From Bryoerythrophyllum caledonicum (Eukaryota; Streptophyta; Bryopsida; Pottiales; Pottiaceae): a stretch of 64,000 nt of DNA. Within the stretch, counting starts at the first letter, position 1, and the number at the start of each line of letters is the position of its first letter. This document shows positions 1 through 64,000 of this stretch, in pieces. The position numbers and the translations under genes are program-made. The stretch spans positions 39,413,198 through 39,477,197 of the forward strand of contig OZ020515.1 of the NCBI GenBank assembly GCA_963971425.1, given 5' to 3'. The notes under the pieces were generated by a model. It was given only the letters and a program-made list of their open reading frames with translations, did not search any database and was not told the origin of the DNA.

Positions 1-543
1 CACTTTCATTCTTTCAAACATTTGAGACATTGTAAAAAATATCAAATGTGTGAGTGCTTATTGGGTGTTTTAAAATTGAAACCCAACGAAGAAATAAATG
101 GGAAATGCTGAACTACGTCACTTCCGGTGTATGGAGACATCGAAAGTATTAAAAAAAAGCTGAGAATGCATGAATGGTCTTTGGCTGTTCAAGAAATTGC
201 AAGAAAAAATGTGGGAAAATTGGGAAATAATTACACCCTGATCTTTCATTTAGTCAAAACTAAAATAAAAAATATATGATCCATGCTTCAATGAACACAT
301 AGTGGTAGAAAATTGTAGTTTTGTAATTTCAAGCTTCTAAAAGCACAATGAATTCTTGAGGACAATTTTCAAATGTTATAATCTCAAAAATGATGCACAT
401 CCTATAGATGAAATTTACAACAATACTTCTAGATAGATTTAGATAAAAGATCCTATGCTTGAAAGCTTAAAAATTGTAAAGAGTCTGATTCATGCATCTA
501 TCTATGCATGGAGGTCAAAAATTGCACTTTACAAATCAATTAC
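1..543. other. AT-rich, no gene seen
   Basis: This stretch is AT-rich and has no ORF of useful length. I see no recognisable repeat boundary or RNA gene in it. Confidence 0.5.
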
Positions 544-1853
544 TCATTTTCCCTGTTGACTTTCACTACTTAGGTGATCAATATAATCTATCCAAGTGAT
601 AGGTGTTCCACTTGTTAGTTGATTTAATAGCCTTTCACGAATTGCCGATTTGTTCACAAGGGCTAGGCCCAATTTGAAATTATTAGTTGATAGTGAATTC
701 GCATCGAACCGTAGCGTTCCGTGGCTAACATATTTGCTAAATACAAATATACTTGCTCCATTATTATTTTGAAATTTCATGCAGTGTTGAAAGATTCCGA
801 ATTCGCCTCCTTGTGGATGTCTTTCTGTAAATCAACGAATAAATGAACAATTCAAGTCATTTTTATCAATATGTGGCTTTATAAAAGAATTCTTTGACAA
901 GTGCAATTGGTGCACTTTTATTGGATATGCTTTCAACCCAATTGTGATACAATCCATATGTTGAAATTGATGAGCAAAAAACTCTTTTACAGGAGCTCCA
1001 AATAAATCTAACGCCTTCCACATTGCCCTTGCAATAGAATTTCTTGTGCCCCTCAAGGAACGTTTTGTGTCTTCAGTTATGTTTTTACGATCATACTGAA
1101 CGATATCTCCTTTTGCCTTTTCTCCTGCATAGACAACATAGCCGTGGCCTATAGACTTATAAACACCTCGTTTTGGGTCTTTTGATTAGATTTTCCTACA
1201 AACGGAGCGGTCTGATAATATATATCTGCGGCCTCTAATGTTCTTTGATATTCAACATCGTTGTCCCATATTTTTGGGATATAAATAAATAAAACCTCTT
1301 TTAGTGATATGTTTTTTGGATCCAATATTTTATTGTTGATTATAATATTTCCACCCAACAATAATAGAGCAGTTGATGTTATTGGTTGCAAATGATTATT
1401 TTTATGTACTCTTTCCCAACTTTTCTCAAAGTTTTTGTTCTCCCAATATGGCTCTTCTTCATTTGTGATATTAGCTGGAATGTTTGTGTAGCTAACGATT
1501 ACCTGCATATCTATATTTATGTTGAATGCCTTGAGAATGGATAGTTCCAACAATCATTTTCTCACCAGTGAACATTGGAAAATTTAGTATGGAACATGTT
1601 TCTTTTTCTTTTTCTTTTCTTCACTTTTTTCTTTCAAAAATTTCTCCAAGCAGAGAAAGGTTTGATGGAAGTCTTCTAGACTAGTTATTTCAATGTCTCT
1701 CGTAATAGACGTATCAAAAATAAATCTTATATGCATTGCAAAATCAGGATCTAGTGTCGGTTCACCTATAAAGCAACGTAAAGATTTTTGCGCACAATCA
1801 TGGCATAGTTTGTCGCAATAATGGACGTAAATCTGTTGTTTTGTTATGGTCAT
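544..1853 (-). pseudogene. decayed 2OG-Fe(II) dioxygenase-like ORF
   Basis: Four minus-strand ORF pieces read in order from 1853 down to 544 and look like one broken gene. The two downstream pieces share one frame, separated only by a TGA at 832-834 where a Trp codon (TGG) would fit. The piece at 1149-1553 is shifted by a frame near 1150-1165. A stop lies at 1584-1586, after a Lys-rich run. The C-terminal half has an H-I-D triplet at about 865-873, then, 47 residues after the Asp, a second His in the motif SHGTLRF at about 706-726. HxD...H followed by a basic residue is the iron and 2-oxoglutarate binding pattern of double-stranded beta-helix dioxygenases such as the TET/JBP and AlkB groups. 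The family assignment is inference from this pattern. The rest matches nothing I recognise. The repeat-rich setting suggests a transposon-associated gene. Confidence 0.4.
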
Positions 1854-2374
1854 GTCTACCCTAGATGAAGGATTGGTAAATATATTTTTGAAATACGGCC
1901 ACGTTAGGGTTTTTTAACAAGGTATGGCATATAACCGGTCAAATGCTTTGTTGGTGTGCCCTACAGTTTTACAACCTCTACTCTTTGAATCATATACCAA
2001 CTCCAGGATTTGCTAATCTTCTATAAAATTTAGGGCAATAACTTGTCCTACTCTAGGTTTTTTTGCACTCGTTTGCACAAGCTCAGCCATCTTCAGAATA
2101 TAAGGCAATAAATATCTCAATATATTTTGATAATTATATGTGTTTACTCTATACAATAACAATATTTTTTTTGTAAATAGTATTAATAGCTAACTTCTAC
2201 AAGCTTTCACTTTTTTTTTTGTAATGATAAATTTACAATGTAAGTATCACTTTGAATTTATAAAAATATAATTTTTTTTCTAAAATTATTAAAATCTAAA
2301 AGTATGTTCAATTTCGTGTTGAAAGTAAAAGACAAAAATACAAAGACAAAAAGACAAAGACAAAAAAACGAAGA
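1854..2374. other. AT-rich, no gene seen
   Basis: AT-rich sequence with T-runs. No coding or RNA feature can be supported. Confidence 0.4.
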
Positions 2375-2592
2375 CAATGTTGTAGGAGCCCCAGCAACTG
2401 TTGTTGAGACCCCAACAGCTATTGTTGGGGGCCCCAGCGACTGTTGTTGGGGACCCCAACGACTGTTGCTGGGGCCCCAACGGCTATTGCTGGGGGCCCC
2501 AACGACTGTTGGTGGGGCCCCAGTAGCTACTGCTAGGGGGCCCCAGCCACTGTTGTTGGGGCCCTTTTAGGTGTTGTTGGGGTCCCAATTAG
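2375..2592 (+). repeat. GC-rich minisatellite with GGGGCCCC core
   Basis: About eight imperfect tandem units of roughly 22-27 bp share the core GGGGCCCCAACGACTGTTG with point differences. Both strands are open by chance, so short Cys/Trp/Asn-rich ORFs appear. The GC-rich array sits abruptly in AT-rich DNA. I see no evidence that it is coding. Confidence 0.75.
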
Positions 2593-2636
2593 TGCGGATG
2601 GGGCATAGTATGAAAATCAATATACAACCCGGATTA

Positions 2637-3405
2637 GAAGAACTGATTCGAATTTCAATTGGGAACTTATAGTCAAAATAATGGTTCATTTTCTTCCCTA
2701 CGTTGAGTAGATCAGCAGACTTTGACTTTACTTTGTATCAATTTTTTGAATTGTACAAGGTCTAAATCTTTTACTATTGTCTTAAGCATGATGTTATTTC
2801 CCAACACACCAATTTTTAGAGGTAAAAAAGGGATGTAGCATATTCAAAACAAGTGTGCAAGGAGTGGAGGTTCAGAAATTGCCATTTAAGGTTTTTTTTT
2901 TCTTCTGAACTACGTATGTATTCGAATGATAATCCAAACTGTCAATAGGAAGGTTTTCACTACATATTGTTCTTGAAAAAATAAAAAGTGAAAAATATGA
3001 AGATCTCTAGGTTTTATGTAGAAAAGATTAATTTTTTTTCCCCCATCGCCCGACAATGTCTGAAAATGTTTGACTTGGAATTAAATGCCTTTTTACACTA
3101 AAGACAAGATTTTTTTTATATATCTAATGAAGGATATATTTTTTATATGTGTGAAAAATCTCAATGTCAATAGAAGCTTCTGTCAACAAATTTGGAGGTG
3201 CCCAAAGTCCCCACTTTTGGCTTTAAGTGGTACTAACTTTCAAACCACAAATCCAAAAAACAAAATAAAAGTACCTCCACAAAGCTCTTATTAGAGGCTA
3301 TCTTTTATAAAATTTTCAAATAAAAAGGATTTTTAATCGAATTGTAGGTACATGCTCAAAATCCAATTTGACCCTGGGGGGACGTTTGCTCCTGTAGGGG
3401 TTTAA
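2637..3405 (-). mobile_element. TTAA-family element, decayed copy
   Basis: The interior is the reverse complement of the element at 42203-43133. For example, the stretch around 3190-3260 (gtgcccaaagtccccactt and following) matches 42360-42430 inverted. The right end reads TGTAGGGGTTTAA, a decayed form of the CCTTTAGGGGTTAA end of this family. The left end is not clear. It carries no coding capacity. Confidence 0.6.
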
Positions 3406-4069
3406 GCAAAATAATGCAATTGCTTCAAGCTGTGGACTCAGATCCTTCTCAAAATTGCAATTCTAAATGACAAAAATTAGAGAATGTAATGTGGTTTAGG
3501 ATTTAGGCAAAATAAAAAGCAATACATAAAAAATTTGGAAAATCGTTGAAATGCTCATGGATTTAGGCATAAGTCTCAATATTAAATACAGAGAAGGAAA
3601 CGTCAGTAAGTGCTCATTTGGGTGTTTTACTATTGAAAAATTGAATAAATAACAACGCAAAAGTTGCGTGAAAAATGAGATCTTTGTAAACTTTAAAGCA
3701 CAAACAGTAAACCCAAAAGTTCTACATGAGTGTACTCAAGGGAGACAACATATTATGCAATTCTTTACGAGATTGTGAATTTCCAATGGCCTAGCCACTT
3801 CTTTGTTGTTATTCTTTTCTGTACAAACATATGGACAAATTACTTATGAATAGAGCTATGTATATTCCTTGATTACATATTGGATAAACTTAAAACTAAT
3901 TTGAAGTGCAACCAAGAATGCAATGGCTTGAAAATAATAGATACCCACACATTTTGTACTAATGGCTTCCCTATATCGCAAACTTTAAGATAATCTATAA
4001 TATTCAAATCATTCACTTACATCTTAAATATTGTCAAGTACAGTTGCCATTGCAAATGCCATCATTCAA
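3406..4069. other. AT-rich flank left of the CACTA element
   Basis: No ORF or repeat boundary can be supported. I searched here for a partner of the CACTA terminus seen at 16.28 kb and found none, so the left end of that element is probably truncated or highly diverged. Confidence 0.4.
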
Positions 4070-4229
4070 GCTTGGACATCACGGAATACGTCATGAAATA
4101 TGTATATAAAAACGTCACTCCAAACACTGTAGGGAGTATTGAAAATGACGTCGCCTATGACATTGGTGTCCACAATTGTGCCTATGCCATCCTCATCAAA
4201 AGGGCTGTAGAGGACCGCCATGCACATTC

Positions 4230-7200
4230 CTACTGTGCTGCTTCTGCTTGCTGATGCATGGGAGTCTCTGCTGCTGGTGGGATGTATATTCCACCATCTG
4301 TAGTTGCCTCTCTCACTGGCTCCGTGACCAACAGTTCCGGTTGCAGACCAGCAAAGTCCTCATCATTTCCCACTTCAGTCACAGAAGGGATGGATTGGTT
4401 GATTTGGAGTTCACCACGTCTTCCCCTCACATCCGTGCGGCATATAATCTTCCACCCATGCCGGTGTGGGTCGTCGGAAAAGAACACTTGTTGACAATGC
4501 AATGGAAACGCAAAGGACTCAGCATGAATCCTACCATCCATGTGGTTGAAGTTTGCCATAGGAAACCCATATCTATCCCTCTGCACATTTGGAAAACGAC
4601 TATCTTGGTTTCCTCGAACCCAATCGCATACAAGTACAGTGGTGCAATGATTTCGGTAGTCGAGCTCGAGGATCTTTTCAATGTATCCTACATAGTCATC
4701 GGTTCTCTCTATGGGTCGGCCATTACGAAGCCCCCATTGAAGTTGTCGGCTGAATGAGGCAACCACACAAGAATCACGTGTGACAAGTCCTCCTTCTGCA
4801 CTACGGACACGGAAGTGCATTCCAAAGGCATGCATCTAACGATGTGACACAGCATACCGCTCTGGAGGTTGCCCATATTGTATGACATCCTCATGTACGT
4901 ATTCACCAGCGTCCTGAAGAGCACATACACGGGCACTCACCCACGATGCAAAAGGAGGCAAGTCAAAAAGGTGAACAGGGTACCGCATGGCCGTTGTAGG
5001 ATGTCGACAGCGAAATTGTCTTCGGTACGTCTCCCTCTCTTCCCACCTCTGCCCTCTTGCTCTTACATATTCCCTACACATCAATTTCCATGAGGTGTTA
5101 TGATGAAAGAGTTCCAGCTGACATGGATGCCCTTCGTCATTTGGAATCAGACTATGTCATCTATGATATGCATTATAACACACTGATGTCTAAGCAAATA
5201 TCAAGAATGACATACAAACAAACGCATTTGTTGAAGTGATGTAGATGGACATGTCACAATGAACATGTTACTCAACCCTCTATGCTTCGAACTGCGTCGA
5301 CTGAAACAATGGAAAGGAGAAATTTTATCGATTACTACGTACCACATATGTAATCATGAAGAATGATTAACAAACAACTTAGGGTTTGGCACTCACTGAC
5401 GCCAATCCTCCAAACACATTACATTGTCCAGTACAAAGGCATGTGCGTATTTTCGAAACTCATCTGGCATCTTCCGCTTCCGCTGCGACTTGGAACAAAG
5501 AATCTCATCAATCATTGCAGGCTCTTCTTCCGGATCCCATATGCGATGTACGGTTCCTCTGTACTGATGCATGTACTCAGTACAAAATCCAAGGGTATCA
5601 TCCATTTGATATCCTTCAGCCATACTACCTTCTGGATGCAAAAATGTTCTGACATAATCCTTAAGCGTTTTCATGTATCGCTCTATTGGATACATCCACC
5701 GACAGTGCACGGGACTGCAATTGAACAATTGCTCCACCAAATCCACCAGCAGATGCGTCATGATGTCCAGAAATGTAGTCGGGAATTCCTTCTCCAATAC
5801 GCATGTGGCCATGATGACATCGCGCATCATGTCATCCTTCTCCGCAAATCGTACCTCCTTTGCACAAAGTCTCTGGAATACTCTACTCATTTTTATGATA
5901 GCCAAGCGGACATTGTCATCCAAAAGGTTCCGAACTGCCATTGGGAGAATCTACAAAACATGTTCCACCAAGAACCAAACATTTAGTAGTAACAACATTC
6001 AAGATTTAGTAATAACAACATGACACAGACGTCTCCTACTGCGCCAACATGAACATCCTATATAACGTCCGTTGTGGCTAGTGTCCTTGTTTTTGACATT
6101 TAAAGTGTCATGATTCTCTCTCCTCCTATGTCTAAGGTGACGTCCACCACTAATTACCTGGCGGGCTCTACATTTTTATAACTTCATTGGCATGCATAGA
6201 CTAAGTTCTTAGTGTACCTGTTGCATGAGGACATGATAGTCATGTGTCTTCATATACTGTTGCTTGCCATCTTCTAATCGCTTGTGAATGCTACCAACGT
6301 AGTTCGAAGGGGTTCGAATATTAGAAATAATTTCTACAAACTCCTTGCGTTCATGTGGCTTCAATACAAAAGGGGCATGTGGCATGTAATACTCATCTTG
6401 GCGCCGTCGTGGAGGTTGAAGCCATATCTCTTCCCGAATGCCCAATTCTTGAGCGTCGACTCGACTTCCGGGACTGTCCTTCATTCCCAACAATGTCTTC
6501 ACTATATTTTCGCACAAATTTTTCTCACAATGCATGACATCCAAGGTATGTCTCTCCAACAAGTGCTGCATGAGGACATGAAGCAACCACAATATAATAC
6601 ATTATGGCATTATGGCATTATGGCATATCCTTGCCAGACTAACATCGTTCCCTGAAAAAACACGTCCTCTTTGATGTCAAGATGGACGTCAAAATCAATG
6701 CTACCAACATCAGAATGGACGTTAAATCTAATTATGCATGTTTAAAGGAACGTAGCAACGCTGCAAGACTGTAACAGATGCAAGGTCCAGAAGTGCTTAC
6801 CTCCCAATATGGCAGCTCATATAATGCACACAGCCGTTTCACTCCTGTTACGTGGACCGGATCATTTGGACCATATTCCTTTCCACCTAAATCTAGGTAT
6901 GATTGTCGCCACGCAGCATGACGATTACTATCTTTTCCTGTCTGTGGAGTTGGTCGTTCACGGTTCTCCACTTTCCCATTAAATCTCAAGTTCCGACGGT
7001 ATGGGTGGTGCCTAGGCAAATAACGACGTATGCCTCCGTACACAATCTTCGAGCCTCTTGTTCTTCTGTTTGCAAGAACGTCACCTGTCTTGGCCATTCT
7101 CGCTTCAGTATTTGGTCCACATGAAGGGCAACCCTTGTAACCCTTGCAACAAAGGCCTGAAATTAGTCCGTAAGCTGGAAAATCTGAGATGGTCCACATG

Positions 7201-8609
7201 AGTACGGCACGTAAGGTGAAAGTGCGACTGTGTTCCGGTTGAGAAAAGTCAAGTGCCGGAACACCATGCCACAGTTCCTGGAGCTCCCTCAACAAGGGAC
7301 GAATGAAAACGTCGAGACTGGCAGCATTCGGTGACTTCTTCCCTGAAATCAAGATGCACAAAGAGATGAAGAACTTTTTTGTGACAAACCATGGCTCAAG
7401 GTTGTATATCAAGACCAAGACCGGCCACGTCGACCAATTGGTGTTGTTTAATTTGAATGGATTCACACCATCTAAAGCAAGAGCAAGCCTCATGTTACGA
7501 ACTTCAGACCCAAAGTTGTTGAACGCGACGTCACTGTCAATGTGCTTCCACGCTGGACTATCCACCACTGAACGCATGACACCGTCGTTGCTGACGTGTT
7601 TAGTGTACACCGTAAGCATCCTCGCTATCTCTGACGACCTCCACATTCGTTTCAACCTTGGAATCAAAGGAAAGTGTCGAATGACCTTTGAAGGAATGTG
7701 GTTTGTCGCATCTGCCCATCGAGAGGTGCTACATTTAGGGCAAGAATCCATAGCTTCGTAATCACCTTCAAATAGAATACAACCATTTTGACATGCGTGC
7801 ACGCTGTTGTAATGCAATCCAAGTCTTCTAATGCTCTTGCGGGCTTCATAATGGTTTTGAGGCAATTTGTTACCCGATGGGAGTAAGTCAACAGACAAAA
7901 ATCGAAACAACTCATCAGTGAATTTGTTGCTGACGTGGAACACCGTACACATGTTCATGATGATGATAGTGGCTGACACGATGCTTGTTCTCGAACGAGG
8001 ATACACTGCAGTGGTAGCTTGGGTATACAACTCTTCCAACCCGTCCACAGTATCATTGGCACCATCATCTCGATCGCCTACGTCGTGTGACGCATCCGCC
8101 TCCTCGTGCAGTGTATCTCCTCTGTCCAAGGCCTCCATTACCTGGCCCTGCACTTCGTGGAACTCATCCAGTGGAGGAAATTCAGGATCTTCGGCAGATT
8201 CAATATTTCTGTTGTCAGGGTTGATGTCTTCAAAAACGTCAGCATTGTCGACTACGTCATCCGGAACATCCTATCGGACAACATCGTCGTCAAATGCAAC
8301 GTCTTCAACCCAAATACCAGCTGCCGGATAGCCTTCAAGGGGGTCCCCCCCTAGAAGGTACCTTCTTAAAAATGGATCTCGACCCACCGTTGCATGGTGT
8401 TGCCGTATGACTTGGATGGTTTTGCGACGGCCACCCTTGCAATCCCGGCACGGGCACCTGAAAAAATGCACATTCTTCTCTGTGGCCACTCGCAACTCCG
8501 TGTGCAAAATCAAGTCATCCGGAGGGATGTGACGTAGTGTGCGTCCATCTTGAGCTATACGGATTGTAGTGCCACGCCGCTCGGAACTAGAATTCATATG
8601 AGTTGCCAT
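4230..8609 (-). pseudogene. CACTA transposase, tnp2 family (two in-frame stops)
   Basis: This would encode the transposase that cuts at CACTA element ends. A start codon lies at 8609. Exon 1 runs 8609-6801 in one frame and holds an N-terminal transposase-associated zinc-type domain (C-P-C-R-D-C) and then the tnp2 core, with a TAG at 8271-8273. The donor TATTGGGAG|gtaagc joins 6565-6218 (LDVMHCEKN, typical of tnp2), then 5950 to about 5391 (DUF4218-like). The exon link between about 5390 and 5073 is not resolved. The last exon, 5073-4230, is a DUF4216-like domain and C-terminal tail with a TAG at 4836-4838. Domain order matches intact plant tnp2 proteins. Introns carry GACGTC-type motifs. The two stops (CGA TAG GAT and CGT TAG ATG) make this copy probably non-functional unless they are sequencing errors. 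Confidence 0.85.
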
Positions 8610-10009
8610 GGATATTTCAAAGACTTCAGAAACTCTTTGGAGGGCCCCAGTACACCGCGCGCCCTACATAAATCTGTAAGACAATAGCAATAGAATCTTC
8701 TTAGAAGTAGCATTAAGGGACAAATGTCCATGTCATTGAGAACGCCATGTCCCTTAAATATTGTGCCTACAAAGCATGTGGCATTACATATGAATGAGCA
8801 AAACGATTAATATAGAAACAGAACCTTGCAGCAAATCAAATAAGTAACGTAAGAACATCGGATGGTAGTTCTCTTGGTGCCACAATAGCTTACCAACACG
8901 ACAGTGGACCTCAAAGTTTGACAAGAAGTGGCACACTTCAGATGAAGAAGATTTTCTGAGGATATGTAATCATGTTTACTTTGACGTCGTCTTGGACGTC
9001 TAGAGTAACAGGTTTCTGTACTTATCGCGACCGGAAGAGTATAAACTCCCACGTGTCTGTAGCTTCTTGGAGAAGGAATACTGCAGTAGAAGAAGTCGTC
9101 CGCGTGCGCTTAGGATTTGTTGCATACACTCTGTAGAGTCCTCTAAGCAGTTTGTTAGTTGGTTTCAATTGTTCACCGAAATGACAGTATGACCTAGAAT
9201 ATCCACGCCTGCTAGGATCCGTGCTGCTAGAAATTCAAAACAGGCGCAGGCGCAAAACTTGGAGGACTCAGAGGCTGCGGAGGCTCTCACCAATCTTGTT
9301 TTTGTTTTTGTTCCTCTCAAGAGTGCTATGAAGCCCAAGACAAAAATTTTGGAGGCGCCGGTCGCCCGACGGAGCTCCCGCTTGCAGAGACGTGACCTAC
9401 ACCAAAGCCCGTCGCAACCTTCCACGCCTGAGAGTGATAGAGAAAATCCACCTGCCAATCAGGTGAATTGAAACTCTTCGCTCCTTCCATTCATCGTGAT
9501 GCATTAATCTTTGGCCATTCTGAAACCCTAAAGCAGAACGGCTTGAAATTTTTTATGGATATGCTCAAAATGGCTCTGTGTGACGAGGTTTTGTCTGTAA
9601 AAACAACGCACTACAACCTGCGGTACACCATTCCCCCTCCAAGTCAGTCACCGAAGGTCATGTTGTAGCATGTCACTTCTACGCTATTGATGATGCACTT
9701 CTACCTCACTGTGACATAGTAGCGGAGGCGCACAAAAATTAGTCCCCTCACAGACAGTCACCGACTTACCAAATTCTAGACATTGGCTTTTCTGGTGACA
9801 CTACAGACGTGAAGAATTTTCCAGGGTTTGTAGGAAACCATTTGGGCATGCTTCCCGATCGTGAGTACATCTTCTAACGTGACGCGCAGGTAGCCTACGG
9901 GAGCTCTATGTGGAGTAGCTTCCAACCCGGATATCGTGTAAGCCTCCAGCGGGTAAGGAGTCGTGGGTAGGTGTTTATTCCAGCCGCCATTTTTCAGGAC
10001 GCCCCCCTC
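8610..10009. other. central spacer of the CACTA element
   Basis: No confident gene. It contains short GATGTC/GACGTC motifs and a 70-codon plus-strand ORF at 9259-9471 rich in basic residues and Pro, which I do not recognise. It may hold the promoter region shared by the two divergent transposon genes. Confidence 0.35.
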
Positions 10010-10480
10010 GCTGGGTTTTGCAGATGCGAATTGAACTATGTCCGTCCTCTACCTTCCTCGCTCCGATTTGTTGGTCGTCCTTTGCTCCGAGCTGTAGGTG
10101 CCTCGCTCCAAATTGTAGGTGCCTCACTCCGAATTGCACGTGGCTCGCTCCGAACTGCAGGTGGCTTGCTCCGAAGTTGAGTTCACTAACGTCATCTCCA
10201 AGTCGCTCCGAAGCTCGAGGTCGCTTTTTACCACCGAAGTCAAGGTCGTCTGCACGAATCTCTTCGCTCCGAAGTGGAGGTCGCTAAAGCAATCTGAAGG
10301 TCGCTCCGAAGTTGTAAGTCCAGCTCTGACTCCTCCAGGTCGCTCGGAAGCTGCAGCTCACTCCAAACCACCCAAGTTGAGGTCGGCAGCATGAATCTCT
10401 AGCTCCGAAGTTGAGGTCGCTGGCCCAATCGCTCGAAACTCCAGGTTGCTCGCTTCGAACTTTAGGTCGAAGGTTCTGGC
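10010..10480 (+). repeat. degenerate minisatellite, CGCTCCGAAGTTGAGGT core
   Basis: At least fifteen imperfect repeats of about 18-25 bp with the core CGCTCCGAAGTTGAGGTCG follow one another, with indels between units. The array lies inside the CACTA element, upstream of the tnp1-like gene. Short ORFs across it are rich in Ser, Arg and Leu and are artefacts of the repeat. Confidence 0.7.
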
Positions 10481-10885
10481 TGCAGCTCCTCGCGCTCGTT
10501 GTAGCATGCAGCCTACAAGACTGAGGTTCATTGTTACTCAGTCTCCAGCCATGCTCCTCGCATACTAGGGTTTTTTAAGTTCTGGGTTTCCTGCAGATGT
10601 GGTTAGTTTCAAGTGATGTCACGATGCTCTCCATGGAAATTGCATGTTAAATGTGGATGGCACTGTTACGTTAGTGGTGATGATGCTGGACAAATGCTTC
10701 TAACCCTGATCAGAAGGCCGGTTGCAAGTTCCCAGGGTTTCCCGCGACGTCGGCACCAACGAGAGTATCCCGCGGAGGGATTCCTTGCTTCAAGTCTGTT
10801 GTGTCTAAGATGTCACTTGTGTGGTTGTCATGTGTTGCAGGTGGAAGGAAGTTTTTTTGTGAAGTGGAGAGACCCAATTTCAGAA

Positions 10886-11048
10886 ATGCCTCGACGTCAG
10901 TCACGCGGTGGGAAGCAGAAAGAATTGAGAGCTTCAAGAAGTCCTGATGTGGAAGAGGAGGCTCCGTCCCCGGGAAGGCACACGCGCGCAGTCGGGGAGC
11001 GTCGTTCAAAGGCTCAAGAGGACCGGCGAGTCACAGCAGCCCTGAAAG
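10886..11048 (+). CDS. candidate first exon of the tnp1-like gene
   Basis: An ATG at 10886 opens a basic, Arg/Ser-rich stretch of about 54 codons (MPRRQSRGGK...) that ends at a good donor, CTGAAAG|gtaagg. The next clear exon of the tnp1-like gene (13027) needs a different phase. Either a small exon is missing between them or this is not the true first exon. Exon identity is inference from position and the splice site. Confidence 0.3.
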
Positions 11049-11612
11049 GTAAGGCTCCGCACGTGAACTTTCTCCTCCACGAAAGAGAAAGGCTGTTGTG
11101 ATGGTCTCAGAGGACGAAGAAGACGAGGATTAGCGCTCTAAAGAAGGCAAACAGAGCGGCTCTCTGAGGGAGCAATCTTGGAGGTACGATTGTGGCCTCT
11201 TTTTTAGAAGAATGTGTTGACGTCAGCTTGTCCAAAGAGACGTCCATTTGAGGAGCTTGACGTTGTAGTTGACGTCAGAGTGCATTAGGGTCACATTTTC
11301 GAAACATGGAGAGATTGTTGTGTTCACGGAGACGTTAATCTGGACATGTCCTGTTCACGTGTACGTCAAGGGCGTTTACGACAAATGATGCGCATTCGTG
11401 CACATGATAGGGTTTCCGGTACAGACTCCTGGATTAAAACCTTGGATTAAACCGCTGAAGTTGAGGTCGTGTGCGCTGAATTTTCTCGTTTTCTTGGAGA
11501 CGGTCACTCTCCTCGATTGAGAACTAACTGTTTACAACATGTTGGAGAGATTCGGGAGAGACCTCCGAAGTTTGGTTTCACGTTAGGTCTATCTGTGACA
11601 TCTGTCCATGGC

Positions 11613-11721
11613 CTATTGCGGCACCGACCATTAGTAGGGTAAAACTAACATGTCTGACAACGGTCTAAACCCAGCTTACGTTCCGTATTGGTGGGTGAAC
11701 AATCCAACACTTGGTGAATTC

Positions 11722-11764
<43 letters not shown>

Positions 11765-12195
11765 CCAACGTCGCTATGAACGCTTGGCTGCCACAAGCAG
11801 CTTTCCCTATGGTAACTTTTCAGACACCTCTAGCTTGAAATTCCAAAAGACTAAAGGTTCGATAGGCCATGCTTTCACAGTTTGTATTCGTACTGAAAAT
11901 CAAAATCAAATGAGCTTTTACCCTTCTGTTCCACACGAGATTTCTATTCTCGTTGAGATCATCTTAGGACACCTGCGTTATCTTTAAACAGATGTGCCGC
12001 CCTAGCCAATCTCCCCACTTGACAATGTCTTCCACCTGGATCGGGGCGCCGGAAGCGCCCCTTTAGACAAGAAGCAGGGACCCTAAATCGCCTCCACCTC
12101 ATGGAATAAGTAAAATAACGTTAAAAGTAGTGGTATTTCACCGGCGCTTTGAGGGCTCCCACTTATTCTACACCTCTTAAGTCATTTCACAGAAT

Positions 12196-12231
<36 letters not shown>

Positions 12232-12352
12232 TGTGGATTTTTCCAATCCCGTTCCCTTCGCTGTGGTTTTGCTCGATAGTAGATAGGGATAGTGGAAATC
12301 TCGTTAATCCATTCATGCGCGGCACTAATTAGATGACGAGGCATTTGGCTAA
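11613..12352 (-). rRNA. 25S rRNA fragment (3' half), captured relic
   Basis: The plus strand is the antisense of the 3' part of plant 25S/26S rRNA, with scattered mismatches. It starts near TATTGCGGCACC...AGTAGGGTAAAAC, runs through GGTGGGTGAACAATCCAAC, AACGTTAAAAGTAGTGGTA and AGTCAAGCTCAACAGGG, and stops at GACGAGGCATTTGGCTA. The fragment is about 740 bp of a gene of more than 3 kb, with divergent GC-rich variable parts and no flanking rDNA. It is therefore not a working rRNA gene. The plus-strand ORF at 11650-11838 is the well-known antisense artefact often labelled senescence-associated protein. The fragment lies between the two CACTA genes, which suggests capture by the transposon. Confidence 0.9.
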
Positions 12353-13026
12353 ATGTTTTGATCTTGCTCCTGTTTTGATCCTGTTCTGTTGACACGCATT
12401 TCGGTAGGTTGAAATTTTGCTTTTCCCTTCCAGTGTGCACACTACGAGATGAGTGACAGAAAATTGCCGATTCTCTCTCTGTAACACTTCCTTTGGGCTT
12501 TTTGTTCCTTTCACATGACTTATATCATGAAGCGTGAGGAGATGTATTTTGTTGTCTGCGGTAGTGGCTGAGATTTGGAGTGTTTTGCGGCGGTCGAGGT
12601 ATGCTTCTCTTATTTGATTTCGGTACTGCATTGGCTTATAGTCGCTTCCTGAAGAATTAGGTCGTTCACTAGTCTTTTGAAAGACGTAAATCATGTAATA
12701 GGTTGAATTTAAATGTCAAAGCAGCCATGGAATGTTCTGTTAGGTTAGTTTATTCTGAACTTGAGTAGATGTCGCGCATGTGGGATTGTTCGCCCAACTT
12801 AAACCTCGCGGGTTTTTGATGTCCTTGTTGTTTCTGATGTCAAATGAAACAAGCAACCTGTCATATTCAACATCTTGTGTGATACATTGTTTAGGTAATG
12901 ATGGTAAGTGGAGAAGTTGCTGACTTGAGACTCACCTGCGTCCAATTTTCAATGTTAATTCTTTTTTTTCTCTCTTCTGTAATACAAGTAGGGCATACGC
13001 TCATAGTGTGCACTGTTTTTTTGCAG
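12353..13026. other. intronic or spacer DNA before the tnp1-like exons
   Basis: No coding feature can be supported. It contains GATGTC motifs and ends in a T-rich tract and acceptor (TTTTTTTGCAG) just before 13027. Confidence 0.4.
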
Positions 13027-15075
13027 CCGGGGATATGATACGCATTCGGGGGGTGAAGGTCAAGACTCTGATGCCGAGACGGACGATGCTATTGAAGTTG
13101 TGCATCCAAAATATAGAAAAGGAGGAACTACAAGCATGAGGAAACCCATTGAAGTGGACGGCAACGGGCAGTCATTTGGGTCCATGAAGGAGGCCTTATC
13201 GAATGATGTGAAGAAATACGCAAAGGATCTTGATCCTAGGGTTGGCTGGGAGAAACAACCACGGAGTTTGAGGAAGAATCTTCTGAGAAGATTGTACACA
13301 GGTATGAACAACAGTGAGACCCTTTAATGCAGGGACAGTCTGGTATTCTTATTTTTCTTTATGCAACATTCTGCCCGTTTGAACTGACGTCTCCCTAAAC
13401 AGGTACGTGAACATGCTGTTGTTCAATTTGACGTCAAGTCAAACTTAAGCGGGAAATCCTAAGAACAATACTGCCATGTCTCTCTTTGTTATGAAGCTGA
13501 AGTCTGTCATTTGTTTCAGATTGGCAGGTGTGCAGCGATTCTGACAAAGTCAATGAGAAATTCTTGGGGCCAATTATAACGAAAGGCCTAATCACTTTGC
13601 GATTTCGGACCAATCAGTTGATTGATGGCAACAAGGCTAGACCGGCAGATGTCAAGAAAGAGTATTGGGATGATATGGTGGCTGAGCGCGCCACTGAAGC
13701 TGCTCAAGCAAAATCCGCTCAGATGCGTTCAATTTCTAAGGGTAAGGCGTCACCAACGGCGCAGATGCGGGCCATTGAGAGGGATGTCGTGTCACGATTG
13801 GTGAGTGTGACATTGCACTATTGTCATTTGCATTTCCCTCATATTCATTTAGTCTAGATGTCACATTATATGTTCATGTAGACGTTGTAGAGAACGTCTG
13901 TTCTCTATAGGGTGTGAATATACTCCTAAAGTGAGCCATGTTTGCTCTTCGTGGCATTTTCTAAGATTACACGTTAGTACTTCCTTCTCTCCAGCTTATT
14001 TGATGTTGATAAAGAAGTTCTTGACGTCCTTCTTTGATGTAAATGTGTGTGTTATGCCATGTAGACCATGGTGCTAGGCAGAGCACCGTTCGACCCTGAG
14101 ATAGATGCAGAAGTGGCAAAGGAGTACGAGCGGCAGCAAGGGGACAAACGCAATGTCCGTCCCAATTACGCAAGAGAGATTGAAGAGGTACGTAGTCGTG
14201 TCACGGAGCTGGAGAGTAGCCTCACACGTCTCGGGGAGAATGTGAATGCATCCAACAAGCGTATGGAGGATATGATGCGTCAAGTTCTTCACAATCAAGG
14301 GTTGAAGCAAGCCATTGTGTTGGAAGATGTGCCTGAGCCGTCATCATCAACGAAGGTGGTAGAGACATCTACATTGACGTCAACTACAACAGAGGCACGG
14401 ACGGCGGTTCTTCAAGAGTTCCGTATGCCAATGTTGAAGAGCACGGCCCACCCCCCACAATGACACAGAATGGAGGTGCTCCTCTTCCCTTCACTGTGAC
14501 CGAAGTCATTTTGAATGACGTTTCCACAGACGTTGCGGTTGTCCATGCCGATGTCATGGACAATACAGCAGTGACCACGGAAGAGCTGGACAACTCTCAT
14601 GAAGTTTTAGCCGGCAATGATCTCCCAAAAGACCACAACAAAGAAGATGATGTGTACTCCATGGGAATTGAGGATGGGGTGCATCCTGTCAGTGAGGGCG
14701 TAGGCGTCGCAGGTGAAGGTAACACAACATCGCCGGAGGTTGTTCTATCTTTCTCTGGCAGCCTGTCAGAGCTCCAGGTACGCACGAGATCCCTAAACCC
14801 TGTATTTGGCAATTCTTTTTACTAGATACCATTGAAGATGGTATAGTTTGCGACCTGACTACGTTCAACAAGACAACCTGCTGTCAATCGGGACGTCATT
14901 TATGACGTCACGTACAATAATTTGTAATGTCAGTAAAGATCGAGGCAGTACATGTGATTTATCTTATGAGTGATTTACCTTACTCTTGCAGGAAGAGATT
15001 CAAGCACCGGGTGAGCCATCAACCCGCCCACGACGTGCGATTAAGACCTCACAAGCTGTGAAGGCAATAAAGTAA
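13027..15075 (+). CDS. tnp1/Ptta-like second protein of CACTA element, broken
   Basis: Exons resolve as 13027-13301, 13520-13800 and 14065 onward. Acceptors TTTGCAG, TTTCAG and ATGTAG and donors ACACAG|gtatga and CGATTG|gtgagt keep one phase. The protein has an acidic start, a basic middle (WQVCSDSDKVNEKF, then KKEYWDDM), and a conserved GRAPFDPEIDAEVAKEY segment followed by a coiled coil. This is the layout of Ptta/En/Spm tnp1-like proteins, which bind subterminal repeats. The frame closes at 14461-14463, and a second frame carries on from 14460 to a donor at about 14777 and an exon at about 14993-15075 ending in TAA. A one-base shift near 14.45 kb probably split the gene. The 5' exon is uncertain. 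Confidence 0.55.
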
Positions 15076-15599
15076 ACGACTAAGTCACCAGGTAGCAAAG
15101 GCCCAACACCGAAGCCAACCGGTCTACCCAAACCTGCACAGGTAGTGTCAAAGGTAACTCAGGAGAATCTAAATTATTTTTGGTTTCACATTAATGTTCG
15201 ATACAAATGTATGCAAGCATATAGGTAGAATTGTGCTAAATCAGCATACAAAGTGGTGTTCGAGAATGCAGTAGCTTATTCACAATCTAACACTGTGAGG
15301 ATGGCTATTGTAATTCAGGTGGCTGGGAGTGGCAAGAAAGCTGAGGCCATTCGGGAAAAGTGATGGGGTGGCATTGTTGACCTCATTGATGTCAAGGCAA
15401 TCGGCAAGTGTTTTTTGTGATGTTTAAAACAAGTCTCGGTTTTTATTGCATTAGATGAGACAGATTTTGTATGTCATACATGGATTAGTAGACCATGAGG
15501 ATCTATAGGATGTTTTCTCTTGCTACATGTGACAAATGCAGCAAAGTTGTCCCACGTTTGTAAACCGTCCATGTTTTCGAGAATGTGAAAGCTGCGTTG
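15076..15599. other. 3' part of the CACTA element, no gene seen
   Basis: Short open stretches (15080-15360) are rich in Lys, Pro and Ala and could be the decayed tail of the tnp1-like gene. They are broken by stops, and I cannot define exons. Confidence 0.3.
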
Positions 15600-16286
15600 A
15601 TGGCATGTTCATGTTTACATCTGAGCTGACACTGATGCACATCTCCACTGACAGTGTCACATGTTCCACCCACGCAAAAGAGGACATCACATAGAATAGC
15701 AATATCTGAAGTGCATGTTTAGGAAAACATCCGCGGAAACAAAGTAGTTGTTCCAGTGAACATGGCCTCTAGCAGAACAAATATCAATGACAACATATTG
15801 GCAAAACGTGTCAACGTCAGGATTGATGTCATGAAGAATAGAAGCATGTCATAACAAACGTCAAAAGTAATAGCCATGTGTAGACAAAATATGCCCTAAA
15901 ACCATGACGTCAGGTGACGTGGACTGTCCACGTCAGAAATTGAGAGATCCAAGTCAGCAAATTCAAAATTCCACGTCACTGCCACTGTGAAAATGGAGTT
16001 GGATGAAAAAAATCCTATGTGGCATTGCCCGGATGAAGAAATTGCTTGTGTGGACGTGGCCCCTACTCCACGTGGAGCCCTTTCCAAAGCTTTATAGACC
16101 ACGTTCATTTGGATGTCAAGAGGTTGACAACCCCAAATCAACCATGTCACCCAAAATTTTGGACGTTTTTTGCTTGTCAAGGTAGACGGATTTTAGGTGA
16201 CATCAACATTGATGTCACAGCATGTTCATTTTGATGTTCAAGCATGTTTTTCAACGCCTCACAAAAAACACGGGTTTCTTATAGTG
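15600..16286. promoter_or_regulatory. CACTA subterminal repeat zone and right terminus
   Basis: GACGTC, GATGTCA, TGACGTGG and CATGTTCA motifs are dense in both orientations here. In En/Spm-type elements such repeats lie within a few hundred bases of the ends and bind the TNPA-type protein. The zone ends with CACGGGTTTCTTATAGTG at 16286, the inverted CACTA terminus. The three bases after it (ATA) would be the target duplication, but the left copy is not seen. Confidence 0.65.
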
Positions 16287-16325
16287 ATAGTGAGTCCAGA
16301 TTGAAGAGAGAATTGGAGTTTTAGG

Positions 16326-16943
16326 ATGGGAGAGATTGAAGGGTATAAGGTTAGAATTGGTGAATTGGAGCGGACAATGGCAGAAGATACTCTGAAGGGT
16401 GGGAGATTGGAGAGCTATTTGAAGAAGAAGGAAGCAGAATGGGCTGAAGAGCGCAAGACACTCAAGTCCATGGAGTTAATCAACGAGCAGGAACGCAAGG
16501 AACTCAAGAAGAAGTGGATGCAGGAGAAGAAGAAGGTGACAGATTTGGCGGTTGCAAGAGGGAAATCGGAGGCAGATTGGGAGGCATTGCGGGACCAGTT
16601 GCAGAAAGAGAACGAAGAATTGAAGACCAAGGTCAATTCTTTGGAGGGAGCTATGGTCTGTGCGGGTTCTTCGCAAGAATTGGTTCCGGTGACAACCAAT
16701 TCTGAGCCAGTATCGACTCAGCATGAAGAATTGCAGGAGATATTGGAGGACAGGGAGAAGCAGATCACTCTTCTTGAGGCTCAGGTACGAGTATTGGGTG
16801 AGCTGAATGAAGATCTAACGGAGCAGTTACAAGGGGACCAGTCAAACACCGATGTAGAGGAAGGTGATGAAGAGGAGGAGGTCAGAACGCCGAAGGACAA
16901 GTCCGTGATTTCTGACAACGCCAATACACCAATTGAGGTTTAA
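16326..16943 (+). CDS. coiled-coil protein ORF, probably transposon-derived
   Basis: A 205-codon ORF encodes a highly charged Glu/Lys/Leu-rich protein with heptad-like spacing over about residues 1-110 and 125-165, then an acidic tail (DVEEGDEEEEV). There is no signal peptide, membrane segment or catalytic motif. The first ATG lies 40 bases beyond the CACTA terminus, so the ORF may be the 3' part of a longer gene interrupted there. A Ty3/gypsy pol relic lies downstream on the opposite strand. I do not recognise the family. A gag-like or accessory retrotransposon protein is the simplest guess. Confidence 0.45.
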   Translation: MGEIEGYKVRIGELERTMAEDTLKGGRLESYLKKKEAEWAEERKTLKSMELINEQERKELKKKWMQEKKKVTDLAVARGKSEADWEALRDQLQKENEELKTKVNSLEGAMVCAGSSQELVPVTTNSEPVSTQHEELQEILEDREKQITLLEAQVRVLGELNEDLTEQLQGDQSNTDVEEGDEEEEVRTPKDKSVISDNANTPIEV

Positions 16944-17590
16944 GAATTGGTTCTGTGTTTGCGAGGGCGCTACACAGTTAGAAGTGGGACTATGTAGAAT
17001 GTGTAATTAGTTTTTGTGTTTACATGGGGATTAGAATTGGTTAGTTTCGGAAGTTAGCAAGTTAGTTTTGTAGTTCAGTAGTAAGATTGGGAAGTTACGT
17101 GAAAAGTTGGTTAAGAAGCAAATGTGACGTTTGGAATCTGGAAGTTAGGTTCAGTTTTTGGATAAAGACTTTGCGGAAGATGGATTCGGGGCCAGACTGT
17201 GATAGTCGTAAGCCGGGGCAAGCTTGGTGCTACCTCTTTGTTTTCTTTGGATTTTGTTATTTTCTTTTGTAGGATTGTAATTAGATGAAGTATGAATGAA
17301 ATTGGAGTTAAGAAAGTGTGACTGTGTGATTGGAAGTGAAGTTTATGAGTACTGTATGAGAATTGTGAAGATAGAAAAGTTAGAGAATGGAATTGTGAAT
17401 GTGAAGAGATTGTAATCTCTGTGAAAGAATTGGTTATTGAAAGTGATTAGGGGATTAATCACGTATTATTGAGTACACTGCACTGTGATTACAGTGAAGA
17501 AAAGAGAAATTGACATGATTATGAGATCATGAAGGAAAGAAGATTGGAGAATAATTAGGTTTAGAGTGATGCAAGAGAGTAATTGAATGA
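16944..17590. other. G/T-rich trailer after the coiled-coil ORF
   Basis: Purine-rich, non-coding sequence with many GAAGTTAG and GAATTG words. It resembles the 3' untranslated region or terminal part of a retroelement. No second terminal repeat copy was found. Confidence 0.35.
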
Positions 17591-17599
17591 TAGTAATTG

Positions 17600-19322
17600 T
17601 TAAGAGAAGTTAGGAAGCAAGCGTGTAATCAATCGTGACAATAACATAGTGGCATTCATATAAACAGTCTTTCCCCGCGAACGAATCCACCTATACTGAT
17701 TTGGTGCTTTGGGTTTATTTCCAATCAAACCAAAACGATAACTACAATACCTCATGGCGATCCATGGTATCATAAGATCCCAATCACGGTAGCTACCTTG
17801 AAGTAATCTATACTTCCATAGGCCCCGCTTCATGATTTGAACCATATGCTCCGCCAAACCGTCCGCTTCTGGGTGATCCGCAGAAGTGGTATGATGCTCA
17901 ATCAAAGCCTTCGTACACAAAGCTTTGAAAGCCCCAAGGAACTCACGCCTTAGTCAGTCATAACCTTAGTTGGGGCTCTAGAGCGAGCCAACACCCGGTC
18001 GAGGAATGCCCTAGCCGCCAACTCTGAAGCGTTCTGCGAAGAGCCACAAATTCAATCCACTTGCTGAAATGCTCGACAATCACCTAGACATACTTGGCTC
18101 TGCCTAGAGTCACGACAAGTGAATTAGCAAAGTCCAAAGACCACTGGTATCCTAGCCCCATAATGGGCAAAGGCTGCAACTAGGGTGAGAAGGTGTTGAA
18201 GTTGGATCTAATCCAATCACATACTTCACACTGAGAAACATACGTGGCGACCTCTTGATACATGTCGATCCACCAATATTGACTGCGCAGCATGGAATGA
18301 GTTTGTCGCACACCAAAATGTCCTAGGTCTTCGTGTATTTGTCGTACCAACAAAGCCCTCTAATCTGGCTTGGGAACCAGGCGCCTAGTCTCATCTGGCC
18401 ACACCCAAAATACAAGCTCGCTCTCTCAACGGAACCTTGTTATTCTGTCGTTTACTCTATCACGCTTCATAGCAGAAAGAGTCGGGGGGAGCTTCTCATG
18501 TTGTAGCTTGTGCAAGACTAGACCCTCTTCCCGGACATTGCAAACAATTTGGGCACTATCCGGTTCCTCAACCGTTGCAAAATCAAGGCAACGTTGATGC
18601 GGAGCTTGACATCAACGTGAGGTAAGCCGCTGCATGCCACCCTGGAACTAATTCCCTATCACAGTCCCCATGCCACATGACACCAATCACATCCTCCTCC
18701 AAAGGACTTGGATTGCAAGAAGGACCATCGGCATCCAAGTTCGTGATGCCAACCTGATGTACAACCTCAAAGTCATAGTCCTCAAGCAACGAAGCCCACC
18801 TGACAAGCTTGATAGTAAGTTTGTTAGACTCCATGAGCCACTTCCAAGGTTGATGGTCAGTCACCAACGTAAAACGTTGCTATACAAGTAGGGCCTAAAA
18901 TGGGCCATGGCCCAAACCGCGCCCAAAGCCTCCCTTTCATAGGACAAATAGTTGGAATCCACGTTGTTGTTGCTATTAGAAACAAAAACCACAACGCACT
19001 CCCGTCCCTCATCATCCTTCTGAAACAACACAACCTCCAATCCCACAGCACTCGAGTATGTGTGCAACTGAAAGGGTCGTGTAGCATCCGGACGTCGCAA
19101 CACAGGCCCTGAACCGAGCTTCAGCTTCAAAGTAGCAAACACTTGTTGCTGCTCCCGTCCCCAAGTCATTGGTTGATCTTTTTCCATGAGAATAGTCAAC
19201 GGCTTAGCAATCAAGCTAAAGTTCTTGACAAACCGGCGATACTTATCCGCCAAGCCAAGAAAAGCTCGAAGCCGTGACACATCGGTTGAAGAACGAATCT
19301 TTTGCAACGCATCCACCTTGGC
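17600..19322 (-). pseudogene. decayed Ty3/gypsy pol (RT end, RNase H, integrase)
   Basis: Read from 19322 downwards, the first piece has the RT thumb and connection typical of Ty3/gypsy elements (LRAFLGLADKYRRFVKNF), the RNase H domain (LSYEREALGAVWAMAHFRPYL) and the tether (EVVHQVGITNLDADGPS). After several frameshifts the integrase follows, with a zinc-finger remnant (CEVCD) near 18.23 kb and the core end TTSADHPEADGLAEHMVQ at about 17.8 kb. The usual first RNase H Asp (TDxS) is Tyr (TYSS). The polymerase-active RT part is missing because homology stops abruptly at 19322. No LTR pair, primer-binding site or protease is seen. The copy is dead. Confidence 0.85.
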
Positions 19323-21930
19323 CTACAATTGTAATGTATGAGCCTCTGGACTAGAGGTTTCTAGTGCATATATTTAGCCTGCAGGAGACTGCTTCCGGAG
19401 GGCATCCCACTAGCAGGAGGCGGTTCTGCCCTCTACACTGGCTTCATCTTTTTGTGTGTTTCTTCTCCATGTTTACAGACTAAAACGTGCATGATGTGCT
19501 TGCATTAAAACAAACTTTTCACATATACTTTTGAGATGAGCTAGTGTGAGAGGAAGGGGCACTGGAAATATGGCTCCTCTTTCAGTGCACCTCTCACTTT
19601 CCAGGGTACCACTCAATAATTTTTTAGTGTTAGCGTGTTGGTGGGGAGTCATTCCTCAAAGTTTTGGCCCACGACCTGAGTTCTCCAGTTTGCGGGACCT
19701 TTCTCGTGAGCTGTAGGAGATGCTTTGACAAAAAAGGCCACTAAATGCATGTTTACACCAAAGAAGTTTGAGTTGGTGCCTAAAGAGGCAGAGGGCTTTG
19801 ATTGAAAGGTAGCCATGGTACCTCGCTTTTGAGTTTACACCAAATCAAACTTGGGTTGCAACCCAAATTTTTTTTCTGTGGATGAAAATCCTTGCGGGAA
19901 TTCTACATGGCTGAAGTGGATAGTGACTTCCTGGACCTAAAGGTAGTATTTGTGGAAAGGTCTCGGAGGTACCGAACCCCAATGTCCACCAAGAAATTCA
20001 GGGAGATTTTTTCAGCCAATCATTTATATTTGTTTATTGCATGTTTTTGGCCTGAATTTTTATTAGAGGAATTTTTTTCTATTTGCGCTATTACCTATAG
20101 GTGGAAGTTACTATTTACTGTTCATTGTTGGAAAGTGCAACGTCTCATTTTGCTGGAGCACAAAAGGTTCTATGACTATGGGGTAAATCGAAAAAAATGT
20201 TCTTTAAAAACTCTATTAAAAAAATTCAGCCGAAGCGCACAATGGGCCATAGCTCAACTCTTTCGGTTTACATCAAATGTTTGGGCCACTACCTACTTAT
20301 AAGTCCCTTATTTCAAGCATGGTACGCTACTTACAATGGTCTCATCCCTCAAACAAAGTACCACTTGTGTTCATGGGTTAGAGCCCAAGTTTTTTGGTGT
20401 AAATGAGTTTTTCTGAAAGTGCACCTCAAAGTGGAAAGCCAGTAGGAATATGGTGCTAGACAAGATGAATTTTTTTTATGCACGAAAATAGACGCAAATC
20501 TCATACTACATTTTTCTGCACCAATGAGATGCACAACAATCAATGCTCTTGGGTCCTACCCCATGCAAGCTAAAGCTCCCCCGTAGTACCCCAAGTTTCC
20601 AAAAGTTTGATTGGTGTCGTAGTACGTGTTGGCAAATATTCACATCTTAACACAAAGATACCCTTAAGGTAATCGTTCCCACAGAAAATCATTGAGAACT
20701 ACAACGACTAACAACAAGTCTGGAGCTGTACAAGGTCAAGTATACCACAATAAATACATTAAAAGACAGAAAACAAAGGTTTAGATCACAAAGCCTGGGT
20801 GTTATCTACACCAATTACCCCGCTCTCCGTGCGCGTGCCGTCCCCGAGTACGACCTACCTCGTACGGGTGGTAAAGACTTTCTATTAATCAGACTTTGGA
20901 TTAGATGTGGGCTTATCTTTACTCCTATGCACACTATATACATCCGGAATACATGAGTACTCGGATAAAGATTATATTACCACGGACAATGGTCCATGGA
21001 CTCACAGAGATTTTAGTGTTTGACACAAGTAACGACTATCCTTCCACTCATTCTCTCCTTCTACCTCTACTCACTTGGATGTTTATGGTGTCACTGAGAT
21101 CCCCTCAAAGGGGAGTTAGGCCCGTGTTACCGAAACCAAGAGAGACGTAATGTAAGTGAGGAGGGGGCCTACCCACCCACTATCCGAAACTCTCTAAGTC
21201 TCCCTCCACTTCCGATGCGGCTGGAGGTAGGATGTTTCCGGGAACGACACTAGCCTTCACAACCGACGCCGATCTGACGCCGGAAGGTCACTCAAGACTC
21301 GCTATGACCCTTTCATGTCCGTCACTCCCCCCTTATCCTTCCTTGAACACTTACAATCTCAGCTGTTATTCCCATCCACCCGGACTAACTCTACTTGATG
21401 GAACAAGGAAACAATTGCAAATGTCAGAGTTAGAGTCACACCCCTACTAACAATCTCCCCACCTCACATGTTATTCCCATCCACACGAACTAATTCTACT
21501 TGATGGAACAAGAAAACAATGAGTCGACAGTTGGTACGGACTTGAGGAGTGGACTACTTGAAATGGCACTCACAATCATGTATAGAATCCGAGCTCTCCA
21601 ACCATCGAAGGTTTTCTGAGAGCGTAGGTTTAGAATTAAACTGAAAGCAAATACACACATCAAGCAGTGAAGAGAGGTGCCAAGAGGCTTCCCACTTATA
21701 TTGCAGCAAACACACACTAACGTCCAAAGCAAACGATACCTTCTAACTAAAAACGGCGCATTAACTACTCTTGGCGGCGGTGGTTGCCACTCCACACGAC
21801 GTGCACTGTCAGAAGATAACTTATTACATAAATCCCAAGGCAAAACTAAGTCAAAACCAAAGTCAACCGGTGGCCAAATCCCGGAATGAACAGTGACCTA
21901 CGAACCAAGATCCTTACCCTACAGACGTAG
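19323..21930. other. non-coding repeat-like DNA between retroelement pieces
   Basis: No gene of convincing length. Near 21.35-21.51 kb a short direct repeat occurs twice (GTTATTCCCATCCAC, then AACTCTACTTGATGGAACAA with one or two changes). The region could be the remains of LTR or internal retroelement sequence, but no boundaries can be set. Confidence 0.35.
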
Positions 21931-21934
21931 GGTT

Positions 21935-23940
21935 CTACCTACCCTGAGCCAACTCCTCGAGTCTCTTCTTCTCCTCCTTTCTTCTACGCTTCTTGGAGCT
22001 CCAGCTCGACGAAGGGGTGGGTGCAGTCGCAGCAAGTGTCATCAAGGGTGCCAAGGTGGCATCCGCGGGCAGAGTCGGAGTGGCAAACGAACGGGACACG
22101 GTTTCCCTTGCAGAAAAAGTGGTGCCCGTTCTGGTGGAGGTAACTGGAAGGGAGACAGGAACCGGATGGAACTCTGACCGAGCTAGAAGAATTGGTACGT
22201 GGTTCGGAGTCGTCATGATGATATCTCGGCCAGATGTAAGGACAAAGAGGTGCCAGTGAGAAGAACTCTCACTGGTAGTCTTTCCTAGGGGAGAGACACC
22301 CGATAATGGGACAATAACTGGTGCAGAGCGAACGGTGTCGCTGCGGGGTGGCCGGCGATGACGGACCAAGGGTGGGGATTCCACCCCTACATCTGAGCTC
22401 TCCTTCCAACCACTTTGTGTCTAGGTGGTGATTTCTGAAGGAGATGGTCTCGCAGGAGCACTCGCAGGTCGTCGGAGAGGAGTTGGACTGTCAAAGTCCA
22501 CCACAGCCTTCCCCTTGTTGTTGCATGTGCCGCGATCTTCCGTGTTGGTGTTAGAGTCCGAATCTCCGTCCTTGCTTGAGCTATCGGAGTCATCCACGAA
22601 CTTAGGTAGGATGTGTGTGAGGTTGCTTATCAATAATCTCATGATGGCATAAGCCTCTTCAACCGTCACGGTTTGCTCCATCATGAACGCAATCACCCTC
22701 TTGCTCGAAATGTGGTCATCTCTCTCCAACCTAGCATCGAACATCCGGGCCTTCAGTACAACCTCCGCATGTAGGTGTAAGGCATCCTCCACTTGCTGCA
22801 ATGCCTCCGCAGAGGCATTGGCTTGGAGAAGAGCCTCCTTCTGCCTCTTCTTTGCCTCCAATGCCCGACTCTTCATCTTGGTCATCTCAAGGGTGAGCCG
22901 GTGGACATTTTGCTCCATACTACGAAGGTAACCCGCTCCTCCATACGTTCCTTGATCGCGGTGACTAATACTTGTATGGGTGGGTTGCCAACCAAGCTGC
23001 TCACATGTGCCAATGTCTTGTCTGTATCTTCTACGTACATACGAAGGGCCTCAATTAGTTCGGATGCCCGGTATGTCTTGTCTCCGAGGTGCGCGGGTCC
23101 GGTAACTGTTGCGCGGAGTGCAGCTCGGGTTCGAGTGGAAGGGGTTCCTCCCTCTGTCCTTCTCTGGCGCTTGGGAGGTGGAAGTGCCTCTTCTTCTCAT
23201 GGGAAGGAACTTCTTCCTCCTTCAGAGCCTGACTCAAACTCCGATTCTGTCCCCTGGAACTTCTTCATCATCAAATGAGTCCTGTACGCGGTAGTCTCCT
23301 CTGGCGTCGTTTCCTTGAAGTGATGATAGAGGTGGATCAAGAAGGGACAAAGAGGAGAGCGTTTGGCATTGCTAACACTCTTTGTCAACCAGAGTACCAC
23401 GTCCTTCACAATGATGGCCCAATTTACCATCCTCTCTCCTAGATAAGATCCGTACACGGTACTAGCAAGGGTCACGGTGACCCGTGTGGGCTTTTCAGGG
23501 TGTAGAATTGGTACGAGGAATGCAAAGACCCGTCGGGCTCAAGGGTCTTTGCAATCCTTCAAGCCATAGCCATTCTTGGCGTCTTAGGTGCTGAATCGTT
23601 CTTTGGCATACTCCTCCTTCTTCAAACTCGCCCACCCTACACCCTGCCATGGAAACTCGTACATCTCCTGCCACTTCCCCATAGTCCACCAACTTGGGCA
23701 AGCACGGATACTATCCCCTTCGGGTTCCGGCGATGAGTCCTGCATAAACTCCTGCACGGTGGACTCAATGCAAAAACTCCAACAAAATTTGAGAAGGGAG
23801 AGGCATTCCATGCGAAGAAGATCCTCCTTGAGTTCGGTAAGCTTAAGAGGGTCCTTAGGGATGGCGGGGGAAATGGCTTTAACCGAGGGCATTACCGGGT
23901 TGGAAGAGGCCATGACTCCACTACTCCCTCGTTTCACTTT
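21935..23940 (-). pseudogene. gag-like or transposon ORF1 region, frameshifted
   Basis: Several minus-strand pieces follow one another. At 23937-23584 a start region contains MASSNPVMPSVKAISP. At about 23475-23197 is a helical stretch (VYGSYLGERMVNWAIIVKDVVLWL). At 22918-22421 is a coiled coil (MEQNVHRLTLEMTKMKSRAL) with an acidic, Ser-rich tail. At 22384-21935 is a Pro/Ser/Thr-rich C-terminus ending in a KKRRRKEEKKR run. Frames change between pieces. No zinc knuckle, protease or polymerase is present. The arrangement resembles the gag-like first ORF of plant retrotransposons and lies on the same strand as the pol relic, so the two could belong to one element. I do not recognise the exact family. 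Confidence 0.4.
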
Positions 23941-23989
23941 CTTTTCTCATGTTGGGCGACTCTTAGATACCGCTCGTCTTCTCGTGTTC

Positions 23990-24560
23990 TTCAGGTTCTG
24001 TGCTCCGGGTTGAACCTCTGCTCCGGGCTGGATAGGGATCGCCCTCATCTTGATCTCGTACCTTTACTCCGGTTGGACCTGTGCTCCGGGCTGGACATGG
24101 TTCGTTCTCCCTTGATCACCGAGCTCCGGGTTAGACCACTACTCCGGGCTAGATCTTTGCTCCTAAGCTGGACCTCTGCTCTTGACTAGACAGGGTTCGT
24201 CCTCCCTTGATCACCGAGCTCCAGGCTGGACTACTACTCCGGGCTAGACGACTACTCTGGGTTGGACCTCTGCTCCTAAGCTGGACCGGGTTCATCCTCG
24301 TATTGATCTCTTACCTCTGCTTTGGCTAGACCTGCGCTCCGGGCTGGACCACTACTCCGGGCTGGACCTCTGTTCTTCGGCTAGATAGGGTTCGTCCTCG
24401 TCTTTGATCACCGAGCTCTAGCCTTCGTGCTCTCCTCCGAACTCCAGCCTTCGTGCTCTCTTCTCGAACTCCAGCCTTCGTGCTCTCCTCCGAACGTCAC
24501 TTGTCCTTGTTCTCTCTTGCTAGAACTGCTGTGGTGTAGGGCGATCGGTTAAGTAGTTGA
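23990..24560 (+). repeat. degenerate minisatellite, CTCCGGGCTGGACC core
   Basis: Imperfect tandem units of about 14-30 bp share CTCCGGGCTGGACCTCTGCTCC. At 24420-24500 comes a block of the unit CTCCGAACTCCAGCCTTCGTG. The unit style resembles the CTCCGAAG minisatellite at 10.0-10.5 kb. No coding role is evident. Confidence 0.65.
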
Positions 24561-24649
24561 TCCTGGCCGAAGGAAAAGATTCCTACAGGTTGCAACCGAA
24601 GGCTCAATGTTTGTTCCTTGCTTTCTAGCTTGCTCCCGAGCTGCTTTTG

Positions 24650-24842
24650 TTTAATTCTCGCTTTCCAGCTTGAGGTTCTGGGCTGCTCTTGTCTGTTCCT
24701 TGCTTTCCAGCTCGAGGTTCCGGGCTGCTCTTGTCTGTTCCTTGCTTTCTAGCTTGAGGTTCCGGGCTGCTCTTGTTTGTTCCTCGCTTTCTAGCTTGAG
24801 GTTCCGGGCTTGGGCTGGCCGGGTCTTGGCTGGCTCCGGGCT
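24650..24842 (+). repeat. 42-bp minisatellite
   Basis: About four near-identical 42-bp units contain GCTTTCTAGCTTGAGGTTCC and GGGCTGCTCTTGTCTGTTCC. Because 42 is a multiple of three, both strands stay open and give false 14-residue repeat proteins. Confidence 0.8.
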
Positions 24843-25234
24843 TGGGGCTGGCCGAGGTTCGTCCTTCGTTATTTTAAGGTTTCCAAACATTCCTCATTAA
24901 TCGTTTATACTAACCTATGTAATAAACTATTCTAAAGTAGTATTAACCCAAAACCTGAACTTATTAGTCTAAGTTTATCATAGTTAACCTCTTAACTAAA
25001 AAAATTGAAAATTCGTGGTACGACAATTGGTGGTTCCTCCACACCTTTCCCAAGACAAGACACCATGTGCATGTGGTCCCAGTTACTAACATAAGACCTT
25101 TACTAAGATTCGTGGTGAAAGATCCTTTACTTTCAAGAAAACTCTAAATATGCCCTAGTTCTGTGAGGTGCGAGAGCGCGGGCCTCTTGCTATGCATTGT
25201 GAGCACAAGATTTCGCACAGGGAGCCCTCGGAGG

Positions 25235-25573
25235 CATGTAAGGTAAGCCTCCCCATAACCAACAAAAATCCACAGCCAACGCCTAATATTAAATTAGGGA
25301 ATATCCAACCCTCTTGCATCTCATTACCACCAACTGAGCTCCAAATGGAGGTTTGCTATTAGTCAAGACCCTTACTTTTGGTTGTTGGTTATGGGGGGTA
25401 CCTACTGCAAGCCACCCATTAAACATGGCTGCACAGTTTGAAAATTCATAACTAATTATGTTTTCATCGAAAAAATATGAAATCACTTGGGTTGGCATTG
25501 TAATTATATTGGTATAATTATCCCCAGTCTCCATGTATGCACGTTCCTTAACTTGTCGGTTTTAGGGGGGCTT
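25235..25573. mobile_element. small inverted-repeat element (MITE candidate)
   Basis: The left end TAAGGTAAGCCTCCCC and the right end GGGGGGCTTACCTTA are inverted copies with one or two mismatches. A third related end (GGTTATGGGGGGTACCTAC) lies inside at about 25383-25405. The size is about 340 bp with no coding capacity. Target duplications are not clear. Confidence 0.45.
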
Positions 25574-27256
25574 ACCTTAACATCATCACGGCTGCCGGGG
25601 TACATCACCATGGTTTCAGGCTGGTATCACGTAGAGATCGTAAACTGCTATGGACTCCTAGTGATGAAAATGAGTACAGCTGCAGCCTGGTCAGATCCAC
25701 AAGTCAAGTGGGCACTAGACTGGGCACTCGAGGCGGTAAGCCCGGGAGCGCGCAGATCAAGGGCATGAAAGTCCCCGAATGGAAGTGCGCATTGAAGGCA
25801 AGGGACAGTTCGAGGCTGACAATGCAGTGTGCACTGTGTACAGCCCGGTGCGCAGAGCGCCGCCATCGGGCTACTCACATCCCGGACTGATCGCTGGCTC
25901 CCAAGCGCGCCCGCCCTTAAATCCCTCCCTGCTCCCTCCGCACGTCCATGTTCATTCCCCGGGCCCTATATCCTATCGGCTGCTCATCAACTGCGTCTAG
26001 ATTCCGTGTTCGCGCTCACAGGTGGGTGGGTACGCGCTGCTCATTATCCCTTTCACGACGAGGCCTTGCACGCCGCTCTTACGGTTTAATAGATTCTGCA
26101 CGACAGAATCTACACGAGGAGTACACTCATTGTTCATTTTTTTTTATAGAAATAATTGTAGTTTGCTATTGCCTCAACTGATTGGAGATCACGAAGATCG
26201 GTTAGATGGAGGAACACACAACGCACAACTGCTCCGACAAGTGTAAATCAATCCAACGGTTCAATCAGCCGTGGCTCCCAAAAAACTTGTCTCATCCACC
26301 TCATTCTGGTTGCTTTGTTGTAAAAGGGTTAACCTCTAAAATCTCTATTCAGTTGATTAAAATTTGCCAAGATGAAGATTTTGAGGATGTTATAGTAGGA
26401 TCTTCTTCTAAATTTCTATGGGATGATTTGTTAAAATTTTGTGAATTTGGACCGTACGGATTCGAAGATAATTACAGTAAGAGTGATTTTTTTTGTACCC
26501 CGTGGATACACTTGGACATTTAGGGGTGTGTGAATGTGAGCTCGATCCCAGTTTCGCGCTTTCAGCCTTGCGCCCTGCCGTGCACTTTCCATTCCGGGCT
26601 TGGAGATACTTGTAAAAGCGCCGGTGCAGTCTGATCTTTCTGTCAGCTTTTATTTCAGCAAAGTGGAAGGAGCGGTCTTGCGTTGCGTTTCCACTGTGGT
26701 TGTTTCCTGGCTGAGCCTTTGGGTGAGTGGTCTTGCGCTTGGAGTTTCGGAGATTAGTTTGCTTCTGGATCTGACCTGGTGTTTGATGTGTTTTGGTCAG
26801 TCCTCGATCTAGCTGTTGTCGTCTTACTTTGGCTCCTGCATTGTCTATGGAGCTGCTGTTGGATTGTAATTTTCAGTGGGTCCCTTGGAAGGTCGGATTC
26901 AATTTGGGTCCGAGGTTCAGTCAGTATGTGGTGCTGGAGAGCAGAAGGGGAAACTTGGAGTCGAAGAAGTTACAGGTGGAAGTGGTGGTGGTTTTCGAGT
27001 ACAGTTTTTGATGTGAGTCGTGGTTGATCTTTTGCAGGTGTGGTTTGATCTGATTCGCGGTTCTCGGTTAGGTCACGCGAGGTGTTCGCGAGGAGTTCGT
27101 GGTGTGCAGCCTAGACGAGATGGACGAGATGCTCTCCCTGATGCAATGACAGTGAACTGGTGAATTTAGGTAAAGTAGCCAGTTCTGGAGGGGTTAACTA
27201 GCGCACGCAAGCGGGGTTTCTACTTTCGTGCGTGCTTTGGGCTCGGCGACACGACC
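25574..27256. other. upstream region of the histidine-rich gene
   Basis: This stretch is more GC-balanced than its neighbours and holds no convincing ORF. It probably contains the promoter and 5' leader of the gene starting at 27257. A possible 5' leader acceptor (TTTTGCAG) lies near 27036. I cannot place a TATA box or the transcription start with confidence. Confidence 0.35.
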
Positions 27257-28567
27257 ATGAACGCCCCACCGAGATCCTCCTCTGCCGCGGAGCAGTTAAG
27301 CAAGTTGTCCTTGAAGGACACTTCGGACATCCCGAAGGACCTGCTCAAGGTGTCGGAGCACGACCATGTGAACGGCGACAAGGAGAAGGGGTCCGGGCGC
27401 GAGAACGACGATCCCTCGGGGAAGGATGCCACCAACGGCGACACGAAGGGTGGCGATCACCACGGCCGTCACCACCGGGAGCGCGGGCACCACGGCCACC
27501 ACAGGAGCTCTGGGCACCACCACCGCAGCCCGCACCGCCACCACGGCAAGGGTGACGACACTATTTCCACCTCCAGCAACCACAAGGACATAGACGACAA
27601 CGTCTCCACCACAAGCAGCCAGCTCCGCCACCGCGAGCACCGTAGCCACCATCGCAGCTCGCGTTCGCCTGATCGCCATCACGGTCACGGCCACCGCCGC
27701 CATCATCACCACTCTAAGGACCACTCGCACTCCCCGGATCGCCACCACCATCACTCCAAGGAGCACGGTCACCGCAGCCACCACAGCTCTCACGGGCATC
27801 ACCGACACCACTCGCGCTCCCCCGATCGCCACCACCATCACTCCAAGGAGCACGGCCACCACAGCTCTCACGGCCACCACCGACACCACTCGCGCTCCCC
27901 CGAGCGGCGCCACGGCCATCATTCCAAGGAGCATGGCCACCACGGCCACCACAGCTCTCATGGGCACCATCACCGGTCGTCCCGATCGCCGGAGCGCCAC
28001 CACAGCCACCACAAGCACGGGCACCACCACAAGGAAGATTCCGAGCACCACAGTCACCACTCGGGAGGCCATCGCCACCACCACAGCTCCAGCCACAAGC
28101 ACCACTCGCGCTCACCAGATCGTCACCGCCACCACCACCACAAAGAGGGTTCCGAGCACCACAGCCACCACTCCGGCGGCCACCGCCACCACCACAAGCA
28201 CCACTCACGCTCGCCCGAGCGTCACCACAGCAAGGGCCATGGTCACCACGGGCACCACACCTCGGAGCATAATAGCCACGGCCACCACAACAAGGACCAC
28301 CACGGGCACCGCCACCGGAGCCACCACGAGGGCGGCTCTGAGCACACCGCGGAGCATCATGGCCATCATCACCGCAGCCACCACCACAAGGACGACTCCT
28401 CGTACGGCCACCACAGCTCCAGCCATGGCCACCACCACCGAGACCACGGCCACCGCAGCCACCAGAAGGAGCACCACGGAAAGCACCACGAGGACGAGAA
28501 AGCCTCAGTGTCGAGCGTAGGCAGCGACCATGAAAGGCACAAACATAGTCGTCACGGGAACAAGTAA
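27257..28567 (+). CDS. histidine-rich low-complexity protein
   Basis: A 436-codon uninterrupted ORF with a well-placed ATG (CGACCATGAAC). Residues 1-65 are ordinary and hydrophilic (start MNAPPRSSSAAEQL, LSLKDTSDIPKDLL). From about residue 67 to the end the protein is low-complexity. By my count about 145 of 436 residues are His, with Ser, Arg, Gly and Lys. A degenerate unit of about 17-20 residues starting SRSP(D/E)RHHHHSKEHGHH occurs about seven times. There is no signal peptide, membrane segment or enzyme motif. The codon pattern is GC-rich at third positions, unlike the surrounding AT-rich DNA, which supports a real gene. Poly-His runs can bind Ni, Zn or Cu and can target nuclear speckles, and RSP motifs recall SR proteins, but either role is inference. 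Antisense and alternative frames are also open because of the composition. Confidence 0.75.
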   Translation: MNAPPRSSSAAEQLSKLSLKDTSDIPKDLLKVSEHDHVNGDKEKGSGRENDDPSGKDATNGDTKGGDHHGRHHRERGHHGHHRSSGHHHRSPHRHHGKGDDTISTSSNHKDIDDNVSTTSSQLRHREHRSHHRSSRSPDRHHGHGHRRHHHHSKDHSHSPDRHHHHSKEHGHRSHHSSHGHHRHHSRSPDRHHHHSKEHGHHSSHGHHRHHSRSPERRHGHHSKEHGHHGHHSSHGHHHRSSRSPERHHSHHKHGHHHKEDSEHHSHHSGGHRHHHSSSHKHHSRSPDRHRHHHHKEGSEHHSHHSGGHRHHHKHHSRSPERHHSKGHGHHGHHTSEHNSHGHHNKDHHGHRHRSHHEGGSEHTAEHHGHHHRSHHHKDDSSYGHHSSSHGHHHRDHGHRSHQKEHHGKHHEDEKASVSSVGSDHERHKHSRHGNK

Positions 28568-29523
28568 GCCATTGATGTTGCTGCACACGTACGTCGATGA
28601 TCATAGACGTGGATTTATATAATTACATATATTTATGTGTTTCCGGAGATCATCCTCTAAAGCCAACAGTGTTTCAGAGAGGCGTAGGCATCGTGGCGAT
28701 ATTCATGAGTCGAGTCTCTTGGATGGGCACTGAGATGCTCGAATGTTCAATCAGGGACGTAAACGAGCGTGGCAGTTGGCTCCTCCAGGCTACGGCTTCT
28801 TCGGCCCACCATTTCACTGCCGCGCGCGCCTCGTTCCAGTCTGATATTTCCTCCATCGCTCGCATGATGCAGACCATGATACCTCCTGTCGCGGTTTCTG
28901 TTAGTCACTCAGGTCGAGCAGCCAAGGATATATGTATTAGTAGTAGTGTGGCCAGGCGAAGCTTAGTTAGCTAATCGTGTATACGCAATTCCTGAATCTA
29001 GAATCATGATCTCGGTCACCACATTGTCATTCCATTGATAGCTCCATCAAGAGGTTTCTCATTTGAATCCTGTGTACTGATTGTCTGCTCTTTTTTTATT
29101 TGTTAGTAGTGGGCCGAGGTTTCTCATTTAATCGAGCCGTGTTGTTGTCTGCACTTCTTCGGTGGCGTTGCGTGTGTCTTTCAGTACATGTGGTTGTTTC
29201 TAGAACTGCGGTCAATGTGAGCTTTAGAATTACTTCGATTGTCCACCTAGAACGCAAAGTGCGTGGACTTTCTGATAGAAATTTCAACACAAAGTACCTT
29301 GACGGGTGTTCCTTCTGACAATTCACAAGATTTATTATTAGTGCACAACCAAGAATAACGACATGAGCAGGAGTCTCGTTCTCGCATTGTCCAGATTTCT
29401 ACCTCGAGACTTATTCTAGAGCTACTGCAATTCTTCACCGTCACCACTAAATGATTTACAATCTGAGGATGAGGAAGTGCTCGTAACCAGCTCTGAACAT
29501 TATAATGTAGGGGCATCATCGAC
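28568..29523. other. 3' region of the histidine-rich gene and intergenic DNA
   Basis: No convincing ORF. It probably holds the 3' untranslated region of the upstream gene and the downstream flank of the convergent small heat-shock protein relic. I see no RNA gene. Confidence 0.4.
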
Positions 29524-29934
29524 TTACAATTTGGGGGCGACATGGATCTTGCGCACTTGCGACTCCTTCTCCAGTTTCGGCACCACCACGGTGAGCACGC
29601 GGTGCTCCACTTTGGCAGCGATGCGATCCTAATTCACGTTCTCCGGGAGCCTGAACCTGCGCAGGAACGCGCCGCGGCTGCGCTCCGCGCCGTGTCATGA
29701 AACCTCCTCCGTCGCGTTTTCCTCAGGCTCGTTCCTGCGCTCCCCGGCGATGCTGAGCGTCCGCCCCTCCTCCACCTGCACCTGCACGTCCTCCTTCCGC
29801 AGCCACGAAACGTCCGCCTCGATCACGTGCGCCGTCGCCGTCTCCCTCCAGTCCACGCTCAGAAACCAGGTGAAGTGATCCGGTGCGTCCCACACGCTGC
29901 CCCGACGCCCGAAAATCGACGACAGCGCCATCAA
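29524..29934 (-). pseudogene. class I small heat-shock protein (HSP20) pseudogene
   Basis: One frame from 29934 to the TAA at 29524 encodes the alpha-crystallin domain of cytosolic class I small heat-shock proteins, ATP-independent chaperones. The start is MALSSIFGRRGSVWD. It continues with VDWRETATAHV, the beta strands EDVQVQVEEGRTLSIAGER, the block RSRGAFLRRFRLPEN, and a C-terminus with HRVLTVVVPK and an I-x-V-like tail (KIHVA). Two in-frame stops break it: TGA at 29695-29697, where the family has Trp (TGG) before His, and TAG at 29629-29631 after RLPENVN. The segment before VDW is shorter than the usual 40-50 residues, so the N-terminal arm is partly lost. The rest has stayed in frame, which suggests recent inactivation or assembly errors. 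It is divergent to the ATP23 gene. Confidence 0.85.
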
Positions 29935-30328
29935 AACTCCTCTTTCAACGATGAGCTAGATGAGATCAATTCGCTGATTGCAGGGGTTGATCTGCCCACA
30001 GTTTGTTAGGATTGAAACAGAGATGGACCAGGTAACTTCTGGAAGAGACAAGGAGCAGGAGTTTCTATGAACTCGTGCGGGATGAGGCTCGCCCTTCCCA
30101 TCACCTTCTGGATCTCAACTTTCTGCAAATTTCTGGGAATTCCTCTCAATTTTTCTTCGAGATTCTTGTGTCACCTGCGAGTTCGGTGAGTCGAGCTCGA
30201 AATATAACAGTTGATATCCGGATGGGTGATGAACTGCGAGTTGGGTGCCTCGGGTAGGAACCCAGTTCAGCGATGGACGTGATTAGTTTGTTTGTTCGAT
30301 TGCTTATCTATTTTGAGGAGCGGCAGCC
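29935..30328. promoter_or_regulatory. divergent upstream region, sHSP relic and ATP23
   Basis: About 390 bp separate two divergent starts, so both promoters must lie here. I looked for paired nGAAn/nTTCn heat-shock elements. TTCTGGGAATTCC near 30133 is similar but its spacing is off, so I do not claim one. No clear TATA box. Confidence 0.4.
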
Positions 30329-31626
30329 ATGGAGGAGGCCGCGAGCAGTTCGAGCAACGATGGGTATCCGACGGGCACGACCCCGGAGCATTGCCAACAC
30401 ATGATCAACCACTCCCTCTCTCGCAGTCAGTAGGCCCTCGCTGCCAAGCTTTTGCAGGGTTTCGGGTTTATGGCTTGCAAGGTTTTGAGGGTTCTAATTC
30501 TCGGTGTGTTTCGTGGTGGCAGATCCGACGGTGAAGTTTGTGCGGGAAGCGCTCACCAAGGCCGGATGTCCAGTTGCGGACAAATTCTTCAAACCTGAGC
30601 TCTGCTCGATGAAAGTGGGAGGCGGGTTTAAGCAGGATGATGGGGTCTGGTTCTTTCTCTCTGAATTCTGTAGGGTTAGGGTTAGGTTCGGTTCCGGTCT
30701 TTACCTTCTGTTTCGATGTTTTTGAACTTTGGATGTTGGTATGAATTTTTCCTGGGAATGTGCGATGTTTGTGATGCCAAGGATCAGGTTTAGGGTTTTA
30801 GGATTCTGTTGCTTGGGCTTGTTGAAACTTTGGACATACTGAGGCATGAATTAAAAAATTAGGGTTTAGGACGAGTGCATTATTTGGTGTTGTATGTTGT
30901 GGTTCTTCATGTCGAGTGTTCCCTGCATGTGATTCGATGTTGTTTATGCTATGGTTAGTGTCTCATAATGGGTAGTGTTTGCAGATTGTTATTTGCAGCA
31001 ACAATGTAACACATCAAGACGAGGTGGATGTGGCACTGACACACGAGCTTCTACATGCCTACGACCATTGTCGTGCTGCCAACTTAAACTGGACCAACTG
31101 TGAGCACCATGCTTGTAGTGAGGTACATGTCATTCCTTAACCGTGTTGAGTGTCGATCATTCACATCTATTTTGTCGTCACAATCTGTTCTGGTCACGAG
31201 TGGAGACCAGATGTAACGATTGTCAACACATGTCCTGCACAGATCAGGGCAGCCAACTTGAGTGGAGACTGCGCCTGGAAACGTGAACTGCTTCGGGGCA
31301 ATACCAATATTCAAAAGCAACATCAGGTATACTCTCTTGTAATTTTGCATTAGAGATATGAACATCTTATCTTTCTGTCCTTATTAGCTTATGACCAAAG
31401 TTACTTATGACCAAAGTTAGCTATTGCCTCTTGAGAATGATCCCATGTCTAGGGTTTAGACCTGAAATGAGTGGTTATTGGCTTATTGCAGATATGTGTA
31501 AGGAGGAGAGCACTCATAAGCGTGGGCTTGAATCCACACTGCTCAATGCACCGGGCAATTACAGCGATTGACAGGGTTTGGAAGACATGTTACAACGACA
31601 CCCAACCATTCGATAGAGTCCCGTAA
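30329..31626 (+). CDS. ATP23: ATP23 metalloprotease, mitochondrial intermembrane space
   Basis: Five exons join in phase: 30329-30425, 30523-30644, 30985-31122, 31243-31326 and 31492-31626 (576 bases, 191 aa). All introns are GT-AG, e.g. CGCA|gtcag and TGGCAG|AT. ATP23 is a zinc metalloprotease and chaperone. In yeast it cuts the leader of mitochondrial ATP synthase subunit 6 and helps assemble the F0 part. Zinc-binding HELLH is at residues 93-97, followed by the conserved AYDHCRAANLNWTNCEHHACSE. Exon 4 holds IRAANLSGDCAWKRELLRG. The C-terminus CYNDTQPFDRVP is diagnostic. Many Cys residues fit oxidative import into the intermembrane space. There is no membrane segment, and the length matches plant homologues (about 190-200). 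It lacks an obvious presequence, as expected. Introns 2 and 3 contain TAGGGTT-type telomere-like words. It appears intact. Confidence 0.93.
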
Positions 31627-32021
31627 ACATGTAACATTCGCCATTTTTAACTTACAACTGATTCTTTTGGTGGTTGCACACTATTATTGAGTTGGTGTCT
31701 TTTCATGAAAGGTGTACTGGTTTTATTATGAAGAGGAACTGCTCTCTGACGTTTTTGCATGCTTATTGATTCATATTTTGAGGTACACACCAGAATTCTG
31801 GAACTCTGTTCTAGCAATTTATTTTCACCCACTGAAAGGAGAGGCGTAATCAAAGGCACCTAAGGAGCTCCTCTAGCTCAATACTGAGGTACCCTGAAAA
31901 ATGGCTGAAATGTTTTACAGACCATGTACTTGTTCCTGCCAGTTTAAATTTTTCATTGTAGAGGACAAGCCCTCTGTCGCTGAGAATTTCCAATTATGAC
32001 GGTGGGGCTGGGGCTGGGGCT
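31627..32021. other. 3' flank of ATP23
   Basis: Probably holds the 3' untranslated region and polyadenylation site of ATP23. No ORF or RNA gene can be supported. Confidence 0.4.
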
Positions 32022-32305
32022 TTAACCCTGTAAGGGCTAATGGTCGTTTCGGCACGATAATCTTGATAGCAAATGCTACATGCCACCTCCATGAAAAATT
32101 TAAACTAGGACATAGAGGTAGAGGAAGATGGGCATCTATTGAGACCATTGCCACTAAAATTAGTGCAAACGTCGGTGAGCTACAATGATTTCCGTGAAGG
32201 GGGGTTGTGATGAAATGTACCATTTGCGAAGATGTTTTCCTACATGATCTAGAACATTTGTAGATTCTTGTAGGCTAGAAAACCTCATTGGCCTTAGCGG
32301 GTTAA
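32022..32305. mobile_element. TTAA-flanked MITE, short family, copy 1
   Basis: Bounded by TTAA on both sides. The left end is TTAACCCTGTAAGGGC and the right end is GCCTTAGCGGGTTAA, an imperfect inverted repeat. The 284-bp interior (gggcatctattgagaccatt, gatttccgtgaagg) is shared with the elements at 32433-32714 and 55230-55455. Non-coding. TTAA ends point to a piggyBac- or Sola3-type transposase as the mobiliser. Confidence 0.7.
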
Positions 32306-32432
32306 TTGTACCTGCCCAGTGTACTGTAGCCACGAATTGTAGATTTGAACAAACTTTTTCCTTTGGGTTGTTGCTCATGAAAATGAAATGTCTAATTTTA
32401 GTATCTAATTGTATGAAGTTGAACTTTATCTT

Positions 32433-32714
32433 TTAACGCCTGTGCGGCCTTGGCACGGTTAATTTTGGTGCTTTTGCTCTCCTAACTCTTCCACAATTAG
32501 CCATTGTCTCTCACGTCCTCTGAACACCTATGGAGCTCCTTGTTAGCTTTCCAACGGATCTCTCCAATCTCCAATCCATGCAAGCATTAGCAAACTACAG
32601 TGATTTCCGTGAAGTAGTGTCATATTGAAATGTACCCACTGTGTAAATAATATTTTGCCTAATCTATTGCCCTCGTAGACTCTCCTAGGTTCTCATGGTC
32701 CACTTAGGTGTTAA
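32433..32714. mobile_element. TTAA-flanked MITE, short family, copy 2
   Basis: The left end TTAACGCCTGTGCGGCC and the right end GGTCCACTTAGGTGTTAA are imperfect inverted copies flanked by TTAA. The length of 282 bp is almost the same as copy 1, and they share the interior words AGTGATTTCCGTGAAG and ATTGAAATGTACCC. Non-coding. Confidence 0.65.
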
Positions 32715-33184
32715 AGGGTTGAGTCATTTTGGAAGCTTTGAGGAAGTTTTGCACAACATCCAACAATTGATGAAATTGATTTGAGTGTATTGTACATATT
32801 TAAACTCCAAATCATGATCTAATTTTTGTAAAATGAGCTTACAATGTATGTGCCAATCTGAACTTGAATGTTAAGAATCCAGTTCCTCACAGATATTGTG
32901 TCAATCGAATTTTTGTGCAACTAAAGACCACATTTTGGCTTCATAAACACCAAGGGGTCAAAAGCATGTTGTTCAAAACGCCTATCTAAAATTGATGCTT
33001 TGATCTAGGTATTATTTCTTTCAGTACAAAGACATTCAATTGAATAATAGTACAAGAACGTACTCCTACATGCTTTATCAGTGTTTTTGAAGTTCTTCTA
33101 CTGTAGATTTTGGTGATGGTGGAGAAGAGTCCGTTCTTAACAAGCACATGTTTGTCCATCATTACTTTAGAAAACAATAGTGCA
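32715..33184. other. AT-rich, no gene seen
   Basis: AT-rich non-coding DNA. The words TTTAAACTCCAAATCATGATCTA at about 32799-32821 recur just after the 18-bp array near 62988-63005. Confidence 0.35.
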
Positions 33185-33290
33185 AACCATTCTAATAGAT
33201 TTACAAATGCTAAAATTTTATACACTTAGATGAATATTTTTTCCAACTATGTTTACAATGATCTCCTCTTTAAATAGTATACCCTACTAT
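33185..33290. repeat. half copy of the TAGTGT-end foldback MITE
   Basis: Matches the left arm and loop of the elements at 47277-47504 and 55863-56080 (GATTTACAAATGCTAAAATT, TGATGAATATTTTTTCCAAC, then a block with CCTCTTTAAATAGTAT). The right arm is missing, apparently replaced by the next element. Confidence 0.5.
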
Positions 33291-33306
33291 ACTGGTGAGT
33301 ATACCC

Positions 33307-33854
33307 CACTACACTAAAATTTATGTTTAGTGTAGTGGTACGAATAGTATACACTATTTGTAAAGAAGTTGACAATTAGTGTTAGCTACCAATGTCATTA
33401 ATGTAACCTTCACTCAAACCCCAATCAATTCCCCAATCATTCCAGCCCATGCTTGTCTTCAATTGCAACATTCAAATGGTCATAACTCATTCAAAACTTG
33501 TCCAAATTGGGCAAATGAGGTGTTTTTTAGCATCTACATTTTCTGTAGATGCCAAAAAAACACCTCATATGTCTAATTCGGGTTTATAATGAATGAGTTG
33601 TGGCCAATTGAAAGCTGCTGATAAGATACTCTGAGAGCCCTCGACTGCTGGACCTTTTTTAATACTTCTACTATTGATACACTAAATGTGCACAAGTGAA
33701 AAAAATTATATTGAAATCTTTACTAAAATTGACAAATAGTGTAGTAGTTGGCATTTAGTATAGGGTTTTGTCACTACACTAAATGCCTATTCGCAATTGG
33801 TGTATGGATTCGCATTTAGTGTATACTACACTAAACATAAATTTTAGTGTAGTG
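33307..33854. mobile_element. CACTA-ended MITE with palindromic termini
   Basis: Left and right ends are inverted copies of about 30 bp beginning CACTACACTAAAATTTATG. Each end is itself a hairpin, because CACTACACTAAA pairs with TTTAGTGTAGTG across a 7-base loop. TAGTGTA words also recur inside near both ends. The element is 548 bp and non-coding. A three-base target duplication is not obvious. The CACTA start and subterminal repeats suggest mobilisation by a CACTA transposase. Confidence 0.65.
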
Positions 33855-34126
33855 AGTTTTGTACATAACAAATTCAAAAATCAAGAATGTAAAAAAAAAT
33901 TGGAAATTTTTAGAGATTTGTCTTGGTGATACCCGCATAATGCCTATGTGATGCACAAGTAATGTCTAGGTAATAATCATTATTACCCATTGTGTCCAAA
34001 CCACTACAATCTAGAAAGATAATTAGTTCGGCACTTAGTGTCCAAAAGTGACCACTTCGTACAGTAGATAGTTGTGCTCACAGTAATCATACTACTAAAA
34101 TCATAATCCGCGTAGTGAACCACGAA

Positions 34127-34217
34127 GTGATCAATCGCGCAGTCAACCGTGCAGTGAATTGTAGGAACGGTGCAGTCAACCGTGCAGTTAATTGCGCAGC
34201 CAACCGCGCGGTGAATC
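34127..34217 (+). repeat. short tandem repeat, GCAGTCAACCGTGCAGTGAATTG core
   Basis: Three to four imperfect units of about 24 bp built from CGCAGTCAACCGTGCAGT and AATTG. Non-coding, and GC-rich compared with its flanks. Confidence 0.7.
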
Positions 34218-34221
34218 ATGT

Positions 34222-34924
34222 TACCTTTTTTTAAATATAGTTTGTAATATTAAAACTACATTAAAATGGTTGGACTAATGCGTTGCAAAGCTTGAGCTTG
34301 AGTTTTTGGGTGTGACAAATTTGCATTTGTGTGTTGCAATTTGTGCTCTTGATTACAAATTTGACGTTCAATTTTTTTTTTGAGTTAAGCACTAAAGATT
34401 GAATTGTAAATTATGAGTTGTAAACTTGGAGTGAAAAAGTTGTGAAGTTGGAGTTGTGATCTTGGAGGTTGGCATACAAAGTTGGAGTTGCAAAATTGCA
34501 TATTCGAGTTGAAGAGATTGGAATTACAAGTTTTGAGGTGAGATTGCAAGTTTTGAGATTGTGATTGCAAATTGAGTTTGTGGGTGTGTGAAATTGAGAT
34601 TGTAATTGTAAATTGAGTTTGTGGGTGTGTGAAATTTGCATTTGTGTGTTGCAATTTGTGTTTATCCAAAATAAATTTGGAACTCTTAATTACAAATTTG
34701 ACGTTCATAACATTTTTAAAATTCCATGTTAAAATGCAAAAAATCTAAAATCTATATTTTTTTTTTAATTCTATTCTATTACATTATTAAAATTCATGAG
34801 TAGGTTTCAAAGACATATTTATATCTTATGTAGATTGTTGTTACCTTTCTTTTTTTAATATTTTGTGACATATAAACTACATTAAAATGGTTGAACTAAT
34901 GCGTTGCAAAGCAAGTGCCAACTG
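34222..34924. repeat. nested direct duplications; possible Helitron-like end
   Basis: A block of about 70 bp near 34222-34290 recurs at 34840-34912 (ACTACATTAAAATGGTTG, CTAATGCGTTGCAAAGC). A second block (TTTGCATTTGTGTGTTGCAA, TTACAAATTTGACGTTCA) occurs at about 34318-34370 and 34634-34707. The second outer copy is followed by CTAGT at 34922-34926 shortly after a weak hairpin (GCGTTGC/GCAAGTGC), as at Helitron 3' ends. No Rep/helicase coding sequence exists here. Confidence 0.45.
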
Positions 34925-36238
34925 CTAGTATAAGTTAAAAAATTTAGCAAAATATTTATCTAAAATATTTCCAAATTATAGTAGTATTATTACACTAAAT
35001 ATTATTATTAGTGTGGTTGTTTGATGGCTCCTACAAGATCATGTTAGGTTTTTAGCATTTTCCACTTTGTACAATTAGCTCCCTCTACAACAGCCCCAAC
35101 TCCCTCTACAGAAGCCCCAATTGTTTAAACAACCATTTATTAGAAAAGTTAGTTCCCTGTGACAACAACCCTAATTGTTAGAATTATAACAGCCAGCTCC
35201 TTCTACAACAACCTAAACAAGCTGTTATACATGAAATGGGCGATGTTACAGATGCTCTTGTAAGGGAGCTGACTATACATTCGAACCAGAACCTTTGGTG
35301 AGGAATATAGTCAAAGAATTTTAGGGAATAATGTAATCCTAAGAATGAATTCAAGAGGATATTGTTCCAATCACAAATATTCCTTTGACTACAAACATGC
35401 TCAAACAATCTTGATGCATGGCATCCACCCACGTATTTCGGACCAAATCCAGATAACTAGATCAATCTCAAGGCTAGCAACCAATACCATTCCAAGACCT
35501 CCAAAACTAAGTGCCAACAATTTGATTCATATCAGGAAGAGATCGAAACTATCCCACCATCTTGGTCTACGAAATCACTAAAAAGTAGATAAAGCAATAT
35601 AAATTTAGAATTTTGTTCCGGCATAACAGCAGAGAGCAATCTGAGCAAACTTTTCTCCCACTATATACTCAGATAGAATAACAAATTATGTCTCTTCCGC
35701 CGCAAAAAAAATGCAAAGAACATTAAGTGATTGACCTCGATAAATGCCAACAGAATCAATGCGCAATGTTCAGAAAAGGAACTAAACACGACATAAATCT
35801 GATTATAGGGGTGACATTGGCACCAAAAATTATCAAGAAAAAGGGAACAAAGGTGTGGCACAAATTCCAATTTGGAAGGTTTCTACTTGACTTTTACGTA
35901 ACAAACTGCAACATGCCAGGTTAAGATCTTCACACCGCTCTGCCAACGATGGTCGTCCTGACCTTATTTCAAAAAATCACGTGACATGCAACACTCCCCA
36001 TCCCCAAACCTGCTGCAGCAATTCATGTCACAACAATCCTCCTCAATAGACATGCTGGTGGAAACCACCTACCTGACAGATAGACTTCTGTCCCGGACCA
36101 GACTGTGCTGAAGGAGTAGAAATTATCTCTTCAGCAAAGTGTCATCCCATCTCAACTCTTCCACTTGATCAGTTGAGCCAAGACGGGGAAGAGGCCGCAA
36201 CTCATCGATTCGCAACGCTGCATCCGTCCCTCACCACC
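34925..36238. other. flank downstream of the GAUT gene
   Basis: No convincing gene. A short tandem repeat (CAACAGCCCCAACTCCCTCTA) lies at about 35075-35215. The right part, from about 36.0 kb, probably contains the 3' untranslated region of the GAUT gene, which ends at 36239. Confidence 0.4.
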
Positions 36239-39211
36239 CTACGCCGCTCTGTCCAGAATGTTACATTGCCGGATGAACTCGTTCGAGTAGTTCACGTACT
36301 GCGACCAGAACCGCCGCAGCTGCGGAAACGCGATGTCCAGCCACGGCTTCGCCTGCCCGTTGTAGTGCACCACGGCCGCCTTCTCCACCGCCTCCACGCT
36401 CGACTTCGCGTTGTACCCCAGCCCCAGCATGTGCCACGAATCCGGGATCGCCTGCACGTTCCCGTCGAACGCGATCAGCGCCGGCGGCAGCGTCCCCAGT
36501 CTCCACAGCGTCAGGTTCAATTGCAGGTTCTGTCATCACAGCCCCACCACACACTTCACTCATCCTTCCCATGCAACCGCACCACTCCAACCATCACTCA
36601 CATGCATACATCCGCTCTGCCCACGCCACTCCTCCGCTTCCCCACAACGCTGCCAAGGGTACCGTACTCTACTGCTCTTCGACATCCTCGCAACACCTTC
36701 ACCCTCGACACGGCTAAACCTATATCCTCAAATGCCATCACTACTTGTCTCAACACTGCTCCCCACCCGCCACGACTCTACACCATTACACCGCTTTCCA
36801 TCAACTCCGCTCCTGCACACACCACTCCAGCACCGCACCTGTTTCTGCCAATAATGGTACACTCGGGTGATGTCCGCCTTCCTCCAAGCGCGCAAATCGA
36901 ACACGTTCATCCCATAAGCCCACGCGCACTTGTCCGGGTCGAACGTCGACGCGATGATCGGATGCGAAAAGTTGAAGTAGTTCTTGAACGTCTTCGACAT
37001 CACCCACGTGTCGTCCCCGCGACACGTCTCCACCGCACCGTTCACCTTCCCGTGCAGATCCAGATCAAACAACGGGCTCAGGTCTTTCTGCACCACCACA
37101 TCGTCGTCCAGAAACACCACCTTCTCCAGATCCGGAAACAGCTGTTGCACCAAACACAACCACACTTCAACGCTCATCATCCCACATCTCGCCTTCTCAC
37201 CCACTCCAACCCCCACTCACACATCCACCACACCTCGCCCACTCCTGCCGCTCACACCATACAAACTTCACGCATCACAAGCCACAGCTCAGAATCATCG
37301 CGTCCATCTCAAATCCATCACACTCACACAACGCCCTCTGCCCTCAAACTCCCATTCCATACACAATCCTTGCCCACCAAAACTCAGCCGTGTCTGCGCC
37401 AGACGGGCTGCCACAAAACTGCCATTCACACTCACGTCTGGCAGGTAGATCCGCAGGTGGTTCATGATCGAGATGTACTTGGGCGACCGCGCCTGCAGGT
37501 ACGCCGCCAAAATCGTCGGCGAGTACTGGCTGATGTTCGCCCCCGCCGCGTGGTCCCCGTGGTAGTAGTACTTGATGTCCTGCGAGCTCTCCATCGCCTC
37601 CAGCACCGGCACGTTGTCCCGCGTCAGCCACTCGAACTGGTGCACCCCCTTCACCTCCACGATCGCCGGCGCCAGCGGGTTCAGCGCGAACCACGCGTGC
37701 ATCGCCGCGTGCGTCTTCTTGTCCGTGATCACGTGGAACACGATCTTCTCCGGCGCCAAAGCGTTCCGGATCGTCGACCTCACCACCACCGCCGCCGCCA
37801 GCACGTTGTCCGTCGCCACCACCAGGTGCTGCAGTGCCGGGTCCGTCAGCCGCGGAGCCAGGTCCGGCGACGGCAGGTCCTGCCGGGCGCGCGCGTTGCT
37901 CGAGTACTCCCCGGTCAGCTTCAGCGCCAGGCAGTGCAGGCCCTTCGGCACCCCGCTGCTCGCGTAGTGCTTGTACAGGGCCTCTTGCAGCTTCGCCGCG
38001 CGGACCTTCTCCTCGTTATTCTCCACCTGCACACCACCCGCGCCATTCAGTCCACGCACTCCTACACCTGCTGCCATCACCTCAACCTAATTGCACCCAC
38101 GGACTCAAATCGCCCAATTGTGCCACAAGGATGTTTCGAATGTACCATTGACTTCATGCGCCGCAGAAGAGTGGGCACGTCATACTGCTTGTGCCGAGCT
38201 TCTTCTAAGAGTGCGTCCATAGTGTCAGGAACGTCCGCTACGTCGTCGTTTCCAGTGTCAAAGAGTGCAGAGTATTTATCCACAGCCTTCTGCACGTAAC
38301 CAGCAACCATCGGGGTCAGATTTTCTTACAAAATACTAAAGCTCATTACATGATAAATTCATGTATTCTGACATTCAAGGGGTACATTGACAAAGTAGGA
38401 AAACTTACCGGAGAGCCATGTCTTTTCCATGATAATCTGGGCCCAAGTCTCCTTCCAAAGCAATCTGAAAGCCACAATCAACAGGGAACACGTCAGTATC
38501 TCACTACAGAAGGTACATTACCCACATTGTTTAATACAATCCTTAACTACTGCGCAAATCTTGAAGACCGTGGATTAACTAGCACGAGAAATATTTCAGA
38601 AGATCGAAAAGATAGATGCTGGCTGCTTTGGAATCTCCACTAAGAGCACAAATCTCAGGTCCACGACTGAGATGAAACAGTGGCATCTAAAACGTCGTGA
38701 CTGAAGTAAACCTGATCCGATAATCAGCAACGAGGAAGATGTGAGATGCAATGTTCAGTCGGAAGTTCAGCGAAAACATGAGTTCGGTAAACTCCAAAAT
38801 CTACGCCAAGAGATTTTTAAAAATCAATAAAAGCGAGTAGAGAATCCAAGATCCACTGCTTACGGACAAGCACGCTCTGAAGAGTGCACAAACTGCGGTA
38901 AACCTAGAACTTTCCCCATTTTTCAAACTGCAGCTCACAGATACCCACTTCCACACTCCCCATTCACCATTCTTGCACGCAGGAAGCCACCCATTCGTAC
39001 CTAGAGACGTGCAATTGCGGACGCCGTCCAGCGTCACCAGCGCGCTCGTGATGAACACAAACGGCAGAAAGAACGCCAGCGACAGTATCGTCCAGATCAG
39101 GCACCGGTAACTCAGGTACCGCGCCGCGCTCTTCATCTTCAGGGGATCCAGAAACCCGGGCGACGTCGATATCGTGATCCGTCTCATGCTGGGGGAGATG
39201 TGGACCTGCAT
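36239..39211 (-). CDS. galacturonosyltransferase-like GT8 enzyme, GAUT12/13/14 clade
   Basis: Six exons join in phase on the minus strand: 39211-39001, 38464-38409, 38289-38146, 38026-37436, 37141-36839 and 36529-36239 (1596 bases, 531 aa). Family members are 532-535 aa. Donors and acceptors are GT-AG throughout. GT8 GAUTs are Golgi type II membrane proteins that build pectin homogalacturonan or, for GAUT12/IRX8, affect xylan. The start MQVHISPSMRRITIS matches the GAUT13/14 N-terminus. A membrane segment spans about residues 37-61. DCFGRRLGPRL is encoded across exons 1-2. The metal-binding DDD is at 346-348 (VVFLDDDVVVQKDL), followed by CAWAYGMNVFDLRAWR, HMLGLGY at 468-474, and H-Y-N-G with KPW at 490-498. 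All key residues are present. GC-rich third positions keep the opposite strand open. It should be functional. Substrate specificity cannot be read from the sequence. Confidence 0.95.
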
Positions 39212-40495
39212 TGTGGGCCGCCGCCTCGTCCCCCTCGCGCCTCAGCCCCTCCCAGATCCCGCGCCCCGCGCTCCACCTCCCCTCGCGCCCTCCACCATCC
39301 CTCCAGATCCCCTCCCCGATCAACGCGCCCGCCGCTCACTCCCCATCGAGGAACCAAAACCCTCGCAGCGCCCCCCTCACGCCATCCCCCACCTGCCCCT
39401 CACAAACCCGTCAATGCGCCATCACGATCCCCTCGCCATCCCGCTCGATCTTCTGCCCCCTCACTTCACCACCACACTCGAGCGCCCCGCGATCCCCAAC
39501 CCGGCGCTACTGAGCGAGCAGCGCCCACACGCCCAGCCAATGCCGCGCCCCAGCTGCACTCCAGCGACCCTGCGCTACGTTCCCGGGTCAGCTCGGCTCG
39601 TTGATACGCCCCCTCCAAAGACCGAGCCTCCTCGCTCCAGGCTCATGCAGCACCTGGCTCTGCTGTGGTCTGGTCCGCGGGAGTGCGCCCTACGCCTGCA
39701 TCGCGCGCTCTGTGTCGCGGGTGGCGTCCGACTGCCTCCCTCGCTCGCCCAGCTCGCCCTCGCCGCGACCACCCCACACTCTCCCTTTGCCGCCGCGACC
39801 GACCCCGTTCCCCGCCCACCTGTCTCGTCCAGGTACATGAGCCGTCAAGGTCGTAGATTTCTCCTCACGCGGGTTTCGGCGTTGTGAAAAACGGCTGTTA
39901 TTCGTAAATTCTCCTTTCGGGTTAAATTTGCGCTGGGATGGAGTCAATGGTTCGTAACTTGTGTGATTATGGTGTTTCTATTTTAAGGGTCCAGTCCAGG
40001 ACTTAAGGGCAATCATTGGGGCTCTGGGCCAGTGGTAAGGTGGTGTGTGGAGATGGGGGACCTGTATGGGTTTGAATATGTATTATTCAGTTCTGGTGGA
40101 TGAGTTTGTTGAGTTTGATTGGAAGGGTCGAAGAACTTGACTCCGAAGGGAATTGTCCGAGAACCGGATTCGGAATCATTCTGTAATCTTTGTGCTGACC
40201 TCAGAAGTGGGGCTCTGCAGACTGGTCACCAGGCGACTTGACTGTTGGTCTTGCGTGAGTCTGGTGGATCCCTTCGAGAAACATTGACAAGGTTCACTGC
40301 GGTTGTTGCTTATCTTGAATCAGAATATTTTGTGAGAAGAACGATCTCCGGGTATGTTTCAACAAAAGATCATGTTTACATCAGGGAAATGGAGATATTG
40401 CTATGGAGACTGTCCCAGAGAAGAGTCCAAGTCGCCGACCACAATCAAGATACAGTTATGACAAGCTACAGGAGAGGAACCAACCAAAAGACGAT
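39212..40495. promoter_or_regulatory. promoter and leader region of the GAUT gene
   Basis: C/T-rich sequence to about 39.85 kb, read on the minus strand as a G/A-rich 5' leader, then ordinary intergenic DNA up to the end of the RRM gene at 40496. Both genes point left, so this stretch must hold the GAUT promoter and the 3' end of the RRM transcript. No TATA box was identified with confidence. Long plus-strand ORFs here are composition artefacts. Confidence 0.45.
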
Positions 40496-41979
40496 CTAAG
40501 AGGCTTTGAGAGCTTCGGCTTCAGCTGCAGCCATAGGGTCATCCACAGCAGCAGCATCGTCCGCCTCGGTTTCTCCCTCTCGTACCTCTCTTAGCTTCTT
40601 TCGCTCTGCTTCCTCCGCAGCGCTCACCGTCGCCAGATGCTCCGCGTTCAGCCGCTTCATCTCCTCCTCTTGCTGCTGTCGCTCAAACCACGTATCGGCG
40701 TCCGCCCACACTGCACACATTCACGAATTTTGGCAAGTACGGGTTACGTTGCCATGAAAGGTGAAGGTAGCAACCAGCCTCTATGAAACAACAAAACTCA
40801 ATGGACATCAATTCCCGTTATCCTCGTACAGGTCACAACCTGGTACTGTTTTGTTCCTGTTAAGCGTTTACTGGAAAGTGGCAATACAACGACGAGTTCA
40901 TTTGATAGTTCGCATCAGGAAATCGAAGGGAAGTCATTTTAGGGTCAACTTGGCTTCGATACCAACCCATCTATTTATCCAATACAAACTTGATTGATGC
41001 AAATAGGACATGAACATAATAATGCGGCTGGAATAACAACAAAATGACAATGCATAAAACTTGCTGATTCCATACCTGCTTGCGAGGCCCATCCCTGCTC
41101 TCCTCCCTTGATCTTCTGAGGTTGTGCGAAATTGACAGTCAGAACACGACCATAGAGCTCACCATTGTGCATATTGTCCATGGCAGCTGCGGCATCTTCT
41201 TTCTCGAAGTAAGTGATGAAACAGAAACCTCGGTGCTTCTGAGTGGCCTGATCTAAGGGCATTGAGATGTCTTTGACATCGCCGAAAGGGATGAAAGCTG
41301 CATGGACGACTTGCTCCGTGACGTTCTCCTCCAGACCCCCTGTGTTCCGCAAGACAAAAAGCACGTTACAAGATAGACTCCACCTCTTTCAAGGCTAACA
41401 GTCCAAAATGCGTCCTGTAGACGTAACAGGAGATGCTTGTGATGGCAGAAAAACAAACTACAATAAAATCTTGACCATCTGAATGTCCCATGTACTACGT
41501 TCTTGTCGCTTACTACTAAGCCCGCCTTTCAAAATTTATACTAATCGTTTCTAACATTCACCCAAAAATCGCACAATTTAGGGTTTTAGTTCTGACAGAG
41601 AACCCTCACAAGAATCTCCCAGATACAAGTCCATTAAGGTTACGATCCTAGAGCTGCACGACCTAAATAACTCTCAGAATGCAAGTATTTCGAGATGTTA
41701 GGGTTTTAGGACTTTAGGGTTTCCTTAAAAAATCTTCCCGGTTAGCAAAGATTTCTCAGATAAACCAAGCGAACTCAAGCAGACTGATAGACTAAAAAAA
41801 CCCAGCTAACGACCTCTCAAAAACAGGTAAAAACCTGAGACAACCCCTCGTTGATATAAGTCCTAAAACCCTACTAAACCCAAAACCCAAAACCCAAGTC
41901 ACTGAACAAGTTGATCACCAAAAAGAGGGCAATGTGTGCTCTTACCGGCGTAGAGAGTGGTCTTGGGATTGGCAGCCAT
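40496..41979 (-). CDS. RRM RNA-binding protein, cyclophilin-E RRM-like (AtE1-type)
   Basis: Three exons join in phase: 41979-41946, 41339-41076 and 40710-40496 (513 bases, 170 aa). The donors are GCCG|gtaag and GCAG|gtatgg and the acceptors end in ACACAG and GTGCAG. A single RRM spans about residues 7-85, with RNP2 LYAGGL at 9-14 and RNP1 RGFCFITY at 48-55. The usual Gly or Ala at the fourth RNP1 position is Cys. The body (HAAFIPFGDVKDISMPLDQATQKHRGF, given here in outline) and the segment GGEQGW...WADADTWFERQ are close to the N-terminal RRM of cyclophilin E (PPIE). The protein ends in a charged coiled tail with no peptidyl-prolyl isomerase domain, as in plant homologues such as Arabidopsis AtE1. 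It is probably nuclear and RNA-binding. Intron 1 and the leader side contain several AAACCCTAA telo-box words, common in growth-regulated housekeeping genes. Confidence 0.92.
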
Positions 41980-42202
41980 GCTTGAATTTCTGGCTCTGGA
42001 CTCAACTCATGAGCTTGTGCAACTCAGCAAATCGCTCGCTCGCTCGCTCGCTCACTCAGACGATCAATCAATCAGTCTCTTGCCTGTGCAATTCTTCAAC
42101 CACACCATGGTCCCGGAATTGAGTGCGAATGCGGAGTGAGTTCCGATCGCTGACGAGTTTAGGGTTTAGCCATTCCACACGACCTTTCTCTCGTCCTTCA
42201 TG
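41980..42202 (-). promoter_or_regulatory. 5' leader and proximal promoter of the RRM gene
   Basis: On the minus strand this is an A/G-rich leader with a GAGC/CGAG microsatellite (plus strand GCTCGCTCGCTCGCTCGCTC near 42033). A TTS of the AAACCCTAA class (plus strand TTTAGGGTTTAG) lies near 42160. A TTAA-family element begins at about 42203, so only about 220 bp of native promoter separates the ATG from the transposon. Confidence 0.45.
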
Positions 42203-43133
42203 TTTCCCCTAAAGGACCAGAGTCTCCTTCGGGGGGATTTCTGATTTTGGGCAGGTTCCTAAAATTCGAAAAAAATTCCTTTTTCTCTGAAATTTTTATT
42301 CTAAATTTCCTCTGATAAGAGATTCGTGGACATATTTTTATTTTGTTTTTTGGATTTGTGGTTTGAAAGATAGTACCACTTAAAGCCAAAAGTGGGGACA
42401 CCGGGCACCTCCAAAATTTTTGACAAAAGTTTCTATTGACATTGAGATTTTTCACACACATAAAGAATATTTCCTTTTCTAGAAATTTTCCCAAAAAAAT
42501 CTCGTCTTCAGTGTAAACAGGCATTTTATTCCAAGTCAAACATTTTCACACATTGTCGGGCAACGGGGGAAAAAAACTTCATCTTTTCTACATAAAACCT
42601 AGAGATCTTCAGATTTTTCACTTTTTATTTTCTCAACAACAATATGTGGTGAAAACCTTCTTATTGACCGTTTGGATTATCATTTGAATACATACGTAGT
42701 TCACAAAAAAATAAAACGTGAAATGGCAATTTTTGAACTTCCACTCCTTGCACACTTGTTTTGAATATGCTACACCCCTTTTTTACCTCTAAAAATTGGT
42801 ATGTCGGGAAATAACATCATGCTTAAGACGACGGTAAGAGATTTAGACCTTGTACAATGCAAAGATTTGATACAAAGTGAAGTCAAAGTTTGCTAATCTA
42901 CTCAACACAGGGAAGAAAATGAACCATTGTTTTGAATTTAAACACTAAATTCTATCAATCCGTGCGATGGATTGGAACCAAAATTTTATGGCATGTTTAT
43001 ATAGAAGTCTATCTTAAGATCTTACGGTTGAAAATCCGAAATTCACTTTAAAATGTGATTTTCATGTCTCTTTGGCAGTGGCAGTTTTGGACTGGTTTTA
43101 GAGCGAAAGTGGTCGTGGTCCTTTAGGGGTTAA
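42203..43133 (+). mobile_element. TTAA-family element, long type, copy A1
   Basis: The left end is TTTCCCCTAAAGGACC and the right end is TGGTCCTTTAGGGGTTAA, an inverted repeat of about 14-16 bp with the left TTAA mutated. Length is about 930 bp. The interior has no intact ORF and is shared with copies near 2.6, 44.2, 46.3, 48.7, 53.5, 54.4 and 57.2 kb. TTAA flanks with C-rich tips suggest piggyBac- or Sola3-type mobilisation. Confidence 0.75.
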
Positions 43134-43601
43134 CCCTTGAACGTCACAAGCTACCGGTGGTGCCCACCGTATTCTACATGTACGGTGTCGTATTTCAAAT
43201 GTATGGCGTTGAAATGTACGGTGTCGTATTTCAACATGATAAGGTTCATGATTCCCCAATGAAAGATGTTAGTTGAAGATTCTTCAATCCAAAGGTGTAT
43301 GTCTTGCTAAACTATAATACATGTTTAGTGTTCCATAGAGTTAAATACGGTCTTGTATATAGGGTTCCCGACTAACGTTTAAGGGTGAACTCTTTAGCAA
43401 TTGTATGTTTAGTTCAGGCAAGTATTTATGTGTAGAATACAAAAAATACATTAAAGTTTAGCAAGACTTACACCTTTGGATTGAAGATTCTTCAACTTAC
43501 ATCTTTCATTTGGGAGTCATTTCAATATCTGAACCTTATCATGTTCATATATGGCACTATACATGTCCATCAATGGCACAATTTGACGTTTTACGGGTTA
43601 A
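43130..43601. mobile_element. TTAA-flanked foldback element with long arms
   Basis: The left end is TTAACCCTTGAACGTCA and the right end is TGACGTTTTACGGGTTAA, closely inverted. The arms are long: AGTTGAAGATTCTTCAATCC at about 43268-43290 recurs inverted near 43475-43495, and the similarity extends most of the way to the tips, leaving a central loop of about 80-100 bp. It shares its left TTAA with the right TTAA of copy A1. Non-coding. Confidence 0.75.
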
Positions 43602-44155
43602 GGTTAACCCCCCTGTGAGTGATAAGTTAAGCAATGTGCATATATAGAGAGAACAAATTATAATAGGTCTATTTTTAGTCATGTCTCATAGAAATACAAA
43701 TTCAAGTGTTTTCATATTTTTCCAATGAATTTTCAAAGTGCGCTGCCACGTTTAGCGAGTGGCCGCCAATAGATACCTCTGGAAAGCTTCGATCGTAAAT
43801 ACGGGATCCTTACTTATGGCAAACCATTATTTAGAGTTGAATGGGTGGTAATGGGATGGAAGTGAGTTGAATATACCCTAATTTCATAGGTTGTGGTTGG
43901 TTACCAAGGAGTGCCGTATCTTTATTTTTGAATGGAGGAGGTTTAACTATGAAAGAGATTTATAGATTTCATGGTAGAAGCCTTTTTTTGTATTGGATTG
44001 AACTATTTAGTCTTAGTAGGATGGTAGAGTTGTCACTTATGCAATGAATGTTTCTTTGTTCTATCATATAACATTTAAAATTATTTTAAATGGTTGAATA
44101 GCTTAATTTAGTGATTTTCTCCTTTAGCTCTTACAATGTTTAAGGTTTTTTTTTT
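43602..44155. other. AT-rich, no gene seen
   Basis: AT-rich non-coding DNA between two TTAA-family elements. Nothing recognisable. Confidence 0.4.
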
Positions 44156-45020
44156 TTTACCCCTAAAGGCCCAAGGCATTTTCACACCAAAAACACTTCA
44201 AAAATTCTTCCTTTAATGCAATGAGTGAGGATCAAAACAAAAACTTTTATTTCTACATCTAACCATAGGATCTGAATCAAGGCTTACTAAGTGGTGTCTT
44301 CACGAAATTTCATTAACTTTGATCGCACGGATTGAAAGATTATAGTGTTTGAAGTTAAGAAAACGGTTGATTTTTTCCCTTTGTTGAGTGGATCAGCACA
44401 CTTTAACTTCCGTCGATGTCAAATTTTTGCACTACACAAGGTCTAAGTTCATTACCATCATGTTAATCATGGTTCTACTTCCTTACATACCAATTTTTAG
44501 AGGTAGAAAGGGGGTGTAACATATTAAAAACAATTGTACAAGAAATGGAGGTTCAAAAATTGCCAATTCACATTTTAGTTTTTTTTGTGAACTAAACATG
44601 TCTTTGTATGAGAATCCAAATTGTCAATAAGAAGGTTTATACCACATCCTGTAGTAGAAAAAATAACATGAAAAAAATGAAAAACTCTAAGTTTTATGTG
44701 GAAAAGAAGAATTTTTTTGGTACCTTGCCCGATGATGTGTGAATGTGTGAAAATGTTTGACTTGGGTTGAAATGCTATTTTTCAATAAAGACAAGAAATG
44801 CTTTTTGACAATATGAAAGAAAATAATAGTAAGTGCTAGTATTGAAATTCTCACATTTGATAAAGTGTTATAGCAAAAGTTTTCGAAGTTGCCCGACCTG
44901 CCCGCTCTCCCCATTTGAAATTCAGAATCTTATAACTTTTTCAGTAAATATTGTCTCCTAAGGAACGTACTCAAACCTTCAAGAGTCCCTCAAGGGAACT
45001 CTTGGGCCTTTAGGGGTTAA
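44156..45020 (-). mobile_element. TTAA-family element, long type, copy A2
   Basis: The left end is CCCCTAAAGGCCCAAGG after a T-run (left TTAA decayed) and the right end is CTTGGGCCTTTAGGGGTTAA, a nearly perfect 16-17 bp inverted repeat. The length is about 865 bp. The interior is homologous to the other long copies, in inverted orientation relative to A1. Non-coding. Confidence 0.75.
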
Positions 45021-46250
45021 ATCTAGTTTCTTTGTTGAACTACAGTGAACAGTAACATTTGCAAGGACCATGTTTTCTATATCCTTTGAATTTATGAAAT
45101 ATTAAAAAAAAATTACTCAACGGAAGTTTTAGTAAGGTCATTTTGATTGATTGATTAATGATTCTCATGAAGTTTATTGATGAGTCAATAATCTAGTGAT
45201 TATATTCTATCATATGAGGTATCTAATTTGAAATCATATGGCATCTACCTTAATGGCCTTAAAATATAAAGCATTTTGTTTTGCTTACACGTAATTTATT
45301 TTGTGCCACGTTCAACTCTATTATCTTACTTTATGAAGACATCATGTGGAAATTATCTAAATCTTGAATTTCAATTATAGGTGCATGTAAAATGTGATTT
45401 ATTTGATAACCCTAAACAACTGAATTAAGCACAAATAATTAGTAGAAAGTAAGACATAAGTTGTCAAAGAAGTCTCACGACAACCATTATTATAACTGCA
45501 AGTTTCAATTAAAAAATAATGATCTATTGTTATCAAGAATCATTCGAGAATCTCATCTCAAGGTTAAATCATTATAATTACTTCATTACTTATTTCAAAT
45601 ATTATTGTGTATTCATTGGTGAGAAATGCACAACTTTTTAGTTTAATATGGATAAATATAATTTGTGTAGTACCACCAACTAAATCATTGTCATAATACC
45701 ATAGCACCATATCATGGATGCCCAAATGCAAAAAGTCTAAAATTTGTTCTTGGGAAACTATGACGGTGAAGAGAAGAACTTTGGTCTCCAAAGAATGTTG
45801 GTGTGAATGTAGTATTTATTTAGTCCACCACTGAATCTATAACCACATAAGAAAGGTACCAACAATCAGTTGTCTTCACTATCATTGCTTTTTTATTTGA
45901 TTTTTATTCTATCATTTTTTCTAGTAAGTTCGTAAAATATTGGATATTTTCTAGTCATCCTTTTTGTAGTAGGATTGACATAGACTGTTGAATTGCTATA
46001 GTGTTGATGTCTTTGAAGGTATCTATATTGGAGTTAGTTGAGTTTTAGATTATTTTTAAAAAAATCATGGATCATATGTGTACTACTAGTCATGCGCATG
46101 TTGTAATGACTATGAGGGGTCCACCTTCCATCCTCATGCAATAATGTCATTGACAAGCCGTTGGTATGTATCCATTTTGTTTCATTTGATTTAGGTGAGA
46201 ATTTGTCATTATAATACATAAATTCAATAAATTTAATAGAGAGGACTTGG
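45021..46250. other. AT-rich, no gene seen
   Basis: AT-rich non-coding DNA with short chance ORFs only. I see no repeat termini, RNA gene or coding pattern. Confidence 0.4.
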
Positions 46251-46857
46251 TTAACCCCTAAAGGACCAAGGCATTTTAGAGGGAAAAATCAATCCAAAAC
46301 TACCACTATCATAAGGAGGCATGAGAATCACGTTCTTGAGTAAACTTTTGCACTTTTAGCCGTATTACCTAAAGATAGACTTCTACATGAACATACCAGT
46401 TTTTTGTTGCAATCCACCGCACGGATTTAAAGACTATAGCGTTTGAAGTGCAAGAAAAAGTTAACTTTCACCCTTGCCCAACAATGTGTGAAAATGTTTG
46501 ACTTTGGTTAGTATGCTAATTTTCACAAAAGACAAGAACTTTTTTTTTGACGATATGAAATTAAATAATATTGTCTACCAATATTGAAAATCTCACATTC
46601 AATAGAGTATCCTAGCCTCATCCTAGCAAAAGTTTTTGGAGGTGCCCGACGTGCCCGCTCTCCCCCAAAGAAATTGAAAAACCCTATAACTTTTTCATTA
46701 AATGTTGTAAATAGAAAAAAATTGTTCTCACATTGATGTTTTAGTAACGTCCTTCTACAATAAAAATTTCAAAGAGTAATGTAAGAAATTGACATCATAA
46801 AAACCTAACCGAACCTTCAATTTGCAATTTTTGGGCACTTGGTCCATTAGGGGTTAA
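46251..46857 (-). mobile_element. TTAA-family element, copy A3, best-preserved ends
   Basis: The left end TTAACCCCTAAAGGACCAAG and the right end CTTGGTCCATTAGGGGTTAA are inverted repeats of 20 bp with one mismatch, including TTAA on both sides. The element is 607 bp and non-coding, shorter than its relatives through an internal deletion. It is the best reference copy for the family termini. Confidence 0.85.
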
Positions 46858-46930
46858 TGTGGTCTAGTGGCAGATTGTTGTACAATAGGCTCCAAACACA
46901 TGATGTGTTTGGTTCAAATCTAGCACCACA
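46858..46930 (+). other. tRNA-like or SINE-head sequence
   Basis: TGTGGT at the start pairs with ACCACA at the end, 73 bases apart. An A-box-like TGGTCTAGTGG and a B-box-like GGTTCAAATCT lie about 45 bases apart, as in a tRNA promoter. The D and T stems pair poorly and an AAACACA/TGTGTTT hairpin sits off position. It is more likely a decayed tRNA gene or tRNA-derived SINE head than a working tRNA. It begins one base after the TTAA of the element before it. Confidence 0.3.
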
Positions 46931-47276
46931 ATGGCATCTTTGGGTACTACATGTGCAATATAGTAGCTATGTGGGATTAATGTTTTATTTTTTAGGTTAT
47001 TGTTGAAGGTACCAGTCTTCAGGAGAATGGAGCATGGAGACTTGTTCAAAGATACAAGTAGTTTTCATAATTTTCAAACTACTTTATTGTGTCTTTTAAC
47101 AATCAAAGAGTGTATATGATGTTATTGGCATTCAAATTAGACATGAATCCAATTGTTTGGTTCTACAGTGTTACAAATGCATAAGGGTAAAGAAAAAAAA
47201 TAGGGAAAAAAATAAAACTTCAAAAATATATTGCCATGGTCAATTTTAAACATTTTTAGGCAATTTTAATTAAATT
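46931..47276. other. AT-rich, no gene seen
   Basis: Non-coding, AT-rich. It may include the body of a SINE following the tRNA-like head, but no tail or target duplication was found. Confidence 0.3.
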
Positions 47277-47504
47277 AACTACATTAAAGATCACATTTAG
47301 TGTATGTCACACTAATTGATTTATAAATGCTACAACTTTTTATTCTTGATGAATATTTTTACCAACTATATCTCTAATGATCCACCTCTTTGAGTAGTGT
47401 AGACAGTTGTGCTCATAGTAAAAATATTCATCAAGAGTAAAAAGTTATTGGATTTATAAATCAATTAGTGTGACATACACTAAATGTGATCTTTAGTGTA
47501 CTTC
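47277..47504. mobile_element. foldback MITE with TAGTGT ends, copy 1
   Basis: Arms of about 85 bp are inverted copies: AAAGATCACATTTAGTGTAT on the left and its complement before CTTTAGTGTACTT on the right. A loop of about 55 bp carries CCTCTTTGAGTAGTGTAGAC. Non-coding, 228 bp. Related copies lie at 48053-48272 and 55863-56080, with a half copy at 33185. Confidence 0.8.
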
Positions 47505-48052
47505 ACTTCTCAATGAGGGTCAGGCACTCTTTTCTGGTACAAAACTATTAAATATCCAAATGATAAGTGACAACCTTGCTATGGCACTGGTATGTCATTC
47601 CCTTATGAATGGCTGCATTTTTGTCCGTCACGCAACCTCCCCTCCTCACAAATCCATACCAATTCCCAAGGGTCACATTTAGCCCCAAAAAAAAAAAAAA
47701 AATCCCGAAATAGCTGTCCAAAATTTGCTGAATTTCCTTTTCAAGAGCATTACCAGATGAAACAACAAACTTGTTAAAAAAAATTTTTTGCTGAAAACTA
47801 TATAGGGATAGGCATTGGAGTGTGGATCCTGACCCTGAAGTACGGTATTAGACAACAGAAAGCAAACTTGTGATCAGAATGGGCAATCTGACAAACCAAC
47901 TTGAAAACTGCCCCAAAGCTGTTTGAAGTGAATGAAAACCTCATCAAAATTCTCTCTACAAGCACTAGAAACAGATGCGGGGGAAGAAAAGAGAAATGTG
48001 GATCCAGTAAAGGTTGTGAGTACAAACAATGTGGCACCCAATGTGCTGGAGC
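47505..48052. other. non-coding DNA between two foldback MITEs
   Basis: No gene can be supported. An A-run of 15 or more lies near 47688-47701. Confidence 0.4.
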
Positions 48053-48272
48053 AGTACATTTTGATGTTTTGTGTCATGGGCAGTTAATGACTTGAAAATG
48101 CTATAATTTTTCAATCTTGATGAATATTTTTACCGACCATGTCCGCTATGACCCCCCTCTTTGAGTAGCATAGATTGTTGTGTTCTTAGTAAAAATTGAT
48201 ATCAAAAGTAAAAACTTACAGCATTTACAAGTCATTTACTACCCATGACACTAAACATCAAAATCAATGTAG
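48053..48272. mobile_element. foldback MITE, copy 2
   Basis: Inverted arms (ATTTTGATGTTTTGTGTCAT left, ATGACACTAAACATCAAAAT right) with the same loop block as copy 1 (CCCTCTTTGAGTAGCATAGA). The arms are about 75-80 bp with more mismatches than copy 1. Non-coding. Confidence 0.75.
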
Positions 48273-48689
48273 CTGTGGATTCACGCATGGGACCGCTTCC
48301 AAGTCTTCTCCTCAATAATTGAGCATGGAGGGATCAAGCAAAAGATGGTTGGCACAGACTCCATGCCCCACAAGCACGTCCTCAAGTTGCAATTTCGGGG
48401 TTTGATTTTTCCATCATCCTTTTTGGAAGCTTGCTAGACTCTTCAAGGCGCGTCCTCCAGTGCTGATTCCCTAACAAACCTTACTCATTTCACCACAACC
48501 AAGAGAAGTGACACTGTACTCCAAAGTCGTGTTTGGCGCTTTAGAATCATAAAAATAACTTCTAAATGGAAAAAAAAAGTCCCCAGGTGGGCTTTTGCAA
48601 ATCTTGGGCACGTTCTCATGCTTGCAATTTATATTTGCAATTCTTGAAATCTTGTACTAAGATGCAAGAAGACAAGAGGTATGTGGGAG
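48273..48689. other. non-coding DNA
   Basis: Slightly higher GC than its flanks (48290-48540). No ORF or RNA gene can be supported. Confidence 0.35.
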
Positions 48690-49512
48690 TATGAATTTTA
48701 AATCTCCATAGACTAACAAGAAAAAAAGTTATGCCATCTTTAAGAAAGAATTGTCTAGTGCGGGCACATCGTGCAACTCCAATATTTTTTGCTAAGACAC
48801 TCTAGTAAATTTGAGATTATCAGTACTAGCAAGTACTAACATATATCCTTTCATGTTGTCAAAAAACATTTTGTGTCTTTAGTAAAAAAATGGATTTTAT
48901 CCAAGTCAAAGATTCTCACACATTGCCACACATTGCCACACATTGTCAGGCAAGGAACCAAATAAACTTCTTCTTTTCCACATAAAACTTTCAGATCTTC
49001 ATATTTTTCACTTTTTATTTTTTTCTATTACAAGATGTGGTGTAAACCTTCTTATTGACCATCTGGATTATCATTCTACATAGTATTTTGTTCCCAAAAA
49101 TTTAAAACATTAATTGGCACTTCTTGAACCTCCACTCCTTGCACAATTTTTTTGAATATGCTACACCACTTCTCTACCTTTACAAATTGGTGTACAAGGA
49201 GTTGATATCATGATGGACATGATGATATCAAATTTAGACCTTCTATAATGCAAACTTTGACACCAAGCAAAGTCAAAGTTTGTTGATCCACTCTAAGCAA
49301 GGATGAAAATGAACCAATTTTCTACTATAATCTTTCAATCCGTGTGGTCATAGTTGATGAACTTTTGTGAGTATGTAATTTATTAAGTTTTAAATGATAT
49401 CCGATGGTTAAAACTAGAAATAACTTTTGTTTTCCTTCCGCACTCATTGCACTAGAATTAACAAATTTAAATTGTTTTTGGTGTACAATTGTGAAGGAAA
49501 TTTAGGGGTTAA
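48690..49512 (+). mobile_element. TTAA-family element, long type, left end unclear
   Basis: The right end reads GAAATTTAGGGGTTAA. The interior is the inverted counterpart of copies A2 and A3 (GTGCGGGCACATCGTGCAAC, then the ACATTGTCAGGCAAGGAACC block). The left terminus is too diverged to place exactly. Non-coding. Confidence 0.6.
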
Positions 49513-50837
49513 TTACACCTAGATAAGTGTAGATCTCTGTAATATCTGGTGGAGCAAAGGCAGTCCCACAAGACCTTGTCTCAAGACACCAGACCCTATC
49601 TTGGAGCAAGACCATGTCGTTAGGCGATACCATGTTTTGGTGCAATACCCTATCCTAGCAACGGTAATTCACCTCAAGTATTTCATTTGACTAATTCATC
49701 ACACAAGATCCAACATGCAAATATGCGGGATTGCCAAACAAATATTATTTTATCATATATAGAGAAAGAGATGTTAACAAAATTAACATTTTTGTGAACT
49801 TGTATTTTCACATATCAAAACAAGTTTCTTTGAAAATACAAATTCTGGAATTCTAGGAATCTACTTAAAGACTTTTTCTGTTGCCGTACTAAACTCTTGG
49901 GTAAGGTATGACACACTCTTTGAATAAAGTCTCAGTTTGCATTAGCAACTATTTATGTTGAGAACTATTGTTAAGGTTTATTAACCACTACGACCTTTAT
50001 TTTCTTCCCATGCTCCTCTTTCTCAATCTCTTGAGTTCATTGGTTCTTCTAAACCAAATGAACTTCCTTGCTTCCTAACACGGCATCATTTGTGGCAATT
50101 ACCTAGAACTTGTTCTAATCTTCAAGTCACAACATCTTGAGCAATTGAGCCTAAGCCATCTTGTCCGTGGTTTTTGCTTGTGCACAATTCATTGCCTCCC
50201 GTTGCTTCAACCTTAATTGATCCTCTTTTGCAACCTTTGCTCCTCCCGGTCTTATCTATAATTGTGGGCCAACCTTTCCACCGCTCCCTTCACCAACCTC
50301 TACAAACATCCCACCCACAGAGCCATCTGCACTTCTACCTTGCTCCTCTATACTACATATATCCATATCTCCAACTTCGTGCCCACCACCAAACCCCCCC
50401 CCTCTACCGGTGCCTACCTCTTTGGTGTTTGAGATTTTGTTTGCGTTCAACTGCCAGCCTACCTTAGGTGGTCTTCCAACAAAAGTCAACAATGCTCATA
50501 AGCAAAGTTATTATCTTGTGAGACTTCGCCTATACAACTCGTGCGCTTGCTTCAAAACTTTTGCAGTGCTTAATTCATTCCTTTAGCATATTAAAGATAT
50601 GGAGAACGGCAAGATACAAATAATTACAAGGATTGTCCCACCAGAACTATGTTTTCTTTACCTTGATTTGTACATGTGTAAACAAATGGTATTCTAAAAA
50701 TTAAAAGAGGGGTGTATTATTAAAATTTTGCAGGAATTTACCTCGTATTTTTTTAATCATTGTTTTCAGGTAACAAATGAAGACAATTAAATACTGCTAT
50801 TCTGATTTCTACCACTACAAAAAAAATGTGATATGAA
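49513..50837. other. non-coding DNA, Pro-rich chance ORF
   Basis: Contains a 97-codon ORF at 50174-50467 rich in Pro, Leu and His. It is not supported by homology I can recognise. No repeat boundaries are clear. Confidence 0.35.
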
Positions 50838-52250
50838 ATAACATGGCCCAAGGACATATTATCCATGGTTCAAATGCTACAAAATTGCACACAAATCACA
50901 ACTCTCCATAAAATTAGAGCACTTGTCAACATAGAAGGAAATAAACAAGCAGATAAACTAGCTAAAGAAGGACTAAGTAAATCTCATAGAAATGCTAAAC
51001 ACCCACATGAACACGCCCACGCTACCCCATACTACCTCCAAAGAGAAAGTTGGTCTTCTATGGAAGAAACCCCGGATAAAGGCCCCATTAGATTTTTAGA
51101 TAAATACCTCAAAAACAAGATCTAATTAACAACCTTGATCTAATCTCATAAAATTTCCCTAACATAGATAAATGGACCGGAAATAACGACATTGGTAATG
51201 AACTCTCTACAAACTTTTTGAAAAATCCCACAATCACAAACTCACCAGAAACATGCATTATCAAATTTGGTACTTGATAATACATAGAAAATGCTCACAA
51301 ACAACTCTTCTTTGGTATAGAAAGATTTCCATCAAAAACATGCCCAATATGCGCATCCATGGACCCATACACATGGCTACATGTACTCCTCAAATGCTAA
51401 AACCACCATATACACTTCCTAATCGTCAAAAGGCACAATAATGCGGTATGAGAAATCCAAAAACTAATAATATCCTCCGATAAATCACGATGCTTCATAC
51501 TTATGAACGCCGGTACCTTCAACAACAAACCACAAGAAAATACGTTCCCGCCATGGCTATTTCCATGCACATGTGAAACCAAAAGATGTCATTTTAATGC
51601 CAGATTCAAACCAAAAATACTATGCGTCAAAGGACTACCATATAAAGACCCCCCACCGGACCACATCAATTCAAACCTTACCATCCAATTTATCGAATTC
51701 AAATATTGTAATGATAGATTTTCCTCATAAGCAATAGAAAACAAAATTAATAAATACCAACCACTTATCAACGACATTACAGCCCTTGGATGGAAAGTTG
51801 ACCCCCTTATTGCCATTACCGCCGGAGCTAAAGCTACTACCTTTATCTCCTCTATGAAAAGTCTCGAAAAAACATTCAATATCCCCACTCATTCAATTAA
51901 AAATACATTCACAAAAATTAACACCATTGCTATCCAACATGTAATGTCCATACTTCTACATAAATGCAAACTATAAAATAACCAACCCCTTCCAGATTCA
52001 CATGATACACCTTAAAACCTCTCAAAACACACAATCAATCTCAATAGATCAATTCTTGGAATGGAGCCTTGTGGCTCTACTTTGTCCTTGGTCTCTTATT
52101 ACTGGTTACTGGCTACCCGTCCCTGGTTACATAGTGTCTACCCTTGAAAGGGGGGAGTAGTTCCATACTGCTAAACCTATGTCTGGTGGACATGGATTTC
52201 GTGGTGGAACAAACGGACACTTTATTCACTTCGGCCCCCTTCAAGGACCA
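50838..52250 (+). mobile_element. LINE retrotransposon fragment, ORF2 3' end
   Basis: Broken frames encode the C-terminal part of a plant LINE ORF2. An RNase H end reads IEGNKQADKLAKEG at about 50932-50973 and includes the conserved Asp. A zinc-knuckle-like TCPICASMD...H follows at about 51339. Then comes a conserved tail, MNAGTFNNKPQENTFPPWL, CTCETKRCHFNARFKPKILC and IQFIEFKYCNDRFS, ending near 51975 in ILLHKCKL. Stops include a TAA at about 51729. The 3' untranslated part (ACATAGTGTCTACCCTTGAA, GAACAAACGGACACTTTATT) is shared with the copy ending near 60.87 kb. It is 5'-truncated, as is usual for LINEs. Confidence 0.8.
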
Positions 52251-53516
52251 AAGTTCTTTTTCTTTTGGAATGGGGATCAGAGAGTGTCTTGCAATAAATG
52301 GTATACCTTCAAATCTCTTTATTTAAAAACAATAATTTATGGTTTATGATTTTTATTTTAAAATGCTATTACATTTTATGAGGGTTCTTGGTTCAATTGC
52401 AAATTTGGCTACCAACAACCATTTTATTTCCATGAGAAGATCTTAGAAGAATTGATGGAGAACATTCAATTGGTAGATAGAGTCATTTTATATGTTGGTT
52501 TGCATGTGTTAGAATATTTTTTTCAATTGATTCAAAACAAATTTCAATTTTGATGTTTCACTTCAATTCTATTTTGTAATAGTTCTCAAAAGTAACATAC
52601 TATTACCGAAGGAAACGAAGATTAATATTATTATATTTTCTCTAATATCCATGGAATGTACTTAGACACAAGCTTAATAATCCTTAACCTCAAAACATTC
52701 TTTGCAATTTCACACCAAAAACACTTCAAAACTATTGCTTTTGTGAAATAAGTCAAGATAAAAACAAAATTTGAAATGGTATTGATTTCACTTGTGAATA
52801 AAAGCCAATAAACTTGTTCACAATGTGCTTCACGGTGCCCCACTTTGTCTCCAAAGATTGTTGCGGTCTCCCTCCGGCCGACCAATGCTCAGGATAGTAC
52901 TCCGCAATGCACTCCTAAAAAACTCCCGCTCTTTGTTGATTGGTTGATTGTCAACAATTCGACCTTGAGAAACATGTAACACAAACCTAAATAATTGTTC
53001 TTCGTCTTGTCTATTATAAACCTTGCTCTTGGTTCTGGTTTCTGCGGACCTCGATCCTTTTCAATCCTTCCTTCCACTCCACTTCTCCCGTTTCCTACCA
53101 TAGCTTTTCACTCACAAAATTGACAGTACCCTAACAAAAACAAAAGAGAAAAAACTTGATAAAAAAGAGCTAAAGAGTGTCTATGAGTGAGGGAGATGAG
53201 AGAAAAAGGTGAGGAAGGCGAACAAGATGAGCTCGAGAGATTTTTAGAAATGTGGAAGATATTATAATAAGCTAGAATTTTTGTTGACCAAGCAGACATG
53301 TCCTGGCCAACATAGCCCAGGCATGGGAGGCCGGCATGGGTATGACCGACATCGCACCCAATGCAGACTGTTATGCGGTACGAGACCCCCCCGCCCACCA
53401 GGACACACCTACGGCTGTTGGAGTGTCCCTCTTCTGTGGGTAGGGATAGAGTTTTTGTCTTCATCCCGCTTCTTAGTGCCATAACTCTCCAAATAGTAAT
53501 GCCATGCATGCACTTC
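52251..53516. other. non-coding DNA
   Basis: AT-rich in the left half and more GC-balanced in the right half. Small ORFs at 52889-53101 and 53108-53509 on the minus strand match nothing I recognise. Confidence 0.35.
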
Positions 53517-54377
53517 TAAATTCCTAAAGGATCATTTATGCCTATAGGGTACAAATTGATTTTGTGCAAGTTCCTAAAAATTCATTTTGAAAACAACTTC
53601 TTGAAGTTTTTAGCGAGAATAGGAATACAAGTTAAGTTTGAAGAGATTTTTGTTTTCTTTTTTTGGACTTATTGTGAAAAAAATATGGTGCTTAATATAT
53701 AAATAGGTTGGATCTTTGGGTAGCTGGGCAGGATACTACAGAGAAGAATAGTGCTATTGTAGAGTTGACAATTGCACTTTGTTTAAGCTCATAGCAATGA
53801 AAGAATGTTCTTAGAAACCGTCACTGTTTTCACTTAAAAACACATAGAAATTAAGGATTTTATTTTTTTGAATTTTTTTCCTTCTATTGTCAGAAGAAGT
53901 CATGGTAATTCTATTCACCGTTTGGATTTTAGATCCAAAAATTATTTATTTATTTTAAAAAAAAATCCTAAGTAAAGGGCCACTTTTTATACCCCTAATT
54001 GTTGTAGGTCCATTTTTCTTATTGTAAGCAGCTCTACTACTTGTGATTTTTGGCATGCTATGACCTAACACAAGGTAGACAATAGATCCATTGAGTGTGC
54101 AGTGAAAAAATATGCCATTGTCTTGAATCAAAGTACGTTGGCCCTATTCGAGCACGGTGAAAAAAAAACAACTTTGCACTCTTCAAATCCATGGATCTTA
54201 CAATCCACATGGTCAAAGCTTACAAAAAATTTGCGTGTCTTCTTATAGTAGATAGCTTAAAGATCCTACGGTTGAAAATAGTACATGTTTATTTGAATTA
54301 GTCTAATAATATCTCATCTCAAAGTGGCGGTTTTGGAGTGGTGTTAGTGAAGCATAAGGCACGGTCTTAGGGGTTAA
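53517..54377 (+). mobile_element. TTAA-family element, long type, copy A5a
   Basis: The left end is decayed (TAAATTCCTAAAGGATCA) and the right end is GCACGGTCTTAGGGGTTAA. The right third matches copy A1 (ATCCTACGGTTGAAAAT, GGCGGTTTTGGAGTGGT). It shares its right TTAA at 54374 with the next element. Non-coding. Confidence 0.6.
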
Positions 54378-55233
54378 CCCTTTAATGCCAATTTTTTTTT
54401 GAAACTCTTATACTAGATTGTCCCTGATAAGAGCTCCATGGAGATATTTTTATTATTATTTTTGGATTCATGGTTTGAAAGTTAGTACCACTCAAAGTTA
54501 GAAATGGGGACTCCGGGCAGCTCTAAAATTTTGCTAGAAGTCTCTATTGACATTGAGATTTTCCATACATGTAGAGAATATCACGTTCTTTGAAGATGTC
54601 AAAAAAATTTCTTGTCTGTAGTGTAAAACAACATTCTAACACTTTTATATACATTTTGGGCAAGCGGGGAAAAAAACTTCATCTTTTTTACATAAAACCT
54701 AGAGATCTTCATATTTTTCACTTTTTGTTTTTTCTACAACAATGTGCAGTGTAAACCTTCTTATTGACCGTTAAATTATCATTCTAAAACTTATCAAATT
54801 CTCAAAAAAATAAATTGTGAATTGACAATTTTGAACCTCTATTCCTTGCACACTTGTTTTGAATATGCTACACCCCTTCTCTACCTCTAAAAATTGTTGT
54901 ATATGGAAGTAACATCATGCTCAACACAATGGGAAAAGATTTAGGCCTTGTGTGTAGTGCAAAAATTTATTATCAAGTGAAGTCAAAGTCTGCTGATAAA
55001 CTCAACGGAGGGAAAAAATGAACCATTTTCTTGACTTCAAACACTATAATCTTTCAATCCGTGCGGTCAAAGTGTATGAAATTTTGTGAGTACGTTACTT
55101 AGTAGGTCTTTATGGAGATCCTACGGTCATAAGGATAAATATAAGGTTTGGTTTCCTTCCTTACTCATTGCACGAGAATCAACAATTTTGAAGTGTTTTT
55201 GGTGTGAAATCGTCATGGGCTTTTTGGGGTTAA
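54374..55233 (+). mobile_element. TTAA-family element, long type, copy A5b
   Basis: The left end is TTAACCCTTTAATGCC and the right end is GGGCTTTTTGGGGTTAA, with decayed inner bases. The interior (CCCTGATAAGAGCTCCATGG, TTAGTACCACTCAAAG) follows copy A1 in the same orientation. It shares TTAA with both neighbours. Non-coding. Confidence 0.7.
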
Positions 55234-55455
55234 AGGAAAAATATAGACCATGACTTAGAGGTGGAGAAAGATGAGCATCTATTGAGACCATTGCCACGAC
55301 AATCAGTGCAAGCATTGGATACAGTGATTTCTATGAAATGAGTTTGTAGATTTTTTGTGCTAAAATGTACCCATTACATAGATGTTATTCCCCATGATCT
55401 AAAAAACTAGTAGATTCTCACAGGCCAGAAAATCTCATCAGCCTTAAAGGGTTAA
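55230..55455. mobile_element. TTAA-flanked MITE, short family, copy 3
   Basis: It starts at the right TTAA of the previous element and ends with GCCTTAAAGGGTTAA. The interior (GAGCATCTATTGAGACCATT, ACAGTGATTTCTATGAA) matches copies at 32022 and 32433. It is 226 bp, shortened near the left end. Non-coding. Confidence 0.65.
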
Positions 55456-55862
55456 AGGTGATGGCTTTTGAACTGTGGCCTCTATTGTGAAGTCCATGGA
55501 CACCAAGTTGTCTATCAAAAGAAAAACTACCTACGATTCAAGAGCCACAACTAGCGCGCCAGAAACTTTATTTCTGAGATTTAGTACCATATCCTTTATT
55601 TCAAATATTACTCATACACCTCCAACCCAATTATTCATTCACATATTAATGGCTTTCTAAAGAAAAATCATATTATTCCATCCAGATCATTTGAGGACTC
55701 CACAAACACTTTATTCCCATGTTGTTTGAGATGCTGCCTGTGATGATGCAGGAGCTGGTGTCAATTGATGGTATTCCTTGACCATCTACGTTGTCATGAA
55801 AGGTCAGCACCTGAGGGTCATTGCAATACTTTGGATAAAGTTCGTCTTCTGGACATGGCTCA
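55456..55862. other. non-coding DNA
   Basis: No gene can be supported. Only short chance ORFs occur. Confidence 0.35.
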
Positions 55863-56080
55863 GTACACTAGAATTCATGATTAGTGTTAACCACACTAAT
55901 TGATTCATACTGCTATAAGTATTTACTTGTTATAATTATCTTTACCAACTATAGATCCCCCCTTCATATAGTATACATAGTAGTGCTCTTAGAAATAATC
56001 TTCATCAAAAGTTAAACAATGTATAGCATTTCCAAATCAATTAGTGGGGTTACTAATAATATCAATTTCAGTTTAGTAGA
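55863..56080. mobile_element. foldback MITE with TAGTGT ends, copy 3
   Basis: The left arm begins GTACACTAGAATTCATGATT and the right arm ends AATTTCAGTTTAGTAG. Inner arms share CACTAATTGATT/AATCAATTAGTG with copy 1, and the loop contains CCCCCTTCATATAGTATACA. Decayed and non-coding. Confidence 0.65.
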
Positions 56081-56145
56081 ACAAACAAACACTTTATCCA
56101 CGCCATATTCTTTTCAAAGACCTTGTTCTTTACATAAAGCTCAAA
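56081..56145 (+). mobile_element. LINE 3' tail fragment
   Basis: AACAAACAAACACTTTATCC followed by CAAAGACCTTGTTCTTT matches the 3' untranslated end of the LINE fragment at 52190-52260. Only the last part is present, directly after the foldback MITE. Confidence 0.5.
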
Positions 56146-56752
56146 GCAATTGAAGTGCGAGGATGAGCAATTTCACACCCCCCAGGTACTCTTCCTCTGC
56201 ACAAATAATATCAGCATCACCATGCTGTCCGGCATGCAGAATTCGAAGCTCTTGGATAAACAGCATGCAGCAGCTTTAAGACTCTACACCTTTCTGTCAT
56301 ATTCTGCCATAATCACTTACAAGCTTCAATGACAACTCCTCTAATTTTGAGCCTGTTTGGAGAAGTTGCAGCATTTATTTGTTCTTAGAAGGTTCTCAAG
56401 CACAATCGTAAACATTAAAAACACTAAGACAACAGCATTGAGTTAGCGAACAAGACACAGTGCCATAGTCACTTGTAAGTGGGCAAGAAAGAATCTGATG
56501 CCGAGGTGCTGAATACAATGTATGCAAAAGCTTCACATGCCCAGATAACATGTAATGTTGGTGCTAATTATGCAGAGGAAGAACAAATGGGGCATTTGCA
56601 AGTGAAATTGCTCTATCTGTAGCATTCCTGAGATGATGACTACAGATGATGACTGGAATACTACAGATGACCACAGATGATGGAGATGATGACTAGATTT
56701 TTACAGATAGACCTGAGATGACTGTTAAATAGGCCTGTGCACATGCCGCAAA
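56146..56752. other. non-coding DNA with GATGATGACTACAGATGA words
   Basis: No gene can be supported. Short imperfect repeats of CAGATGATGACTGGAATACTA type lie at 56630-56720. Confidence 0.35.
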
Positions 56753-56756
56753 CGAG

Positions 56757-56826
56757 GAGCGTGCGACGTTGTATGTGAGCGTGCGACGTTGAATGTGAGC
56801 GTGCAATGTTGTACGTGAGCGTGCGG
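56757..56826 (+). repeat. 20-bp tandem repeat, GAGCGTGCGACGTTGTATGT
   Basis: Three and a half units differ by one to three bases each. GC-rich island in AT-rich DNA. Confidence 0.75.
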
Positions 56827-56988
56827 AAACACCGGTTTGCTATGGCCAGCCCTCATGGCCCAGAGCTAATATTTCGTGCGACCTGAGCCCTCACGAATTG
56901 TTTACCTCACGTTTTTACCCTATGGTTAATCACCCAAGCCCAAAATTAGACATGTCAAGAAGTCACCACGCAAGTCTACTCGTCTCTG

Positions 56989-56993
<5 letters not shown>

Positions 56994-57034
<41 letters not shown>
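56994..57034 (+). repeat. (CT)n microsatellite
   Basis: About 20 uninterrupted CT dinucleotides, flanked by TCTC-rich sequence on both sides. Confidence 0.9.
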
Positions 57035-57036
<2 letters not shown>

Positions 57037-57155
57037 GGGCACCGTCTCTCTCCTTTTGTCTCTCTCCACAGAGCTTGTTTCCAGCTTCCCTTAAATGAGT
57101 TAGGGTTTTGATTTTTTGGGTGATATTACGGAAGTTCCTAAGGGGGGTTGATAGC

Positions 57156-58108
57156 TTAAACCCCTAAGGTACCGTGACAGTTTTACACCAAAAACACTTC
57201 AAACTAAATGGATTCTAGTGCAACGAATAAAGAAGGTAACAAAAATTTTGATTTTTAGTTCTGACCGTAGGATCTCAATAAAGGCTTATTAAGTAATACA
57301 TGTTCTAAATTTCATAAACTTTGACCGCACAGATTGAAAGATTATAGTGTTTGAAGTCAAGCAAGTGGTTGATTTTCTTCCCTGCGTTTAGTGGATCAGC
57401 AGACTTTGACTTCAGTTGGTGTCAAAAAAATTCACTATAAAAGGTCTAAATCTATAACCATCTTGTTAAGCATGATGTTAGCTCCTTACACACCAATTTT
57501 TAGAGGTAGAGACCGGGTGTAGCATATTCAAAACAAGTGTGCAATGAGTGGAGGCTCGAAATTTGTTAATTCACACTTTATCTTTTTTTGAACTTAATAT
57601 GTTTTTGATTGATAATCCGAATGGTTAATACAAAGGTTTACATTATGTATTGATGTGGAAAAAATAAAAAGTGAAAAATATGAAGATCTCAAGGTTTTAT
57701 GTGGAAAAGAAGAAGTTTTTTTGGTACCTTGCCCAACAATGAGTGACAATGTGTGAAAATGTTTTACTTGGGTTGGTATGCTATTCTTCACTAAAGACAA
57801 AAAAAAAAAATTGACAACATGAAGGGAAATAATAGTACTTGCCAATACTGAAAATCTCACTTTCAATAGAGTGTCCTATCAAAAGTTTTTGGAGGTGCCC
57901 GAGGTGCCCGCCCTCCCCATTTAAAATTCAAAACCCTATAACTTTTTCATCAAATGTCCAATTTAGGAAAAAATTGTTTTCCCACTAAGGTCTTGGTAAT
58001 GTCTTTCTATAATCAAAATTTCAAAGAAGAATGTTGGAAATTGACACCATAGGAACGTGACCGAACTTTTAAAAGCCATTTTTGGACACTTGGTACCTTA
58101 GGGGTTAA
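57156..58108 (-). mobile_element. TTAA-family element, long type, copy A4
   Basis: The left end is TTAAACCCCTAAGGTACC and the right end is TGGTACCTTAGGGGTTAA, a strong inverted repeat with one extra A on the left. About 950 bp and non-coding. The orientation is as in A2 and A3. The final A of the right TTAA is also the A of the ATG that opens the Myb/SANT-like ORF. Confidence 0.8.
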
Positions 58109-58884
58109 TGCTTGATGAAGGGGGTGATAGTTCTCAAGGGACTCATGGTATTTCAAATTTGAAGAGGGAATGGACAAAGCGGATTGTGAGGTTTCTTGTG
58201 AACTTGTGTAAAGAAAAATATTGGAAGTACAATCGCAAGCCCTTCAAGAAAGCAAATTGGGAGTCATTTGCAAACCACCTGAACACACAATTTCTAGAGG
58301 AGCCTCAAAGAACCTGGCAATAAATGCGTGACAAATGGAAGAAGATGAAATCAATGTACCAGGAGGAGGAGGTGAAGCAACAAGAGATTGAAGCTTCGAC
58401 GTCCACTTGGACACCATGGTATGAAGTTTTTGATAACATTTTTGGTGGTATTGCAAAAATCAATGGTGTGCCTCATGGTGTTGATCAAGGAGTTCGTTTC
58501 CAGCATTCTGAGGCAGTTGTTTTGAATGATGATGATGAGGGCACTTTGCCTACCCCTCCTCATCATCCCTCTGCTCCTAATACTCCTTCTTCACAGTCTC
58601 CACGCAGTGAGGCGGTTAACCAACCGGGGTGTGAAGAACAAGGGAATTGAAATGCAGGGAAAATGAAGAGGAAATTGGCTATGGGAGAGGAATCCATTGT
58701 CTTTGCCATTAATAATTTCTCCAAGGGTATTCTAGAGGTGGAGAAGATGAGATTGCAACTCATAGAGAAAATGTTAGATAATGAGAGAGAAGGTAGGGAG
58801 ATGTTGAGGAAAGGGCAACTACAAATGGCGGCTTTATTTGCTAAAGTGTTGAAAGCCAAGGACTCTTCCATGAGTTCTAAATAG
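58108..58884 (+). pseudogene. Myb/SANT-like (trihelix) protein, two in-frame stops
   Basis: A single frame of 258 codons is interrupted by TAA at 58321-58323 (after RTWQ, where Gln is likely) and TGA at 58648-58650 (after EEQGN). Residues about 15-110 form a Myb/SANT-like DNA-binding region: LKREWTKRIVRFLVNLC, W-x-S-F...LN, then MRDKWKKMKSMYQEEE. The conserved WTPWYEVFDNIFGG block follows, then a Ser/Pro-rich linker (PTPPHHPSAPNTPSS) and a C-terminal coiled coil (EKMRLQLIEKMLDNEREGREM). This layout is known from plant trihelix-type factors and from the Myb-like partner protein of PIF/Harbinger transposons. The ATG falls exactly on the edge of a TTAA-family element, so the original 5' end may be lost. 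It is probably inactive. Confidence 0.7.
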
Positions 58885-60131
58885 GTTTTGCATCTTCAAT
58901 GTTGTTAATTTATTGGGATTGAGGCCATTGGAATGTTAATTCCAATCTTGTATCGAATTTTTTTGGATTTGGTTTGGATTTGTTTGCATTTGTTCCAAAT
59001 TCCATAACATTAAATAAAAGACTTTTTTTTCAATGAATCCATGCATAAGTGTCTTTGAATTTAAATACCTTCCAAGCGCTTGATTTGTAACTCAAGGTGT
59101 TGCTCATAGCCATAGAGAGCACAACTTGAGCACAAAAAGAGGGCTCCATATTGATTGAACTCGAAATGTGCCACTCAAAACCTATAGAAAGGGAAAAGCT
59201 TAAAAGCCTTACAATAAACACAAAATGGAAGTCCAAAAAAATGATGAAACCCTCTCTACAACATGTACTACCATTTACAAAAAAAAACAAACAAAAAAAA
59301 CAAGTAAACATAGCAAGAAAAAAACCACAAAGTTCAAGCTCTCCATAGCTCTCTCAAGCTTCTCCAAGCTCCCCCAAGCGCCTCCAAAAGTTGCTCCCAG
59401 TTCTTGAATTCCGCACACAAGAGATAGAAAGAGAATTCTACCTTGGAGGACCCAAAAACAAGCTCGAAAAGTGAACATGGTTGTAAAAATTGGATGCCCT
59501 GCTGGAAGAGGGTGGGGGCTCGCCCTGAGAAATAGGACGTCCAACCCAGCCCGCATGTGTGCGGGTCTAATGTAATATCTATAGCCATGGATTCACAATG
59601 GTCATATAGACAACTTGTTTCTTCAATTTCACACTAAAATTTATAAAATGTATTATTCCTATATTTAACCCATATAAATCTTTGGTATTTTTTCATTTTT
59701 TCTTGCGAAGAAATCAATGTTATAATGATTTTGTAACAAGGAAACCTATGAAAATTAATATAAGCTAGAAACATACACTAAAAACCAAGTTTTTCCACCT
59801 ACCCGTAACGTACAATGAAAATTCTTATGGTGGATAAAAATCATCCATGTCTTTTATATTAATAGAAAATAGTATCTCATGGTAATATGTATTAAACTTG
59901 CATTTGTGAAAAATTTCCGTTCTAGTTATTTTTAAATGATCAGATTTGGAGTTAAAAGTTGAATTTATGATGCATTTTAACCATTAAAAGTTTAATGGTT
60001 AAGATTATCTTCATGGTTTTAACCAAAAAAAATTGGTTAAAAAAGTCAAGTGTTCAATTATGTTATATGAATCCATTTCTACTACATAAATTCAAAGATG
60101 GCCCAAACTAAATCCAAAAATCCTTAGGTAT
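58885..60131. other. AT-rich, no gene seen
   Basis: Probably the 3' flank of the Myb/SANT-like relic, then AT-rich DNA. A minus-strand ORF at 59275-59556 is hydrophobic and unrecognised. No RNA gene seen. Confidence 0.4.
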
Positions 60132-60343
60132 TTAAACCCCTAATGTATTGTGATAGTTTCACAACAAAAACATTTCAAAACTGTTGGATTTCAGTGCAAT
60201 GTATAATGAAGGAAAAAAAAATCGTTTATTCCTGGTTTTGATCGTAGGATCTCTATTAAGACTTATTGAGTAAGATGCTCACAAAATTCTATAAACTTTG
60301 ACCGCGCAGATTCAAAGATAGTAGTTTTTGAAGTCAAACACTA
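60132..60343 (-). mobile_element. TTAA-family element, truncated copy A6
   Basis: The left end TTAAACCCCTAATGTATTG and the following sequence (GTTTCACAACAAAAACATTT, CTTTGACCGCGCAGATTCAA) match the first 200 bp of copy A4. The copy stops where LINE sequence begins, so the LINE probably inserted into it or replaced the rest. Confidence 0.65.
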
Positions 60344-60872
60344 CTATTGAGAAACAATTGAAAACAAAATGAATAAATACCAACCCCTTACTGATGACAT
60401 TATAGCCTTCGGATTGATAGTAGACCCCCTTATTGTAATCACAGCCGGCGCTTGGGCCACCACCTTTATCCCATCCATAAAAATCCTTGAAGATACCTTT
60501 GAAATCCCCATCAAAAAAATTTCACACACTTTCAATAACATTAACACCATTGCTATACAACATGCTATGTCCATCCTTCTACACAAACGCAAAATTGAAA
60601 ACAATCAAGCCGTCCCCGATATACAAGACCCTCCATAGCATTATCGTTTGCTTACTTAAACTTTAAAAACCTCTCCTCCTCTTTTTGTCCCCTCTCCCTT
60701 TATTAACTCTTTGGATATAGTTGGTTATTATTGTACTTTGGTTACTTGTCACATAGTGTCTATCCTCGAGAGGGGGAAGTAGTTCCATACTACTAATTGC
60801 TTGTCTGGTGGGCATGGTCTTAGTGCTGGAACGAAAAGACACTTTATTCATGTCAGTCTCCTTCTTCTTCTT
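60344..60872 (+). mobile_element. LINE fragment, second copy (ORF2 tail and 3' end)
   Basis: The open frame 60369-60638 encodes NKYQPLTDDIIAFG, ITAGAWATTFIPSIKILEDTFEIP and INTIAIQHAMSILLHKRKIENNQ, matching the C-terminal tail of the LINE at 51.75-51.97 kb and ending at a stop near 60638. The 3' untranslated part (CACATAGTGTCTATCCTCGA, AAAGACACTTTATTCATGTC) also matches. The 3' end runs directly into the CTT-rich array. Strongly 5'-truncated. Confidence 0.8.
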
Positions 60873-62988
60873 CTGCTTCTTCTTCTTCTTCTGCTTCTTC
60901 TTCTTCTTCTGCTTCTTCTTCTTCTTCTGCTTCTTCTTCTTCTTCTGCTCCTTCTTCTTCTTCTGCTCCTTCTTCTTCTTCTGCTCCTTCTTCTTCTTCT
61001 GCTCCTTCTTCTTCTTCTGCTCCTTCTTCTTCTTCTGCTCCTTCTTCTTCTTCTGCTCCTTCTTCTTCTTCTGCTCCTTCTTCTTCTTCTGCTCCTTCTT
61101 CTTCTTCTGCTCCTTCTTCTTCTTCTGCTCCTTCTTCTTCTTCTGCTCCTTCTTCTTCTTCTGCTCCTTCTTCTTCTTCTGCTCCTTCTTCTTCTTCTGC
61201 TCCTTCTTCTTCTTCTGCTCCTTCTTCTTCTTCTGCTCCTTCTTCTTCTTCTGCTCCTTCTTCTTCTTCTGCTCCTTCTTCTTCTTCTGCTCCTTCTTCT
61301 TCTTCTGCTCCTTCTTCTTCTTCTGCTCCTTCTTCTTCTTCTGCTCCTTCTTCTTCTTCTGCTCCTTCTTCTTCTTCTGCTCCTTCTTCTTCTTCTGCTC
61401 CTTCTTCTTCTTCTGCTCCTTCTTCTTCTTCTGCTCCTTCTTCTTCTTCTGCTCCTTCTTCTTCTTCTGCTCCTTCTTCTTCTTCTGCTCCTTCTTCTTC
61501 TTCTGCTCCTTCTTCTTCTTCTGCTCCTTCTTCTTCTTCTGCTCCTTCTTCTTCTTCTGCTCCTTCTTCTTCTTCTGCTCCTTCTTCTTCTTCTGCTCCT
61601 TCTTCTTCTTCTGCTCCTTCTTCTTCTTCTGCTCCTTCTTCTTCTTCTGCTCCTTCTTCTTCTTCTGCTCCTTCTTCTTCTTCTGCTCCTTCTTCTTCTT
61701 CTGCTCCTTCTTCTTCTTCTGCTCCTTCTTCTTCTTCTGCTCCTTCTTCTTCTTCTGCTCCTTCTTCTTCTTCTGCTCCTTCTTCTTCTTCTGCTCCTTC
61801 TTCTTCTTCTGCTCCTTCTTCTTCTTCTGCTCCTTCTTCTTCTTCTGCTCCTTCTTCTTCTTCTGCTCCTTCTTCTTCTTCTGCTCCTTCTTCTTCTTCT
61901 GCTCCTTCTTCTTCTTCTGCTCCTTCTTCTTCTTCTGCTCCTTCTTCTTCTTCTGCTCCTTCTTCTTCTTCTGCTCCTTCTTCTTCTTCTGCTCCTTCTT
62001 CTTCTTCTGCTCCTTCTTCTTCTTCTGCTCCTTCTTCTTCTTCTGCTCCTTCTTCTTCTTCTGCTCCTTCTTCTTCTTCTGCTCCTTCTTCTTCTTCTGC
62101 TCCTTCTTCTTCTTCTGCTCCTTCTTCTTCTTCTGCTCCTTCTTCTTCTTCTGCTCCTTCTTCTTCTTCTGCTCCTTCTTCTTCTTCTGCTCCTTCTTCT
62201 TCTTCTGCTCCTTCTTCTTCTTCTGCTCCTTCTTCTTCTTCTGCTCCTTCTTCTTCTTCTGCTCCTTCTTCTTCTTCTGCTCCTTCTTCTTCTTCTGCTC
62301 CTTCTTCTTCTTCTGCTCCTTCTTCTTCTTCTGCTCCTTCTTCTTCTTCTGCTCCTTCTTCTTCTTCTGCTCCTTCTTCTTCTTCTGCTCCTTCTTCTTC
62401 TTCTGCTCCTTCTTCTTCTTCTGCTCCTTCTTCTTCTTCTGCTCCTTCTTCTTCTTCTGCTCCTTCTTCTTCTTCTGCTCCTTCTTCTTCTTCTGCTCCT
62501 TCTTCTTCTTCTGCTCCTTCTTCTTCTTCTGCTCCTTCTTCTTCTTCTGCTCCTTCTTCTTCTTCTGCTCCTTCTTCTTCTTCTGCTCCTTCTTCTTCTT
62601 CTGCTCCTTCTTCTTCTTCTGCTCCTTCTTCTTCTTCTGCTCCTTCTTCTTCTTCTGCTCCTTCTTCTTCTTCTGCTCCTTCTTCTTCTTCTGCTCCTTC
62701 TTCTTCTTCTGCTCCTTCTTCTTCTTCTGCTCCTTCTTCTTCTTCTGCTCCTTCTTCTTCTTCTGCTCCTTCTTCTTCTTCTGCTCCTTCTTCTTCTTCT
62801 GCTCCTTCTTCTTCTTCTGCTCCTTCTTCTTCTTCTGCTCCTTCTTCTTCTTCTGCTCCTTCTTCTTCTTCTGCTCCTTCTTCTTCTTCTGCTCCTTCTT
62901 CTTCTTCTGCTCCTTCTTCTTCTTCTTCTTCTTCTTCTTCTTCTTCTTCTTCTTCTTCTTCTTCTTCTTCTTCTTCTTCTTCTTCTTC
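60860..62988 (+). repeat. 18-bp tandem array, TGCTCCTTCTTCTTCTTC, plus (TTC)25
   Basis: In strict 18-base register there are four units with TGCTTC (starting 60874, 60892, 60910, 60928), then 110 units with TGCTCC from 60946 to the last at 62908. About 25 perfect TTC triplets (62914-62988) follow. The units appear identical over almost 2 kb. All frames are open, giving false proteins such as (EQKKKK)n, poly-Leu and (FFFFCS)n. It starts at the 3' end of a LINE fragment, which may have supplied the seed. Not a coding region. Confidence 0.95.
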
Positions 62989-64000
62989 AACTCCAAATCA
63001 TGATCTAGTTTTCACAAAGCTTGGGATCATGCCAAGGAGGAATGACCCCTTTGTTACTCCGAAGGGATGGTCAAAGATGGATGGGGAGTCACCCCTCCTA
63101 GTTCCCCTCCACGACCACGTTTTAGGGCTTAGGGTGCGTGAATCAAAGTTTAGGATACATGATTCATGGATCAAAGTTTAGGGTTTAAGGTTTACTAGTG
63201 ATTTTTAGGGTATAGGGTTTGGATAGGGCTATGGAACGGCCAAGAAAATGGGGATGACTGGTCCATCTCCGTCCATCCGGTTGGGGACAACAAGGGGTCA
63301 TTCCATCCTGGCTAAATCATGATAAAACTTTGAAATTTTCCACTTAGAATAAGTATTAAAAGCATCCTGTCCAACTTCCGGTTGAGAACAGCCCGCCGAC
63401 CAAAAATGTGGATCGTAGTCAACTCCAAAGAACAGGCTTTGTGTCAGATCATCACATGCCCATTTTTTATTGGCTCATTGCACTGTCGGTGTTAACTGAG
63501 GCCAGCCCCTTCGCCCCATTTATTTTAGCAGCTAAGTTATCCCCCAAAGCCTGAATCTCGTCCACACGCCCTTGTTCTCCAAGCTGTTAGCCCATATTTT
63601 CAGGATGAATTTTGGATGGCAACCGTGGATGATAAATAATAGAGCAGACAGGGTCTTGAGGATAAAGTCAACATTGATTCTCGTGAGTTTAATCCTCTTC
63701 CAGTGTACAGTAGTTTTGGAAAGGAGTAGAGTGGCGTCTGTTTCGTCTGTTTCTCTGATTAACGCTTCAGCTTTTCCTGAACGAGATTGACATGTGCTTT
63801 TGTTGTTGGTGTTTACGAACTGGCACTCGGGAACAGTCCAAATGACACACAATTGGAGTGGCATCTCTTACTCGGCCCGGGGCCAATTGACCCCTCGTTG
63901 GGAGTTACCGGATGGACCAAACGTGACCCCTATTTTATTTTTGGATGGGGTCCTAATTACAGCAAGGGAGGGTCTTCTCGGGTAAATGATAGCCGTAGGC
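62989..64000. other. non-coding DNA with degenerate telomere-like words
   Basis: TTTAGGG-like words cluster at 63120-63230 (TTTAGGGCTTAGGG, GTTTAGGGTTTAAGG, TAGGGTATAGGGTTT). A minus-strand ORF at 63532-63864 of 110 codons has no family I recognise. The window ends inside this region. Confidence 0.35.

What the first reader, a model, noticed from the sequence alone, without database searches (positions are those of the whole stretch)
42203..60343. A TTAA-bounded transposon family, piggyBac- or Sola3-like in style, abundant in a plant window
At least eight long copies (ends TTAACCCCTAAAGG...CCTTTAGGGGTTAA) lie near 2.6, 42.2, 44.2, 46.3, 48.7, 53.5, 54.4 and 57.2 kb, plus a truncated one at 60.1 kb. 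In copy A3 the 20-bp ends match with one mismatch. TTAA flanks with C-rich tips are the signature of piggyBac, and Sola3 also uses TTAA. PiggyBac-type elements are, to my knowledge, rarely described in land plants. All copies here are non-autonomous, so a source transposase should exist elsewhere in the genome.
Basis: partly seen in the sequence, partly recalled or inferred. Interest (0 to 1): 0.8.

Follow-up and report, generated by a model that had tools for sequence, protein, structure and literature searches.

The report
Moss piggyBac transposons and their MITEs
The window holds worn, gene-less copies of a cut-and-paste transposon that inserts at TTAA, and the same plant genome, most likely a moss, carries longer copies with the same kind of ends that encode a piggyBac transposase, a superfamily known mainly from animals and rarely documented in land plants.

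Summary
Nine window copies or fragments are clearly one family (68.7-92.3% over the stretches that align); a tenth (e0) is a distant member. Genome-wide, TTAACCCCTAAAGG (up to 1 mismatch) occurs 21,920 times, against 135 for the reversed pattern. Six of 24 elements tested had a paralogous empty site with a single TTAA or a one-base variant. The piggyBac transposase model PF13843 gave 120 matches in this genome, best E 6.2e-81, on at least 13 large contigs. Six elements of 4.9-7.6 kb with TTAA plus CCC(C/T)TAA ends surround such genes. In the two proteins aligned to the solved piggyBac structure, the D268, D346 and D447 columns are D. L053 (7.6 kb) shares about 255-277 bp of its left end with window copies a and c (about 71%), and 164 bp near its right end with a (65%). 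Five other copies of the L046 family are 96.7-99.8% identical to it over the transposase frame. LEAFY in the assembly has residues that I recall as moss-type. Activity and origin are untested. A new member of a known kind in an unusual host.

The parts
42202..43133 (-). copy a, about 0.93 kb non-coding element; right (+) end CCTTTAGGGGTTAA intact, left flank GTTT instead of TTAA
44156..45020 (+). copy b, 0.86 kb; TTTA-CCCCTAAAGG ... CCTTTAGGGG-TTAA
46251..46857 (+). copy c, 0.61 kb, internally deleted; TTAA on both sides; a paralogous empty site lies in this window
48601..49512 (-). copy d, one end intact (TTAACCCCTAAA on the minus strand at 49512); other end lost, boundary between 48601 and 48757 uncertain
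51518..51819 (-). paralogous empty site of copy c; the single TTGA (minus strand; TCAA at 51666-51669 on plus) aligns with the TTAA of c
52684..52770 (+). fragment i, left end only (TTAACCTCAAAACATT)
53517..54377 (-). e0, distant member of the family; minus-strand 5' end TTAACCCCTAAGACC at 54377, other end decayed (TAAATTCCTAAAGG)
   Evidence: no hit in self-BLAST
54374..55233 (-). copy e, shares the junction TTAA with e0; lacks about its last 80 bp there; other end CTTTTTGGGGTTAA
57156..58108 (+). copy f, 0.95 kb; TTAA-A-CCCCTAAGGTACC ... GGTACCTTAGGGG-TTAA; 93% identical to an internal block of the coding element in L046; holds the unoccupied form of the L046 insertion site (TTAA at 57466-57469)
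60132..60340 (+). copy g, left 0.2 kb only
2667..3405 (+). copy h, right end present (GGGG-T-TTAA), left end lost

Best explanation
The window copies are old, non-coding (MITE-like) members of a piggyBac superfamily transposon lineage in a plant, most likely moss, genome. Coding elements of about 5-7.6 kb elsewhere in the genome make a DDD transposase that recognises C-rich inverted ends plus subterminal sequence, cuts the element out at its TTAA borders and inserts it at a new TTAA, so that each copy is flanked by TTAA on both sides. The 0.6-0.95 kb window elements keep the ends and lack the gene, so they would have been moved in trans. SHOWN: the end structure, duplication of TTAA judged from paralogous empty sites, transposase genes inside elements with such ends, conserved catalytic residues, and shared terminal sequence between coding and non-coding elements. 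INFERRED: cut-and-paste chemistry, trans-mobilisation, and recent transposition (five copies 96.7-99.8% identical to L046 over the transposase frame).
For: (1) 10,929 + 10,991 ends genome-wide against a control of 70 + 65. (2) Of 28 loci chosen because one end matched exactly, 16 held a recognisable second end; they are 12 distinct elements, and that second end was bordered by TTAA in 11 of 12 and TTGA in 1 of 12, while the next base outward varies (one pair, L031, is 1370 bp apart and may not be one element). The other 12 loci had no partner end in the stretch held. (3) Of 24 elements tested against all sequence then held (21, L050, L052 and L053), 6 had a paralogous empty site: TTAA for L010, L015, L008 and L046; TTGA and TTTA for window copy c; TTCA for L047. 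(4) PF13843: 120 matches, best E 6.2e-81, 0 of 14 control genomes. (5) L046, L045, L044, L048 and L053 proteins hit PF13843 with E 4e-71 to 2e-81. L046 and L053 match piggyBac 6x67 with E 1.4e-28 and 3.2e-24, with D at the D268, D346 and D447 columns; six Cys and one His near the C terminus are invariant in four aligned proteins. (6) L046: 6555 bp, an open stretch of 813 codons, sits at a TTAA inside a copy of the window family. (7) L053: 7557 bp, an open stretch of 1059 codons; its left 255-277 bp match window copies a and c at about 71% from the first base, and near its right end 164 bp match a (65%), 165 bp h (68%) and 125 bp e (74%) in the same polarity.
Against: Empty sites are paralogous repeats, not the same locus in another individual; some carry TTGA, TTTA or TTCA, two further window repeats aligned to the L008 site read CATA, two aligned to the L015 site have a 7-base gap beside TTGA, and the L046 alignments have a 3-base gap within about 8 bases right of the TTAA. 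Eighteen of 24 elements had no empty site in the sequence held. A whole-genome empty-site search for L053 did not complete. Window copies are only about 65-80% similar to coding elements near the ends, so which transposase moved them is not settled; for copy c the right-end match to L053 is 22 bp at E 0.03. The two ends of L046 agree at only 9 of the first 12 bases, and its stretch holds 200 bases that read N. Of ten stretches around transposase genes, L049 and L051 gave no end pair and L050 and L052 only weak ones. f, g and h have an extra base between TTAA and CCCC. Nothing here tests expression or excision.
Confidence: 0.93

Rival explanations
1. Sola3-type transposon: also TTAA target duplications, with a different DDE transposase.
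Against: The transposase inside elements with these ends is PF13843/piggyBac. No Sola profile was searched, so an additional Sola3 element elsewhere is not excluded.
Confidence: 0.02
2. Kolobok superfamily: TTAA duplications, transposase with a C/DxxH motif.
For: Shares TTAA-specific 4-bp duplications (PMC9587614, passages seen).
Against: Kolobok termini are 5'-RR..YY-3' (same passage); here they are 5'-CC..GG-3', the opposite. The transposase found is piggyBac.
Confidence: 0.01
3. PIF/Harbinger (Tourist-like, TTA/TAA) or Tc1/mariner (TA) MITEs whose neighbouring bases only look like TTAA.
For: Copy f alone also reads as TAA-ACCCC...GGGGT-TAA. An empty site cannot separate TA, TAA and TTAA if the outer T and A are always present.
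Against: Second ends carry the full TTAA in 11 of 12 elements while the base outside varies, and the linked transposase is piggyBac. No Harbinger or mariner profile was searched genome-wide.
Confidence: 0.02
4. The transposase genes are contamination (insect, fungus) in the assembly, and the window family is moved by something else.
For: Some matches lie on short contigs (C162, C384, C621, C645, C749, C854). Some published piggyBac surveys centre on animals.
Against: Matches also lie at megabase coordinates on C1-C4, C6-C12, C14 and C15. L046, on C3, is inserted inside a copy of the window's own repeat, and L053, on C8, shares terminal sequence with window copies. A LEAFY gene is in the same assembly, on C7, where PF13843 matches also lie.
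Confidence: 0.02

Closest known systems
piggyBac (Trichoplusia ni) and piggyBat, solved transposases 6x67/6x68 and 9c0f
   Same: TTAA target, CCC-tipped ends, DDD transposase with matching catalytic columns, C-terminal Cys-rich region
   Different: Elements of about 4.9-7.6 kb with open stretches of 813 (L046) and 1059 (L053) codons, against 594 residues for piggyBac; single-sequence matches are remote (E 1.5e-24 to 1.4e-28 for L046, 2.1e-22 to 3.2e-24 for L053); host is a plant
MITEs assigned to PiggyBac in angiosperms (PMC10004981, one passage seen)
   Same: Short, non-coding, grouped by TIR/TSD
   Different: Here coding piggyBac elements sharing terminal sequence are shown in the same genome; the passage describes grouping of angiosperm MITEs by TIR, TSD and remaining internal sequence
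PpTc1/PpTc2, Tc1-like elements of the moss Physcomitrella patens (PMC4054914, passages seen)
   Same: A transposon group better known from animals and fungi found with intact copies in a moss
   Different: Different superfamily (DD34E)
Kolobok (PMC9587614, passages seen)
   Same: TTAA duplication
   Different: Opposite terminal rule (RR..YY) and different transposase

Membership tests
piggyBac superfamily | TTAA target site, duplicated on insertion | tested here: met
   Second ends TTAA in 11 of 12 elements; paralogous empty sites with one TTAA or a one-base variant for 6 of 24 elements
piggyBac superfamily | Short TIRs (12-19 bp per PMC10175614, passage seen) with C-rich tips (recalled) | tested here: met
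   First 12 bases of the two ends agree at 12, 12, 11, 11 and 11 positions in L053, L045, L048, L047 and L044, but only 9 in L046; tips CCCCTAAA or CCCTTAA
piggyBac superfamily | DDE_Tnp_1_7 transposase with the DDD triad of piggyBac | tested here: met
   PF13843 E 4e-71 to 2e-81 in 5 of 5 proteins scanned that hold the domain; D at all three columns in the two aligned, L046 and L053
piggyBac superfamily | C-terminal Cys-rich domain | tested here: met
   C774, C777, C787, C790, C796, C801, H806 invariant in four aligned proteins; judged from sequence only, no domain model matched
piggyBac superfamily | Precise, footprint-free excision | not testable with these tools
   Needs excision assays or re-sequenced individuals
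Window MITEs as relatives of the coding elements | Both ends shared with a coding element in the same polarity | tested here: met
   Copy a: L053 left 257 columns at 71%, right 164 at 65%; copy e: left 51 at 76%, right 125 at 74%; copy f: L046 left 36 at 81%, right 173 at 67%. Copy c: left 282 columns at 71%, right only 22 bp at E 0.03. Not shown for d, g, h, i, which lack one end, nor for e0
Kolobok | 5'-RR..YY-3' termini | tested here: not met
   Termini are CC..GG; rule from PMC9587614
PIF/Harbinger | 3-bp TTA/TAA duplication | tested here: not met
   All four bases of TTAA constant at 11 of 12 second ends
Sola3 | Sola transposase | not tested
   No Sola profile was searched; the coding elements encode piggyBac
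Host is a moss | LEAFY DNA-binding domain with D312/C345 (key recalled, Sayou et al. 2014, not read) | tested here: met
   L054 reads NKPKMRDYVHCYALH ... GAWCQACYYP; residue numbering and its taxonomic meaning are recalled

The most novel reading that the evidence does not exclude
A moss lineage acquired several piggyBac families, perhaps horizontally from animals, fungi or algae, and one or more are still mobile. They have seeded on the order of ten thousand MITEs, making piggyBac a major DNA transposon of a land plant genome.
Probability: 0.4. Interest if true: 0.75.

Novelty: new member of a known kind. Interest (0 to 1): 0.6.

Why it matters
piggyBac is used as a tool in plants but comes from a moth (PMC10905368, abstract start seen). 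[quoted passage not shown] two other papers say without detail in the passages seen that it has been found in plants (PMC10140906; PMC10813416). A land plant genome with over a hundred coding matches and over twenty thousand ends would put a firm, sequence-level case behind this, offer native plant piggyBac enzymes for study, and raise a testable question about horizontal transfer into bryophytes.

Tried and rejected
Viral and prokaryote collections: a 17-base pattern gave 5 viral contigs whose similarity to the family is short (17-30 columns), and a 23-letter pattern gave nothing in prokaryote genomes. A scan for relatives of the transposase in viral contigs confirmed none of 47 pattern matches. 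TA and 3-bp duplication models were considered on window data, where copy f is ambiguous, and set aside after the second-end counts. The frame next to copy f (58111-58884, two stops, Myb-like to my eye, recalled) gave no Pfam match at E 0.1 in two of its three stop-free pieces; the third was not searched. The L046 right end was first paired wrongly at 8168 and corrected to 8687. In one search my cut dropped one flank base of copy c, which shows there as a one-base gap; with the cut made rightly the site is ungapped. No structure prediction was run, and no transposase tree was built, for want of reference sequences.

Literature: the eight searches showed only their top rows (8 to 20 of 8 to 1,420 papers); among the rows listed I saw none describing coding piggyBac elements in a moss. 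Abstract starts and selected passages were seen, no whole text. A fern genome table lists PiggyBac at 1,230 copies and 0.00% (PMC6890710, passage seen). A paper on Physcomitrella transposons shows no count for piggyBac in its listing row (PMC7466625; passages seen).
Full report
Observation. The window carries nine copies or fragments of one repeat family that self-BLAST ties together and a tenth, e0, that does not appear in those searches and matches only weakly (70% over 125 columns to L032, short collinear pieces to copy a). Identity among the nine is 68.7-92.3% in 29 pairs, mostly 74-80%, so these are old. Members with both ends are about 0.86-0.95 kb, with one internally deleted copy of 0.61 kb (c). 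The end motif TTAACCCCTAAAGG at up to 2 mismatches occurs 10 times in the window against 0.47 expected; nine of these are ends of the copies. In the whole genome (437 Mb, 894 contigs; the window is C2:39413198-39477197) it occurs 10,929 + 10,991 times at up to 1 mismatch, against 70 + 65 for the reversed pattern. If most elements have two such ends this means about ten thousand elements; that step is inference.

Target site. The four bases beside the C-rich tip were examined at ends that had not been used to pick the locus. Of 28 loci picked by one exact end (L006-L033), 16 held a recognisable partner end. They are 12 distinct elements, because L022, L011, L023 and L024 repeat others. The partner end carries TTAA in 11 of 12 and TTGA in 1 of 12 (L008), and the base further out varies. 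The L031 pair is 1370 bp apart and may not be one element. Twelve loci had no partner in the stretch held.

Empty sites. I joined the flanks of 21 elements (16 short, 5 coding) and compared them with everything held, and later added L050, L052 and L053. Six of 24 had a paralogous unoccupied site. The L010 element sits in a tandem repeat whose other units are empty with one TTAA, ungapped. L015 is empty in L016 (TTAA, ungapped); in two other loci the alignment has a 7-base gap beside TTGA. L008 is empty at window 55.86-55.95 kb (TTAA, ungapped near the junction), although two further window repeats read CATA there. Copy c is empty at window 51.52-51.82 kb (TTGA, ungapped) and in L019 (TTTA). 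L046 is empty in many copies of the window family, with TTAA in most of those printed and a 3-base gap within about 8 bases to its right. L047 is empty in L008 (TTCA, ungapped there). Eighteen of 24 had no empty site in the sequence held. All of these are paralogous, not allelic, sites.

Source transposase. PF13843 (DDE_Tnp_1_7, the piggyBac transposase domain) gave 120 matches with best E 6.2e-81; 116 of 305 candidates were scored, so this is a lower bound. The 14 control genomes gave 0, but they gave 0 for LEAFY too, so they say nothing about plants. No listed match lies in the window. TTAA-bounded inverted ends enclose the gene in six of ten: L044 (5062 bp), L045 (4933), L047 (4942), L048 (5549), L046 (6555) and L053 (7557). 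The first 12 bases of their two ends agree at 11, 12, 11, 11, 9 and 12 positions; the L046 borders rest on the nested insertion rather than on its ends. L050 and L052 gave weak pairs (9 of 12 bases); L049 and L051 gave none. In L048, L045 and L047 the reading frame is split over more than one open stretch.

Protein evidence. Seven open stretches were scanned and one; the five that hold the catalytic region (L044, L045, L046, L048, L053) all hit PF13843, the three upstream stretches hit nothing. L046 and L053 align to the solved piggyBac transposase with E 1.4e-28 and 3.2e-24; the residues aligned with D268, D346 and D447 are D in both (triad from PMC7351741, passages seen). A profile of four proteins matches 6x67 at 2.4e-46 and piggyBat at 9.7e-41.

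Link between window copies and coding elements. L046 is inserted at a TTAA inside a copy of the window family, and holds an internal block (5917-6775) 93% identical to window copy f without its ends. Its own ends resemble window copies d, a and f on the left (75-84% over 36-56 columns) and f on the right (67% over 173). L053 is closer for copies a and c: left 255-277 bp at about 71%, collinear from the first base. Near its right end it matches a (164 columns, 65%), h (165, 68%) and e (125, 74%); c shares only about 22 bp at E 0.03 there, and b and f about the terminal 23 bp. The simplest reading is that the window elements are deletion derivatives of, or share ancestry with, these piggyBac lineages.

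Age. Five other copies of the L046 family (L034, L036, L038, L039, L040) are 96.7-99.8% identical to it over the transposase frame (L037 is the same locus as L046), which suggests recent spread, in contrast to the old window copies. L034 has one stop inside its match.

Host. The assembly has a LEAFY gene (best E 1.3e-27; six weaker matches) whose DNA-binding domain reads NKPKMRDYVHCYALH and GAWCQACYYP. From recall, D312 and C345 are the moss type. The window has a glycosyltransferase family 8 gene and a CACTA-type transposase with DUF4218, in keeping with a plant.

Conclusion. The piggyBac reading is supported by ends, target and enzyme. Kolobok fails on its terminal rule; Harbinger and mariner are disfavoured by the target; Sola3 is not needed but was not searched. 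What remains inferred is activity, which transposase moved which MITE, and how the superfamily came to this plant. In print, passages seen describe piggyBac in plants as occasional (PMC12732532), state its presence in plants without detail (PMC10140906; PMC10813416), or assign angiosperm MITEs to it (PMC10004981). The rows listed by my eight searches held no description of coding piggyBac elements in a moss; the library is open-access only and the lists were capped, so an earlier report is possible. Interest is set at 0.60, a little below my first figure, because of those plant statements; confidence at 0.93, because L046's own ends agree poorly.

Noticed in passing
60858-62988: An 18-bp tandem repeat (CTCCTTCTTCTTCTTCTG, 118 copies, 99% matches), open in several frames.
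   Followed up: no
11635-12233: A 599-bp fragment of eukaryotic large-subunit rRNA embedded in the window, minus strand.
   Followed up: no
4230-8270: CACTA/EnSpm-type element remains: Transposase_21 with a DUF4218 frame and a sub-threshold DUF4216 match.
   Followed up: partly
58111-58884: A frame with two stops beside copy f, Myb-like to my eye (recalled), with no Pfam match in two of its three pieces.
   Followed up: partly
46858-47132 and 51393-51615: Repeat right of copy c begins with tRNA-like boxes (GTGGTCTAGTGG ... GGTTCAAATC, recalled motifs), possibly a tRNA-derived repeat; ARAGORN called no tRNA in the window.
   Followed up: no
L009/L022, L010/L023, L011/L024 (C1 0.31-0.43 Mb and 1.37-1.49 Mb): Loci about 1.06 Mb apart on C1 are 98.6-99.6% identical over 2.6-3.0 kb, and L010 and L011 are inverted copies of each other (2093 bp at 100%): large duplications or assembly artefacts.
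   Followed up: partly
27179-28567: Long His-rich open frame of 462 codons.
   Followed up: no
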